From NCBI GenBank assembly GCA_030374765.1, contig JARGXX010000080.1, positions 1,178,001 through 1,242,000 on the forward strand: a stretch of DNA of 64,000 bases, read 5' to 3'. The position numbers and the translations under genes are program-made. Every line of letters begins with the position of its first letter. Position 1 is the stretch's first letter. Below are positions 1 to 64,000 of this stretch, one piece after another. This DNA is from Agarophyton chilense. Lineage: Eukaryota; Rhodophyta; Florideophyceae; Gracilariales; Gracilariaceae. The notes under the pieces were generated by a model. That model made no database searches. It had not been told where the DNA came from and saw nothing but the letters and a program-made list of their open reading frames with translations.

Positions 1-754
1 CAATGGTGCTATAGAATCGCATTAGCCTCCGACGAATCAAAGATCTCCATTGTCCTTCTCACCCAACCACCTTCCAGTGTCTCAGCTCAACAATCTCAAC
101 CAATGACGGGCCATCAAGTCTCTCCGCATTGCGTTTAAAGTATCTTCTGGATAAATCAAAACCATTATAGCGCCAAATATCGTCGCTGATCTCACGCGGC
201 AATGACATCCCCATGCCAATCGTTTGTAGCCATCGTTCGTCTATATTCTTGTGAGCGTTTTTTAGATTCATTTTTATCCTACTGAAGACCGAAAGGTTTT
301 TTGTAATGAAAACATACAAGACTGACACGTGGTCGCCGTTGAAGTCAAAGCGATAACACACCGGCAGAGGTCGTCTCCGACATGACTTTGTTGGTATGCC
401 TTTGTTTTCGCCGAGTACGTTTTCTCGACGAAGATTCTCCAAGTTCCACCCGAACAGCTTGTAGGCCTTTTACAACCGCGTTTCCACCAAACATACTTCC
501 TGATAGAGAGCAATTTGTCCAAGATCAAGAGCGCAATAATGCGGCTCAAGGACAAGTTTGTACTATGAAATCAAAATAAAGATGCTAAAGAAGCGCATCT
601 GTCAGTTTCAGATACGCTAGAGTTGCGTCAGGTACTCGAAGCCTACGTATCGTTACTCTTCTGAGACCGGGGTACTTCAGAATGAAGCATTCTCTGTGGT
701 GGCAGAAGTTTGTTAGTGAAACACCGTCGGTAGGGGAGTATTATGTTCACTACT
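1..754. other. Left flank, no recognisable gene
   Basis: This is the DNA outside the 3' LTR of B1. The longest ORF is on the minus strand (442-59, 127 codons); it has no domain I recognise and its first third overlaps a dispersed repeat (271-425), so I do not call it a gene. Nothing else is supported here. Bases 640-754 are unique within the window and directly abut the end of the B1 LTR at 755. Confidence 0.5.
271..425 (+). repeat. Dispersed ~150-bp repeat, copy 1
   Basis: The block aligns with 40760-40910 in the same orientation. Shared stretches include TTTTTTGTAATGAAAACATA, GACTGACACGTG, GATAACACACC/TATAACACACC and TACGTTTTCTC, with small indels and about 20-25 percent substitutions by eye. 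The second copy lies about 160 bp after the end of a tyrosine-recombinase ORF (E1), so this could be a terminal repeat of the DIRS-like family. That role is inference. Confidence 0.6.
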
Positions 755-775
755 TGTCGTATAATCACCTCTGGG
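755..775 (-). repeat. Terminal 21 bp of the B1 3' LTR
   Basis: On the minus strand the block continues the B1 LTR interrupted by element A: CCCAG followed by AGGTGATTATACGACA, matching the B2 LTR ends (30122-30146 and 37821-37842). It is the far end of the LTR, cut off by the 12-kb insertion of A. Confidence 0.85.
771..775. repeat. Target-site duplication of element A, left copy (CTGGG)
   Basis: CTGGG directly precedes the LTR terminus TGTAG at 776 and recurs directly after the other LTR terminus at 12800-12804. A perfect 5-bp duplication is the usual mark of Ty3/Gypsy integration. Confidence 0.93.
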
Positions 776-1697
776 TGTAGTGCAACGCCAAGGGCGGCGG
801 AAACACACGAAGATGTCCGAGCCTTTCTCCAAGGAGGGTAGCACGGCGACGGAGCCTCTCCGGAGTGAACACGACTAAATCGGGGTGTAAGGCCGAGGTT
901 CACCGGCACGCCAAGCGGGGAGAGTGCGGGATGCTAGAACGGAGCAGACCAGGTATGAGCTGTATTCCACGGGAGTGGGCAAGTCTCGAGATCGAGTAAT
1001 GCACCCACAGGAGTTGCGGTAAACCCCGTAAGCCGGCGCGCGGCACATGCGCGAGCGGCACGAATAACCAACCACAAAGCAAAAGGGGGAGCTACCACGA
1101 GAGTGGGTAAGCGATAAAAGAGGGACCACCCAGTGGAGGCGATCGGGGGCATGGGCCACGAGAGCCAAAAGAAATATGTAGCAAACCCAATACTGGGGCG
1201 AGAACACGGCAGTGGTATGAAAGATACACACGCTAACAGCGGTGAGTCTCCTGGTAACTCAGGGTAGATAAGTCTACCGTTAGTAACGCGGCTTCACTTC
1301 CGTAGAGTGTGAAAGACTCGCGAAAGCGGAAAAAGACTTAGAGCCAAGAACCCTGGTTGGGGAGGTTTACTGAGTGTCAGGGCGAGATCGCCCTGGCACT
1401 ATATAGTGTAGAATACTGTAAAGAGCTCCCTAACCTAGTGTAATAAAGCTAAATAAATCGAGAAATATCCAGCTATGCTGTGCCAACCTGTCCTGGGCCA
1501 CCCGTGGTACACGTGGGTAAGTCCCACCCGAATCGAGGCCACGGCGCACGGCCGCCGGTGCACTTCGCGTACAACGCGCATACACCTGGCTACGCCAGCC
1601 CGCTAGTAGCGGTATTACTCATAGATCTCACAAGTATCGCCCGAGGCGGAAAAACAACCAAGTCCTGGAAAACGGCCCTCACGAGGGTTGGACTTCA
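776..1697 (-). repeat. Element A 3' LTR (922 bp)
   Basis: Same length and layout as 11878-12799. Read in the element's sense the LTR begins TGAAGTGCAAC and ends GTTGCACTACA, so the ends form a near-perfect 11-bp inverted repeat (10 of 11) inside the usual TG...CA. It contains the 12-bp palindrome CACTATATAGTG at 1397-1408. The accessory ORF begins 36 bp beyond its inner edge and runs away from it. Confidence 0.93.
1397..1408. promoter_or_regulatory. Palindromic TATA-like element in A LTR
   Basis: CACTATATAGTG is a perfect 12-bp palindrome, so a TATA box reads the same from both strands. The other LTR has the same site at 12499-12510. Candidate core promoter for gag-pol (from the 5' LTR) and possibly for the antisense accessory ORF (from the 3' LTR). 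Function is inferred from sequence only. Confidence 0.5.
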
Positions 1698-1712
1698 TAT
1701 CCCCCTCCTGAG
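1698..1712 (-). promoter_or_regulatory. Polypurine tract of element A
   Basis: On the minus strand this reads CTCAGGAGGGGGATA and ends exactly where the 3' LTR begins with TGAAG. It is the plus-strand DNA primer site expected in any LTR retrotransposon. Confidence 0.88.
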
Positions 1713-1732
1713 GCGCGAGTACGACATCCGCG

Positions 1733-3665
1733 ATGGTGGGCGACGCGCCGAGACGAATGCATAAGAGTGCAACCAGCTCGCTGGGATGCACTTCATCCGA
1801 TGCCAACAAACGAAGTGCGGCAAAACTCCAGTCTCCTGGCAACAACCGTTCTCAACGTTCCATCTCAACCGAATCCGCATCCTTGCGTGCCAGTCCTCCG
1901 ATTCCTCGGCATCGTCTTTCGCTTCGCCGGTCTCCTCTTCCGGTCATCCGGCCTCTTCGCTCACCGATGAGCAACCAAAACAATCAACCCAACCGTCTCC
2001 CTGCGGGGTACTTCTCCGGCTTCCGGTCCGCTCCGCTTCCGCAAAGCGCGTCATCGGCTGCGCCGCAGATTCCTATCGCGAACGCGGCTGCTGCTCCGTA
2101 CGGAATGTTCCCCCCCGAGAGGGTGGCCGCCATACGACATGCTTGTCGGGCGCCATCCTGGGCATCATGCGTCCGTTCTCCGGCTTGCGCCGTGGTTCCA
2201 CCCGATTGCGGTGTTAAACGAAGCGCTCATAGCGATGTACACCGATGGAAACGGGATGCTTCCGGGCGATATTCCGGGCGTGGCGACATCTTCGTTGGAT
2301 TGGCGACGCCACGTAGCGGTTCCGGTCCACGCTGTGGCGCGCCGGGGTAGTGAAACCTCGGCTTCCGCTCATGCGGCCTTCGTCCTTCTTGGCCATCAAC
2401 GGCTTCGCCGGGCTCCTTTCGAATATCCCATCCCCGATGGTCTCGGCACCGACATTCGGCTTTACGGCACTCAAGGTGAGATTGGTTACGTCGACCGCCT
2501 GGTGGGTTTGGAAACACTCTCGTGGAGGGGCATCCCGATAGCACGGCAAGAGGCCATGTGCTGGACGCGACCGATTATCCGGGCAGAATTCCGCTACATG
2601 CGTCGACTTGCGCGGGCCAACTTCCTCGCCCTGATCCGCTTCGAGCGTCGAGCACGATCCCGACTCAGGTATTTGGTCCCGTATCAGAACGTGGAGATCG
2701 AACGCCTTCGCGTGGCCGACCGACGGGGTCGCTATGTCCTCATTCCACCGTGGTGGTCGAACCTCGAGGCTTGCCGGGGCTGTTACATCGAGCTGCCACC
2801 AGTCATCACGTATTACGGTTCGTACCTCATCGAGGATCCCGAGTCCGGACTGTGGTCCGTGGTGATTACCGAATGGGCAGTCCGCGCGGCGGTCTTCATT
2901 CTCTGGGAGGTGTATGACCAGTACAGACTGTGGTTCCTCCCGTTCCGGTTGAGGTCCGCGATTCGCAGCCTGGACCTGAGCACCCCACTTGGTGGAGTAA
3001 CCAACGCCGAAGAAGTGGCGGGTCTTCTCGATTACATCGACCAGTTGGACTGGACCACCGTTCCGATTGAACAAAGCGGGCGCACCGTGGGTAGCCGGGG
3101 TCAGGACCTGTCACCAGGAAGGCGTACTCCCTTGGGAGGTGATTTCGTATACCTTGACCCTTGGGAAGGGCACGAAATCACCGCGGAGGAAGCGAACGAA
3201 CTCCGGTTTGCACCACGCCATATACCCGAGGGGCATCCGATCGGTTTCGTGGACGCGGATGAATATTACCACGTCTACGACGGCGACGATCCAATGGTGG
3301 ACAACGAACCCGACGACGGGGAAGCGTACGCCGAGGCGGAGGTCGAGGGATCTGAAGCGGAAGGTCCCTATAACGAGCCAGCCACGCCTTACGTGGATTT
3401 GGATAACCCCGCGGGGGCTGGGTCGGAGTACGCGGTAGCTGGACCACCTCCGGTTCCACCGGTGAATCTCCCAAGTGGTGGGGCGTCCGCCCCAGGCGAT
3501 GCGAGCTCCGCTCCGGCGGGTCAAGCGGCCTTGATCTCCCAGTTCCTGCGACAGGTGGGGCTGGGGACCAACGCAGCGAGTGGCGATGTTGCCGCGATGC
3601 GCGAGGCCTTGATCACCCGCCTCCAGGGAGGTAACCAACCCGGGGGCGGTGAGCCGAACCCGTGA
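1733..3665 (+). CDS. Antisense accessory ORF of element A (aORF), one frameshift
   Basis: Unknown function. A gene of about 640 codons on the strand opposite to gag-pol, between the pol end and the 3' LTR. I take the ATG at 1733 because its MVGDA start matches MGDA in C1 and C2; a second ATG is at 1967. The reading frame changes by one base in a run of seven C (2110-2116); after it the protein runs to 3665. N-terminal third is Pro/Ser-rich with GFRSAPLPQ (GFRSVPLPQ in C). The central domain has IRAEFRYM, RSRLRYLVPYQ, GCYIELPP, YDQYRLW, LDL and SPGRRTPLGGDFV, all with counterparts in C and D. An acidic stretch and a C-terminal QFLRQVG helix follow. No signal peptide; at best a weak hydrophobic segment near AVFILW. 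Alternative: a captured host gene. Confidence 0.8.
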
Positions 3666-3844
3666 CGGGGCACGCGATCCCGATGGGAAGTTTTCCCTTG
3701 TGACTTAGAGTAGTATCTCGAGTGCTCGGTATTCCATCGATAGCTTCGAATAAAAACCAAGTGACTTGTGTAACCCAAAACCTTCCTTCACTAGCCTGTT
3801 CTCAAGCAAACCTACTTCTCTTTTCTCTTCCACCGAGGTGGGTG
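3666..3844. other. Spacer between convergent pol and accessory ORF in A
   Basis: Only 179 bp separate the stop of the accessory ORF (plus) from the stop of pol (minus). The stretch is pyrimidine-rich on the plus strand (CTTCTCTTTTCTCTTCCACC), so purine-rich in the pol sense. Equivalent purine-rich spacers occur in C1, C2 and D. It is a natural place for the 3' ends of two converging transcripts. Confidence 0.5.
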
Positions 3845-6139
3845 TTATCCCACCTGGGCTTTAACAACCGATGCCGGGATTCCCGTCCGCGTTCTGCGGT
3901 GATATGACACCACCTTCGAACGTGGGAGATGTTCCATCGGCTCATCCGAATCCCATTCGGGCCCTAAACCGTACCAACGGACGAGGTATTGAATATAACC
4001 ATCCGGATGGTATGAGTGCTGCACTATGTGGTCGACCACGAACTCCTTCTCGTAGACTTCCCGCCCTTGCGGTGTACGCGTCACCGGACCAAACCGGGGT
4101 ACGTCCGCAGGTGCGTGTGGGCTACTGTACCCTTCCCACGAGGGGTCCATGGGTTGGCGTTGCCTTTCCATGCCCTGGGTAGGTGAACGAACCGGGTTCC
4201 GGGTTGCCTTGGCCGCTTGGCGGGTTGCTTCCGCCAAGGCGTCATGACGAAGATCGTCAGTTCGTCGGCTTCGGCCGGAGGCCTTCCCATGGGGCAATTC
4301 TCCCAGTTTTTGGGTCGGAATGCTTTTCGAGAGTTCTCGTGCAGAGGCCACCCTTCGGGGGAACGCGGACTCATCCCAGGGCTGGGTTTCGCGGTAGCGT
4401 TCCGCGAGTCGTCGGGGTGGAATCCGTCGCGACGGTGCTGGACTTGACGCGGGAGGCGGTTTCATCACGGGGCGTTGTACCTCACCGGGTGAGCCGCCTT
4501 GGGCGTTGATTGGCGTATCTCCCGAGCCGGGTGTCGTCTGGTCACGTGACACGTCCGGCTGATGGCTGGGAGTACTCCGCGCCGTGCTGCGTTCCGCCTC
4601 CTCACGTGAGGGCGTGTGCAACGGCACTGCCGGTATGTCTGCTCGCTTGGGCGACAAAGTACCGCTACGGGCGTGCAACTCCGGGTCAACCGTGCCTTCC
4701 TCACCAACGGGCGGCGAAGTGCGCGGCGAGGAACCCCTGCGGGGAGCGAGTTCGTCCTCAACTATCCCTTTCGAGGGTTCAACTTCACTCGGCGACGAGG
4801 TTCTTCCGTCCTTGACGGGCACATTCTCCGGGGTGACCGGTGCGCCTTCGACAACGCTGTCGGGGTCAACCGAGACACTCGGAGTGCGTCCGCCTCTGCG
4901 CGCGGGTTCTGAACCAGCATCAAGCGTGCTGGGTGTGAATCTCCCGTCTGCTACGGTGTGCTTGCCCGGCTTAGCCGGTGTGTCCTGCCGTACAGTACGA
5001 GGGACCACTTCCGATCGATTCGGCCTAGAGGGGCCTGCGAGGGCGTGCTCTAAGTTTTCCAGCGTAGCTGGTGTCGACGAACCGTGACCCACGGGCTGCG
5101 GGTCAACGCTCGACGGCATAGCCGGTCCAGTATCGCGAGGGCGAACAGCATCCTGCGACGATTTCGGTTTCGCTTCGGCGAGAGGGTTTCCACTACGTGG
5201 TGCGTCCTGTGGAGTAGAGTCCCCGTGGGGAGTGCGATCAGACGCAGATGCGGTGGCGCTTCCCATAGAGGGTTCAGCAACGGCTGTAGCGCGCAAATGT
5301 GGAGATGGCACGTCGGTAGACGGGACGTCCGGATCACCGTTGTTCTTGCTGGTGTGTCCAGGAGTCCGTGCACCACGGTTGTCATGACGCGACGAAGCGG
5401 TTTCCGTCTCTCGACGAGAGTTATGAGCCTCCTCCCCCTCCTGAGACGGAGCGGCATGGGGAGTGGTTGAAACGCCCAACGGGCGGGGGTAGACAGCGCG
5501 CCGTGGCGTGAGAGAAGAGAGGCCATTCTGGCCTTGGTCCGATAAGATCGGCAAGTCAGAGACTCCCCGGGTAGGGTGTGGTAACGCAGAAGGTCTGGAA
5601 ACCACGGCAGTGGGCTGAGCCACTGTTGTGTGCCGAGCACCATCATCCTCAGAGAGGGATTGTTGACCCATTTCGGTTACTTCCAACGTCAGTGGCGGGG
5701 CGAGTACAACGCGGTCGCGGGAGATCCGCTCATGAGCGTCGACAATTTTCACCACGATGGTGTCGTCTTTCACCGAAATGAGCTTGTAAGGACCGTCCGC
5801 GACGGAAGAAAGCTTGTGCTTCTTTTCCTTTTCAGGGTTACAGTACTCCTTACGGACGAAGACCAAGTAGCCGGCTTTGATTGGCGGGGCCTTACCGCGT
5901 ACGCGAGAGTCGAAATCACGCTTGTAAGCGGCCTGGGCACGAGCCATCGAGCTTCGGGCGACCGGGATCAGCTTCGTAAGCCACTCTTTCCACCTGTGGC
6001 GATAATCCTTCACGGAAGGGAACGCATTTAGCGTGGGCTGGGGTTCTAACGCGACAGCGGGCGGAGGGCGGGACGAGACCAGTTCGAATGGAGTCAAGCC
6101 CGTAGTTCGGTGTACCTGCGTATTGTACGCGAACGTCAA
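3845..6139 (-). CDS. Element A pol, C-terminal part: integrase tail, GPY/F-like module, linker, chromodomain
   Basis: 764 codons. The first ~60 residues continue the integrase core interrupted by a frameshift just upstream (AYNTQVHRTTGLTPFEL). Around residues 110-160 lies a GPY/F-type module with DGPYKL and VVKI. About 500 residues of Pro/Ser/Thr/Glu-rich, probably disordered sequence follow. Near the C-terminus (plus-strand 3900-4055) is a chromodomain with EFVVDHIV, YLVRWYG and WDSDEP. Of the three aromatic cage positions known from HP1, I see F, W and then L, so methyl-lysine binding may be weakened or different. In chromoviruses this module directs integration to marked chromatin. Ends 179 bp from the convergent accessory ORF. 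Confidence 0.88.
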   Translation of the reverse strand: MTFAYNTQVHRTTGLTPFELVSSRPPPAVALEPQPTLNAFPSVKDYRHRWKEWLTKLIPVARSSMARAQAAYKRDFDSRVRGKAPPIKAGYLVFVRKEYCNPEKEKKHKLSSVADGPYKLISVKDDTIVVKIVDAHERISRDRVVLAPPLTLEVTEMGQQSLSEDDGARHTTVAQPTAVVSRPSALPHPTRGVSDLPILSDQGQNGLSSLTPRRAVYPRPLGVSTTPHAAPSQEGEEAHNSRRETETASSRHDNRGARTPGHTSKNNGDPDVPSTDVPSPHLRATAVAEPSMGSATASASDRTPHGDSTPQDAPRSGNPLAEAKPKSSQDAVRPRDTGPAMPSSVDPQPVGHGSSTPATLENLEHALAGPSRPNRSEVVPRTVRQDTPAKPGKHTVADGRFTPSTLDAGSEPARRGGRTPSVSVDPDSVVEGAPVTPENVPVKDGRTSSPSEVEPSKGIVEDELAPRRGSSPRTSPPVGEEGTVDPELHARSGTLSPKRADIPAVPLHTPSREEAERSTARSTPSHQPDVSRDQTTPGSGDTPINAQGGSPGEVQRPVMKPPPASSPAPSRRIPPRRLAERYRETQPWDESAFPRRVASARELSKSIPTQKLGELPHGKASGRSRRTDDLRHDALAEATRQAAKATRNPVRSPTQGMERQRQPMDPSWEGYSSPHAPADVPRFGPVTRTPQGREVYEKEFVVDHIVQHSYHPDGYIQYLVRWYGLGPEWDSDEPMEHLPRSKVVSYHRRTRTGIPASVVKAQVG

Positions 6140-9100
6140 GGCGTCGGTATATAAATCCCATGTCTTTGGTGGTCGGCCCCGTAAGAACGGAGAGACGCTA
6201 ATAGCGTTCGGTTAAACCGCTCCACTTTCCCATTACACTGGGGGTGATAGGTCGTTGTGAACAGGTTCTTGATGTCAAGAATCCTGCACACGTCCTCGAA
6301 GAATCGCGATGCGAACTGTTTTCCGTTATCGGATAGAAGATTAACCGGCGGGCCGTAGACGAATACCCAATGGGTTACAAATGCTTGGGCAACCGTGAAA
6401 GCGGATATCTTCCGTAGAGGTACGGTCCGAAGCAGTTTTGAGAAACGATCCGTGATAACTAGTAAAAACTTATGTACACGTCGTGTGGTGAGGAGCTTAC
6501 CGAGGATGTCAATGGCGACAAACTCGAGAGGAGCCCGTGCCGGGAATAGTTTCAACTTCGTTGAGTACTTGCGAAGTTTCACCCGATTATTAGCACATTC
6601 GGTACAAAACCGCACCGTTGCGTAGCTATCCACCGCCATGGCGGGCCAGTAGAAATTCCTTCGCAAAGTGAGGTAGAGCTTCCGTCCACTGGCGTGTCCA
6701 CCAAGTTTCGCATAGTGCGATAGATGCAAAACTCTAGACTGTAGAGTATGCGGCACCACGACTTGTGGGGATGACTGAACCGTCCTGACGAGGTATCCAA
6801 GATCGTTCACCTCGAAAGGGAGTTGTGCACCGCCATTAAGCGAGGCGCGAATCTTCGTACAGAAGGAGTCACCCTGCTGTTCTCTGACCATCTCCTCCGG
6901 GGGTATTGGCACAAAATTACCCGGCGGGGGTTTCTCTGAATCGTCCGAGACGAGCAATGCGTCAATATCATCATCTGATTCCGGGCTTTCGTTCCATTTA
7001 TCGTGTAACCAATCCGGGTCCCCCGGTGTTCCATCGTCTACGACGAAGCAAGGTATATACTCTTCATCGACGGCTAGAGCTTCCCCATTCGTGGGTAAAC
7101 GCGAGAGCGCGTCCGCTTGCGCGTTCTGAGTGCCCTTCTTGTAGATCACTTCAAAGCCATATTCCGCGAAGCGGAGTCTCCAACGCATTAAGCGGCCTGA
7201 CGGCTCCGAGATGGTCATGAGCCATCGTAGGGACGAGTGATCCGTGTAAACGGTAAAGTGCACACCCATGAGGTAGGGGCAGAGTGTAGAGAGGGCCCAC
7301 ACAACTGCGAGGCACTCCTTCTCCGACACGGAGTAGTTCCGCTCGTGGACATTGAGCGAGCGTGACCAGTACCCAATGGGTTTGCGTTCTCCTTCGGGAG
7401 TATTTTGAAAGAGCGCACAGCCTACCTGGTAGTCGCTAGAGTCCGTGTCCACGGAAAACGGTAGTCCGGGTTTCGGTAACGATAGAATCGGTGCTGATGT
7501 GACAGCCTCCCTAAGGGAGTTAAAAGCATCCGTCTGGGCGGACGTAAAGGGGTCCAGTTTAAGTGGTTGACCTTTCCGCAGAAGCGCGTTCAAGGGGGCC
7601 GCGATGTCAGCGAAGTTAGGGATAAACCGTCGGTAGACGTTGACCAATCCTAGAAAGGAGCGCAGTTCCGTCTGGGTAGCGGGTTCTTTCGCCTTGCGAA
7701 GGGACCTCACTCGAGCTTCCTCGATCATTACACGTCCCGGACGGATAATATGTCCGAGATACTTCACAGTATCGGTAAAGAACTCACATTTCCTCAGTTT
7801 GAGGGTTATTCCAGCATCACGTAGCGTGGTCATTATGTCCCTGACATGGGTGAGATGGTCATCCAGATTGTCTGAGAATACAATGATATCGTCCAAATAG
7901 ACGAGGCAAGTACGCCACTTAAAGCGGGCCAACAAAATGTCGATAGCACGCTGAAAGGTAGCGGGAGCATTGGTTAGACCAAAAGGCAACCGTTTGAAAC
8001 GGTAGAGTCCCGAGTGACAGATAAACGCAGTCTTATCTTGGTCCTCCTCCCTAACGGGAACCTGCCAATATCCCCAATTGGCGTCCAAAGCCGTGAACAC
8101 GGTAGCAGTTCCGAGAGAGTCGATGTACTCATCCATTCGTGGGATCGGATACACGTCCTTGACGGTAGCATCATTCAAGCGACGGTAGTCGATGCAAAAG
8201 CGCCAGGACCCATCGGGTTTCGGACCCAGTACCACTGGGGATGCCCACGGCGACTGAGCCGGTTCGATCACTCCAGCTCGGAGCATTTTGTCCACTTGAA
8301 ACTGTTCCTCTTCTCGAGCCTTGGGGCCTGCCCTGTAAGGGTGTTGAGCCACCGGTCGGGTGTTCGGCAACAAATCTATCCGGTGTTCCGTTGTATTTAT
8401 CTCACCAAGAGAGCCATCCCGCATTGTGGTAAACTCCCGTAACATCTCACGCAGACTTTCACGGTGTGACTCCGGTACATGAACGAGGTCGAGTTCCTCG
8501 AGTTCTTTCACGGGGTCTACCCGGTCGTAACTCGTCAGAACGGGCTTCTTTTCTGTTTCGGCAGGTTGCGATTCCGAATCATTCGGTGATTGGACGGCAG
8601 CTTCCTCCCCCTCCTTAGAGTGAACGAGACCGAGGACTTCGGCAGCGGTCAGCCTAGTGGGGACCATCGCGGTGGGGTGAGGCATTACCGATCCAATAAC
8701 TTGGTTCTTCACCAGTGACTGGGGGGTGGAGCCCAGATTGGCAAAGAGCACGGTGAACGGCTTGTCTGGGACAATCTGCGCGACTCCATTCGCCACGGCG
8801 AGTTGATATCCATCGTACAGAGATGAGAGAGGCTGAATGACTCGTAAACCGTGTTGACGGGAAGTGACACGCACCCATACTTGGGACTCTGGCGGGATTC
8901 GGACAGACGCAGCCACGCGGAGCTTGGTAGACTCCCGAGAAGCGAGTGGAGGTTCCTGCGCGGCAGGGAGCGGTACGTGCTTCTTGGAGGCACGCTGCAG
9001 CGGACGACGGACAATCGGGCCCGACGAGCCGTCTTCCATGTCAACACGCTTTAAGCGGGGCCTTATGGCGTCAACGAATCTGTCACAGAAGTCACATCCC

Positions 9101-9549
9101 AAGATGACGGGGGCAGCCAATTTCCGGCATACAATAAAGTCGAGTTTCACCACGAAGGAGCCCAAGCGAACGACGAGAGCGACGGTTCCGACCGTTGACA
9201 ACGGGTTGTTATTCGCGTCCGCGACGTCGGGCGCCACGCCAAGGCGGATCTGAGACCGCAAGGGCAGGGGCAGCAGCGACTCACCGATGAAATTCGGACC
9301 AGCAACTGTGTCCAAAACAGTAAGGACTCGAACCATAATCTGAGTAGAAAGGCAAAGGTCGGCATACACCTTGTAATTGCGCTTGGCCATTACTAAGACT
9401 CTATCCGGGAACCGGCGGTTAAGAACACGTTTCCACGGTCGACGTAGAACACCAAAGTGTTCAGAGTCCATGTCTGAGACGGCCTGTTTCCTCGTGAGGA
9501 TTGTGACTGGGGAGCGAGGCGGAGACGCCTCGGGCGTCGTCAACCTCAC
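6136..9549 (-). CDS. Element A pol: protease, RT, RNase H, integrase
   Basis: 1137 codons. The open frame begins with GTG at 9549; the first ATG is at 9471 (MDSEHF). Residue 80 starts the protease motif LDTVAGPN, where the third residue of DTG is Val, so the active site is probably dead. RT has FCIDYRRLN, LPFGL and YLDD near residues 551-554. RNase H has VDTDSSDYQVG and YTDHSSLRW. Integrase has the H..H..C..C zinc finger ending FCTEC, then AIDIL, LLSDNGKQF and KVERFNR, giving the D,D,E triad. The frame is lost near 6170: a one-base deletion relative to D ends this ORF and throws the tail into the next one. A stop at 9625-9627 separates this frame from gag, so direct frameshift fusion is not possible in this copy. 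Confidence 0.92.
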   Translation of the reverse strand: MRLTTPEASPPRSPVTILTRKQAVSDMDSEHFGVLRRPWKRVLNRRFPDRVLVMAKRNYKVYADLCLSTQIMVRVLTVLDTVAGPNFIGESLLPLPLRSQIRLGVAPDVADANNNPLSTVGTVALVVRLGSFVVKLDFIVCRKLAAPVILGCDFCDRFVDAIRPRLKRVDMEDGSSGPIVRRPLQRASKKHVPLPAAQEPPLASRESTKLRVAASVRIPPESQVWVRVTSRQHGLRVIQPLSSLYDGYQLAVANGVAQIVPDKPFTVLFANLGSTPQSLVKNQVIGSVMPHPTAMVPTRLTAAEVLGLVHSKEGEEAAVQSPNDSESQPAETEKKPVLTSYDRVDPVKELEELDLVHVPESHRESLREMLREFTTMRDGSLGEINTTEHRIDLLPNTRPVAQHPYRAGPKAREEEQFQVDKMLRAGVIEPAQSPWASPVVLGPKPDGSWRFCIDYRRLNDATVKDVYPIPRMDEYIDSLGTATVFTALDANWGYWQVPVREEDQDKTAFICHSGLYRFKRLPFGLTNAPATFQRAIDILLARFKWRTCLVYLDDIIVFSDNLDDHLTHVRDIMTTLRDAGITLKLRKCEFFTDTVKYLGHIIRPGRVMIEEARVRSLRKAKEPATQTELRSFLGLVNVYRRFIPNFADIAAPLNALLRKGQPLKLDPFTSAQTDAFNSLREAVTSAPILSLPKPGLPFSVDTDSSDYQVGCALFQNTPEGERKPIGYWSRSLNVHERNYSVSEKECLAVVWALSTLCPYLMGVHFTVYTDHSSLRWLMTISEPSGRLMRWRLRFAEYGFEVIYKKGTQNAQADALSRLPTNGEALAVDEEYIPCFVVDDGTPGDPDWLHDKWNESPESDDDIDALLVSDDSEKPPPGNFVPIPPEEMVREQQGDSFCTKIRASLNGGAQLPFEVNDLGYLVRTVQSSPQVVVPHTLQSRVLHLSHYAKLGGHASGRKLYLTLRRNFYWPAMAVDSYATVRFCTECANNRVKLRKYSTKLKLFPARAPLEFVAIDILGKLLTTRRVHKFLLVITDRFSKLLRTVPLRKISAFTVAQAFVTHWVFVYGPPVNLLSDNGKQFASRFFEDVCRILDIKNLFTTTYHPQCNGKVERFNRTLLASLRSYGADHQRHGIYIPTP

Positions 9550-9707
9550 TGTTGGGGACGCCTCTCCCGAAGGGGAGACTCCCGAAATCAGTTTTCCTGA
9601 GTCCCATCCGCCTGGGGCGGGGCCTCAGAATCCTGAACCACTAGCAATGGGGCGCCAGCGGCGGGGTTTGAAGGAACGGGGCGGTGGTCGGGAGCCTGCT
9701 CGGCAGG

Positions 9708-11765
9708 TTAAAGCAACGCATTGCGCGGTTTCGCCTCCGGAATACTCCGTGGAAAATCGACCTTCTCTCGGAGATACGACGTCATCGGAACAATCCGCTT
9801 TTCCACTGGGGTCAACGCCTCATAATTACCGATTACTCGGGCTACTTCCCTCATGGTGAGGATACAGTCCGGTGAAATGTGACCGTGTTCGTAGCAAATG
9901 TGGCATATGAGTCCCGGGCGTGAGGGCTGCAAACCGGAGCGAGCATCCGTGAACTTCACCGCTTGGCGGGTATCCTTCCATCCAGGGCGACTCTGTCGGA
10001 GCGCACCGTTTGAATACGGGATGCGAGGTCCGTGAACACGGGGAGAGTCTGCGTACAGCAGGGGTCCATCCTGGGCCGTGTCATATGAGTCGTCCGTCGT
10101 AGACGGTAGTTCGGTTGTCGGGACCGAATGGATATCGCTTCGGTCGAAGTGTACGTTGTCGTACTCCTGTTGGGGGCGCTTAATCGCAACCAGCGAAAGG
10201 GATGGCGACTTCGTTTCCATCACCAACGCCTTGGCGGTTCGCGACCTGTGCCCGGGGGCACGAGCTCTTAAAGCGTCACCTTCCGCTTGCGCGTGTAGGA
10301 CCAACTCCAGATACGTGGTCTTCCTTCGGTCTCCCCGGTAACGGGCCACGAGTGTTCGGATAGCGGGGTCAAGTCCATCGATGAACATGGTGCAGCGTTC
10401 TCCGGCGGAGTGTACGTTCCCACTACGGTGGAAAGCCTTGTTCAGGCGCACCGAGAATTCGGTTTCCGTTTCTCCAGACTTCTGGCGCGTATCGCGAAGA
10501 GCGAGAATGGCCGACTGAATCGCGTGATTAGTGGCGTAGGACCTCAAGAGGTATTGTACTGCTTCTGGCCAGCAGGTTACCCCTCCTTCGGAGGCTCTAG
10601 ACGAACCTCTTACAGAGTTGTATTGATCCTCGGCGAGGCCTTTCATAAAGTACGGGAGTGCAATAAACGCCTGTCCTTCGGTCATACCGAGAATATCCGC
10701 TTCGGCGACGAACCTCGCAAGGAAATCCAACACCAAAATGGGGTCTTCTCCAGAAAAGTTCTGGTTCCTGAGGGACAGTTGCATACGCTTTATGCAATCC
10801 TTCACTCTACCCGTGCCACGGGGCGTGCGATCCAAAGAGGAGTTCTCTAGCCGATAGTATCGGTAAGAAACCAACTTCTTGTACAGGGGGTTGGTGCATT
10901 TCAGCTCCTTCAACCCGGAGTGTTTCCTTCCCTTCTCGCGGGCGCGGATCACACCTTGGGTGGCAGACGACCGTTTAGAACGGGATGAACGCCTGCGATG
11001 GCCATCGTCAGAAGACAAATCTGACGAGTCCGACCCATTTGAATGGTGAGAGCCACGCGACGACCGTGAGGAGTTCGACGAGTCCGAGTCATCGCTGTCA
11101 CGCTTTCCACGTCGACGGCGGGTATCGTCCCTTTCCCTCTCGTGTTTCGCTTGTTGCGACACAGCAACCGGCTTCTCCGGGACGTCTTCCATCAAGATGG
11201 TTTGCTCTAACTTCTGGAGACGGGCGCTAACACGATTGAATCGGGTCTCGACACCTTCCACGTAAGCAGCGGGACCACCAAAACATTCCAACAGGGTGTT
11301 GACGTCCGCCCGCAACAAGCGGAGGTCGTCAACCACTTCCTTCATAGAAGAGCCATCACACCTGGAACGAAGGGCTTCGAACTCTTCCACGAAGTCATTG
11401 TGCGCTTCCCGCATTACGCGGATCTGCTGCCTCACACTTGAGTTGGTGTCGATGTGGAACTCGTTTTTCTGGGCCTTTTCGTCGGCAGGAGCCGGGTCAT
11501 CCACGGCAGGGGCCGGTCCAGCACCAGAATTGGGTCCATTCTTCGACGCCTTAGGCGGTAGCTTGTTGTTCTTGGAGGAGTTCGACCCCTTACTCTTGCC
11601 TTTCGAAGCGGCTTGAGGTAACGGCGGGGGAACCCTTCCAGGGTCCGCAGGCACCACGTCATTGACGGAACGGCTCCGCGTGATCGCGGGTTCCGCTTCC
11701 GACGGTAGTCGTGACATGGTTGTAGCGTTGACCACTAAGAATAGGACAACAAACGCTCCCACCAA
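9708..11765 (-). CDS. Element A gag
   Basis: 685 codons, intact. The likely start is the second Met at 11717 (MSRLPSE), because the C-family gag also starts just before an RSRSVND motif; the first 16 residues are then 5' leader. Order: basic/Ser-rich N-terminus with RSRSVND, a coiled-coil-prone stretch around residues 110-200, an Arg/Ser/Asp-rich block, the capsid-like retrotransposon gag domain (IALPYFMKGLAEDQY, WPEAVQYLLRSYA) and one zinc knuckle, CHICYEHGHISPDC, fitting C-X2-C-X4-H-X4-C, near residues 621-634. Makes the virus-like particle and binds element RNA. Confidence 0.92.
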   Translation of the reverse strand: MVGAFVVLFLVVNATTMSRLPSEAEPAITRSRSVNDVVPADPGRVPPPLPQAASKGKSKGSNSSKNNKLPPKASKNGPNSGAGPAPAVDDPAPADEKAQKNEFHIDTNSSVRQQIRVMREAHNDFVEEFEALRSRCDGSSMKEVVDDLRLLRADVNTLLECFGGPAAYVEGVETRFNRVSARLQKLEQTILMEDVPEKPVAVSQQAKHERERDDTRRRRGKRDSDDSDSSNSSRSSRGSHHSNGSDSSDLSSDDGHRRRSSRSKRSSATQGVIRAREKGRKHSGLKELKCTNPLYKKLVSYRYYRLENSSLDRTPRGTGRVKDCIKRMQLSLRNQNFSGEDPILVLDFLARFVAEADILGMTEGQAFIALPYFMKGLAEDQYNSVRGSSRASEGGVTCWPEAVQYLLRSYATNHAIQSAILALRDTRQKSGETETEFSVRLNKAFHRSGNVHSAGERCTMFIDGLDPAIRTLVARYRGDRRKTTYLELVLHAQAEGDALRARAPGHRSRTAKALVMETKSPSLSLVAIKRPQQEYDNVHFDRSDIHSVPTTELPSTTDDSYDTAQDGPLLYADSPRVHGPRIPYSNGALRQSRPGWKDTRQAVKFTDARSGLQPSRPGLICHICYEHGHISPDCILTMREVARVIGNYEALTPVEKRIVPMTSYLREKVDFPRSIPEAKPRNALL

Positions 11766-11860
11766 GTGGGTCTAAACCAAGAAATTGGAAAGCAGATCTC
11801 GACGAGAGAAGACAGCACAGCAATGTGAAAAACAACCAAACCAGGTCCCCCTAGCCTTCT

Positions 11861-11874
11861 AAGTCGGGAGACCA
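11861..11874 (-). promoter_or_regulatory. Primer binding site of element A
   Basis: On the minus strand, three bases after the 5' LTR, the sequence is TGGTCTCCCGACTT. It would pair with a tRNA ending AAGTCGGGAGACCA. The same TGGTCTCCCGA core follows the LTRs of C1, C2 and B2. I cannot name the tRNA without a host tRNA set. Confidence 0.85.
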
Positions 11875-11877
11875 GTT

Positions 11878-12799
11878 TGTAGTGCAACGCCAAGGGCGGT
11901 GGAAACACACGAAGATGTCCGAGTCTTTCTCCAAGGAGGGTAGCACGGCGACGGAGCCTCTCCGGAGTGAACACGACTAAATCGGGGTGTAAGGCCGAGG
12001 TTCACCGGCACGCCAAGCGGGGAGAGTGTGGGATGCTAGAAGGGAGCAGACCAGGTATGAGCTGTATTCCACGGGAGTGGGCAAGTCTCGAGATCGAGTA
12101 ATGCACCCACAGAAGTGGCGGTAAACCCGGTGAGCCGGCGCGCGGCACATGCGCGAGCGGCACGAATAACCAACCACAAAGAAAAAGGGGGAGCTACCAC
12201 GAGAGTGAGTAAGCGATAAAGGGGGGACCACCCAGTGGGGGCGATCGGGGGCATGGGCCACGAGAGCCAAAAGAAATATGTAGCAAACCCAATACTGGGG
12301 CGAGAACACGGCAGTGGTATGAAAGATATACACGCTAACAGCGGTGAGTCTCCTGTTGACGCAGGGTGGATAAGTCTACCGTTAGTAACGCGTCTTCACC
12401 TCCGTAGAGTGTGGAAGACTGGCGAAAGCGGAAAAAGACTTAGAGCCAAGAACCCTGGTTGGGGAGGTTTACTGAGTGTCTGAGCGAGATCGCCCTGGCA
12501 CTATATAGTGTAGAATACTGTAAAGAGCTCCCTAACCTAGTGTGATAAAGCTAAATAAATAGAGAAATATACAGCTATGCTGTGCCAACCTGTCCTGGGC
12601 TACCCGTGGTACACGTGGGTAAGCCACACCCGAATCGGGGCCACGGCGCACGGCCGCAGGTGCACTTCGCGTACAACGCGCATACACCTGGCTACGCCAG
12701 CCCGCTAGTAGCGGTATTACTCATAGATCTCACAAGTATCGCCCGAGGCGGAAAAACAACCAAGTCCTGGAAAACGGCCCTCACGAGGGTTGCACTTCA
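11878..12799 (-). repeat. Element A 5' LTR (922 bp)
   Basis: Pairs with 776-1697 over the full length. The palindrome CACTATATAGTG is at 12499-12510. The transcript should start in this LTR and run toward lower coordinates into gag. Confidence 0.93.
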
Positions 12800-12804
12800 C
12801 TGGG
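12800..12804. repeat. Target-site duplication of element A, right copy (CTGGG)
   Basis: CTGGG follows the LTR end TTCA at 12799 and duplicates 771-775. Read on the minus strand it is the CCCAG of the interrupted B1 LTR (AGCATACCCCAG). Confidence 0.93.
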
Positions 12805-13416
12805 GTATGCTCCTGTCTTGTTTCGGGAGCTTAGTGACGCTCAACCGTAGGGAGCGTGTTGACGCTCAACCTTAGAAGGTAGACGTAGTAAACCTCGATA
12901 ATATCAGGGCACTGTGAAAACTCGGAGGGAGAAACGGCGGGGCACCTAGCCTATACCGTGTAGGTGAACGATTGTAGGCGTCGACGCGCGGGAAACATGT
13001 GTGGTAGTTGAGAAACGATGAACCAAAAGGTATAGTTCTGACCGAAGTGGTGCCTGTCTTTATCAGAATAGGGTGAAGGAGGTGCAGTTCTCTATATGCA
13101 GTGGACTGCACTCTCCAGATCACCCGGGAGGTGCCAACAAGGCACGGTCTCTGACCTAGTGTCAGAGACCCGGCCAGCACTGGCTACAGTTCCAGGTGGC
13201 CACTCCACTACTGTACTAACGTGACTATAATTACAATTACAATTACTAACAATTACTCAACCAAGAGGTACATGTCAACACTACACGTGGCTGACAAAAC
13301 CTAGATGGTAGCTCGCCCGGAGCTGCATGACTGATGATTCCTTGCATCCATCACCTACAAGGTCAGTATAGTATATCGACAACCTCAAAGGTCAAACCTT
13401 CTGCCACTATACGACA
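12805..13416 (-). repeat. B1 3' LTR (main part)
   Basis: On the minus strand it starts TGTCGTATAGTGG at 13416, right after AGGAAGGGGGTC (a polypurine tract), and runs to the element A insertion, with its last 21 bp at 755-775. TGTCGTA at the start and TACGACA at the end of the B2 LTR form a 7-bp inverted repeat. It is about 24 bp longer than the B2 LTR because a GTTGAGCGTCA-bearing block is duplicated near 12830-12875. Confidence 0.85.
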
Positions 13417-14205
13417 GACCCCCTTCCTACCCGTGAAACACGCCTCGTGTCTCTTTCCATCAAACCATGAAGGTATAGCGAGCGACAGCGGCGCAGGCAT
13501 CGGAGTGGTGTCTGCGCGGGGCGCGCGATCCCTTGAGGTTTAGGACTCGGTGCCAGATTCGGTTGGGGCGGGGGCGCGGCGACGTCGGCGCCCGAATTGA
13601 GCGACAACCATTAAGGTAGGGACTGTCATTAGGAGGATGCAGTGTAACTAGCGCGCTCACGGACACCGTTTCGGTAATGGCACTGCTTGCTTGCGATTCT
13701 GCTTCCGCATAGCCCCCCCTGTCTTACCAAGTTGGTGTGTCACCTTTTCCCGGTTACTCAAACTTCAGTTCCCTCCTAGGTCCCTTTGCAGCGCCATCCC
13801 GCGTGGTCGTTCCCACGGCTCGACAACCCTTCAGGTATTGTCGCCCTTAATTGGCGGCGTCGCGACCGTAACCGTGCTGTCCGGCTTTTCCCTGAAGGTT
13901 TCCTGGCTTCTCAAGCTTTCGGGTTTCGTCTACCTTGTAAGTATTGACTCGTGGCGCCGGTGGCGCCTGAGCCTGCGTCGATACAACCATTGAGGATCTT
14001 GTGGCGGTCGCCTGCCACTTGACTTCCTTAGTGTCTCCTTCTTTAAGTCAATTGTTGTCTCTTCTTGTATCTTCTACTGCTACATTCGGTTGTTCTTTTG
14101 TGTCCTCCCTTGTAGGTAATCTGACACGCACATGCGTCCACCTTCTGCGGAAAACGACGTCTTTTTTCCCCCTTCCTTAGGCCTGAGTATTACAAAGGTC
14201 TAAGG
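13417..14205 (-). other. B1 3' untranslated region
   Basis: The stretch lies between the chromodomain stop and the 3' LTR and aligns in patches with B2 36660-37233. I see no accessory ORF in either B copy here, unlike A, C and D. The polypurine tract GGTAGGAAGGGGG lies at its LTR-proximal end (about 13417-13432). Confidence 0.65.
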
Positions 14206-14688
14206 TTAGCCGTCTGCAGGCATCTGCTCCTTGCGAGGGCGCCAATACCTGGTACGGAAGTGTGGGGGTATTGCGGCTGGGGGTTCGAGGGTGTCCCCTT
14301 CTGGGCCCCAGCCGTACCACCTGACGGTGTACTTCAGACCATTGTAGGTTTGCGTGTGGCCCACAAGACGGTCAACGGGAAATTTCTCTGAGGTTTGGTC
14401 CTGATCTTTCGGAGGAACGCCACCTCTAGGGTTCATATGTTCCGAGTTGGGAGCTTCGTGTGTGGGAGCCGGGTCTGGAGCTCCCGCTGTTACCGTTTGA
14501 GGTTCATTTTCCGTCCCTGTTAGAGGGTTGTAATCCGGATCATCACGCTGAAGGTCATCGTTCACCTCAATTGGGGTGGGGTCCTCCGAGGGTCGAGTGC
14601 GCAGAGCTACAGCTCCGGGCTTTCGGGCTGAAGGTCCTGCCTCAATGCGATGTTGAACTGTTTCAGGTACTACCGTAATACGGTCAAT
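14206..14688 (-). pseudogene. B1 pol C-terminus with chromodomain
   Basis: In frame with the integrase ORF upstream but separated from it by a TAA (14689-14691) that B2 shares. After a short acidic linker comes a chromodomain-like module: FPVDRLVGH, YTVRWYGWG and LEPPAAIP, ending a few residues later. It differs clearly from the chromodomains of A, C and D, and the linker is far shorter than in A. Confidence 0.75.
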
Positions 14689-16311
14689 TTATATGGCATT
14701 CGGTATTCCATCTTGTTCAACCGTAACGGTGTGTTGTGATGCGTTCAATATCTTATAAGGTCCAACTGATTTGGGTAGAAACTTCGAATTGATATCTCTA
14801 TTAATCGCTTCATCGTCCGCTTCATCACCCGGTCGTAGTCTTCTACCTGAAGGTGGATTGTCTATATAAACATATTGTCCTGAAGATACAAAGACCAATT
14901 TGGTTACCCTACGGTCGTAGTCGGCCTTGTACCGCTTCTGGGTTGCAGTGAGGCGGCTCTCTGCATGTTTGAGAGCCCTCCTCAACCTCATAAGGGTATT
15001 TCGCTTGACTTGGGCAGGGGTCAGTGCCCCAGCTGCAGTGCTGGTGGTATGATCTCCTTGCAATACAATACCTGGGGGGTGTCGCGAAAGAACCAAATCA
15101 AAGGGAGTGGTCTTCGTTGACCGGTGTACCTGAAGGTTATAGGAGTAGGTGAGCGTTTGCACCAGCTCATCCCACCCAGTTTGGTGCTCTTCCGTATAGT
15201 GTCGTAGCCTTGATACCAATTTGTGGTTAAAGCGCTCGACCTGTCCGTTCGTCTGCGGGTGGTAGGCAGTAGTGAAATAGTGCTTGATACCCGAGAGGTC
15301 ACAGACTGCTTCGAAGAACTTCGATGCCAGGTTTGAACCAATATCGGTGAGTAAGTACAGTGGTGCGCCATACGGGTAGACCCAATTGTTGAGGAACGCG
15401 ATCGCCAGCGTGGTTGACTTCGTCTCCTTTGAAGGTATCGCTCTCGTGAGCTTCGAGAACCTGTCGGTGATCACTAGAATGTGCTGATACCCATTCTTGG
15501 TTTTGGGAAGTGGTCCTAGAAGGTCTATCGCAACAAACTCCAGTGGACCCACTGCTGGGAACAACTTGAGATAATTTCGATGCTTTCGAATACCACTGCG
15601 AGTACGAACACAAGATTCGCATTGCCCTACAAAGGCATAGAAATCATGGGCCATATGAGGACAGTAGAACAGTTGCCTCAAGGTGCAATACATCCTAGTG
15701 GCACCGGGGTGTTCCGATAGTCGCGGGTAGTGCGCGAGATACAAGACTATCGGTCGAAGCGCCTTCGGAACCACCTTTTGAAGGCTACCATCCAAGGTTG
15801 ACCTTCTCACGATGTACCCATTGTGGTCCACATCGAACGGTGATTCTTTGAAACCAATTTGTTCAGCCAGGGTTCTGCAGTACGCATCCTGGGCCTGTTC
15901 TTGTAGAAATTCCTCTCGGGTTAGAGGCATGACGTTCGTTTCCTCTAGGGTCAGTATCTGCGTTTCCCTGTCGGTGTTCCGCAAAGCACCTTCCTCAGGT
16001 AAGTCCCAACCTCCTTCTAGGTGTTCGCCGGTATCATTTTGGTTTGATGACACCAAAAAGCAAGGGATATCATCGTCCACCGGTTCTGTCTCTAACCCTG
16101 AGGTGTTTAAGCGTGATATAGCATCAGCTATGTTGTGCTTGATACCTGGACGGTACTGTATGTCGTATTCAAACTCCGACAGTCTCAACCTCCAACGGGC
16201 AAGTCTACCAGACGCGTCTGCGAGTCCGAGGATCCACCTTAAGGCGTCGTGGTCCGTGCGCAACGTAAAGCGCTCACCATAAAATATGGACGGAGCATCA
16301 ACATGCTCCAC
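14689..16311 (-). pseudogene. B1 pol: end of RNase H and integrase
   Basis: 540 codons. The N-terminal part finishes RNase H (RTDHDALRWILG, HNIADAISRL). Integrase follows: H..H..C..C finger ending CESC, core residues in AIDLLGPLP, LLTDIGSN and GQVERFN (D,D,E intact), then the tail with VGPYKILN, a GPY/F-type module. It is cut off from RT upstream by a frameshift near 16290-16310. The final TAA is shared with B2. Confidence 0.88.
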
Positions 16312-17211
16312 ACTACTGCTAGATATTCCTTCTCGGTTACCGTGTAGTTCTGCTCCGCCTCATTCATAGCGCGGCTCCAGTATCCTATAGATAATTTGTC
16401 TCCGATGTGCTGCTCCTGCATGAGAAAACAACCAATTTGGGCATAGGATGCATCTGTATCCAGCGTGTATGGTAGACCTGTTTTCGGTAAAGCTAAGATT
16501 GGCGGCGACAACAGCGCTTGTTTCAATTCCTCAAAGGTGTTCATTTCTTCGTTCGATAGATTCTCAAACCGTTCAGGTTCACCTTTCTGGAGCTTCTTGT
16601 TGAGGGGAGCAGCTATTTTCGCGAATCCCTTCACGAAGCGAAGATAGAGGTTACATGAACCTATAAAGGATCGTACGTCTGTCTGGGATCGTGGCAACTT
16701 GACCTCCTGTGCGGCTCTAATTTTGCTCGGCGCAATCTCTGGGGTACCAGGGCCTATGATGTGTCCCAGGTATTCAACCGTTCTTGTAAAGAAGACGCAT
16801 TTTTGTAGCTTCAGCGTCACCCCCATTTCAGCTAGGAGGGTTGGTACTGTGCGTACGTGTGCAAAGTGCTCTTTTACCGATCTGGAATAGATTATTACAT
16901 CATCGATGTATACCAAGGCGGTTGTCCATTTAACCTTCGAAAGGATGATGTCCAGCGCCCTTTGAAAGGTGGCTGAAGCATTGCGTAACCCGAAAGGCAT
17001 CCGCGTGAAGCGAAACAAACCTGCATGGCACGTGAAGGTGGTTTTGTCTCGATCTTCCTCACCTACGGGTACCTGTCAATAACCACAATTGGCATCCAAC
17101 GTGGTAAATATATGCGTATCTCCCAATGCGTCGATGCAGCTATCCATTCTAGGTATCGGGTACGAATACCTGACGGTCACGCTATTGAGCCTCCTCTAGT
17201 TCACAAAGAAC
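16239..17211 (-). pseudogene. B1 pol: RT and start of RNase H, interrupted by C1
   Basis: The open part (17018-16239, 259 codons) carries LRNASATFQRA, YIDD (catalytic Asp pair intact), LGHIIGPG, the RT thumb and the RNase H start (LDTDASYAQIG). Upstream to 17211 the RT continues in homology but with stops. Element C1 splits the RT at 17211/26470; the N-terminal RT piece is at 26470-26701. A frameshift near 16300 separates it from the integrase ORF. Confidence 0.85.
17207..17211. repeat. Target-site duplication of C1, left copy (AGAAC)
   Basis: AGAAC directly precedes TGTAG at 17212 and recurs at 26470-26474 directly after the other LTR end. Confidence 0.92.
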
Positions 17212-17877
17212 TGTAGTATTCTACTATGTCGGGGAATCCGATTGGCTGGTTTTTCGCGAAGTCGCGGTTGGAACTCATGGGTGAGTGTTATCATCAGCGT
17301 TGTGATATGAAACGGCACACCGCGTAGGATGCCAGGAGGCAGGGTACATTGTTGGAACACGTGGCATCACGAGTGGAGTGGCTTGCAACGGCGCATGTAG
17401 TGGCGATCCACGTGGCTTGTTTTACTACCATTTGTAGCTAGACGTCCATTAGGGACCATACCCATACAGTGGTTTGGCTAAGTGGCTGACCACTGGGTAT
17501 TATTCATATATTATTTGGGCACTCACCCTGGTACACAGTATATATTGTACCAGAGGTGAGCGCCGACTCCAAATAAAGGAGACAACATGGGCATCATGAC
17601 TATTCTGTTCCTGGCTTAGGATTCCTTAACCGGAGATCCGGACGAGCTATAATAGATAGTCAGCCCCCAACTACTTCACGAGCCGTCTCGAACCTACGTT
17701 CCATAAACGTTTTACAGTTGCACTGTTCACCCTCCCTGGCGAGTAGTGGCCTTACACCCCACTTCCACCTCGCTGGTGTTGTAGCTCTACCACCCCTTTT
17801 CCTTCGCCGCAAGCGACCCATCGGCAGTCCGAACGCTGTCGCAGGTGTCTGCTCTCTCCGTTAGAGTGGACACTACA
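17212..17877 (+). repeat. C1 5' LTR (666 bp)
   Basis: Begins TGTAGTATTCTAC and ends GGACACTACA; the C-family termini form an almost perfect inverted repeat (TGTAGTATTC against TGTAGTATCC in other copies). Contains a TATA-centred dyad at 17519-17563. Confidence 0.92.
17519..17563. promoter_or_regulatory. TATA-centred inverted repeat in C LTR
   Basis: The arms GCACTCACC plus CTGGTACAC and, after AGTATATA, TTGTACCAG plus GGTGAGCGC are complementary with few mismatches. In the C1 3' LTR (inner dyad 26120-26145) the 9-bp inner arms CTGGTACAC/GTGTACCAG are perfect. C2 and C3 keep it with mismatches. Candidate core promoter or RNA hairpin; the function is inferred. Confidence 0.5.
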
Positions 17878-17879
17878 AG

Positions 17880-17893
17880 TGGTCTCCCGACTT
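17880..17893 (+). promoter_or_regulatory. Primer binding site of C1
   Basis: TGGTCTCCCGACTT, two bases after the 5' LTR. Identical over 14 bases to the PBS of element A. Confidence 0.88.
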
Positions 17894-18092
17894 AGAACCA
17901 CTATGGTCAGCTGCAATGAACAATTCGCTCCTGGAACGTGGAAGCGATATCGATACTTGGAAGAAGTGGAATCACTAGAGTTATTGTTTATCGAACCACC
18001 TCCGGCAATTGCAGAATTCATCGTGGTTGAACACGTGGTCGAGAAGTCGAAGACACCATTTGGTTCGCACCTGGACTCAGGTTTGGTCTAGG

Positions 18093-18831
18093 ATGCCGAA
18101 GACCCGAAGCCAGTCGAGTACTGGTCGCCCCAGTCCTGCGGAACCACCCCCGAAACCGAGGCTCGCCTCATCTGTTGAAGCCGGAGAGTGGCTGTATCGT
18201 CAAGCGATGTCGCGCTCACGCTCGGTGAATGATGAACGAGATCTCTCGGATGTACCAGCCCCTGTGGCAGCGGCAGTTACGCCCACCACAGAAGCCGTAG
18301 TTGACTCTGAGGTCGTCGGACCTCAAGAAGAGGATGATTTCCGCTGGGAAGTGCATCGTCTCAAGTCTGAGTCACGCGCTTCGCGTGTGCGCATGGTTGC
18401 GTTGGAATCGCAGATCGCTGCTCTTATCGCTGATGTCGCCCAATTACGCAGTGCGCATCAAGCACACGTTCGTCAAGACAATGGGAAGAAGGTCTTTGCA
18501 TCAGTGAAAACACTACGTGAGGATTTGAACCATCTACTGGAGAGGTAAGGGAATACGCCCGATGCGCTACCCGGCTTAACCGTGGATGTAGGGGAAGTCC
18601 TCATTCGAGTTAACTCTCGTTTAGAACGCCTGGAGGCGGCAGTTCATGCGCAGACTGCTGCTAGACCAGTCGTGCTGGAAGAGGAAGGAGCTCCTTTGAA
18701 GGAAGCTCGTTCGAAGAAGTCGAAGTCACGACGACAAGCCGGTTGCTCAGAATGCTGAAGTGTTACAACCCGGAACCACGGTAGGAAGAGGCGCCTTTGA
18801 GGCAAATAAGCCGGTGCAACCGGAAAACTAA
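18093..18831 (+). pseudogene. C1 gag, stop and large internal deletion
   Basis: Starts MPKTRSQSS at 18093, with RSRSVND and a coiled-coil-prone region as in C2. A TAA at 18546-18548 (a Tyr codon in C2) ends the first part. Near 18730 the sequence jumps from the Lys/Ser-rich block straight to the region just after the zinc knuckle, missing about 1.4 kb that C2 has (roughly 48435-49850), so capsid core and zinc knuckle are gone. The last codons and TAA (18829-18831) match the C2 gag end. Confidence 0.85.
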
Positions 18832-18872
18832 GTGAGGGAGCCCCTAGGGGGTCGACACTAGTCGATCCCGTA

Positions 18873-19511
18873 GTGCTGACAAGGGAGAGCTCACCTCCCT
18901 GCTTCCGCACTTTAAAGCCCAAGATTCTCTTGAGGCCTCCCAAATTTCCGCCGTACGGAATCAATCCGCCGGACGGAAAGCGAGTACAGTTTGACTCTGA
19001 GTTACATCGTCCTTGGAGACGTTATACTTGTCCGTCAAAACGGGAAAGTTACCTCATGGTAGTGTCTAAAAGAAACTATAAGGTCTATGCCGACATCCGC
19101 TCTGACAGGAATCTGTTATCCCGTCGATTGACGATCCTGGACACAGGTGCTGGTCCGAACTTTATACGGGAATCGGAGCTCGCTCCAGCTGACTTAGAAC
19201 GTATTCGATACGGTCCTTTAGGGGACATCCGGGATGCCAACAAAAATGCTGTGAAGACACTGGGAACAGTTCGACTCGTGGTGCGTTTGGGACGCTTTGT
19301 AGTCCTAGTCGACTTCATTGTCTGTAAGACGTTAGCTGCACCAGTGGTACTGGGATGTGATTATTGCGACAAGTTTGTCGAAGCCATTCGCCCGCGAAGA
19401 AAACTAGTGGAACTAGATTATGGATCAATGGTACCAATTGTTCGCAAGCCAATGCGTCGTTGCTCTGAAGCACCTCCAATTCCCCCATCTATGGAATACG
19501 GTAAATCCTGA
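18873..19511 (+). pseudogene. C1 pol: protease region
   Basis: 212 codons with KRNYKVYADI, the aspartic protease motif LDTGAGPNFI and the later VLGCDYCDKF. The active-site triad DTG is intact here, unlike in A. Ends at a private TGA (C2 has an Arg codon). An in-frame continuation at 19557-19814 carries the protease-RT connector. Confidence 0.88.
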
Positions 19512-19556
19512 GGACGTGTCTCGCCGAGGATTCGAGTAGCGAAGAGTGCCCTGCTG

Positions 19557-21680
19557 ATGGCGCAAACCCAAACTTGGGTTCAAGTAAGAACAGAAGGACA
19601 CGGACTCGTGCTAATTCAACCGAATACTCGGATGTACGAATCCCGTGAATTGCTAGTCGCTAATGGTATTGTTCAGGTTGATCCTGGAAGACCCTTTTGG
19701 ATACTAGTGAGTAACTTCACCGATAACGACTATCAGATACCAAAGAATCAGGTTGTTGGAACAGCTTTGCCTCATCCCACAGTGGTGGTCCCTATTCATA
19801 TTTCTACTGCATAAGTATTGGGATTAACCCTTGTCGGTGACACAGACGAAGAACTGCAAACTCCGTCTGGAGATCAATTGCAAACGGCAAAGGATCCAGA
19901 GAGCCTGGCAAATGAGCTAGACTTAGCACATGTGTCGTAACACTACAGAACGAAGATCAGGTCTATGCTGAAGAAGTATACATCAATGTGGAGTGGAAAA
20001 CTAGAAGAGATCTCCGCTACGGAACACCACATTGATTTGGTCCCAGGGTCACGACCAATCTCCCAACCACCCTACAGAGCGGGACCGCGAACTCGACGAA
20101 TCGAGGAGGAGAATGTCAGCAAAATGCTGGAAGAAGGAGTAATCGAAGCAGTTCAATCTGCTTGGGCCTCACCAGTGGTGCTGGTTCCAAAACCTGATGG
20201 TTCTTTACGATTCTGTATCGATTATCGAAAACTGAACGCAGTTACAGTTCGAGATACATACCCGTTGCCTCGAATGGACGAATTTATTGAAAGCTTAGGA
20301 GAAGCGAACGTGTTCACCACGTTGGACGCAAACTCTGGCTACTGGCAGGTGCCTGTAGCGGAAGAAGACCGAGATAACACCGCATTTGCGTGTCACGCCA
20401 GTCTCTACCGTTTCAAAAGGATGCCCTTTGGCTTAAAGAATGCACCGGCTACTTTCCAGCGTACTTTGGACATCTTGCTCTCAAGATACAAATGGAAAAC
20501 TTGTTTAGTCTATTTGGACGATGTGATCATCTTTTCACAGGATGTGGAAAGCCATTTACGGCATGTCGAGGAGATCCTCAAAGCACTACAGAGCGCAGGT
20601 ATCACCTTGAAGTTCAAGAAATGCGAATGGTTCGCTGGCACCGTCCGGTACTTAGGACATGTGATCAAGTCGGGACAGCTTGCCATTCAAGAGGCACAAA
20701 CAGCGGCTCTCCGCGAAGTACAACCCCCGTCGACACAGAAGCAATTGCGTTCTTTCCTCGGCTTGTGCAACGTCTACCGACGATTCGTGCCGCGATACTC
20801 GTATATAGCGGCACCGCTCAACGCAAAGCTGCGTAAAGGACAACCAGTACAGCTGGAACAATTCAGACAAGCTGAAGTGGAAGCGTTCGACACGCTGAAG
20901 ACAAATACTATTACAGCCCCCGTCTTGGCGCTGCTCATCCCCAACCTTCCATACTCAGTGGATACCGACTCTAGCGAGTACCAAGTAGGGTGTGCCCTTT
21001 TTCAAACACACCCTGATGGTGAACGCAAACCCATTGATTACTGGTCAAGATCGCTGAACGCAGCTGAGAAGAAGTATTCAGTTTTAGAAAAGGAATTCTT
21101 TGCAGTCGTTGGGGCTCTAACCACATTGCGACCGTATCTCCAAGGAGAACGTTTTACCTTCAACACGGATCATTCGTCTCTACGATGGTTATTGTCCATT
21201 ACAGACCCGTCTGGTCGTCTCACACGATGGCGCTTACGCCTTTCTGAATTCGATTTCGAAGTGAAGTATAAGAAGGGATTGGCCAATGTCCAAACTGACG
21301 TGCTATCGCAACTCAAAACACTGGGCGAAACCCAAGGCGAAATCGATGAAGAGATACCTTGCTTCTACATGGAGACCCATTCCCCATCTTTTGAAGAAGA
21401 GGAACAAGAGACCCTTGATGATTATTCGGATGCAGACCCGTTCCTTTCATTATCAGACACTGACCCTTCAGTTCAACTCGAGCGAATCTCGTGCACTGAG
21501 CTCCTCAATGAGCAACACGCCGATACGTTTTGTGCGTCGATACGCTCTCGTCTTAACGGGGGGGAGGAGCTCCCCTTTTCACTCGATTCACGAGGAATAC
21601 TGTTAAGAAATGTCAAAAAGCATGATCAACTCGTGATTCCACACGTCTTGGAGAGTCGAGTACTCCATCTGGCACACTAA
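19557..21680 (+). pseudogene. C1 pol: connector, RT and RNase H
   Basis: All in one frame but with stops at about 19812 (private) and TAA 19938-19940 (shared with C2). From 19965 there are 571 open codons: FCIDYRKLN, LDANSGYWQVP, MPFGLKNAPATFQ, YLDD (intact), LGHVIK, and RNase H with VDTDSSEYQVG and NTDHSSLRW. Acidic linker sequence follows. The TAA at 21678-21680 in the integrase finger is private to C1. Confidence 0.9.
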
Positions 21681-21713
21681 ACCAGGCTGTCTGGTCCTCC
21701 AGGAGGAACGAAG

Positions 21714-22295
21714 TTGTTCATGACTCTAAGAAGAGATTTTTACTGGCCTACTTTGGCAATGGCCTGCCATGCTACAGTGAGGTTGTGTACAACATGTGCG
21801 AAAAATCGCGTGAAGCTTTACAGGAAGCGGAAACCGATGACGTTATTCCAGGCGAAAGCGCCTTTACAATACGTCAGTATCGGCATCCTAGGGGAGTTGA
21901 TTCGCTCAAGGCGAGGTTATCGCTACCTATTGGTAATCACCGACCGCTTCTCGAAGCTAGTGCAGACTGTGCCGCTGAAGCGGATAACCGCAACCGTAAT
22001 CGCACAGGCGTTTATCAAACATTGGGTATTTATATACGGATCACCAGAAGTTTTGTTATCAGATAAAGGGAAGCAATTCGTTGTGAAGTTCTTTCAGAAT
22101 GTTTGCCGCATTATGGGCATTCGAAACGTGTTTACCACGACCTATCATCCGCAATGCAACGGTCAGGTGGAGCATTTCAACCGCACGCTGATAGCAGCAT
22201 TACGACACTACATCGCGGACCACCCGAAAGAATGGGACATGTTTACAGATACTCTGTGCTACGCGTACAATACGCAAGTGCATACCTCTACGTAG
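21714..22295 (+). pseudogene. C1 pol: integrase core
   Basis: Continues in the same frame: finger remnant ending LCTTC, then SIGILGELI, LLSDKGKQF and GQVEHFN. The first catalytic position, Asp in A and B (AIDIL), is Gly in C1 and C2 (SIGIL), and Asn after the second Asp is Lys. The ORF ends at TAG 22293-22295, shared with C2 (53409-53411). Confidence 0.87.
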
Positions 22296-23651
22296 ACGGC
22301 ACCGTTCGACCTCGTGCTCTCACGTAATCCTCCAGCTTTACCGGTTGCGCTCGACGACGAGACAGGATTGGACGCGCCGACCCCGGCTAAGTAACATATG
22401 AAATGGAGGAATGACCTGAAGGCCAGAGCGGAAGAAGCCGCTTAGGAGTTATCAACGACGCAAGCTCACTATAAGAGAAACTATGACGCCAGAAGACGAA
22501 GAGGAAATCCGGCAATCCGAGTAGGAGGTCACGTCTTCGTGCGAGTTGAAAGACCGGACAAACAGGAATAATCTCGTCATAAGTTGTTGCCGATAGCGGC
22601 TGGACCCTTCAAAGTGGTGGACCATAATGAAGACACAGTGGTCATCAAGACAGGTGAGGACGTTGAGCGTGTATCGTGCGAACGCGCTGAAGTCGCGCCT
22701 GACCCGCAAGTGGAAGTCCAAGTACCTGGTAGAACTAAGGAGGCAAGTGCGATGGAACGTCAAGGCAAAATCCCAAGTGACTCTGGGGAGAGTGAACCGC
22801 CACCAATGGCTCGAGCGTAGGAGAAAGCTCCTGATCTCCCACCGCCGGCGGTTGCGTACGCCAATCAAGGACAGCTTCCGAGGTATCGGGATATGCCCCG
22901 TGGCACGCGCACACTCGTAAGTACAGAAAAGGAACCTGAAAGCAGGAAAGATGTTTTGGACCTTGGCCCTAAGGACTTGGAAACGAGTGCACGCAAAAAC
23001 GCGCCGTTTCCGCTTCAGGCTGAACCGTCAGGTGAAGCGCCACTCGCTGTTCCGCCGATATCGGCTCCCATCCCTCATGGGCAGGAAGAAGAAGAGGTAT
23101 CGCCTCCTGTCGTGGTGCAATTACCATCGTCTACCGAACAGCGGTCAGAATCGGATAAACCGAAGGAAGTTCATCCACGAATAGAATCGAGAAGTAGCAA
23201 GAAGTACGCTTCTATGGAACCTGGAAAACAGGATGGCTCTTTATCTTAGAAAGGTTCTCAAGGAATCAGTACATTGCCCCTGCGGGCAGAACGACAGTTA
23301 TTCGACGAACGAACGCTTAGTGACGCTGAGACTGCTAACACAGAGACGCTTGGGTCAGCCCTAAGGCATTTCAAACCTGTTAACAGGAGTCTCGCGCCAA
23401 CAGTGAAAGCATTGGAAAACGCCCAGGAATATTTTATGGATCGCATATGAGAACATGGTGAGCATGAAGATACTATAAATTTACTGTATCGAGTCCGTTG
23501 GTGCGGTTTTCCTCTGGAAGCGGATACGTGGGAACCTTTAGCTCATATCCCTCGTTCGCAGCTCGTGCGATATCATCGACGCATGCGATTACCACTCCCC
23601 AGGGAGATCGACTCCTCGATAGTCGGGCTCATGGGCACATCCTATTTCTAA
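22296..23651 (+). pseudogene. C1 pol C-terminus: integrase tail, linker and chromodomain, degenerate
   Basis: The same frame continues through TAA 22392-22394, TAG 22443-22445 and TAA 22569-22571 (all shared with C2), then GPFKVV with VVIK (GPY/F-type module, 22600-22660), a Pro/Glu/Ser-rich linker and a chromodomain at about 23430-23560 (EYFMDRI, RVRWCGFP, TWEPLAHIP). A private TGA sits inside the chromodomain. The frame ends at TAA 23649-23651. Confidence 0.82.
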
Positions 23652-23951
23652 ATATGGGCTACAAAGGTAGTAAAAACTCGAAAGGCGAGAAGAAAACAAG
23701 AAATCATGAAGAGGAAACGTGAAGACACGCAAGCAAAGGACGTTTACTGATTACCACCTAGGACAAACTCGAGAAGCGAGAAGAAGGATTGAAGAACTCG
23801 AGAAGTGAGAAGGGAAGTATGAAACTCGAGAAGCGAGAAGAGATGAAAACTAGAATATAAGAAGGGAACGTGAAGACACGAAGTCACCGGAGTTTTATTG
23901 GTATCAAGATACCACCGCAAGGGTGTTGACTAGGAGTCTTTTCAAGGATCA
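23652..23951. repeat. Purine-rich spacer with short repeats in C1
   Basis: Between the pol stop and the accessory ORF stop. The motif ACTCGAGAAGCGAGAAG recurs with small changes at about 23670, 23765, 23795 and 23823, in a strongly A/G-rich plus strand. The same block is in C2 (54747-55046). It parallels the spacers in A and D. Confidence 0.65.
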
Positions 23952-25778
23952 TCAAAGAGACATGCGAGCACGCAGGTTCGCAAGAAGCTGTGCGCGATCA
24001 CCCCCAACTTGGTCCACGGGAAAGCCCGCATCTAAGAGGAACTGCCTCAGCGGATCCAAGCCTGGATCTTCGACTGGCACTGCACTCGGTTGTTGGGTAA
24101 ACCCATGGAAGTTCTCTTGAGCAACTCCCCCCGCTGCGGATTGATCAACGGAAGTCGCTACGCCTACAAGCTCTGGCTCGTCCTCGAAACCGAGTTCAGC
24201 CTCAGCTGCCGGCGCTTCCTCATATGGTTCCTCTCCGTTCTCGGATGGAGTAGCATCGTACACGTATCGAGTAAGCTGGTTCGGTGGCAAGTGAGGCGGG
24301 TTCTCCCGAAGAAAGCGAGCCTGCTCGGAGGTGTTCAAATGGCGCGTCCAGGGGTTGTACGAAACGAAATCTCCAGCACTTGCTGTTCGTCCAGGAGAAT
24401 GGTCGTAGTGTCTTGCACGGGTTCCGCGAGCGGATTGATCAGCTGGCACTCCAGACCAATCGATACTGTCGATCAAATCCACAAGATGGAGGAAGTCGGC
24501 ATGGTTCGCACCGGATCCCAGGACAAGGGTAAGATCGAGTTCTCTCGCATACTTTCGTGCCGTGGGCGACATGTACCAAACTCTAAAGGTAACATAAGCA
24601 TCCCACAGGAGGAAGACGGCCATCTTGGCTATAAACTCGGTATAAACCACCGTCCAGTATCACGAGAACGGGTCGTTAACCAACGCGTACCCGATGTAGG
24701 AGATCGCTGGTGGGATCTCCACAAGGCAACCACGAGGACTATCGATCGCCGCCCAATGCTCCGGCATGCTGGTGTAGCGCCCGAAGCGCGCGTTCCGCCG
24801 GATGCGGTCAATCTCGATCATTTGATACGGCACCAAATAGCCCAAACGTGATCGAGTACGACGTTCCCAACGGGGATAATCCCAATAGGGAATGTCACGC
24901 TTTCGAAGGAAGCGGAACTCCGCACGGAGAAGAGGTTACTGAAAGCAGAGAGCTGCATCACGCACACCGCGCACACCGCGCCAACCGCTAACATCGACTT
25001 CAACGAGTGTCTTGATATACGAGTATCCTTCACCGTCGGTACGGGCTTTCCAGGTATCTAGTTCCCAATCCTGCGGGAGGGGAACCGTACTGATGAATCG
25101 GTGAAGACGCTGGTAAATCAGCTTGGTGAACCGGGTACGGGCTTCGCACAAGGTTTCCGTTGAATATCGCGCAATTGCGTTGTCTGGCAAAGAAATATGG
25201 CTCGCCCAGTCGTCGCTATAAATCGCGTGTTACGGAATACCGTCGGGGAAGTACCCACCGTGTACATACTGTTGCATCAATGCGTCATCGCGGATAGAAA
25301 CTGGATCAAACCAGGGCGCTTGCGCGAAAAGTTCAACGTTGTCGAGAGGATCTCGTCCATATAAATACGCAGGGTGCGGGTAGCTCCGCTGAGAACGACG
25401 AGAAGGAGCTCGAATTACACCCGCAGAGGCGACGTAAGCCGCGTTCGGCATCGGAGCCACGGTTGGCTGAGGTAACGGTACCGACCGGAATCCGGTGTAC
25501 GGTGTGGGGAACGAACGGTATGGACCGAGTTGAGCAGTAGGCTGCGACGCATAACCAGCAGTGTTGGACGGAGCCCCAGAAGGCACATCCTCAGAGAAGG
25601 GCTGAAACGGATTGGACCCGGCGTTCGGATTCATCGCCAGAGATGGAGCTGAACAGCGGTGAGGAACAGAATGCTGTTGAAAACTGTAAGAGTTGGTCGG
25701 GCGGCGAAGAATTCGTGAGGACGATGAGTACCCGGAACACCGGTCCGACTTCGTATAAACGCTACTTGCGTCCCCCAT
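23952..25778 (-). pseudogene. C1 antisense accessory ORF (aORF), broken
   Basis: Unknown function; homologous to 1733-3665. Starts MGDASSVY at 25778, 25 bp from the 3' LTR, and spans about 608 codons to 23952. N-terminal Ser- then Pro-rich part contains GFRSVPLPQP; the middle has SRLGYLVPYQ, GCLVEIPP, AVFLLW, LDLTLVLG and SPGRTASAGDFV; the end has RQFLLDAGFP. Stops: TAA at 25230-25232 (shared with C2, absent from C3), TAA at 24936-24938 (private), and a further break near 24655. No known domain or clear membrane helix. Confidence 0.82.
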
Positions 25779-25791
25779 GGTTCGCGCTCAA

Positions 25792-25802
25792 CGAGGGGGG
25801 TA
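25792..25802 (+). promoter_or_regulatory. Polypurine tract of C1
   Basis: CGAGGGGGGTA directly before the 3' LTR start at 25803; similar to the PPT of A (AGGAGGGGGATA). Confidence 0.85.
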
Positions 25803-26469
25803 TGTAGTATTCTACTATGTCGGGGAATCCGATGGCTTGGATTTTCGCGAAATCGCAGTTGGAACTCATAAGTGAGTGATATCATCAGCATTGTGCTATG
25901 AGACGGCACACCGCGTAGGATATCAGGAGGCAGGGTACAGTGTTGGGATACGTGGTATCACGAGTGGAGTGGCTTGCAACGGCGCATGTAGTGGCGATCC
26001 ACGTGGCTGATTTTACTACCCTTTGTAGCTAGATGTCCATTAGGGACCATACCCATACAGTGGTTTGGCTAAGTGGCTGACCACTGGGTATTCTTTATAT
26101 ATTTATTTGGGCACTCACCCTGGTACACAGTATATAGTGTACCAGAGGTGAGCGCCGACTCCAAGTAAAGGAGACAACATGGGCATCATGACTATTCTCT
26201 TCCTGGCTTAGGATTCCTTAACCGGAGATCCGGACGAGCTATAATAGATAGTCAGCCTTCAACTACTTCACGAGCCGTCTCGAACCTACATTCCATAAAC
26301 GTTTTACAGTTGCACTGTTCACCCTCCCTGGCGAGTAGTGGCCTTACACCCCACTTCCAGCTCGCTGGTGTTGTAGCTCTACCACCCCTTTTCCTTCGCT
26401 GCAAGCGACCCATCGGCAGTCCGAACGCTGTCGCAGGTGTCTGCTCTCTCCGTTAGAGCGGATAATACA
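25803..26469 (+). repeat. C1 3' LTR (667 bp)
   Basis: TGTAGTATTCTAC to GATAATACA. Perfect 9-bp dyad arms CTGGTACAC/GTGTACCAG around AGTATATA at 26120-26145. Confidence 0.93.
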
Positions 26470-26474
26470 AGAAC
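26470..26474. repeat. Target-site duplication of C1, right copy (AGAAC)
   Basis: AGAAC directly after the 3' LTR; matches 17207-17211. Confidence 0.92.
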
Positions 26475-27388
26475 CTCGTACGGATATCCCCTTTCTTCTG
26501 AACTAGAACCACGGGACTAGCCCAATCTGAGTTAGCTGGTTCAATTACCGCTTCTTGGGGCATTCGCTCCACTTCTTTAAGTTCTATCTCTCTCGCCTTC
26601 GGACCTGCCCGGTATGGTTGCTGGTAATTCGGGTTCGAGTCAGGGAGGAGCTCGAGGCAATGCTGTGTGGCCTTAATTTGGCCCAGATGGCCTGACCACA
26701 TGGTTTCGAACTCCTCCAGAAGGTCGATAATACGGCCCCGAAGTTCGCCGTTATCTTCACCGATCTGGACTGTATCTTGCCATTGCCTCTCAGGGTCAGG
26801 TTATTCTTCTTTGTCTACCGATGCCTTATCGGTTAGCTTTGATTCCAAGTTGGTGTTTATCGATATCTTTGTGGTTGTGGACGCATTTGCGCACCCCCCT
26901 TCCTTATCGAAGGCGACCTTGCCGAGATCAGTGTGAGCTACGGTGAAGACCCCTTGTGGTGTCGGTAGTACGATGCCAACATTGGTATTTTTCGGCAACT
27001 TCACGTCGTGACGGCTGAAGTTGCTGAGACCCACCTTAAAGGGTTGATTTGGGATGTTGCCGACAATCCCGTTGGCCATCAAGGTGAGGTGTCGATGTGC
27101 TGACCTCAGATGGTTTTGTAGTAGGACCAGCCCGGGGGTCGCACATGACACCGGTACCAATATTAGGTGCATTGGCGGGATAACAACTTGTTTGGTAATG
27201 CGCACTTTGTTGGAGACCGTTTTGGTGGATATTGTCTTCTTCGGTTTGACAAACCATCCCCGTTTGGTTTCCGTATTACCTAAAATGGCAATTCGTTCCC
27301 CCTGACGTAGGGCGACGGTATGGGAACCACGAAGGATTGCTTTGACATGTCTGTCAATGAAGTTCGTACCTAGTAGGCAGTCTGTCGG
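26470..27388 (-). pseudogene. B1 pol: protease-RT connector and RT N-terminus
   Basis: Minus-strand frames carry NGIVGNIPNQPF and the connector (27205-26801), then YRAGPKAREIE, EAVIEPANSDWASPVVLVQKKGD, the conserved start of the RT fingers, in 26701-26470. A stop near 26800 splits the two. The RT fingers piece is of interest because B2 has lost about 130 bp here. Confidence 0.82.
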
Positions 27389-27757
27389 TCAAAGATCGAC
27401 AACAAAGAATTTCAGTCTAACCGTGAGGTGTCCGAGCTGCACCACAGTGGTGAGAATACCTTGAAGGTTTAATGGGCGCTCATTTGCATCCACCAGCGGG
27501 TTGTTGTCGGGATGTCGGCTCAAGTTCCGAAGTACCGCCTCAGGTATGACGCGGGAGTTCAGCAGGTTTGGGCCGGCCCCCGTATTCAACAAGCAGATGA
27601 CCGGAACCGCAAGGCGATCGGAGAAATACATTGAAGCACGTACTTTATAGTTATTGTACTTCAAATTACAAACCGGAACTGGTTGTGACGTGTTCTCTTC
27701 CACCTTCAAGGTTCTGGGTATCGATTGGCCATCCAATTGCAGGTTGGGCTCGGCCAT
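27389..27757 (-). pseudogene. B1 protease
   Basis: 122 codons from an ATG that overlaps the gag stop (TAATG). The active-site motif is LNTGAGPNL: the catalytic Asp is Asn, while B2 has LDTGAGPNL. The ORF ends at a TGA (27389-27391) just before the conserved LLGTNF strand; B2 has the same TGA. Confidence 0.85.
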
Positions 27758-27759
27758 TA
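27755..27759 (-). promoter_or_regulatory. TAATG stop-start overlap, B1 gag/pol
   Basis: On the minus strand the gag TAA and the protease ATG share one A. The same pentamer is at 32503-32507 in B2. Confidence 0.7.
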
Positions 27760-29594
27760 CGCCAACCCTTCGGTGTTTTCCTCCTGTAAGGGAGGGGTTG
27801 AGTCAAAGTTTGGTGTTTCCTTGATGGTATTGACCGTTACCGGTGTACGGGGTTGAAACCTATTTGGTGCTTGCGTTAAAGACCCATAGAGGCGTTGGTG
27901 TTTCTGCATTCGAGCCTGAATCAACTGGCCTCTCATCCCTGGAGGCAAGTTAGCGCATTTATTTGCCAAATGGTCTGTCGCGAGACAAAACTAGCAAACG
28001 AGGCCTCCAGTTTGGGGTTCTCGCGTTACCATTGAGGGCGGCTTCGAAACCTGGTTGGGAGGAGCAGTGGCGTAGAATGTGGGTGACGAGTTATGGGAGC
28101 TCACTGCTGGCATCCTATGCGAGCTCACCGAACTTGGCGGCGATTGTACCGAGTTTGGTGTACGCGTTGAAGACCAATTTCCTACCGTCGACGGTTTCGA
28201 GAACCGCCCCTGGGTCGCTACCAAGTGGATAGCGGTCCCTGTAGGTACTTCGAGGTGCGAGCTACCCTCTGAGGTTGTGGTTTCTTCAATTTCCAAGACC
28301 GACCTTTTCGGTTTATCCTTCGAGGTTGGAGGCTCGTCTGGTCTCTTTCCCAGCCGAAGGGTATATCCAAGGCCCTGAGAGTATTGAGCCAGCCCATTTT
28401 AGTCTACCTTTCGGTTAGTGGCCAGGTAGTTGTGTACCTGGGAACGGATCGTTTTGTCGATATTGTCGGCAAATAGCGACTTTAACCTCGAGGTAGTGAA
28501 CACATTACCACAACGGGTTGCCAGATTCCACAGCGCGAGCGAAAACTCCGATTTGGTTTGCCCAGACCTATGATGGTAAGCGAGGACTTCCGAGTAAGCC
28601 TCTTGGATAGCCTCATGGGTGGCGTATGTTTCCAAAAGGAAAATGACCACTTCTGGGCACGACTCCAACATCTCTGTGCCAACCTTATCCACCGCTAAGG
28701 TATTGCCGTGGAGCCTATCCTGCAGCAAGTAGTATGCTTGTCCTTTAAGGTAAAACTGAAATAGCCACATATCAGCGCCCTCGGAAAACCCATTTCGGTC
28801 ACATGCAAGCTTAAACCTCTGTAGAAACTCAATCACCGCAATAGGGTCCGTACTTGTGAAGATTGTGTCACCCATTTGGAAGCCGAGCTTCTTGTAATGC
28901 TTAGTAATTTTCTGAGCAACCTCTCGAGTGTATTCAGACGACTTGTTGATCAACCGATAAGTTCTGTAGTCAACCGCTTTGGTGAACATATCGTTTAGTG
29001 GTTGGTGCACCTTCAGGTCCATTTCGGTGTCCGACTCAAAGTCGGACGACTCATTGTATCGCTTCATACCTTTTCGGTTCTTTTTCGACGACTTCTTCGT
29101 CGACCTGTTCGGTTTCTTCTTCTTCTTAAATTCACGGTCATCATCCGACGATGAACTCGTATCGGAACTGGAGCCTGACGAGTCGGGGTCTGAATCATGC
29201 CCTCGATTCTTTCCCCTCTTCGTCCTCCGCTTCTAACCTTTTCGGTTTCTTCGTCGCTCATCCAACGAGTCTGACGAATTGCCCTTGGGAGCACCTCCAT
29301 GGGTATTCTTTTGAACGAGACTTGTAATTGGTGGCAGGTAAATTTTTTGAGAATCTACCTTCCCTGGGACCGCTTGACTCTGCTTTAAACCTTGTAGGTA
29401 CTCACTATCATTCGGTAAGTGTTTGGAATGGATGGAATGACCCATTTCGAACCCTTGTGGTATGCGCTTTGCGATGTTCACCTGTGTAGGTAAGGATTCT
29501 GCGAATCCCTCGCAAACCAAAAGGTCTTGCACTGCGCGGTAAACATGCTCCCTGGAATCTATAAAGAGATACTATTTCACCATTTCAGGTATCT
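27757..29594 (-). pseudogene. B1 gag, 5'-truncated and with stops
   Basis: Order on the minus strand: N-terminal part with FAESLPTQVNIAKRIPQGF, an Arg/Lys/Ser/Asp-rich stretch, the capsid-like domain (AVIEFLQRFKLACD, RSQVHNYLATNRK; 29067-28399), a linker and a zinc knuckle of C-X2-C-X4-H-X4-C form. The knuckle's Trp codon is TAG (27991-27993), private to B1. TAGs at 29572-29574 and 29233-29235 are shared with B2. The start codon is missing. Confidence 0.85.
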
Positions 29595-29784
29595 TGTAGG
29601 TGACGGATGCGAAGAATCATTGGTCATGCAGCTCCGGGCGAGCTACCATCTAGGTGTTGTCAGCCACGTGTAGTGTTGACATGCACCTCCTGGTTGAGTA
29701 ATTGTTAGTAATTGTAATTGTAATTATATTCATGTTAGTACAGTAGTGGAGTGGCCACCTGGCACTGTGGCCAGTGCTGGCCAG

Positions 29785-29807
29785 GTCTCTGACACTAGGT
29801 CAGAGAC
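29785..29807. repeat. Perfect 9-bp inverted repeat in B LTR
   Basis: GTCTCTGAC, ACTAG, GTCAGAGAC. Also present in the B2 3' LTR (about 37481-37503); the B1 LTR has it too (about 13148-13170). Possible hairpin or protein site. Confidence 0.6.
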
Positions 29808-29842
29808 AGTGCCTTGCTGGCACCTCCCGGGTGATCTGGAGA

Positions 29843-29872
29843 GTGCAGTCCACTGCATATAGGGAACTGCAC
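29843..29872. promoter_or_regulatory. TATA-containing dyad in B LTR
   Basis: GTGCAGT and ACTGCAC flank a 16-bp centre that contains GCATATAGG. The layout, a TATA-like centre inside an inverted repeat, resembles those in A and C. Candidate core promoter. Confidence 0.4.
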
Positions 29873-30149
29873 CTCCTCCATTCTAGTCTGATAAAGACAG
29901 GCACCACCTGGGTCACAACTATACCTTTTGGTTCATTGTTTCTCAGCTACCGCGTAGTTTTTACCGCGTGTCGACGCCTACCATCGTTCACCTATACGAT
30001 ATAGGCTATTTGCCCCGCCGTTTGCCCTTGCGGTTTTTCACGGTGCCCTGTGGCCATCGAGGTTTATCACGTCTACGTTCTAAGGTTGAGCGTCAACACG
30101 TTCCCGAGACAAGACAGTAGCATACCCCAGAGGTGATTGTACGACATTC

Positions 30150-30160
30150 TGGTCTCCCGA
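30150..30160 (+). promoter_or_regulatory. Primer binding site of B2
   Basis: TGGTCTCCCGA three bases after the 5' LTR; the first 11 bases equal those of A, C1 and C2, then diverge (ATTGG). Confidence 0.82.
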
Positions 30161-30293
30161 ATTGGAAAGCATTTTTAGGTTTTGTCGTACCTTCACGGTT
30201 CACACGAGATTCCGAGAAGGATTGGACGCTCGTACACCTATTTGGTTTCAGAAAATCCCGCAAAGCAATACAGGATACCACTATTGGTCACAA

Positions 30294-32505
30294 ATGGAAC
30301 TACCTAAAAAGAATGCGCGTGGTTCAAGCGCCCCGCCAAGCCATAAAGGTTTTAAAGGAGCCCCATCGGCTCAACCGATTCTGGAGAACCCCGAGGAGCT
30401 GCTCCGGCACCCTCGGGACAAAACCGTAAAGGTACTTGGTCCGCCGCCTATGGCAACCGAATCTCAAAGGGAATTACCAAATGAGGTTGCAGCGGAGGAG
30501 CTACGGCCTCAGCTCGAAGAGCGAGCGAACGCGCTCGTCACCCTCGCGGTCGAGGATGCATTAACCGTAAAGGAGAAGTCGGATACCCGGATGGTTCCGC
30601 CCTCAAATGGACGTAGATGCATTTACCCGTATTGTGGTTGACCGAGCAGCTCAAGTGCTATCGGAGAGGATACCTGAAATGGTGAAATAGTATCTCTTTA
30701 TAGATGCCAGGGAGCATGTTTACCGCGCGGTGCAAGACCTTTTTGTTTCCGAGGGATTCGCAGAATCCCTACATACACAGGTGAACATCGCAAAGCGCAT
30801 ACCACAAGGGTTCGAAATGGGTCGTTCCATCCATTCCAAACACTTACTGAATGATAGTGAGTACCTACAAGGTTCAAAGCAGAGTCAAGCGGTCCCAGGG
30901 AAGGTAGATTCTCAAAACATTTACCTGCCACCAATTACAAGTCTCGTTCAAAAGAATACCCATGGAGGTGCTCCCAAGGACGAATCGTCAGACTCGTTGG
31001 ATGAGCGACGAAGAAACCGAAAAGGTTAGAAGCGGAGGACGAAGAGGGGAAAGAATCGAGGGCATGATTCAGACCCCGACTCGTCAGGCTCCAGTTCCGA
31101 TACAAGTTCATCGTCGGATGATGACCGTGAATTTAAGAAGAAGAAGAAACCGAACAGGTCGACGAAGAAGTCGTCGAAAAAGAACCGAAAAGGTATGAAG
31201 CGATACAATGAGTCGTCCGACTTTGAGTCGGACACCGAAATGGACCTGAAGGTGCACCAACCACTAAACGATATGTTCACCAAAGCGGTTGACTACAGAA
31301 CTTATCGGCTGATCAACAAGTCGTCTGAATACACTCGAGAGGTTGCTCAAAAAATTACTAAGCACTACAAGAAGCTCGGCTTCCAAATGGGTGACACATT
31401 CTTCACAAGTACGGACCCTATTGCGGTGATTGAGTTTCTACAGAGGTTCAAGCTTGCATGTGACCGAAATGGGTTTACCGAGGGCGCTGCTATGTGTCTA
31501 TTTCATTTTTACCTTAAAGGACAAGCATACTACTTGCTGCAGGATAGGCTCCACGGCAATACCTTAGCGGTGGATGAGGATGGCACAGAGATGTTGGAGT
31601 CATACCCAGAAGTGGTCGTTTTCCTTTTAGAAACATACGCCCCCCATGAGGCTATCCAAGAGGCTTACTCGGAAGTCCTCGCTTACCATCATAGGTCTGG
31701 GCAAACCAAATCGGATTTTTCGCTCGCGCTGTGGAATCTGGCAACCCATTGTGGTAATGTGTTCACTACCTCTAGGTTAAAGTCGCTATTTGCCGACAAT
31801 GTCGACAAAACGATCCGTTCCCAGGTACACAACTACCTGGCCACTAACCGAAAGGTAGACTACAACGGGCTGGCTCAATACTCCCAGGGCCTTGGATATA
31901 CCCTTCGGCTGGGAAAGAAACCAGACGAGCCTCCAACCTCGAAGGATAAACCGAAAAGGTCGGTCCTGGAAATTGAAGAAACCACAACCTCAGAGGGTAC
32001 CTCGCACCTCGAAGTACCTACAGGGACCGCTATCCACTTTGTAGCGACCCAGGGGTGGTTCTCGAAACCGTCGACGGTAGGAAATTGGTCTTCAACGCGT
32101 ACGACACACTCGGTACAAGCGCCGCCAAGTGCGATGAGCTCGCAGAGGATGCCGGGAGCGAGCTCTTACAACTCGCCACCCACATTCTACGCCACTGCTC
32201 CTCCCAACCAGGTTTCCAAGCCCTTCTCAATGGTAACGTGAGACCCCCAAACTGGAGACCTCGTTTGCTGGTTCTGCCTCCCGACAGATCATTTGGCAAA
32301 CAATTGCGCTAGCTTACCTCCAGGGATGAGAGACCAGTTGATTCAGGCTCGCATGCAGAATCACCAACGCCTCTATGGGTCTTTAACGCAAGCACCAAAT
32401 AGGTTTCAACCCCGTACACCGGTAACGGTCAATACCATCAAGGAAACACCAAACTTGGACTCAATCCCTCCCTTACAGGAGGAAAACACCGAAAGGTTGG
32501 CGTAA
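30294..32505 (+). pseudogene. B2 gag
   Basis: Begins MELPKKNARG at 30294. A frame change near 30600-30640 leads into one long frame (MDVDAFTRIV onward) that runs to 32505 with stops: TAG 30688-30690 and TAG 31027-31029 (both shared with B1) and TGA 32239-32241 (private). Domains: N-terminal region with NIAKRIPQGF, a Lys/Arg/Asp/Ser-rich block, the capsid-like domain (AVIEFLQRFKLACDRNGF, 31400-31850), and one zinc knuckle CWFCLPTDHLANNC at 32266-32307, intact here. Ends in a TAATG overlap with pol. Confidence 0.87.
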
Positions 32506-32507
32506 TG
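32503..32507 (+). promoter_or_regulatory. TAATG stop-start overlap, B2 gag/pol
   Basis: The gag TAA (32503-32505) and the protease ATG (32505-32507) share one A. UAAUG is the known signal for coupled termination and restart in influenza B segment 7 and the SART1 retrotransposon. Conserved in B1. Confidence 0.72.
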
Positions 32508-33614
32508 GCCGAGCCCAACCTGCAATTGGAAGGCCAATCGATACCCAGAACCTTGAAGGTGGAAGAGAACACGTCACAACCAGTTCCGGTTGGTCATATG
32601 AAGTACAATAACTATAAAGTACGTGCTTCAATGTATTTCTCCGATCGCCTTGCGGTTCCGGTCATCTGCGTGTTGGATACGGGGGCCGGCCCAAACCTGC
32701 TGAACTCCTGCGTCATACCTGAGGCGGTACTTCGGAACTTGAGCCGACATCCCGACAACAACCCGCTGGTGGATGCAAATGAGCGCCCATTAAACCTTCG
32801 AGGTATGCTCACCACTTTGGTGCAGCTCGGACACCTCAAGGTAAGACTGAAATTCTTTGTTGTCGATCTTTGACCGCCAGACTGCCTACTAGGTACGAAC
32901 TTCATTGACAGACATGTCAAACCAATCCTTCCTGGTTCCCATACCGTCGCCCTACGTCAGGGGGGACGAATTGCCACTTTAGGTAATACGGAAACCAAAC
33001 GGGGATGGTTCGTCAAACCGAAGAAGACGATATCCACCGAAACGGTCTCCAACAAAATGCGCATTACCAAACAGGTTTTTATCCCGCCAATGCTCCAAAT
33101 ATTGGTATCGATGTCGTGTGCGACCCCCGGGCTGGTCAAACTACAAAACCATCCGAGGTCATCACATCGACACCTCACCTTGATGGCCAACGGGATTGTC
33201 GGCAACATCCCAAATCAACCCTTTGAGGTGGGTCTCAGCAACTTCAGCAGTCACGACGTGAAGTTGCCGAAAAATACCAATGTTGGCATCGCACTACTGG
33301 CACCACAAGGGGTCTTCACCGTAGCTCACACTGATCTCGGCAAAGTCGCCTTCGATAAGGAAGGGGGGTGCGCAAATGCGTCCACAACCACAAAGGTATC
33401 GATAAACACCAACTTGGAATCAAAGCTAACCGATAAGGTATCGGTAGACAAAAGAAAAGAACCTGACCCTGAGAGGCAATGGCAAGATACAGTCCAGATC
33501 GGTGAAGATAACGGGGAACTGCGGGGCCGTAATCTCAACCTTCTGGAGGAGTTTGAAACCATGTGTTCAGGCCATCTGGGCCAAATTAAGGCAAGCCAAC
33601 TTAGATTGGGCTAG
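32505..33614 (+). pseudogene. B2 pol: protease and connector
   Basis: Protease ORF 32505-32873 has an intact LDTGAGPNLL active site. TGA at 32871-32873 (shared with B1) falls just before LLGTNF, and the same frame stays open for ~240 codons more (33057-33614 and upstream), carrying NGIVGNIPNQPF and the connector to RT. A deletion near 33595, relative to B1, removes the first ~130 bp of the RT fingers and breaks the frame. Confidence 0.86.
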
Positions 33615-34680
33615 TCCCGTGGTTCTGGTTCAGAAGAAAGGAGATAACGGTATGAGGTTCTTTGTGGACTACAGGAGTCTCAATAGAGTTACCATCAGGG
33701 ATTCGTACCCGATACCTATAATGGATGAGTGCATCGACTCCTTGGGAGATGCGCAGATACATACCACGTTGGATGCCAATTGTGTTTCTTGGCAGGTACC
33801 TGTAGGTGAGGAAGATCGAAACAAAACGACCTTCACGTGGCATGCAGGTTTGTTTCGCTACACGCGGATGCCATTTGGGTTGCGCAATGCTCCAGCCACA
33901 TTTCAAAGGGCGCTGGACATCATTCTTTCGAAGGTTAAATAGACAACCGCGTTGGTATACATCGGTGATGTAATCATCTACTCCAGATCGGTAGAATAGC
34001 ATTTTGCTCACGTGCGCACCGTACTGATCCTCCTAGCTGAGGCGCGGGTGACGCTGAAGCTACGCAAATGCGTCTTCTTTACCAGAACGGTTGAATACCT
34101 GGGCCACATCATAGGCCCTTGTACCCTAGAGGTTAAGCCGAGCAACATTAGAGCCGTACAGGAGGTCAAGTTTCCACGATCCCAGACAGACGTACGATCC
34201 TTTATAGGTTTATGCAACGTCTATCGTCGCTTCGTGAAGGGATTCGCGAAAATAACGGCTCCCCTCAACAAGAAGCTCCAGAAAAGTGAACCTGAACGGT
34301 TTGAGAATCTATCGAACGACGAAATGGATACCTTTGAGGAATTAAAACGCGCGCTGTTGTCGCCGCCAATATTACCGTTACCGAAAACAGGTCTACCGTA
34401 CACGCTGGATACGGATGCATCCAATGCCCAAATTTGTTTTTGTCTCATGCAGGAGCAGCACAACGGAGACAAATTACCTACAAGGTACTAGAGTCGCACA
34501 ATGAATGAGGAGGAGCAGAACTACACGATAACCGAGAAGGAATGTCTTGCAGTAGTGTGGAGCATGTTGATGCTCCGTCCATACATTTATGGTAAGCGCT
34601 TTACGTTGCACACGGACCACGACGCCTTAAGGTAAATCCTCGGACTCGCAGATGCGTCTGGTAGACTTGCCCGTTGAAGG
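33615..34680 (+). pseudogene. B2 pol: RT and start of RNase H
   Basis: RT motifs FFVDYRSLN, LRNAPATFQRA, LVYIGDVII (the YIDD of B1 is YIGD, removing one catalytic Asp), LGHIIGPC, and RNase H LDTDASNAQI, HTDHDALR. All in one frame, with private stops at 33940 (TAG), 33997 (TAG), 34489-34491 (TAG), about 34633 (TAA) and 34675 (TGA). Each replaces a Trp, Glu or other sense codon in B1. Confidence 0.85.
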
Positions 34681-36180
34681 TTGAGACTGTCGGAGTTTGA
34701 ATACGACGTAGAGGACCGTCCAGGTATCAAGCACAATATAGCTGATGCTATGTCACGCTTAAACACCTCAGGGTTAGAGACAGAACCGGTGGACGATGAT
34801 ATCCCTTGCTTTTTGGTGTCATCAAACCAAAATGATACCGGCGAACTCCTAGAAGGAGGTTGGGACTTACCTGAGGAAGGTGCTTTGCGGAACACCGACA
34901 TGGCAACGCAGATACTGACCCTAGAGGAAACGAACGTCATGCCCATAACCCGAGAGGAATATCTACGAGAACAGGCCCAGGATGCGTACTGCAGAACCCT
35001 GGCTGACCAAATTGGTTTCAAAGGATCACCATTGGATGTGGACCACAATGGGTACATCGTGAAAAGGTCAACCTTGGATGGCACCCTTCAAAAGGTAGTT
35101 CCGAAGGCGCTTCGACCGATAGTCTTGTATCTCGCGCACTACCCGCGACTATCGGAACACCCCGGTGCCACTAGGATGTATTGCACCTTGGGGCAACTGT
35201 TCTACTGTCCTCATATGGCCCATGATTTCTATACCTTTGTAGGGCAATGCGAATCTTGTGTTCGTACTCGCGGTGGTATTCGAAAGCATCGAAATTATCT
35301 CAAGTTGTTCCCAGCAGTGGGTCCACTGGAGTTTGTTGCGATAGACCTTCTAGGACCACTTCCCAAAACCAAGAATGGGTATCAGCACATTCTAGTGATC
35401 ACCGACAGGTTCTCGAAGCTCACGAGAGCGATACCTTCAAAGGAGACGAAGTCAACCACGCTGGCGATCGCGTTCCTCAACAATTGGGTCTACCCGTATG
35501 GCGCACCACTGTACTTACTCACCGATAATGGTTCAAACCTGGCATCGAAGTTCTTCGAAGCAGTCTGTGACCTCTCGGGTATCAAGCACTATTTCACTAC
35601 TGTCTACCACCCGCAGACGAACGGACAGGTCGAGCGCTTTAACCACAAATTGGTATCAAGGCTACGACACTATACGGAAGAGCACCAAACTGGGTGGGAT
35701 GAGCTGGTGCAACCGCTCACCTACTCCTATAACCTTCAGGTACACCGTTCAACGCAGACCACTCCCTTTGATTTGGATCTTTCGTGACACCCTCCAGGTA
35801 TTGTAGTGCAGGGATATCATACAACCAGCACTGCAGCTGGCGCACTGACCCCTGCCCAGGTCAAGCGAAATACCTTTGTGAGGTTGAGGAGGGCTCTCAA
35901 ACATGCAGAGAGCTGCCTCACTGCAGCCCAGAAGCGGTACAAGGCCGACTACGACCGTAGGGTAACCAAATTGATCTCTGTATCTTCGGGACAATATGTT
36001 TATATAGACAACCCACCTTCAGCTAGAAGACTACGACCGGGTGATAAAGCAGACGATGAAGTTATTGATAGAGATATCAATTCGAAGCTTCTACCCAAAT
36101 CACTGGGACCTTATAAGGTATTGAACGCATCACGTCACACCGTTATGGTTGAACAAGATGGAATACCGAATAAGATATAA
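34681..36180 (+). pseudogene. B2 pol: RNase H end and integrase
   Basis: Same frame as the RT part. HNIADAMSRL finishes RNase H. Integrase: finger ending CESC, AIDLLGPLP, LLTDNGSN and GQVERFN (D,D,E intact), then after a private TGA (35785-35787) the tail with LGPYKVLN. It ends at TAA 36178-36180, which B1 shares at the same codon. Homology to B1 downstream continues only to about 36365, so B2 has lost the chromodomain. Confidence 0.87.
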
Positions 36181-37233
36181 ATTGACCGTATTACGGTAGT
36201 ACCTGAAACAGTTCAACATCGCATTGAGGCAGGACCTTCAGCCCGAAAGCCCGGAGCTGTAGCTCTGCGCACTCGACCCTCGGAGGACCCCACCCCAATT
36301 GAGGTGAACGATGACCTTCAACGTGATGATCCGGATTACAACCCTCTAACAGGGACGGAAATTCAACCTCAATGGTAACCGGCACCTCACGTCTCTCGAG
36401 TGCTGGTGCTGCCTGTGGGGACGACCCACGCGTTCGAGGTATCGGTGGCGAATCCACGATGCGGCGTGAGGTGCGTCGACGTGTTACCGATTGGGTTCGA
36501 ACGCGCGCGTGGAGGCGTCGCGATCCTGTCATAGCCTTGAAGGTAAACCGGAATTCAAAACCGGAAAAAGGTCGCACAATAACCAACGGGTTCGCTCAAC
36601 ACCAATAAAGTCTCACAACCGGAAGCTTCCACCACGGACCCAGGCCAATACCTCAATGGTTGTATCGACGAAGGCTGAGACCCAACAGGCGCCACAATTC
36701 CATCCTTAAAAGGTAGACGAAACCTGAAAGGGCGAGAAGCCAGGAAACCTTTAAGGAAAGCCGGATAGCGATTACGGTCGCGATGCCGCCAATTAAGGGC
36801 AGCAATTCCTGAAGGGTTGTCGAGCCGTGGGAATGACTAAACGGGACGGCGCGCGGACGGATCTAGAAGGAAAATGAAGTTTGAGCAACTGAGAAAAGTG
36901 CGATACCAACTTGGTTGAACGGTGGTCTATGCGGAAGCAGAATCACAAGCACGCAGGGGCCCATTATCGAAAAGGTGTCCACGAGCGCGCTATTGACACT
37001 GCACTGTTCTCATGACAGTCCTTACCTGAATGGTTGTAGCTCAGTTCTTGCGACGCCGTCGTCGCTCGTACTCCCCAACCAACACTGGCACCGAGTTCTG
37101 AACCTCAAGTGATTGCGCGTCGCGAGCAACCGCCTTCGGACAGCACTCTGATACCCGCGCCGCTGTCGCTCGGTATGCCTTTATGGTTTAATGAAAGGAG
37201 ACACGGGGCGTGTTTCACGGGTAGGAAGGGGTC
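36181..37233 (+). other. B2 3' region and polypurine tract
   Basis: From 36181 to about 36365 the sequence follows B1 (linker before the chromodomain), then changes to sequence not found in B1 (36366-36650), then resumes B1-like 3' untranslated sequence (from about 36655). GGGTAGGAAGGGGTC at 37219-37233 is the PPT, directly before the LTR start. No antisense accessory ORF is present. Confidence 0.65.
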
Positions 37234-37842
37234 TGGCGTATAGTGGCAGAAGGTTTGACCTTTGAGGTTGTTGATATACTACACTGACCTTCTAAGTGAT
37301 GGATGCGAGGGATTATCGGCCACGCAGTTCCGGGCGAGCTACCATCTAGGTTTTGTCAGCCACGTGTAGTGTTGACATGTACCTTCTGGTTGAGTAATTG
37401 TTAGTACTTGTAATTGTAATTATATTTATTTTAGTACAGGAGTGGAGTGGCCACCTGGCACTGTAGCCAGTGCTGGCCAGATCTCTGACACTAGGTCAGA
37501 GACCGTGCCTTGCTGGCACCTCCCGGGTGATCTGGAGAGTGCAGCCCACTGCATATAGGGAACTGCACCTCCTCCACTCTAGTCTGATAAAGACAGGCAC
37601 CACCTGGGTCACAACAATACCTTTTTGTTCATTGTTTCTCAACTACCACACAGGGTTTCCCGCTTGTCGACGCCTACCATCGTTCACCTACAAGGTATAG
37701 GCTATTTGCCCCGCCGTTTGCCCCTGCGGGTTTCCACGGTGCCCTGTGGCCATCGAGGTTTATCACGTCTACGTTCTAAGGTTGAGCGTCAACACGCTCC
37801 CGAGACAAGACAGTAGCAGACCCCAGAAGTGATTGTACGACA
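37234..37842 (+). repeat. B2 3' LTR (609 bp)
   Basis: Starts TGGCGTATAG (TGTCGTATAG in B1) and ends TACGACA, giving matching inverted ends. This full-length copy defines the LTR and shows that the 5' copy is truncated. Confidence 0.87.
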
Positions 37843-37922
37843 GGAGGACTGCGTTAGGGTGTGAGGAGAGATCGAGAGGCTGATGCAGTGGTTTAGATTG
37901 GAAAGGCATTCCACGAAAGGGT

Positions 37923-38789
37923 ATGGGGGGAGCCGGCACGCAGTTGGGGCATCTGGGGGTGGTTTGGGGCACTGGAGAGATGCAGTTCACTGATACCGAG
38001 GCCAACGTGCACAAAAACCGTGTACTGGCGAAGAGTTTGATGTCGGAAGCTAGGGCAGGGATGAGGGGGGTTTCCAGAACGCGGCTGGCATTTTTTTGCG
38101 GGGTAGCTTTTTCGACTATGTTGGCCATACCCCTGGCACGGTTCTACACGTAGAGCTTCCATGACGCTCTGCCAGACTGTACAAAGGTGATGGATAGGGC
38201 ATCTAGGAAGGGGCAACAGACGAGGTTATTGAATCGGGCGCTGGCTGACCTGAAGCTGTGCAGGAAGATGGAAGAGGGCGGGAGACTGATGCAAGAGGAG
38301 AGGCAAGGGTGTGACGTGGGTTGGTATACGGACGCCGCAAAGCTGGGGTGGGGTGGGACGGTGAGGAAGGAAGTCAAGGCTGGAACTGCTGGAGTGGTAG
38401 ACGAGCGAGGTTTGTGGGAAGTAGAGAAACGTCGAGAGTAGATAACATGGAGAGAGCTGAGGACGTCCAGGATGTTATTGGAGAGCCAGTATGGCGAGGT
38501 GATTGTAGATGAAAGGGTGAGAAAGGTGCGGTTACACTGTGACAACGTGGCAGTGTTGTATATTGTGAGCGGTATGATGAGTGCACCGAAGGTGATTATG
38601 AAAGAGCTTCGGATTTTAAAGCGGTTGACTAGGTCACTGAAGGTGAAAGTGGAGACAAATTGGCTACCTTCGGCCGAGAACGCACACGCTGATCGGCTTT
38701 CAAGAAAATGGGGTCCAGGAGATCTGCAAGTGACGCGGTGCGTGCTGCGATTGCGGAAGGATTCGTTTCGTCTAAGAGAAGGAGGATAA
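37923..38789 (+). pseudogene. E1 RT thumb and RNase H
   Basis: One frame with two TAGs (38151-38153 and about 38439). RT end: LGHLGVVWGTGEM and MLAIPLARFYT, the thumb pattern of DIRS-type RTs. RNase H: DVGWYTDAAKLGWGG (first catalytic Asp), ITWRELRT (Glu), LHCDNVAVLY (Asp), and NAHADRLSR (last Asp). The order and spacing match DIRS-type RNase H rather than the Gypsy type. Stops fall between conserved blocks. The reverse strand also has a long ORF (38144-38797), which I treat as a shadow. Confidence 0.82.
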
Positions 38790-39119
38790 GTGGTCAAGCA
38801 CCGCCCGTTGGGTCTAAACCCCGCCCGCAGAGGAAGGTGGCGGTGGGGGCGCTGAAGGAGAAGTGGTTGGACGGGGAGGCGCGGCTGTACAACCCGCCGC
38901 CGGACATAGTGAGTTTGACGTTGGGGAAGATGCAGAGGGAAGGGGCGAAGGGGTTGATGGTGGTACCGGCGTGGAAGAAAACACCGTGGATGGGTGGACT
39001 GTGAGAGATGGCAGGGAAAGTGATGATCCTGGAAAATTTAGTGAGGAGGATGTTGGCGGGGAAGCCGAAGATGAACGAGAAGTGGGCGGTGATGGTGGCG
39101 GAAGTCACCTGCCGAGATG
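38708..39119 (+). pseudogene. E1 RNase H C-terminal segment, shifted frame
   Basis: Another frame picks up LYNPPPDIVSLTLGKM and GLMVVPAWKKTPWMGGL, which resembles the conserved NPP...VPLWP block after RNase H in DIRS and Ngaro elements. The frame change lies near 38710-38790. Gly/Glu-rich linker sequence follows to the YR. Confidence 0.7.
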
Positions 39120-40610
39120 AGAGTTGGAGGAAATCCGGAATCTGAACCACTGGGAAGCAAAGCAAGCAGTCGAGATGGCTGTACCAAGTGGGAAGGGGTG
39201 AGGTGGGGGCCGAATATTTTGGCTGGAAGCTCGAAAGGGGCCAGGGAAGGCTATCCCGAAGGCCGTCCGGAGCCTTCAACGGGGGGCGGGCTGGAGGAGA
39301 TTCTAAGTGTCAAGGTGACCTCAAGAGAGGTATCGGAGGCGGTATCGACGTCAACACAGGCTGCTGTTCAACAGAGGGTGGGAGGGGAGCAAGTGGTAAT
39401 GCTGCTCGGCGATGCAAAAGGTACAGTGAGCGCAAGGACGACAGAGTGGAGAGCTTTCTCTGAGTACCGAGTGGAAGTGGCCAGGGGTGGGAGTGGAGGT
39501 ACTGAGACGGTGGATGGGATTGAATTGGTCTGATTTGTTAGCTGGCTCACGGTGCAACGCAAGAATGGCACGCGCAAGGTTTCAAGTCGTTTTTTGCCGC
39601 AGTATCTCTCAGCCGTACGCACGATGAATTCTAAGCTCAACCTACCGCTGCACCCGAGACCGACTGGGTACCCCCCTCTCCAGAGAGTGATCAAGGCGTA
39701 CAAGAAGTTGAAGAGCGTACGGTTACCTCTGGCGGATTTACGAGTGAGGATGGGTGCTGGGCTGGCGAGACAGATCTGTAGAAATGGGATTGCGGCGGGG
39801 GCAAGTGCGACGTGCGTGCAAGATGCAGCGATGGTTGTGTTCGCCTTGATACTTGGCCTGAAGAAGTCAAGTGTTCCTCATATCAAGGTTGAAGATGTGT
39901 ACGTGCTGACGTCCTGGCGATGTCAGGTGCTTGTGTGGTGGACCGGCCGACCTTCGTTGGACATAGTTAGATAATTGTTTTATTTTATTTGGTGTAATAG
40001 GATAGCCTTACAGTTCCAAGGAGATCCCAGTGCCTCGCCATCGATATATACTTGGCTTGAGTAAAGCTTCTCCCTTAGAATCAGGTAGGCACCGTTAGGA
40101 TTCTAAATTACCCTCTTTGGTACATTAGTTCCACCGATTGGTCTTCAAGCCATCTTTTTCGTAGCTTTGATCTGTACGACTACGCAGTAAACACCATCCT
40201 ACTGCACCAAGTACTCTGGGAGTGCCGCCGTCAAGGATACGAACCATAGGAACCGCTCTACCAAGCTAATCTAGGTTCAGACCAGTACGTTGACCTACCA
40301 GTCATTGCATTACAATGAATTGGAGACGTCCTTGTCTTTGGTGGTGAAACATCTGTCGATGCGTGGGTAAGACTCGCAGTATATCTTTCTTGGAAGGCGC
40401 CCGATGGCAGGATGGATGCAGCAGCGATTGCAACTGCTACTTAAGTCCGAAGGAGTCCGTGCGCCAGAGAGTTGTTGGCCCTCCTCGCATAGCATGCGCC
40501 TGGTGTCATTGAAAAAACGAATTCTGCGTGGAGGCTCGGTCGTTGAGTTACTCGCTCTCTACGATGGGGCAAACTCTTCCCAGGGTATGCTTTCTGTCTA
40601 CTTTAACCGA
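39117..40610 (+). pseudogene. E1 tyrosine recombinase, split
   Basis: N-terminal core-binding domain: FVSWLTVQ and SRFLPQYLSAVRTMN after a TGA at 39531-39533, in frame with a linker from 39117. The catalytic domain starts FALILGLKKSSVPHIKVEDV (about 39840-39900), where the usual first Arg appears as Lys. The frame stops at 39974. After ~430 bp of unrelated sequence, the same frame (40404 on) has SSHSMR, a HxxR motif (His at 40488), and 34 residues later the candidate nucleophile in LSVYF (Tyr codon at 40599). The spacing fits tyrosine recombinases. Together the two parts suggest one YR interrupted by an insertion. Confidence 0.68.
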
Positions 40611-41242
40611 AGGATATCTACGACGCCGGACTCAAGGTTGTTCTTTTCTCAATGTGTTGTGTTATGGACGGCCGGCCAGGTGGGGAGAAGTGTCTATTCC
40701 GGCTGTGTACGCCAGTCTCTTCGGGGCTGACAACCCCCAAGACAGGAGGCTGTTTGGACTTTTCATCCTACTGAAGATCTATTTGTTTTTTGTAATGAAA
40801 ACATACACGACTGACACGTGCACGCTGTGGAAGTCAAGTTTATAACACACCAGCAGTCCCCGACCTGACCTCTGCTGGTATGCTTTTGTCCTCAACGATT
40901 ACGTTTTCTCCCTCCCTAACCCACCCGTCCTTTTCGTTTTTTGGGCATGCCTTTGTCCCCATTCCTGACTATGGTACCCATGACTCCCCCGCTTTAGGTA
41001 TATTTAGACGATTTTACATAGTATGAGCTATTGAACTAAGTGCCTCATTGGGTACGAAGTGGGCGAGGATCAACCATTTGGGGATCTGAGCTGTTTGTGT
41101 GGTAAAATCAATATTTTCATTAATGATCGACATGATGATTAGCTCAGTTTTTTTATGTGTAAAAAAAACATGTTCAAATGAACGCCTTGTGTACAGGGTT
41201 GTACACTGGTGAAGATGTGATGGGAGGTAGCGAGCAGCTGTA
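40611..41242. other. Spacer between E1 and E2
   Basis: Contains the second copy of the 150-bp dispersed repeat (40760-40910) and AT-rich sequence. No gene supported. Confidence 0.5.
40760..40910 (+). repeat. Dispersed ~150-bp repeat, copy 2
   Basis: Matches 271-425 in the same orientation. Its place ~160 bp after the YR tyrosine makes it a candidate 3' terminal repeat of the DIRS-like element. Confidence 0.6.
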
Positions 41243-41309
41243 ATGCTGCTGTCAACTATGACGAGCGCCGCGTCCCTCGGGCTTGGGACGTCACTCGCGC
41301 GTTACTTAA

Positions 41310-42416
41310 GTGCAGCGCATCCGCGGATTCACGGGACTATCCCCTCCTCATGTCTATTTCTCTTTGCTACAGAGAAATTTTCCCAATCTTGGGTGTCGAC
41401 TCATTTTATCAAGCACACTTGGGGATCTCGCCGAGTTAGTGGCGACCGAGGGAAAGCAAGGGCGACAGCGGGCCAGAAAAATTCGTGCCCTCACACCACC
41501 GCCCTTTAAACAGCCGCATGACCTACGCTGAAGCCTAGTTGCCATAACAATGGCAAAGTTGTGACCTGACTCAAGGCTTCGAAGTTGGACTGGGGGGGGG
41601 ATTATTTGAGTGCAATGCGCATGTATCAGTAACGCAAATACATTTCATCAAGCCAACAACAGTCGCGTTCCTTACAGAGCTCAAGACAAGACACAAATGA
41701 TCGGCTTAAGAATGATAATACGTAAATGCAGCGTAAATGCATCGAGAGTTTGGATGGAATTGGGACTGATGGCTCTTGAGGTGACACCAACGGAGAACGG
41801 GACAGTTGACGATATGGGAATGAGGTTAAAGTTAGTCTAGAAGACGTTCAAGTCCGCACTGGAGGTATTGTGCATGCGTGCGCAGTACTTAAGGGGCATC
41901 AACGACGGAGAAGTAGACATGGCGCACCAGACCACGATTTTCGTCCAGCACGGCCATGATGCCGTGTTCTATGAGTTCTACTACACCGCAAGGGAGGCTT
42001 TCACGACGAAGTCGGAGAGTGAAGCTGCCAAGAAGCTGGCCAATGTAAGAATCGAAAAGGCGACTGGCAACGAGGGAGAAGGCTCCGAGGGAGCTTTCGG
42101 TGATCAATGAGGTTCCGGAGTAGACAACCGAGCTCCACGGAGGCACGGAAAAGAGAGCCTTTGTAGGGAGATGGTGCACAGGGCGGATTCATGGCAGTCC
42201 GCGCTGGGAGCTTTCAGGTTCGTGGAGAGGGTGTTGCGGTTCGGAATACGAGATATGCCGACGGTGCCGTTTACGCAAGGGCCGGTGATAGGCGAGATAT
42301 CGCAGTCAGTGAAGGACAAGAAGTTTGCGTGGAAGGATCTGGAGAAGCGGTTGAGAAAGTTCGTGTACGAACGAGTGGGGATTGCGAAGGTGCGTCAACT
42401 GGTAAGGGACGGGTGA
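41310..42416 (+). pseudogene. E2 gag-like upstream ORF
   Basis: One frame with stops (about 41529, TAG 41838-41840, TGA 42108-42110) carries MRAQYLRGINDGEVDMAHQ, then a Lys/Glu-rich part and WQSALGAFRFVERVLRFGIRDM. I do not recognise it. Position and frame suggest the gag-like ORF or RT N-terminal extension of a DIRS-like element. It could be unrelated. Confidence 0.4.
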
Positions 42417-43200
42417 GGGTGTCATCTGCTATTGTTGTCTGGCAAGGAAAGAAGGAAGAGAGAAAGGGGCGGGTCGTGGTCAACCTGCACGAATACAGCA
42501 AACACTGGGCGAAGGGGAGCGTGACGATGGAGAGAATCAATGATTTGCATCAGATATGAAGTAAGAGGACGTGCTGATGTCGTGGGATGTCAAAAGCGGC
42601 TACCGCCACTTCTACCTTCTCCCAGAAGTGTGCGAATTCGTCTTCTTTTGCTTCGAGGGGGCGTTTTACGTATGAATTTCGCTGCGTTTTGGGTGTGGGA
42701 GTTTGGTGCTGTGGATTATGAAGCTACTGCGACCGGCTATGCAGTATGTCAGAGAGAAGTTGGAGTACAGGGTGCTGCCTTATATCGACGATTTGCTCCT
42801 GGCTTCGGCACCGGCGGGGAGCGCATCAACAGAGAAAGACTTCATGCGATTAAGACGAGATCTGAAGAAGTTGATTGGTGCATTGGGCGCGGTGTGGTAC
42901 CCGGATACGACAGATTGGGACGGAGCGCAGAGACTGCACCACCTTGAAGTCCAAATCGACACAGTTGCGATAAGGTTTTTTGTGTCGGAGAAGAAACTGA
43001 AGCGGGTGCAGACTATTGCCAAGAAGCTGGTGCTCGTGGCCCAACGGAACCGTTGGAATATCCAGCTAGATCTTTTGCGCAGCTTTTGGGGCGTGTGCAT
43101 ATCCTTGCCGCTCGCGCTGCCGCTCGCTCATTTGTACACGCGCTTCACGTACTTCGACATGTCGATGGTGAAGCAGGTGGCGAAGACCATCGAAGAATAG
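42417..43200 (+). pseudogene. E2 reverse transcriptase
   Basis: Spread over frames. Around 42420-42558: SSAIVVWQGKKEERKGRVVV (RT motif 1-2). Around 42572-42672: MSWDVKSGYRHFYLLPE and FFCFEGAFY. From 42703: RPAMQYVREKLEYRVLPYIDDLLLA with the catalytic YIDD, then the thumb (HHLEVQID, LPLALPLAHLYTRFTYFDM) to a stop at 43198-43200. At least two frameshifts and a TGA at 42674-42676. DIRS-type by motif wording. Confidence 0.78.
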
Positions 43201-44719
43201 GGAAAGAAGATGACAGAGGAGGGAGGGGAGAGAAGAGAACGGGTGGTTAAGAATCCAGTTTTGATTATTGTGCTAAGAAATCAAAAGAATACGGTATTAG
43301 ATGCCAGCAACGCTGCTGGTATGACTCTGAAGCGCAATCCCGCGCATAGTAGGATTTGAATTGCTCGTGTCTTACATCTCGCCAGTAACCTAGCCCGAAG
43401 TATATGTATTGCCATCTAGCAGGAAGTCTGGATCAGGCTTTCCCACGTCTTCCCATGCAGGATGCTGCTTTTTCATAACCCGAACATCACAAATCTTAGA
43501 TGTTTTCGACGGGTGTGGATTTGGGTGTCACTCATTGCCAATAATTGTCTCGTACGCGCAAAAACTTTGGCATGTCGTCCAAAAGAAAGCAACAATACAT
43601 TCTCGTGAATGAAAAGGCCGTATATGAGTCAAAACTAGAGCACTGGGCAGCACTGATGCTCGATAAACTGGCACATAGCACTCCGATGAACTCATGAGAG
43701 ACCTCAAATATGATCTAGACCTCGCATACTTCCTTTCTCAAATTAAACTATCAGGATCTGAACTGCATCTATCCAATATCACTCGACCACCCTCTACATT
43801 ACTCTCAACTGTTAAAACGTGCTAAGAATGGAGTGTTTTACGTGGGTTTGAAAAACATGAGTGGACCGTTTCACTTCGTACACATCAAATACGGTGTGAA
43901 CATGATACTCGCCATCAAAGCGGCTTCGATTGTTAATCACCTTCCATCAGCCACATTATGAAACAAAAAATTGGAACCAGCGCACAACTTTTCCGAGTGC
44001 CTGGGTGGATACGAGCAAGATTGTTCGCCATTATCTTTGGTGCTACTTTTCTCTTCTCTTCATATCGTCTCTGGGAACTCTGATTACTGCGTTTTCTATT
44101 TTTTGTGTAGACCTGTGAGCCTTGGCCGCATTTTTGGCCTTCATCTACACCTTTAGATTAAAATCTCCACAAAATAACTTGTTTCTCACTCCTGGTATGA
44201 TCAGACGCATTCTAGGGGTTCTGTCAATTGCCATGAAAAGATCAAAACCAGGTTCGCTTACAATGTGCAAACTGTCACCAAATGATCACTTTACAGCTTG
44301 TTTTTCACTTTCGGTGTTAAGTCTTGTACATCTTTATGAAACATATCATCAAAAACTCGATACTGCTGTTTCGCAACCGCCAATTCGGGTAACCTGGTTT
44401 TGTTATTTAATTTCGAATTGCATGCGGTACAAAGGACACCCGCATCCGATCTCTAATTATGAGCATTAGGAGCTTACTTATTTGGAACGGATTATTCCGC
44501 AAATGTAGCACATATACTCTGAATAGGGTACTGAAAAGCCAGACAAAAGTGACTTGGGCTAAACCAAAACAAACCATTTATCGTGCGACATCTTCCACGT
44601 TTATGTTAGATGCATTGATATCAATGTAAGAAGGCTTTTACAGCGTCTTTATCAATGGGATACAATTTATACGGACAATGAAGACGAAGAATTATGTAAC
44701 GAACTGTAGTTCACACTGC

Positions 44720-44974
44720 TTATCTCGTAATAGTCTCCGACAGATAAAGCGTGGCATTATTCTCGAGGCTCATGTACAAATTAAATAGATCAGGAGAAAT
44801 ACTTGTTTGCCCGTCACTCAGATCAGCCAACGGAATCACTTCAGTCTCAGCACCGGAAAACTGTTCTAAAATGTTGGGACTACTTTGAATGAGAGAGACA
44901 CTGCAAGACGACAACATTTTGTTGTAGCTCCATTCAAAACGTACCTGAATCATCTTACTCCTCAAAATAATCAA
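44720..44974 (-). CDS. Hypothetical short ORF
   Basis: 84 codons with an ordinary, non-repetitive composition (ends ENNATLYLSETITR). No motif recognised, no homologue elsewhere in the window. Could be an exon or chance. Confidence 0.2.
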   Translation of the reverse strand: MIILRSKMIQVRFEWSYNKMLSSCSVSLIQSSPNILEQFSGAETEVIPLADLSDGQTSISPDLFNLYMSLENNATLYLSETITR

Positions 44975-45740
44975 AACTTTTCCACATTAGTTCGTCTCTG
45001 CAGAAATACATCCTACGGAAAGCGTAGTTGGCGAATATGGTGCATATGCACAGTGTCATACAATTGATCAGGAAACCTCCTGACCGGTACCTATTTCTCT
45101 CCCAACTTCTAGCGCTCTCAAACTTTGCGACAAGCGTTTATAGTCTCAGTTTTGTACGGAATGCACGACATCATCCTCATTCTTTCCGCCTTACGTACTA
45201 TCAATTTACGCAAATTCGTTGTAAGTGGGCGTGCAGAGTGTGGAGGTTATGAGCCCACTAATTTCCGTGCAAAGGGTGGATAATGGGACTTTCTGACTCT
45301 TGTCCTCGTTGGTTTTCTTAATTTCATGTCTCTGTCGATGAAATATTTCTGTTATGTAAATTTCTTGGTTATTCTACCAATTATGATGAACTGCATTTCT
45401 TGTTGCAATTGGAAGTTTACGGGATATTATTCAGGCGTACGTTTCAAATATTTTCCTTTATTGAATCAGGTTGAGCATTTCGGCTCTTTTCAAATGTATT
45501 TACAACGAAACCAATGTTTTATACTTATGTGTCTACGCTTATCATCGAATAGACTGAAAAACCGCAAACAGGTTCTTCATTCACCACAGCCATTTCACTG
45601 TAGTTCGTTCCAAGAATACTTGCGTCCTATTCCCAGTCCGTGACCTCTATTTCTCACAGTAACACTCTTTCCTCCTGGACTGCGAACACAGCCACAAACT
45701 CTACCGCGACTCCTATAAGGCTTTCTTTCTGAAGGAAGCC

Positions 45741-46010
45741 TCAAGCATTGCCACCCATGGGAATGCGGAGAAGCGTGGCGCCAACGTCATGGTTAGGGAC
45801 AGATAAAGAACCTGCTAGAACGTTTCGTTCGGACGATTGAGCTTGAACACAGCTATCAGTTACTGGGGAAAATAATGCCTCTTTGTCATTTATTGAGACT
45901 CGCCGACGAAATTCAACGTTCATGCGATCGGGAATTTTGTTAAATAAAGGTTCACGTCTTGAATTTAGATGAGATACAGAAACTAGAGCTCGAATTTGTA
46001 GGAAAAACAA
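45741..46010 (-). CDS. Hypothetical short ORF
   Basis: 89 codons, no recognised domain. Lies downstream of 46293-46925 on the same strand and might be a further exon of the same gene, but I see no splice evidence that I would rely on. Confidence 0.2.
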   Translation of the reverse strand: MFFLQIRALVSVSHLNSRREPLFNKIPDRMNVEFRRRVSINDKEALFSPVTDSCVQAQSSERNVLAGSLSVPNHDVGATLLRIPMGGNA

Positions 46011-46292
46011 GATGATGATGCTCGTCGACTTGATGTTGGAATCATGTGCTAGGCGCCTTTAAATTTTTGATTGAAAACGTTCTTTGAAAGATTTTGAATG
46101 CGCTTAGTGGTGATTATGGCAATATGAATTAGTTTCGTCACCAGTGTCGCGAAACGTTCATGCGCTTCTTTTGTTCAGCTCTATTTCTGGGTTTCTATTG
46201 GAAACATTAGCTCCCGCTTGAAACACGGATAAATCTCTTTTCGATGATCATAAGGTGTCTCCAATATGGTTGGAATGGGTTGTAGGAGAAAT

Positions 46293-46925
46293 TCAAGCGG
46301 ATTTTAATACAAGGGATGGAGGTGGTACGGGCAAAATGACGTCCTCATGGTCACTATCAGGGCCCTTGTTGGAAATATGAACTCTCGTTCGAGATGTAGT
46401 TTCAATTCTTAATGGAGCCATTTGCAATAAACCCGCATTCGGTACAAATAGATCGGCATAGGATAGAAAAGAAGAATGAGCGGGAATAAACACTAGTGTT
46501 GAAGGTGGTAAGAAATTCTTTTCGTCTTCATGTTCTCTCTCATAATTCTCATGGGGTTCAGGTCTCCCATCAGTTATGATATTGGTTTTGTCTTCCCCTT
46601 CATTTGAAGGAGGGAAAAGGTTTCCAACGACATCGTCTCCAGGGATGGGGCTGCCAAGAACAAGGTTACTAGGACGAAAGTGTCCAGAATGAACGTTTAA
46701 GATTCTTCCAGCATGAGATTGTCGCCCCTTGGACTTCATTTTCTGTTTGCCCAAGCACTTAATGCACCAAATATTTCTGCTCTTCCTGTACACGAGAAAA
46801 TCTTTCGAAGCAAGTGCATTTCGAATGACGGCTTCGCACTGCAAAAATATGGTTCTCTTTGTAGCTGTTCTGCACGCGAACTTCCGATTATCCACTTTAC
46901 TTCTTTTTCTTATGGTCGTTTCCAA
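46293..46925 (-). CDS. Hypothetical protein next to C2
   Basis: 210 codons, the longest ORF in the low-GC region. The N-terminal third is basic, with WCIKCLGKQKMKSKGR; the rest is acidic and Pro-rich (HENYEREHEDEKNFLPP). Cys pairs CxxC might bind a metal but no full zinc-finger pattern is seen. The start lies 30 bp from the C2 LTR, so the upstream part of a host gene may have been removed or separated by the insertion. Function unknown. Confidence 0.35.
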   Translation of the reverse strand: METTIRKRSKVDNRKFACRTATKRTIFLQCEAVIRNALASKDFLVYRKSRNIWCIKCLGKQKMKSKGRQSHAGRILNVHSGHFRPSNLVLGSPIPGDDVVGNLFPPSNEGEDKTNIITDGRPEPHENYEREHEDEKNFLPPSTLVFIPAHSSFLSYADLFVPNAGLLQMAPLRIETTSRTRVHISNKGPDSDHEDVILPVPPPSLVLKSA

Positions 46926-46954
46926 TGCATCCTTGGCATAAAAGTTCTGTTTCT

Positions 46955-47582
46955 TGTAGTATTCTACTACTTCGGCGTTGCGAAGGTTTCTTTGTCGCGA
47001 AGTAGTGGTTGGAACTCATAAGTGATTGGTATCATCAGCATTGTGCTATGAGACGGCACACCGCGTAGGATATCAGGAGGCAGGGTACAGTGTTGGGACA
47101 CGTGATATCACGAGTGGAGTGGCTTGCAACGGCGCATGTAGTGGCGATCGACGTGGCTGGTTTTACTATTCTTTGTAGCTATACGTCCATTAGGGACCAT
47201 ACCCATACAGTGGTTTGGCTAAGTGGCTGACCACTGGGTATCATTTATATAATTATTTGGGCACTCACCCTGGCACACAGTATATAGTTTACCAGAGGTG
47301 AGCGCCGACTCCAAGTAAAGGAGACAACATGGGCATCATGACTATTCTGTTCCTCGCTTAGGATTCCTTAACCGGAGATCCGGACGAGCTATAATAGATA
47401 GTCAGCCCCCAACCACTTCACGAGCCGTCTCGTACCTACATTCCATCAACGTTTTACAGTTGCACTGTTCACCCTCGCTGGTGTTGTAGCTCTACCACCC
47501 CTTTTCCTTCGCCGCAAGCGACCCATCGGCAGTCCGAACGCTGTCGCAGGTGTCTGCTCTCTCCGTTAGAGCGGATACTACA
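46955..47582 (+). repeat. C2 5' LTR (628 bp)
   Basis: TGTAGTATTCTAC to GATACTACA. About 39 bp are missing between two CTCGCTGG copies near 47475, and bases 46972-47015 differ strongly from other C LTRs, while the rest is almost identical to the C2 3' LTR. Confidence 0.9.
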
Positions 47583-47584
47583 AT

Positions 47585-47598
47585 TGGTCTCCCGACGT
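47585..47598 (+). promoter_or_regulatory. Primer binding site of C2
   Basis: TGGTCTCCCGACGT, two bases after the LTR; one base different from C1 and A. Confidence 0.87.
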
Positions 47599-47797
47599 AG
47601 AACCACTGTGGTCAGCTGCACTTAACAATTCGTTCCTGGAACGTGGAATCGATATCGATACTTGGAAGAAGTGGAATCACTAGAGTTATTGTTTATCGAA
47701 CCACCTCCGGCAATTGCAGAATACATCGTGGTTGAACACGTGGTCGAGAAGTCGAAGACACCATTTGGTTCGCACCTGGACTCAGGTTTGGTCTAGG

Positions 47798-49948
47798 ATG
47801 CCGAAGAGCCGAAGCCAGTCGAGTACTGATCGCCCCGGTCCTGCGGGTCCACCCCCAAAACCGAGGCTCGCCTCATCTGTTGAAGCCGGAGAGCGGCTTT
47901 ATCGTCAAGCGATGTCGCGCTCACGCTCGGTGAATGATGAACGAGATCTCCCGGATGTACCGGCCCCTGTGGCAGCGGTAGTCACGCCCACCACAGAAGC
48001 CGTAGTTGACCCGAAGGCCGTCGGACCTCAAGAAGAGGATGATTTGCGCAGGGAAGTGCGTCGTCTCAAGTCTGAGTCAAGCGCTTCGCGTGTGCGCATG
48101 GGTGCGTTGGAATCGCAGATCGCTTCTCTTATCGCTGATGTCGACCAATTACGCAGTGCGCATCAAGCACTCGTTTGTCAAGACGATGGGAAGAAGGTCT
48201 CTGCATCAGTGAAAACACTACGTGAGGATTTGAACCATCTACTGGAGAGGTACGGGAATACGCCCGATGCGCTACCCGGCTTAACCGTGGATGTAGAGGA
48301 AGTCCTCACTCGAGTTAACCCTCGTTTAGAACGCCTGGAGGCGGCAGTTCATCTGCAGACTGCTGCTAAACCAGTTGTGCTGGAAGAGGAAGGAGCTCCT
48401 TTGAAGGAAGCTCGTTCGAAGAAGTCGAAGTCACGTCGTAAGAAGCGGAAGTCCGAATGTGATTCGAGTGATGAATCGTCAAGTACGGAGGGCTTCAGTT
48501 CGAGTACTTATGATTCTGATGATTCAGATACGTCAGATGACGACGACAGTGATGATGGTCATCGAAGGTCCCGATCTCGGAAGAAGAACACGTCTTCGTG
48601 GTTACTGAGAAAAAAAGGGTCACCTTATTGAGGATTGAAGGTGCTCCCGTGCTCGAATCCGTTTTATCGGAAGGTCCTGAATTACAGGTACTACCGTCTG
48701 AAGGTGAAGAGCAAGAAGCGCTCAGGACGCGAAACCGCGAAGGTGAAGGATCACATCAAACAATTGAAGATCGGCCTTACTGATTTAAGACTTGATGGGA
48801 AAACCCCATTCTCGTTATCGAGTTTCTCACTCGATTCGTTGCCGAAGCAGACACTCTAGAGATGAGTGAAACACATGCATTTGTGTCTCTACCACACTTC
48901 CTGAAGGGTTTTGCTTTAGAGCAATATCGTTCCGTATGCGGATCATTGACAGCCGATGAAGGCGGCGTTACCTCATGGCCAGAGGCAGTGCAGTATTTGC
49001 TGCGCAGTTACGCGACTTCAACGCGATACTTCAAGCGATCCTGGATCTAAGGGATGTGACCCAAAGCCTGAGGAGGGCGAAGCTGAGTACAGCTCAAGGC
49101 TGAGCAAAGCTTCAGTCCGCAGTGGAAACGTCCACTCGACGGAGGACAAGATTACCTTGTACATCGACGGGCTGGACCCCAGCATCAAGTCATTGGTAGC
49201 TCGATATCGAGAGAAGCATGGAAGAGTCTCCTTTTTGGAGTTAGTTCAGGTTGCTAAAGCTGAAGGAGACACGGCCAGAGCGCGTGGTAGCCCCCGTCGT
49301 TCAGTGGCTTTGGGAACCTTAATGGGTAAGGAGAAGATCTCCGCCAGAGTTAATCAGCGCAGCAAACTGCTACATCTGAAGTATCCAGTGCACTCATGAG
49401 ATTCGTCGTTGGCACCCAAATGGAGTGACTTGCATGAGGAGGCGGTCCATTTAATGGAATATACGGACTCTTCTGTACCTACAGTGGATCTCCCACACTC
49501 GGAGTCTCATGACGAGGAAGCCCTAATGGCTATGGAGGGCCGTCGCTCTATGTACCGTCCCTCCATGGTACCACCACAAGGAGGTTTTAAGAACGGGAAA
49601 CCCGGATGGGTGGATACTCGCACGGCATACCATTCACAATTTATGTTGACCAACCGTCGTGACGGTTTGATATGTTATTCATGTTATGGAAAACACCATT
49701 TGAGTGCAGAATGCACGCTTCCTGCAAAGGATCTGAGACGTATCATGACGAATTATGAAGCACTCTCAGAAGAGGAAAGGAGCCGCGTATCGGCGGGCAT
49801 GTATTGGAAAGCCAAAAGTTGGTTTTCTCAAACACCAATGCGCCGGACGGACAAGCCGGTTGCTCAGAATGCTGAAGTGTTACCACCCGGAATCCCAGTA
49901 ATAAGAGGCGCCTTTGAGGCGAATAAGCCGGTGCAACCGGAAAACTAA
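47798..49948 (+). pseudogene. C2 gag
   Basis: Begins MPKSRSQSS, with RSRSVND near residue 45. Then a coiled-coil-prone region, a Lys/Ser/Asp-rich block, a capsid-like domain (HAFVSLPHFLKGFALEQY, WPEAVQYLLRSYA, IDGLDPSIKSLVARYR) and a zinc knuckle CYSCYGKHHLSAEC (C-X2-C-X4-H-X4-C). Breaks: TGA at 48629-48631, paired frameshifts near 48805 and 49060, and TGA at 49397-49399. Homologous to A gag along its whole length. Its last ~22 bases overlap the pol frame. Confidence 0.87.
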
Positions 49949-50868
49949 GTGAGGCAACCCCTAGGGGGTCGGCACTAGTCGATCCCGTATTGCTGACCAA
50001 GGAGAGCTCGCCTCCCTGCTCCCGCGCTTGGAAGTCCAAGACTCTCTTGAGGCCTCCCAAATTTCCGCCGTACGGAATCAATCCGCCGGACGGAAAGCGA
50101 GTACAGTTTGACTGTGAGTTACATCGTCCTTGGAGACGTTATACTTGTCCGTCAAAACGGGAAAGTTACCTCATGGTAATGTCTAAAAGAAACTATAAGG
50201 TCTATACTGACATTGGCTCTGACAGGAATCTGTTATCTCGTCGATTAACTATCCTGGACACAGGTGCTGGTCCGAAATTTATACGGGAATCGGAGCTCGC
50301 TCCTGCTGACTTAGAACGTATTCGATACGGTCCTATACCGGACATCCGGGATGCCAACAAAAATGCTGTGAAGACATTGGGAACAATTCGACTCGTGGTT
50401 CGTTTGGGATGCTTTGTAGTCCTATTCGACTTCATCGTCTGTAACACATTAGCTGCACCAGTGGTACGGGGATGTGATTATTGCGACAAGTTTGTCGAAG
50501 CCATTCGCCCGCGAAGAAAACTAGGGGAACTAGATGATGGATCAATGGTACTAATTGTTCGCAAGCCAATGCGTCGTTGCTCTGAAGCACCTCCACTTCC
50601 ACCATCTATGGAATACGGGATATCCCGAGGACGTGTCTCGCAGAGAATTCGAGTAGCGAAGAGTGCCATGCTGAAGGCGCAAACCCAAACCTGGGTTCAA
50701 GTAAGAACAGAACGACACGGACTCGTGGTAATTCAACCGAATACTCGGATGTACGAATCCCGTGGATTGCTAGTCGCTAACGGTATTGTTCAGGTTGATC
50801 CTGGTAGCCCCTTTTGGGTACTCGTGAGTAATTTCACCGATAACGATTATCAGATACCAAAGAATTAG
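49927..50868 (+). pseudogene. C2 pol: protease and connector
   Basis: Open in the pol frame from 49927 through the gag stop. KRNYKVYTDIG, protease motif LDTGAGPKFI (DTG intact, Asn after it is Lys), then RGCDYCDKF and the connector with NGIVQVDPGSPFWVLV. Ends at a private TAG (50866-50868). Confidence 0.88.
49939..49948 (+). promoter_or_regulatory. Candidate -1 frameshift site at C gag end
   Basis: The gag frame ends G-GAA-AAC-TAA. The pol frame is -1 relative to gag and is open from 49927, so slippage on GGAAAAC would fuse gag to pol. The heptamer is only a partial match to X-XXY-YYZ. C1 has the same bases at 18822-18831. Confidence 0.4.
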
Positions 50869-52748
50869 GTTGTTGCAACAGCTTTGCCTCATCCCACAGT
50901 GGTGGTCCCTTTTCATATTTCTACTGCAGAAGTATTGGGATTAACCCATGTTGGTGACACAGACGAAAAACTGCAAACTCCGTCTGGAGATCAATTGCAA
51001 ACGGCAAAGGATCCAGAGAGCCTGGCAGATGAGCTAGACTTAGCACATGTGTCGTAACACTACAGAACGAAGATCAGGTCTATGCTGAAGAAGTATACAT
51101 CAATGTGGAGTGGAAAACTAGAAGAGATCTCCGCTACGGAACACCACATTGATTTGGTCCCAGGGTCACGACCCATCTCCCAACCACCCTACAGAGCGGG
51201 ATCCCGAACTCGCCAAATCCAGGAGGAGAATGTCAGCAAAATGCTGGAAGAAGGAGTAATCGAAGCAGCTCAATCTGCTTGGGCCTCACCAGTGGTGCTG
51301 GTTCCAAAACCTGATGGTTCTTTACGATTCTGTATCGATTATCGAAAACTGAAGGCAGTTACAGTTCGAGATACATACCCGTTGCCTCGAATGGACGAAT
51401 TTATTGACAGCTTAGGAGAAGCGAACGTGTTCACCACGTTGGACGCAAACTCTGGCTACTGGCAGGGGCCTGTAGCGGAAGAAGACCGAGATAACACCGC
51501 ATTTGCGTGTCACACCGGTCTCTACAGTTTCAAAAGGATGCCCCTTGGCTTAACGAATGCACCGGCTACTTTCCAGCGTACTCTGGACATCTTGCTCTCA
51601 AGATACAAGTGGAAGACTTGTTTAGTCTATTTGGACGATGTGATCATCTTTTCCCAGGAGGTGGAAAGCCATTTACGGCATGTCGAGAAGATCCTCAAAG
51701 CACTAAAGAGCGCAGGTATCACCTTGAAGTTCAAGAAATGCGAATGGTTCGCTGGCACCGTCCGGTACTTAGAACATGTGATCAAACCGAGACAGCTAGC
51801 CATTCAAGAGGCACAAAAAGCGGCTCTCTGCGAAGTACAACCTCCGTCGACACAGAAGCAATTGCGTTCTTTTCTCTGCTTGTGAAACGTCTACCGACGA
51901 TTCGTGCCGCGATACTCGCATAAGCGGCACCGCTCAACGCAAAGCTGCGTAAATAACAACCAGTACAGCTGGAACAATTCAGACAAGCTGAAGCGGAAGC
52001 GTTCGACACGCTGAAGGCAAAGATTATTACAGCCCCAGTCTTGGCGCTGTCCATTCCCAACATGCCATTCTCAGTGGATACCTACTCTAGCGAGTACCAA
52101 GTAGGGTGTGCCCTTTTTCAAACACACCCTGATGGTGAACGCAAATCCATTGATTACTGGTCAAGATCGCCGAACGCAGCTGAGAAGAAGTATTCAGTTT
52201 CAGAAAAGGAATGCCTTGCAGTCGTTTGGGCTCTAAGCACATTGCGACCGTATCTCCAAGGAGAACGTTTTACCGTCAACACGGATCATTCGTCTCTACG
52301 ATGGTTATTGTCCATTACAGACCCGTCTGGTCGTCTCACACGATGGCGCTTACGCCTTTCTGAATTCGATTTCGAAGTGAAGTATAAGAAGAGATTGGCC
52401 AATGTCCAAGCTGACGCGCTATCGCAACTCAAAATACTGGGCGAAACCCAAGGCAAAATCGATGAATAGATACCTTGCTTCTACATGGAGACCCATTCCC
52501 CATCTTTTGAAGAAGAGGAACAAGAGACCCTTGATGATTATTCGGATGCAGACCCGTTCCTTTCATTATCAGACACTGACCCTTCAGTTCAACTCGAGCG
52601 AATCTCGTGCACTGAGCTCCTCAATGAGCAACACGCCGATACGTTTTGTGCGTCGATACGCTCTCGTCTTAACGGGGGGGAGTAGCTCCCCTTTTCACTC
52701 GATTCACGAGGAATACTGTTAAGACATGTCGAAAAGCATGATCAACTC
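50869..52748 (+). pseudogene. C2 pol: RT and RNase H
   Basis: TAA at 51055-51057 is shared with C1. From 51082 the RT is open: FCIDYRKLK, LDANSGYWQ, LTNAPATFQ, YLDD (intact), then TGA at 51883-51885 and a 2-base deletion near 51922. RNase H resumes at 52041 with VDTYSSEYQVG (the Asp of the DSS motif is Tyr) and NTDHSSLRW. Further private TAGs at 52467 and 52683. Confidence 0.88.
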
Positions 52749-53411
52749 GTGATTCCACACGTCTTGAAGAGTCGAGTTATCCATCTGGCACACTACAGCA
52801 GGCTGTCTGGTCCTCCAGGAGGAACGAAGTTGTTCATGACTCTAAGAAGAGATTTTTACTGGCCTACTTTGGCAATGGCCTGCCATGCTACAGTGAGGTT
52901 GTGTACAACATGTGCGAAGAATCGCGTGAAGCTTTACAGGAAGCGGAAACCGATGACGTTATTCCAGGCGAGAGCGCCTTTACAATACGTCAGTATCGGC
53001 ATCCTAGGGGAGTTGATTCGCTCAAGGCGAGGTTATCGCTACCTATTGGTAATCACCGACCGCTTTTCGAAACTAGTGCGGATTGTGCCGCTGAAGCGGA
53101 TAACCGCAACCCTAATCGCACAGGCGTTTATCAAACACTGGGTATTTATATACGGATCACCAGAAGTTTTGCTATCAGGTAATGGGAAGCAATTCGTTGC
53201 GAAGTTCTTTCAGAATGTTTGCCGCATTATGGGCATTCGAAACGTGTTTACCACAACCTATCATCCGCAATGCAACGGTCACGTGGAGCGTTTCAACCGC
53301 ACGCTGATAGCAGCATTACGACACTACATCGCGGACCACCCGAAAGAATGGGACATGTTTACAGATACTCTGTGCTACGCGTACAATACGCAAGTTCATA
53401 CCTCTACATAG
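52749..53411 (+). pseudogene. C2 pol: integrase core
   Basis: 220 codons: finger H..H..LCTTC, SIGILGELI (Gly where A and B have the first catalytic Asp, as in C1), LLSGNGKQF (second Asp is Gly) and GHVERFN (Glu kept). The catalytic triad is thus damaged at two places. The TAG at 53409-53411 is shared with C1. Confidence 0.87.
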
Positions 53412-54746
53412 ACGGCACCGTTCGACCTCGTGCTCTCACGTAATCCTCCAGCTTTACCGGTTGCGCTCGACGACGAGACAGAATTGGACGCGCCGACCCC
53501 GGCTAAGTAACATATAAAATGGAGGAATGACCTGAAGGCCAGAGCGGAAGAAGCCGCTTAGGAGTTATCAACGACGCAAGCTCGCTATAAGAGAAACTAT
53601 GACGCCAGAAGACGAAGAGAAAATCCGGCAATCCGAGTAGGAGGTCACGTCTTCGTGCGAGTTGAAAGACCGGACAAACAGGAATAATCTCGTCATAAGT
53701 TGTTGCTGATAACGGCTGGAACCTTCAAAGTGGTGGAACATAATGAAGACACAGTGGTCATCAAGACAGGTGAGGACGTTGAGCGTGTATCGTGCGAACG
53801 CGCTGAAGTCGCGCCTGACCCGCAAGTGGAAGTCCAAGTACATGGTAGAACTAAGGAGGCAAGTGCGACGGAACGTCAAGGCAAAATCCCAAGTGACTCT
53901 GGGGAGAGTGAACCGCCACCAATGGCTCGAGCGGAAGAGAAAGCTCCTGATCTCCCACCGCCGGCGGTTGCGTACGCCAATCAAGGACAGCTTCCGAAGT
54001 ATCGGGATATGCCCCGTGGCACGCGCACTCTCGTAAGTACAGAAATGGAACATGAAAGCAGGAAAGATGTTTTGGACCTTGGCCCTAAGGACTTGGAAAC
54101 GAGTGCACGCGAAAACGCGCCGTTTCCGCTTCAGGCTGAACCGTCAGGTGAAGCACCACTCGCTGTTCCGCCGATATCGGCTCCCATCCCTCTTGGGCAG
54201 GAAGAAGAAGAGGTATCGCCTCCTGTCGTGGTGCAAGCACCATCATCCACTGAACAGCGGTCAGAATCGGATAAACCAAAGGAAGTTTATCCACGAATGG
54301 AATTGAGAAGTTGCAAGAAAACCGCTTCAATGGAACCTGGAAACCAGGATAGATCTTTATCTGAGAAAGGTTCTCAAAGAATGAGTACACTTCCCAAGCG
54401 GGCAGAACGACAGTTAGTCGACGAGCGAACGCTTAGTGACGCTGAGACTGCTAACACAGAGACGCTTAGGTCAGCCCTAAGGCATTTCAAACCTGTTAAC
54501 AGGAGTCTCGCGCCAACAGCGAAAGCATTGGGGAACGCCCAGGAATATGTTATGGATCGCGTATGTGAACATGGCGAGCATGAAGATACTAGAGAATTAC
54601 TGTGTCGAGTCCGTTGGTACGGTTTTCCTCCGGAAGCGGATACGTAGGAACCTATAGCTCATATCCCCCGTTCGCAGCTCGTGCAACCACTCCCCAGGGA
54701 GACCGACTCCTCGATAGTCGGGCTCATGGGCACATCCCATTTCTAA
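53412..54746 (+). pseudogene. C2 pol C-terminus with linker and chromodomain
   Basis: Same frame as the integrase: shared stops TAA 53508-53510, TAG 53559-53561 and TAA 53685-53687, then a long open part (53700-54647) with GTFKVVEH and VVIK (GPY/F-type module), a Pro/Glu/Ser-rich linker and the chromodomain EYVMDRV, CRVRWYGFP. A TAG replaces the Trp of the TWEP motif. A ~30-bp deletion follows. The frame ends at 54744-54746. Confidence 0.85.
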
Positions 54747-55046
54747 ATATGGGCTACAAAGGTAGTAAAACCTCGAAAGGCGAGAAGAAAACAAGAAATC
54801 ATGAAGAGGAAACGTGAAGACACGCAAGAAAAGGACGTTTACTGATTACCACCTAGGACAAACTCTAGAAGCGAGAAGAAGAATTGAAGAACTCGAGAAG
54901 TGAGAAGGGAAGTATGAAACCCGAGAAGCGAGAAGAGATGAAGACTAGAGTATAATAAGGGAACGTGAAGACACGAAGTCACCAAAGTTTTATTAATATC
55001 AAGATATCACCGCAAGGGTGTTGACTAGGAGTCTTTTCTAGGATCA
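54747..55046. repeat. Purine-rich spacer in C2
   Basis: As in C1: A/G-rich plus strand with repeated CTCGAGAAG-type units between the convergent pol and accessory ORF stops. Confidence 0.6.
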
Positions 55047-56873
55047 TCAAAGAGACGTGCGAGCACGCAGGTTCGCAAGAAGCTGTGCGCGATCACCCTC
55101 AACTTGGTCCACGGGAAAGCCCGCATCTAAGAGGAACTGCCTCAGCGGATCCAAGCCTGGAGCTTCGACCGGCACTGCACTCGGTTGTTGGGTAAACCAA
55201 TGGAGGTTCTCTTGAGCAACTCGCGCCGCTGCGGATTGATCGACGGAAGTCGCTACGCCTTCCAGCTCGGGCTCGTCCTCGTAACCGAGGTAAGCCTCAG
55301 CTCCTGGTGCTTCCTCATACGGTTCCTCTCCGTTCTCGGATGGAGCAGCATCTTACAAGTATCCAGTAAGCTGGTTGGGTGGCCTGTCACGCGGGTTCTC
55401 CCGAGGAAAGCGAGCCTGCTCGGAGGTGATCAACTGGCGCGTCCAGGGGTCGTACCAAACGAAATCTCCAGCACTTGCCGTTCGTCCTGGAGAATGGTCG
55501 TGGTGTCTTGCACGGGTTCGGCGAGCGGATTGATCAGCTGGGACTCCATACCAATCGACACTGTCGATCAAATCCACAAGATGGAGGAAGTCGGCATGGT
55601 TCGCACCGGATCCCAGGACAAGGGTAAGATCGAGTTCTCTCGCATACTTTCGCGCTGTGGGCCACATGTACCAAACTCTAAAGGTATCATAAGCATCCCA
55701 CAGGAGGAAGACGGCCATATTGGCGATAAACTCGGTATAAACCACCGTCAAGTATCCCGAGAACGAGTCGTTAACCAACGCGGACCCGATGTAGGAGATC
55801 GCCGGTGGGATCTCCACAAGGCAACCATGAGGACTATCGATCGCCGCCCAATGCTCCGGCATGCTGGTGTAGCGCCCGAAGCGCGCGTTCCGCCGGATGC
55901 GGTCAATCTCGATCATTTGATACGGCACCAAATAGCCCAAACGTGATCGAGTACGACGTCCCCAACGGGGATAATCCCAATAGGGAATGTCCCGCTTTCG
56001 AAGGAAGCGGAACTCCGCACGGAGAAGAGGTTGCTGAAAGCAGAGAGCTGCATCACGCACACCGCGCACACCGCGCCAACCGCTAACATCGACTTCAACG
56101 AGTGTCTCGATATACGAGTAACCTTCACCGTCGGTACGGGCTTTCCAGGTATCTAGTTCCCAGTCCTGCGGGAGGAGAACCGTACTGATGAATCGGTGAA
56201 GACGCTGGTAAATCAGCTTGGTGAACTGGGTACGGGCTTCGGACAAGGTTTCCGTTGAATATCGCGCAATTGCGTTGTCTGGCAAAGAAATATGGCTCGC
56301 CCAGTCGTCGCTATAAATCGCGTGTTACGGAATACCGTCGGGGAAGTACCCACCGTGTACATACTGTTGCATCAATGCGTCATCGCGGATAGAAACTGGA
56401 TCAAACCAGGGCGCTTGCGCGAAAAGTTCAACGTTGTCGAGAGGATCTCGTCCATAGAAATCCGCAGGGTGTGGGTAGCTCCGCTGAGCATGATGAGAAG
56501 GAGCTCGAATTACACCCGCAGAGGCGACGTAAGCAGCGTTCGGCATCGGAGCCACTGTTGGCTGAGGTAACGGTACCAACCGGAATCTGGTGTACGGTGT
56601 GGGGAACGAACGGTATGGACCGAGTTGAGCAGTAGGCTGCGACGCATAACCACCAGTGTTGGACGGAGCCCCAGAAGGCACATCCTCAGAGAAGGGCTGA
56701 AACGGGTTGGACCCGGCGTTCGGATTCATCGCGAGAGATGGAGCTGAAAAGCGGTGAGGAACAGAATGCTGTTGGGAACTGTAAGAGTTGGTCCGGCGGC
56801 GAAGAATTAGTGAGGACGATGAGTACCCGGAACACCGGTCCGACTTCGTATAAACGCTTCTTGCGTCCCCCAT
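55047..56873 (-). pseudogene. C2 antisense accessory ORF (aORF)
   Basis: Unknown function; the best-preserved C copy, about 608 codons from MGDARSVY at 56873, 25 bp from the 3' LTR. Only two stops: TAA 56325-56327 (shared with C1, sense in C3) and TAA at 55353-55355. Middle part: SGWRGVRG, LLRAEFRFLRKRD, SRLGYLVPYQ, RFGRYTSMPEHW, GCLVEIPP, AVFLLWDAYD, LDLTLVLG, VPADQS, SPGRTASAGDFVWY. Acidic linker, then RQFLLDAGFP. A weak hydrophobic stretch surrounds AVFLLW; no signal peptide, no Cys/His finger. Confidence 0.83.
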
Positions 56874-56886
56874 GGTTCGCGCTCAA

Positions 56887-56897
56887 CGAGGGGGGTA
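56887..56897 (+). promoter_or_regulatory. Polypurine tract of C2
   Basis: CGAGGGGGGTA directly before the 3' LTR. Confidence 0.85.
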
Positions 56898-57564
56898 TGT
56901 TGTATTCTACTATGTCGGGGAATCCAATGGCTTGGAATTTCGCGAAGTCGCAGTTGGAACTCATAAGTGATTGGTATCATCAGAATTGTGCTATGAGACG
57001 GCACACCGCGTAGGATATCAGGAGGCAGGGTACAGTGTTGGGACACGTGATATCACGAGTGGAGTGGCTTGCAACGGCGCATGTAGTGGCGATCCACGTG
57101 GCTGGTTTTACTATTCTTTGTAGCTAGACGTCCATTAGGGACCATACCCACACAGTGGTTTGGCTAAGTGGCTGACCACTGGGTATCATTTATATAATTA
57201 TTTGGGCACTCACCCTGGCACACAGTATATAGTTTACCAGAGGTGAGTGCCGACTCCAAGTAAAGGAGACAACATGGGCATCATGACTATTCTGTTCCTC
57301 GCTTAGGATTCCTTAACCGGAGATCCGGACGAGCTATAATAGATAGTCAGCCCCCAACCACTTCACGAGCCGTCTCGTACCTACATTCCATCAACGTTTT
57401 ACAGTTGCACTGTTCACCCTCGCTGGCGAGTAGTGGCCTTACACCCCACTTCCAGCTCGCTGGTGTTGTAGCTCTACCACCCCTTTTCCTTCGCCGCAAG
57501 CGACCCATCAGCAGTCCGAACGCTGGTGCAGGTGTCTGCTCTCTCCGTTAGAGCGGATACTACA
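56898..57564 (+). repeat. C2 3' LTR (667 bp)
   Basis: TGTTGTATTC (one change from TGTAGTATTC) to GATACTACA. Joined on the right to a short copy of D-family pol linker. Confidence 0.92.
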
Positions 57565-57646
57565 GATAGCGACTGCGTCGAGTCGTGCAAGACGTCGGTA
57601 TCGGGCACCCCTGATGGTCGAAGAGTGACCCGCGACGGTGCGGCGT
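57565..57646 (-). repeat. Displaced copy of D pol linker
   Basis: GATAGCGACTGCGTCGAGTC onward matches 59347-59430 with about six changes, same orientation. It sits between the C2 LTR and the accessory ORF fragment, where the A layout has only accessory ORF and LTR. Confidence 0.82.
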
Positions 57647-58377
57647 ACATCGGGTGGGAAGCCTACGACCAGTATCGACTGTGGTATCTTCCTCGGCGTT
57701 TGCGTGGTTACATTCGGCAGCTGGACCTTCAACTCCCTCTTGGAGGTGTCAATAACGGTGATGAATCTCAGGAGCTCATCGATGTCATTGGGCGTGTCAA
57801 TTGGGCTGTCGTGCCTGTCCGGCAGAGAGGCCGTGGTCAAGAAGCCGGTGGGGCTGATCGGTCTCCGGGGCGTCGCACGCCGTTGGCGGGAGATTTCATC
57901 ATCTTTAACCATGGCAGCAGCAAGAGGTCTCCGAGGAGGAGGCGTCGGCACTCCGGATGGCTCCGCGAGGCATACCATACGGGCACCCCGTGGGGTTGGT
58001 CAACTCGGATGACTTCTACTAGGCCTATGGCGGTAATGCTCCCCTGGAGCGGACGAATACCGTGGCGTCGAGGTCATGAAAGACGTGGAAAACCCCGATG
58101 GTGCCGATACTACGGCGCAGCCGGCGCAGGGAGCGACCCACGCAGGTGAAGTCATCGATCCAGTGGCGGCGGCGTTGCCGGACGAACCGGAAGTTATCGA
58201 GGTTCCCATACGCCCAGAGGCGGTCGTGATTTCCCAGTTCCTTCGGGGTGTTGGACTGAACGCGCAAGCGGCGACATTGGTGCGATGAGAGACGCCCTCG
58301 TGGCACGCCTGACCGGCGGGAGTAACTCCGCTAGCGATTCGGTTGGCGCGCACGGCAGTCCGGGTTCTTCCAACTAA
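57647..58377 (+). pseudogene. D antisense accessory ORF, C-terminal half
   Basis: Unknown function. Begins abruptly in the middle of the domain: WEAYDQYRLWYLPRRLR, LDLQLPLGGVNN, VNWAVVPV, SPGRRTPLAGDFI, all matching A closely. The frame shifts near 57910, after which another frame carries APRGIPYGHPVGLVNSDD (A: APRHIPEGHPIGFVDADE), with a TAG soon after, and the C-terminal VISQFLRGVGL helix at 58226-58260. Ends at TAA 58375-58377. Protein similarity to A is stronger than expected from the DNA difference. Confidence 0.78.
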
Positions 58378-58568
58378 TTCCTTGTGACCTTGGTTAGTAT
58401 ATCCCGCTGTGCGGTAGTGTGTGCAGCAACTTCGAAAAGAATAAACTGCTTCCGTCTATAACGGATTTGTTTTCTTTCTTCTCTTCCACTTCTTCTGAGT
58501 GTCCTTCTCCAGGTCTTCTGTACATCTTCTCCTTCTTCCAAGGGTCCTTATCCAGGTCTTCTGTTCCT
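58378..58568. other. Spacer between convergent pol and accessory ORF in D
   Basis: Pyrimidine-rich on the plus strand (TTCTTTCTTCTCTTCCACTT, repeated CCAGGTCTTCTG), so purine-rich in the pol sense. Equivalent of 3666-3844. Confidence 0.5.
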
Positions 58569-59855
58569 TTATCCCCATCGGGTGTCTTCTTGTCCCACTT
58601 GGGCTCGGTCTATGGTAGCCGGCAAAGCCGTAACAGTACGAAGATGATACTGTACCACCTTTGACCAAGGTAGGTGCTCTATTGGTTCGTCTGAATCCCA
58701 TTCGGGGCCGTACCCGTACCAACGGACCAAGTATTGGAGATACCCCTTTGGATGGTAGGAGTGCTCCAGAATGCGTCCGACCACGAACTCTTGTCTGTAC
58801 ACTTCCCGGCCATCCCGTATGACGGTGTCGCTATTTCCGGGTGGTACCCGTTCTGAGCCAGGGGGTACCGAAGTGATCACGCGTTGGGCGGCTTCGCTCC
58901 GGTCGGACCGTGTAGCGCGCAAGGCAGTCCTCGGCCGAGTAGAATGTCGACCCGACTTCGGCGGTTCATTTTCCTCAGGTGCCGGGCTTGTTTCGGCGCT
59001 TCCCACTCCGGTTGGAGGGCCCACACCAGCGGGTAACCCGGGTGGTCGTTCCGCTACTCGGCGTGGTGAAGCTCGCTTCGGCGGTGAGATTCGCTGAGGC
59101 GGTGGCGCATTGTCGCACCTCTCTGTCCCACGGCGAGGTTCCGTGTAGTCACGTGAGCGTTCCAATGGCTGGCTGTCCGGCGTCGGCGCCGTGGATGTAT
59201 CCGCCTTCCTGTGGGAGGTACTTGGCGGTGCGTCGTCCACTCGTACTGTATCAGGCTGCAGTGCGTCGAGCGCATTTGCATTTCGTATTGCAGGTGTGGT
59301 GACACCTCGGCGAGTGCTGGTGGCGTTATCCACAGCTGCGTTCTGAGGCTTGGATAGCGACTGCGTCGAGTCGTGCAGGACGTCGGTATCAGGCACCCCT
59401 GATGGGCGAAGAATGACACGCGACGGTGCGGCGTTTCCAACGACGGTATCGACCGGATTACGACGGCTGTCGGGCGCCTCCCCCTCCTTAGACGATTCAC
59501 CGGAGTTGGTGTCCGTCGGGTGGACTGGGGAGGAGCGACGAATGCGCTACACGATTCCTTTCGGGTTGGGCGCCGCAGGTAGCAGAAGGTCAGACAAACC
59601 CCGAGATGGGTGTGGAAACGCGTAGGGACGCGAATGGACCTGGGGTAAGGGGGTCGATGAATCCGTTCCAACGGGAGCAGTCACACCAGTAGGTTGGGAT
59701 GTTAACGGCGGAGGAACCGATACCACGCGATTGCGGGAGATGCGTTCGTGATTACCAGCGAGGTCAACAACGACAGTGTCGCGGGCCACCTAAATAACCC
59801 GAAAGGGGCCGTCGGCAGCGGGTGACAGCTTGTGGCGTTTCTCCTTCTCTGGGTT
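58569..59855 (-). pseudogene. D pol C-terminus: module, linker and chromodomain
   Basis: Two frames. 59789-59547 has TVVVDLAGNHERISRNRVV, the end of the GPY/F-type module; 59396-58569 has the Pro/Ser/Thr-rich linker and the chromodomain (YRQEFVVGRILEH, YLVRWYGYG, WDSDEPIEHLP; about 58800-58660). In the third aromatic cage position D has Y where A has L. Homologous to A 3845-6139. Confidence 0.82.
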
Positions 59856-60755
59856 CTAATACTCCATGCGGATGAATACATAACCGTCGGGGGCGAGACG
59901 TGGCTGCGAGCGAGGGGCTTTGGTATCAAAGTCATGCTTGTAAGCGGCCTGGGCTCGGCACATTGAACGCCGTGCGGCGGGAACGAGCTTCGTGAGCCAA
60001 GTTTTCCACGCTTCGCAGTAAGCAGTCGGTGACGGAAAGGTATCCAGCGTGGGCTGTGGTTCCAGCGCCACGGGCAGCGGGGTACGGCACAGTACCAGCT
60101 CGAAGGGCGTTAATCCAGTTGTACTGTGCACCTGCGTATTGTACGCAAAGGTAAGCGCATCAGTGAACAAGTCCCAATCTTTGGGGTGGTCTGCATCGGA
60201 TGAACGGAGTGTCGCAAGTAAAGTCCGGTTGAACCGTTCGGCCTGCCCATTTGTTTGGGGGTGGTAAGTGGTCGTGAACAAATTCTTAATGTCCAAGATG
60301 CGACAAACATCCTCGAAGAAACGAGAGGCCAACTGTCTCCCGTTATCGGAGAGGAGGTTGACCGGTGGGCCGTAGACGAAGACCCAGTGTAGGACGAAGG
60401 CTTGAGCCACGCTCAAAGCGGAGATCTTCAGTAACGGTACGGTCCGGACATGCTTGGAGAAGCGATCTGTAATTACGAGTAAGAACTAGTAATTCCGCTT
60501 AGTGGTAAGGAAGGGACGGAGTATATCGATTGCCACAAACGCGAACGGAGCGCGAGCTAGAAACAGTTTCAACTTCGTCGCATGACGGCGGAGTTTGACA
60601 CGGTTCCGAGCGCAATCGGTAGAAAACCGCACCGTTGCGTAGCAGTCCACTGCCATGGCAGGCCAGTAGAAGCTACGGCGTAGGGTGAGGTAAAGTTTCC
60701 GTCCCCCAACGTGGCCACTCAGTTTGGAGTAGTGCGACAACCGCAAGACTCTCAA
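59856..60755 (-). pseudogene. D pol: integrase
   Basis: 60755-60486: zinc finger (LSHYSKLSGHVGG, FSTDC) up to FVAIDIL. A TAG at 60486-60488 (Lys in A) interrupts. 60416-59856: LLSDNGRQL and GQAERFNRTL (second Asp and Glu kept), AYNTQVHSTTGLTPFEL, then the tail to MEY and a TAG. The stop at 60756-60758 before the finger is a Gln codon in A. Confidence 0.85.
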
Positions 60756-62119
60756 CTAGAGGGTATGTGGTACCACGATTTGTGGGTGCAATCCGACGAT
60801 TCGTACAAGGTATCCGGCGTCATTCACCTGAAAGGGGAGAGTGCCTCCTCCATTGAGTTGAGCGCGGACTTTCGCGCAGAACGGGTCAGAGAATTGCTCC
60901 CGTATCATCTCCTCTGGAGTAATATGCAAGAAGATCCCTGGTAAGGGTTTCTCGGAATCTTCCGAGAGAAGAAAGTCGTCCAAGTCGGAACCGGAATCTG
61001 AAGAGTCCGTGTCTCGTTCTTCGTCCTCGATGGTAGCGTCGTCGCCATTCACTGCAAAGCAGGTTATTTCATCGTCTTTGACGGGTAGTGCTTCGCTAGT
61101 AGCGAGCAGGCGGGAGAGAGCATCGGCTTGGGTGTTGCACGATCCTTTTCGGTACTGCACGTCAAAGTCAAATTCCGCTAGACGGAGACGCCAACGCTTC
61201 AAGCGGCCTGAAGGCTCCGAGATGAAGAGTAGCCATCGAAGCGATGCGTGGTCCGTAAAAACGGTGAAATGATTACCCATGAGATAGAGGCGCAAAGTTT
61301 GTAATGCCCACACTACTGCAAGGCATTCCTTCTCCGAGACGGAGTAATTCTTCTCGTGGACGTTTAGCGATCGGGACCAGTACCCTACGGGGCGTCTTTC
61401 CCCATTGGGTGCAGTTTGAAACAGTGCACAACCTACTTGGTAGTCGCTGGCGTTAGTATCTACGGTGAAGGGCCTTCCAGGCTTGGGTAACGAGAGGATC
61501 GGGGCGGAGACGACAGAATCCTTAAGAGAGTTGAAAGATTCCGTTTGAACGGGGGTTAAGGGGTCCAGTTTTGGTGGTTGGCCTTTCCGCAAAAGCGCGT
61601 TTAACGGTGCAGCCTTGTCCGCAATGTGCGGGATGAATCGTCGGTAAACATTCGCGAGTCCCAGAAAGGAACGAAGCTCGGTTTGCGTCCGCGGTTCTTT
61701 AGCCTCTTTGAGTGACTTAACACGAGTCTCCTCGATTGTAACACGTCCTGGACGGATAACATGGCCGAGATACTTCACAGTGTCCATAAAGAAGTCACAT
61801 TTCTTCAACTTAAGAGTGACAACCGCATCTCGAAGCGTGGTCATGATATCCCTCACATGAGTAAGATGTTTGTCCAGATTATCTGAGAAGACGATTATGT
61901 CACCCAGGTATACCAGGCAGGTACGCCATTTGAAGCGGGCCAGTAGGATGTCGATGGCTCGCTGGAAAGTAGCGAGGGCGTTGGTAAAACCAAAAGGCAT
62001 CCGTTTGAAACGGTAGAGATCGGAGTGACACGCGAAAGTGCTTTTATCATGGTCTTGCTTCCTTACCGGAACTTGCCAGTATCCCCAATTGGCGTCCAGG
62101 GTTGTAAAGACGGTGGTGT
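60756..62119 (-). pseudogene. D pol: RT and RNase H
   Basis: Open from 62000 to 60756 (414 codons) with homology from 62119: LDANWGYWQVP, MPFGFTNALATFQ, VYLGDIIVF (YLDD to YLGD, one catalytic Asp lost), LGHVIRPG; RNase H VDTNASDYQVG (the Asp of TDAS is Asn) and FTDHASLRW. The RT start is cut by C3 at 62119/62120. Confidence 0.87.
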
Positions 62120-62786
62120 TGTAGTATTCGCTCTAACGGAGAGAGCAGACATTTGCGACAGCGTTCGGACTGCCGATGGGTCGCTTGCGGCGAAGGAAAA
62201 GGGGTGGTAGAGCTACAACCCCAGCGAGCTGGAAGTGGGGTGTAAGGCCACTACTCGCCAGCGACGGTGAACAGTGCAACTGTAAAACGTTGATGGGACG
62301 TACGTTCGAGACGGCTCGTGAAGTGGTTGGGGGCTGACTATCTATTATAGCTCGTCCGGATCTCCGGTTAAGGAATACTAAGCGAAGAACAGAATAGTCA
62401 TGATGCCCATGTTGTCTCCTTTACTTGGAGTCGGCGCTCACCTCTAGTACACTATATACTGTGTGCCAGGGTGAGTGCCCAACTAAATATATAAATAATA
62501 CCCAGTGGTCAGCCACTTAGCCAAACCACTGTATGGGTATGGTCCCTAATGGACGTATAGCTACAAAGGGTAGTAAAACCAGCCACGTGGCTCGCCACTA
62601 CATGCGCCGTTGCAAGCCACTCCACTCGTGATCCCACGTGTCCCAACAATGTACCCTGCCTCCTGATATCCTACGCGGTATGCCGTCTCATAGCACAATG
62701 CTGATGATATCACTCACTCATGAGTTCGAACCGCGATTTCGCGAAAATCCAAGCCATCGGATTCCCCGACATAGTAGAATACTACA
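62120..62786 (-). repeat. C3 3' LTR (667 bp)
   Basis: Plus-strand TGTAGTATTCGCTC to GAATACTACA, the reverse complement of the C1 and C2 LTRs, with the TATA-centred dyad near 62433-62479. Confidence 0.92.
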
Positions 62787-62797
62787 TACCCCCCTCG
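62787..62797 (-). promoter_or_regulatory. Polypurine tract of C3
   Basis: Reverse complement of TACCCCCCTCG, i.e. CGAGGGGGGTA, the same as in C1 and C2. Confidence 0.85.
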
Positions 62798-62810
62798 TTA
62801 AGCGCGAACC

Positions 62811-64000
62811 ATAGGGGACGCAAGAAGCGTTTATAAGCAGCCGGACCGGCGTTTCGGGTACTCATCGTCCTCACAAATTCCTCGCCGCCCGACCAACTCT
62901 TACAGTTCTAAACAGCATTCTGTTCCTCACCGCTCTTCAGCTCCATCTCTCGCGATGCATCCGAACGCCGGGTCCAACCGTTTCAGCCCTCTTCTGAGGA
63001 TGTGCCTTCTGGGGCTCCGTCCAACACTGGTGGTTATGCGTCGCAGCCTACTGCTCAACTCGGTCCATACCGTTCGTTCCCCACACCGTACACCGGATTC
63101 CGGTCTGTACCGTTACCTCAGCCAACCGTGGCTCCGATGCCCAACGCGGCTTACGTCGCCTCTGCGGGTGTAATTCGAGCTCCTTCTCGTCGTGCTCAGC
63201 GGAGCTACCCGCACCCTGCGGATTTCTATGGACGAGATCCTCTCGACAACGTTGAACTTTTCGCGCAAGCACCCTGGTTTGATCCAGTTTCTATCCGCGA
63301 TGACGCGTTGATACCATAGTATGTACACGGTGGGTACTTCCCCGACGGTATTCGGGAACACGCGATTTATAGCGACGACTGGGCGAGCTATATTGCTTTG
63401 CCAGACCACGCGATTGCGCGATATTCATCGGAAACCTTGTCCGAAGCCCTTACGCGGTTCATGAAGCTGATTTACCAGTGTCTTCACCGATTCATCAGTA
63501 CGGTTCTCCTCCCGCAGGACTGGGAACTAGATACCTGGAAAGCCCGTACCGACGGTGAAGGTTACTCGTATACCGAGACACTCGTTGAAGTCGATGTTAG
63601 CGGTTGGCGCGGTGTGCGTGGTGTGCGTGATGCAGCTCTCTGCTTTCAGCAACCTCTTCTCCGTGCGGAGTTCCGCTTCCTTCGAAAGCGGGACATTCCC
63701 TATTGGGATTATCCCCGTTGGGGACGTCGTACTCGATCACGTTTGGGCTATTTGGTGCCGTATCAAATGATCGAGATTGACCGCATCCGGCGGAACGCGC
63801 GCTTCGGGCGCTACACCGGTATTCCGGAGCATTGGGCGGCGATCGATAGTCCTCATGGTTGCCTTGTGGAGATCCCACCGGCGATCTCCTACATCGGGTC
63901 CGCGTTGGTTAACGACTCGTTCTCGGGATACTTGACGGTGGTTTATACCGAGTTTATCGCCAAGATGGCCGTCTTCTTCCTGTGGGATGCTTATGATACC
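62811..64000 (+). pseudogene. C3 antisense accessory ORF, partial (runs off the window)
   Basis: Homologous to C1 and C2. The start codon is ATA (62811-62813) instead of ATG. A one-base deletion near 62975 shifts the frame, then 63002-63319 is open (GFRSVPLPQP), with a private TAG at 63317-63319 (Gln in C1). After this the frame stays open through GIREHAIYSDDWASYIALPD, where C1 and C2 have a TAA in place of the Glu-region codons, and on through LLRAEFRFLRKRD, SRLGYLVPYQ, GCLVEIPP to the window end. Confidence 0.8.

Follow-up and report, generated by a model that had tools for sequence, protein, structure and literature searches.

Several Ty3/Gypsy retrotransposons residing in this stretch of DNA possess a long reading frame between pol and the 3′ LTR, on the strand opposite to pol, and the question arises whether this frame represents a genuine third gene of the elements and, if so, what its product does. 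The genome, of 79.8 Mb in 135 contigs, belongs to a red alga rather than to a land plant, most likely to a member of the Gracilariales near Agarophyton, as the protein matches bearing a species name come from Agarophyton chilense and Gracilariopsis chorda. Within the window (the whole 64,000-nucleotide stretch analyzed), the frame, comprising ~610–645 codons, was found in three Ty3/Gypsy families, termed A, C, and D. The features concerned are the following:

776–1697, minus strand: 3′ LTR of element A, 96.4% identical to its partner LTR
1733–3665, plus strand: antisense gene of element A (ATG at 1733, TGA at 3663–3665; 645 codons in uninterrupted copies elsewhere)
3845–6211, minus strand: C-terminal part of A pol, with the integrase end, a long low-complexity stretch, and the chromodomain
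6136–9624, minus strand: pol of A, with RT, RNase H, and integrase
9708–11771, minus strand: gag of A (Retrotrans_gag, 21.2 bits, under the curated cut-off of 24.1)
11878–12799, minus strand: 5′ LTR of element A, the other member of the pair
17212–17879 (5′) and 25803 to about 26470 (3′), plus strand: LTRs of element C1, 94.6% identical
23952–25778, minus strand: antisense gene of C1 (ATG at 25778; three internal stops at residues 183, 281, and 373)
46955–47583 (5′) and 56898–57564 (3′), plus strand: LTRs of element C2, 90.4% identical
55047–56873, minus strand: antisense gene of C2 (ATG at 56873; two internal stops at residues 183 and 507)
57637–58362, plus strand: C-terminal part of the D antisense gene (broken frame, ~245 residues; cut near the C2 end)
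58569–62132, minus strand: pol of D (RT/RNase H at 60756–62132; chromodomain within 58569–59546)
62811–64000, plus strand: antisense gene of C3 (first codon ATA; frame change after ~60 codons; cut by the window end)

The initial annotation had described the antisense gene at its full length of ~610–645 codons in A, C1, C2, C3, and D. This observation was largely right and could be partly confirmed: ends and strand held for A, C1, and C2, but none of the five window copies is intact, all being broken or truncated, and the D copy amounts to ~245 residues. In the A copy, the frame changes near 2112–2116, and the open part extends over 1971–3662. Given the LTR-pair identities of A, C1, and C2, the window copies are not fresh insertions. 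A domain search placed RT, RNase H, and then integrase along A pol, and a chromodomain was detected at the pol end of D (26.6 bits, cut-off 25.1) and, just below the cut-off, of A (23.7 bits); that of C was assigned through its similarity to A and D. Two further observations concern the structure of these elements. At 57564–57644, precisely at the boundary between the C2 end and the start of the D remnant, a 27-residue piece resembling D pol (96%) occurs a second time, in pol orientation, which makes this a repeated or rearranged junction. Furthermore, C1 (17880–17900) and A (11850–11876) have an 18-nt primer-binding-site sequence in common beside the 5′ LTR, although their LTRs differ.

Element B of the same window gave no match to the antisense gene, as the initial annotation had stated, and in its 3′ ends (12850–14700 and 36100–37850) the longest frame opposite to pol spans 113 (B1) and 134 codons (B2). 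A weak chromodomain match was obtained for B (14209–14688; 17.9 bits versus the cut-off of 25.1). Since B, which may still have a chromodomain, lacks the gene, the latter is not simply tied to the chromodomain, and some elements of this type here do without it. B-type gag-pol stretches also occur, in opposite orientation, in the arms of a large inverted repeat (26670–29593 and 30669–33592; 2.9-kb arms, ~96% complementary, 1.1 kb between them).

The antisense frame is a protein-coding gene, the amino acid sequence of which is conserved across element families and algal genera. The A, C, and D proteins can be aligned over most of their length with 32–53% identity, and the blocks noted in the initial annotation (RAEFR, RSRL.YLVPYQ..EI, GC..E.PP, AVF.LW, LDL, SPGR....GDFV, and QFL..G, the last forming a conserved C-terminal end) are present in the alignments. 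Between families, synonymous sites are saturated (pS 0.71–0.80), with pN values of 0.33–0.49 and pN/pS ratios of 0.47–0.62, and columns with identical residues frequently show synonymous codon differences (129 of 204, 175 of 319, and 126 of 184 in the comparisons of A, C, and D). Under a codon model, omega = 1 was rejected for the antisense frame with 2dlnL values of 109 (A–C), 251 (A–D), and 133 (C–D); only the likelihood ratio was used, as the pairwise maximum-likelihood omega for the gene ran to zero with unbounded time. The same test applied to pol as a control gave 207–326. An alignment of eight proteins from the present genome, G. chorda, and unnamed sources contains 49 invariant columns.

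It could be argued that the frame merely mirrors a constraint on the sense strand or arose by chance. The opposite strand does contain frames of 298 codons in A and 271 codons in C, and the sense frame that mirrors the antisense codons shows a reflected conservation between families (omega 0.27–0.40; 2dlnL 39–106). However, over the aligned bases this frame contains 16–30 stops in single copies, and the other sense frames, for both of which omega exceeded 1, contain 6–17, whereas the antisense frame contains none. The between-family test thus refutes this explanation, leaving it a negligible probability, and the corresponding check proposed in the initial annotation came out in favor of the gene.

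The same annotation had suggested dN/dS between copies as a measure of selection, and here the answer was divided: neutrality is rejected between families, but within A and C the ratio is close to 1. Six D copies gave values of 0.37–0.76, compared with 0.70–1.31 when this strand was read in its two shifted frames; for the D copy L058, 0.82–0.93 was obtained. Relative to expectation, N/S in the antisense frame was 0.81 for singletons of A (n = 21) and 0.88 for those of C (n = 24), and 0.63–0.97 for the shared-variant classes of both families, with no z above 2.4. In D (n = 6), singletons scored 0.77 (z 2.2) and shared variants 0.61 (z 1.9), L058 having been excluded from this test because it aligned badly. 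Little constraint is visible within A and C, the copies of which differ mainly through post-insertion changes. Moreover, the within-family tests do not separate the strands because the mirrored sense frame yields similarly low values (0.64 for shared variants of A, 0.85 for C singletons with z 2.2, and 0.78 for D singletons with z 2.3); the between-family test does.

The gene is abundant in the genome, with at least 77 places for A, 124 for C, and 150 for D (at least 351 altogether), and a further group is represented by at least 57 of 98 matches with 42–44% identity to the homolog P0003 among the genome matches listed. In contrast to the window copies, many of those elsewhere are uninterrupted: 25 of the 77 A places listed combine an open frame of 624 codons or more with a match free of stops. 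Among 20 fetched A copies, 11 have the full 645-codon frame with neither gap nor stop, and 12 have an open frame of at least 652 codons. Within family D, identities amount to ~80–92%.

Absence from most complete family members had been named in the initial annotation as an argument against a function, and A and D do not show such an absence. The antisense gene lies on the other strand beside 70 of 80 C-terminal A pol matches with at least 86% identity (eight partial matches at this identity were excluded) and beside 101 of all 123 D pol matches listed. For C, a scored partner gene was present in 35 of the first 60 of 140 pol matches and missing in 25 of the 60; pairing in this family was based on the matches listed, so that a C pol match without partner does not signify absence of the gene. 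The claim of an accessory protein under selection was thus upheld, selection being purifying between families and the gene standing beside most of the A and D pol matches examined. In addition, there is an A-like pol group with 66–69% identity (14 full-length matches, outside the count of 80), located at positions 594928 of contig C109, 228870 of C33, and 476866 of C13 (genome G000) and at 11 more places.

The distance between pol and the gene is 185 or 186 bp in 51 of the 70 paired A matches and varies from 496 to 764 bp in C. This variation may be caused by a tandem array of 31-bp units between gene and pol (L017:2891–3156), with 28-bp units in the window (23765–23848 and 54860–54936), the length of which differs between C copies. 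RT identities are 73–74% for A–D, 54–58% for A–C, and ~55% for C–D, and those of the antisense protein are 52%, 35%, and 32%, respectively. Both rank A–D highest, and this agreement is expected of common descent, three families being a small number for such a comparison.

Homologs of the protein were found in G. chorda (P0002, with 44% identity over 95% of its length, and P0006; 44–46% in this species), in Agarophyton chilense (P0004, P0008, and P0009; 89% identity to a D copy for one match and 92% for two further fragments), and in metagenome or ENA entries (P0003, P0005, and P0007). The G. chorda genes BWQ96_03215 and BWQ96_10156 are annotated as encoding hypothetical proteins. Gracilariopsis falls outside Gracilaria. 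Four Gracilaria species are reported to be ~100 million years apart (PMC12502185), and given the homologs in Gracilariopsis, the gene is probably older than this, unless it was moved between species.

Searches for known domains remained without a match of note. With six members and Pfam matches considered up to E 10, only E3_binding (0.24) and Caskin1-CID (9.6) appeared; TRP28/PF04195 and bZIP were not among the matches, and no gag-, capsid-, or chromatin-type domain was matched by the antisense protein. NCBIfam, PHROGs (best value 0.26), and PDB searched by sequence gave nothing of note, and 33 stretches of viral contigs showing the pattern contained no relative. AlphaFold predictions with five and six sequences reached mean pLDDT values of 41 and 50 without a confident fold, and Foldseek comparison of these poor models with PDB and viral models returned nothing with E < 1. 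The net charge of four full-length proteins is +3 to +14 in the first 100 residues and −14 to −22 after residue 480. In five proteins, the top hydropathy over 19 residues ranges between 1.24 and 1.70, with no clear membrane segment on this measure.

The position of the gene start relative to the LTR was then considered, together with these signals:

1698–1708, minus strand: polypurine tract of A, read on the plus strand as TATCCCCCTCC and named from its position and composition
25793–25802, plus strand: polypurine tract of C1, adjoining the 3′ LTR
56888–56897, plus strand: polypurine tract of C2, adjoining the 3′ LTR
3749–3754, plus strand: AATAAA, candidate poly(A) signal of A, 83 nt past the antisense stop and present in 18 of 21 A copies

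The antisense ATG is separated from the purine tract by 24 nt in A, 14 nt in C, and 24 nt in D, where the LTR edge was placed by alignment to A. In A, 35 nt separate the ATG from the inner edge of the LTR. The antisense-strand sequence at this edge is CATA(T/C)CCCCCTC in all three families and corresponds to the complement of a polypurine tract with the LTR start behind it. A distance of 14–24 nt to the polypurine tract indicates that the promoter is probably located inside the 3′ LTR, since the antisense RNA must begin in the LTR or in the next 24–35 nt, unless it is spliced. Downstream of the gene, C has an AATAAA ~52 nt past the stop in all five copies looked at, whereas none was present within 1.0 kb after the stop in the D copy L056. 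As a shuffled A stretch contains AATAAA in 3% of cases, the evidence of A alone is weak.

Based on these results, we propose, with a probability of about 0.5, that the third gene of the red-algal chromodomain Ty3/Gypsy elements is an antisense accessory gene encoding a nuclear regulator and read from the 3′ LTR. RNA polymerase II would start in U3 of the 3′ LTR and read inward, giving an mRNA with a short leader that includes the complement of the polypurine tract and, in A and C, an end near the AATAAA before pol. The product would begin with a basic N-terminus and end in a helix-like C-terminus, with a conserved core of ~350 residues and then an acidic linker between them. Its charge profile, the lack of a clear membrane segment, and the gene place suggest that it is most likely a non-membrane, probably nuclear regulatory accessory protein transcribed from an antisense promoter of the LTR. 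In the nucleus, it may regulate the element's own cycle at the level of transcription, RNA export, or integration, by analogy with the role suggested for Grande gene23 and reported for HBZ of HTLV-1. Base pairing of the antisense mRNA with the genomic RNA would be expected as well, and copy number may thus be adjusted by the protein and by the RNA. A premature stop at residue 183 is common to C1 (25230–25232) and C2 (56325–56327), and three stop codons, this one included, are each common to two of 24 C copies. Such sharing suggests that a broken gene may not have prevented elements from moving, in which case the product may work in trans, or the element may not need it.

Other roles have to be weighed against a nuclear regulator. 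The protein might be a structural or chromatin cofactor that associates with gag particles or the pre-integration complex to aid nuclear entry or target choice beside integrase. All gene carriers (A, C, and D) have a chromodomain, and the divergence of the gene is nearer to that of gag (31–35% identity between A and C, save one block of 69%) than to that of RT. On the other hand, B has a weak chromodomain match without having the gene, the antisense protein shows none of the domain types expected of such a cofactor among its matches, and the genomic RNA would be a simpler source for a particle protein, which makes this role unlikely, if still worth consideration. Distinctly unlikely is an envelope-like or transmission protein serving cell-to-cell spread: the gene does occupy the place of env in retroviruses, but its orientation is opposite, not sense as in an Env-like ORF, and neither a clear membrane segment nor a match to a viral fold, the latter searched with a weak model, was obtained. 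Defense, export, and transmission had been offered as roles in the initial annotation, and no evidence was found for any of them.

The gene could also be a passenger that was acquired a single time and has persisted by hitch-hiking or because it benefits itself or the host. The absence of known relatives and the copies with a shared premature stop would fit a passenger, which is nevertheless quite improbable in view of selection having kept the gene throughout the divergence of A, C, and D, its occurrence in two named algal genera, and the same order of gene and RT identities. Finally, it might be the antisense RNA that functions, through dsRNA or interference, the frame being incidental. A transcript antisense to the 3′ portion of the element would form a duplex with the genomic RNA, and an RNA-level role has been raised as a possibility for plant elements (PMC7264820). 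We consider such a role highly improbable as the sole function, because conservation between families resides in amino acids and not in DNA, with saturated synonymous sites, and because the protein is conserved between genera.

Comparison with known systems places the red-algal gene, which we regard as encoding a probable nuclear regulator, in a wider context. HBZ, the product of the antisense gene near the 3′ end of HTLV, is a bZIP protein; the red-algal gene has a corresponding position, compatible with transcription from the 3′ LTR, but its protein lacks a bZIP match. The antisense promoter of HTLV is described as lying inside the 3′ LTR (PMC7264820). Antisense genes between pol and the 3′ LTR are reported for the plant elements Grande, RIRE2, and Retand and for the fungal element Boty (PMC7264820, PMC11963269), and Grande gene23 is reported to be nuclear and transcribed from its own promoter (PMC7264820). 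The aORF-3R of Retand-type elements occupies the same place as the red-algal gene, and the tandem array between gene and pol in C resembles arrays reported for Retand elements. Nevertheless, the plant frame of reference adopted in the initial annotation did not hold: the host is an alga, and the red-algal protein has no match to PF04195, the TRP28 family of Grande gene23, RIRE2, and Retand. Retand is described as a non-chromovirus lineage of flowering plants (PMC11963269), whereas the elements studied here carry chromodomains; the pol–3′ LTR region of A measures ~2.1 kb compared with 2.9–6.6 kb reported for Retand (PMC11963269); and the red-algal ATG abuts the polypurine tract, which sets it apart from Retand-type ORFs. 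Boty of Botrytis cinerea has its antisense ORF between pol and the 3′ LTR outside plants (PMC7264820), a likeness of gene place; none of the eight homologs of the red-algal gene is named as fungal. The ORF3 of bdelloid rotifer LTR elements is likewise an accessory gene after pol common to several families, but its reported types are env-like, GDSL, DEDDy, and coiled-coil or membrane proteins (PMC5408684), and no such domain was detected here. Taken together, the red-algal family differs from the plant and fungal antisense genes in host, element lineage (chromodomain), protein, and the start beside the purine tract, and is apparently an unrelated protein in another lineage. A literature search, with subscription papers and preprints outside its reach, returned no paper on antisense genes in red-algal elements.

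Tentatively, a large antisense accessory gene fixed next to the 3′ LTR may have originated independently in red-algal chromodomain elements, plant Retand elements, a fungal element, and deltaretroviruses. If this is true, the interval from pol to the 3′ LTR would be a general site for a regulator, negative or trans-acting, expressed from an antisense promoter of the LTR; here, this regulator would derive from a family without match in the libraries searched.

With these results, the range of LTR retrotransposons carrying antisense accessory genes widens from plants and fungi to include red algae. The protein family involved is not represented in the domain libraries searched; it is kept by selection across element families and occurs in two named algal genera. 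Red-algal annotation may count such antisense element genes as host genes, a possible case being the hypothetical proteins of G. chorda mentioned above. With at least 351 copies in an 80-Mb genome, many of them uninterrupted, the function of genes of this kind becomes testable.
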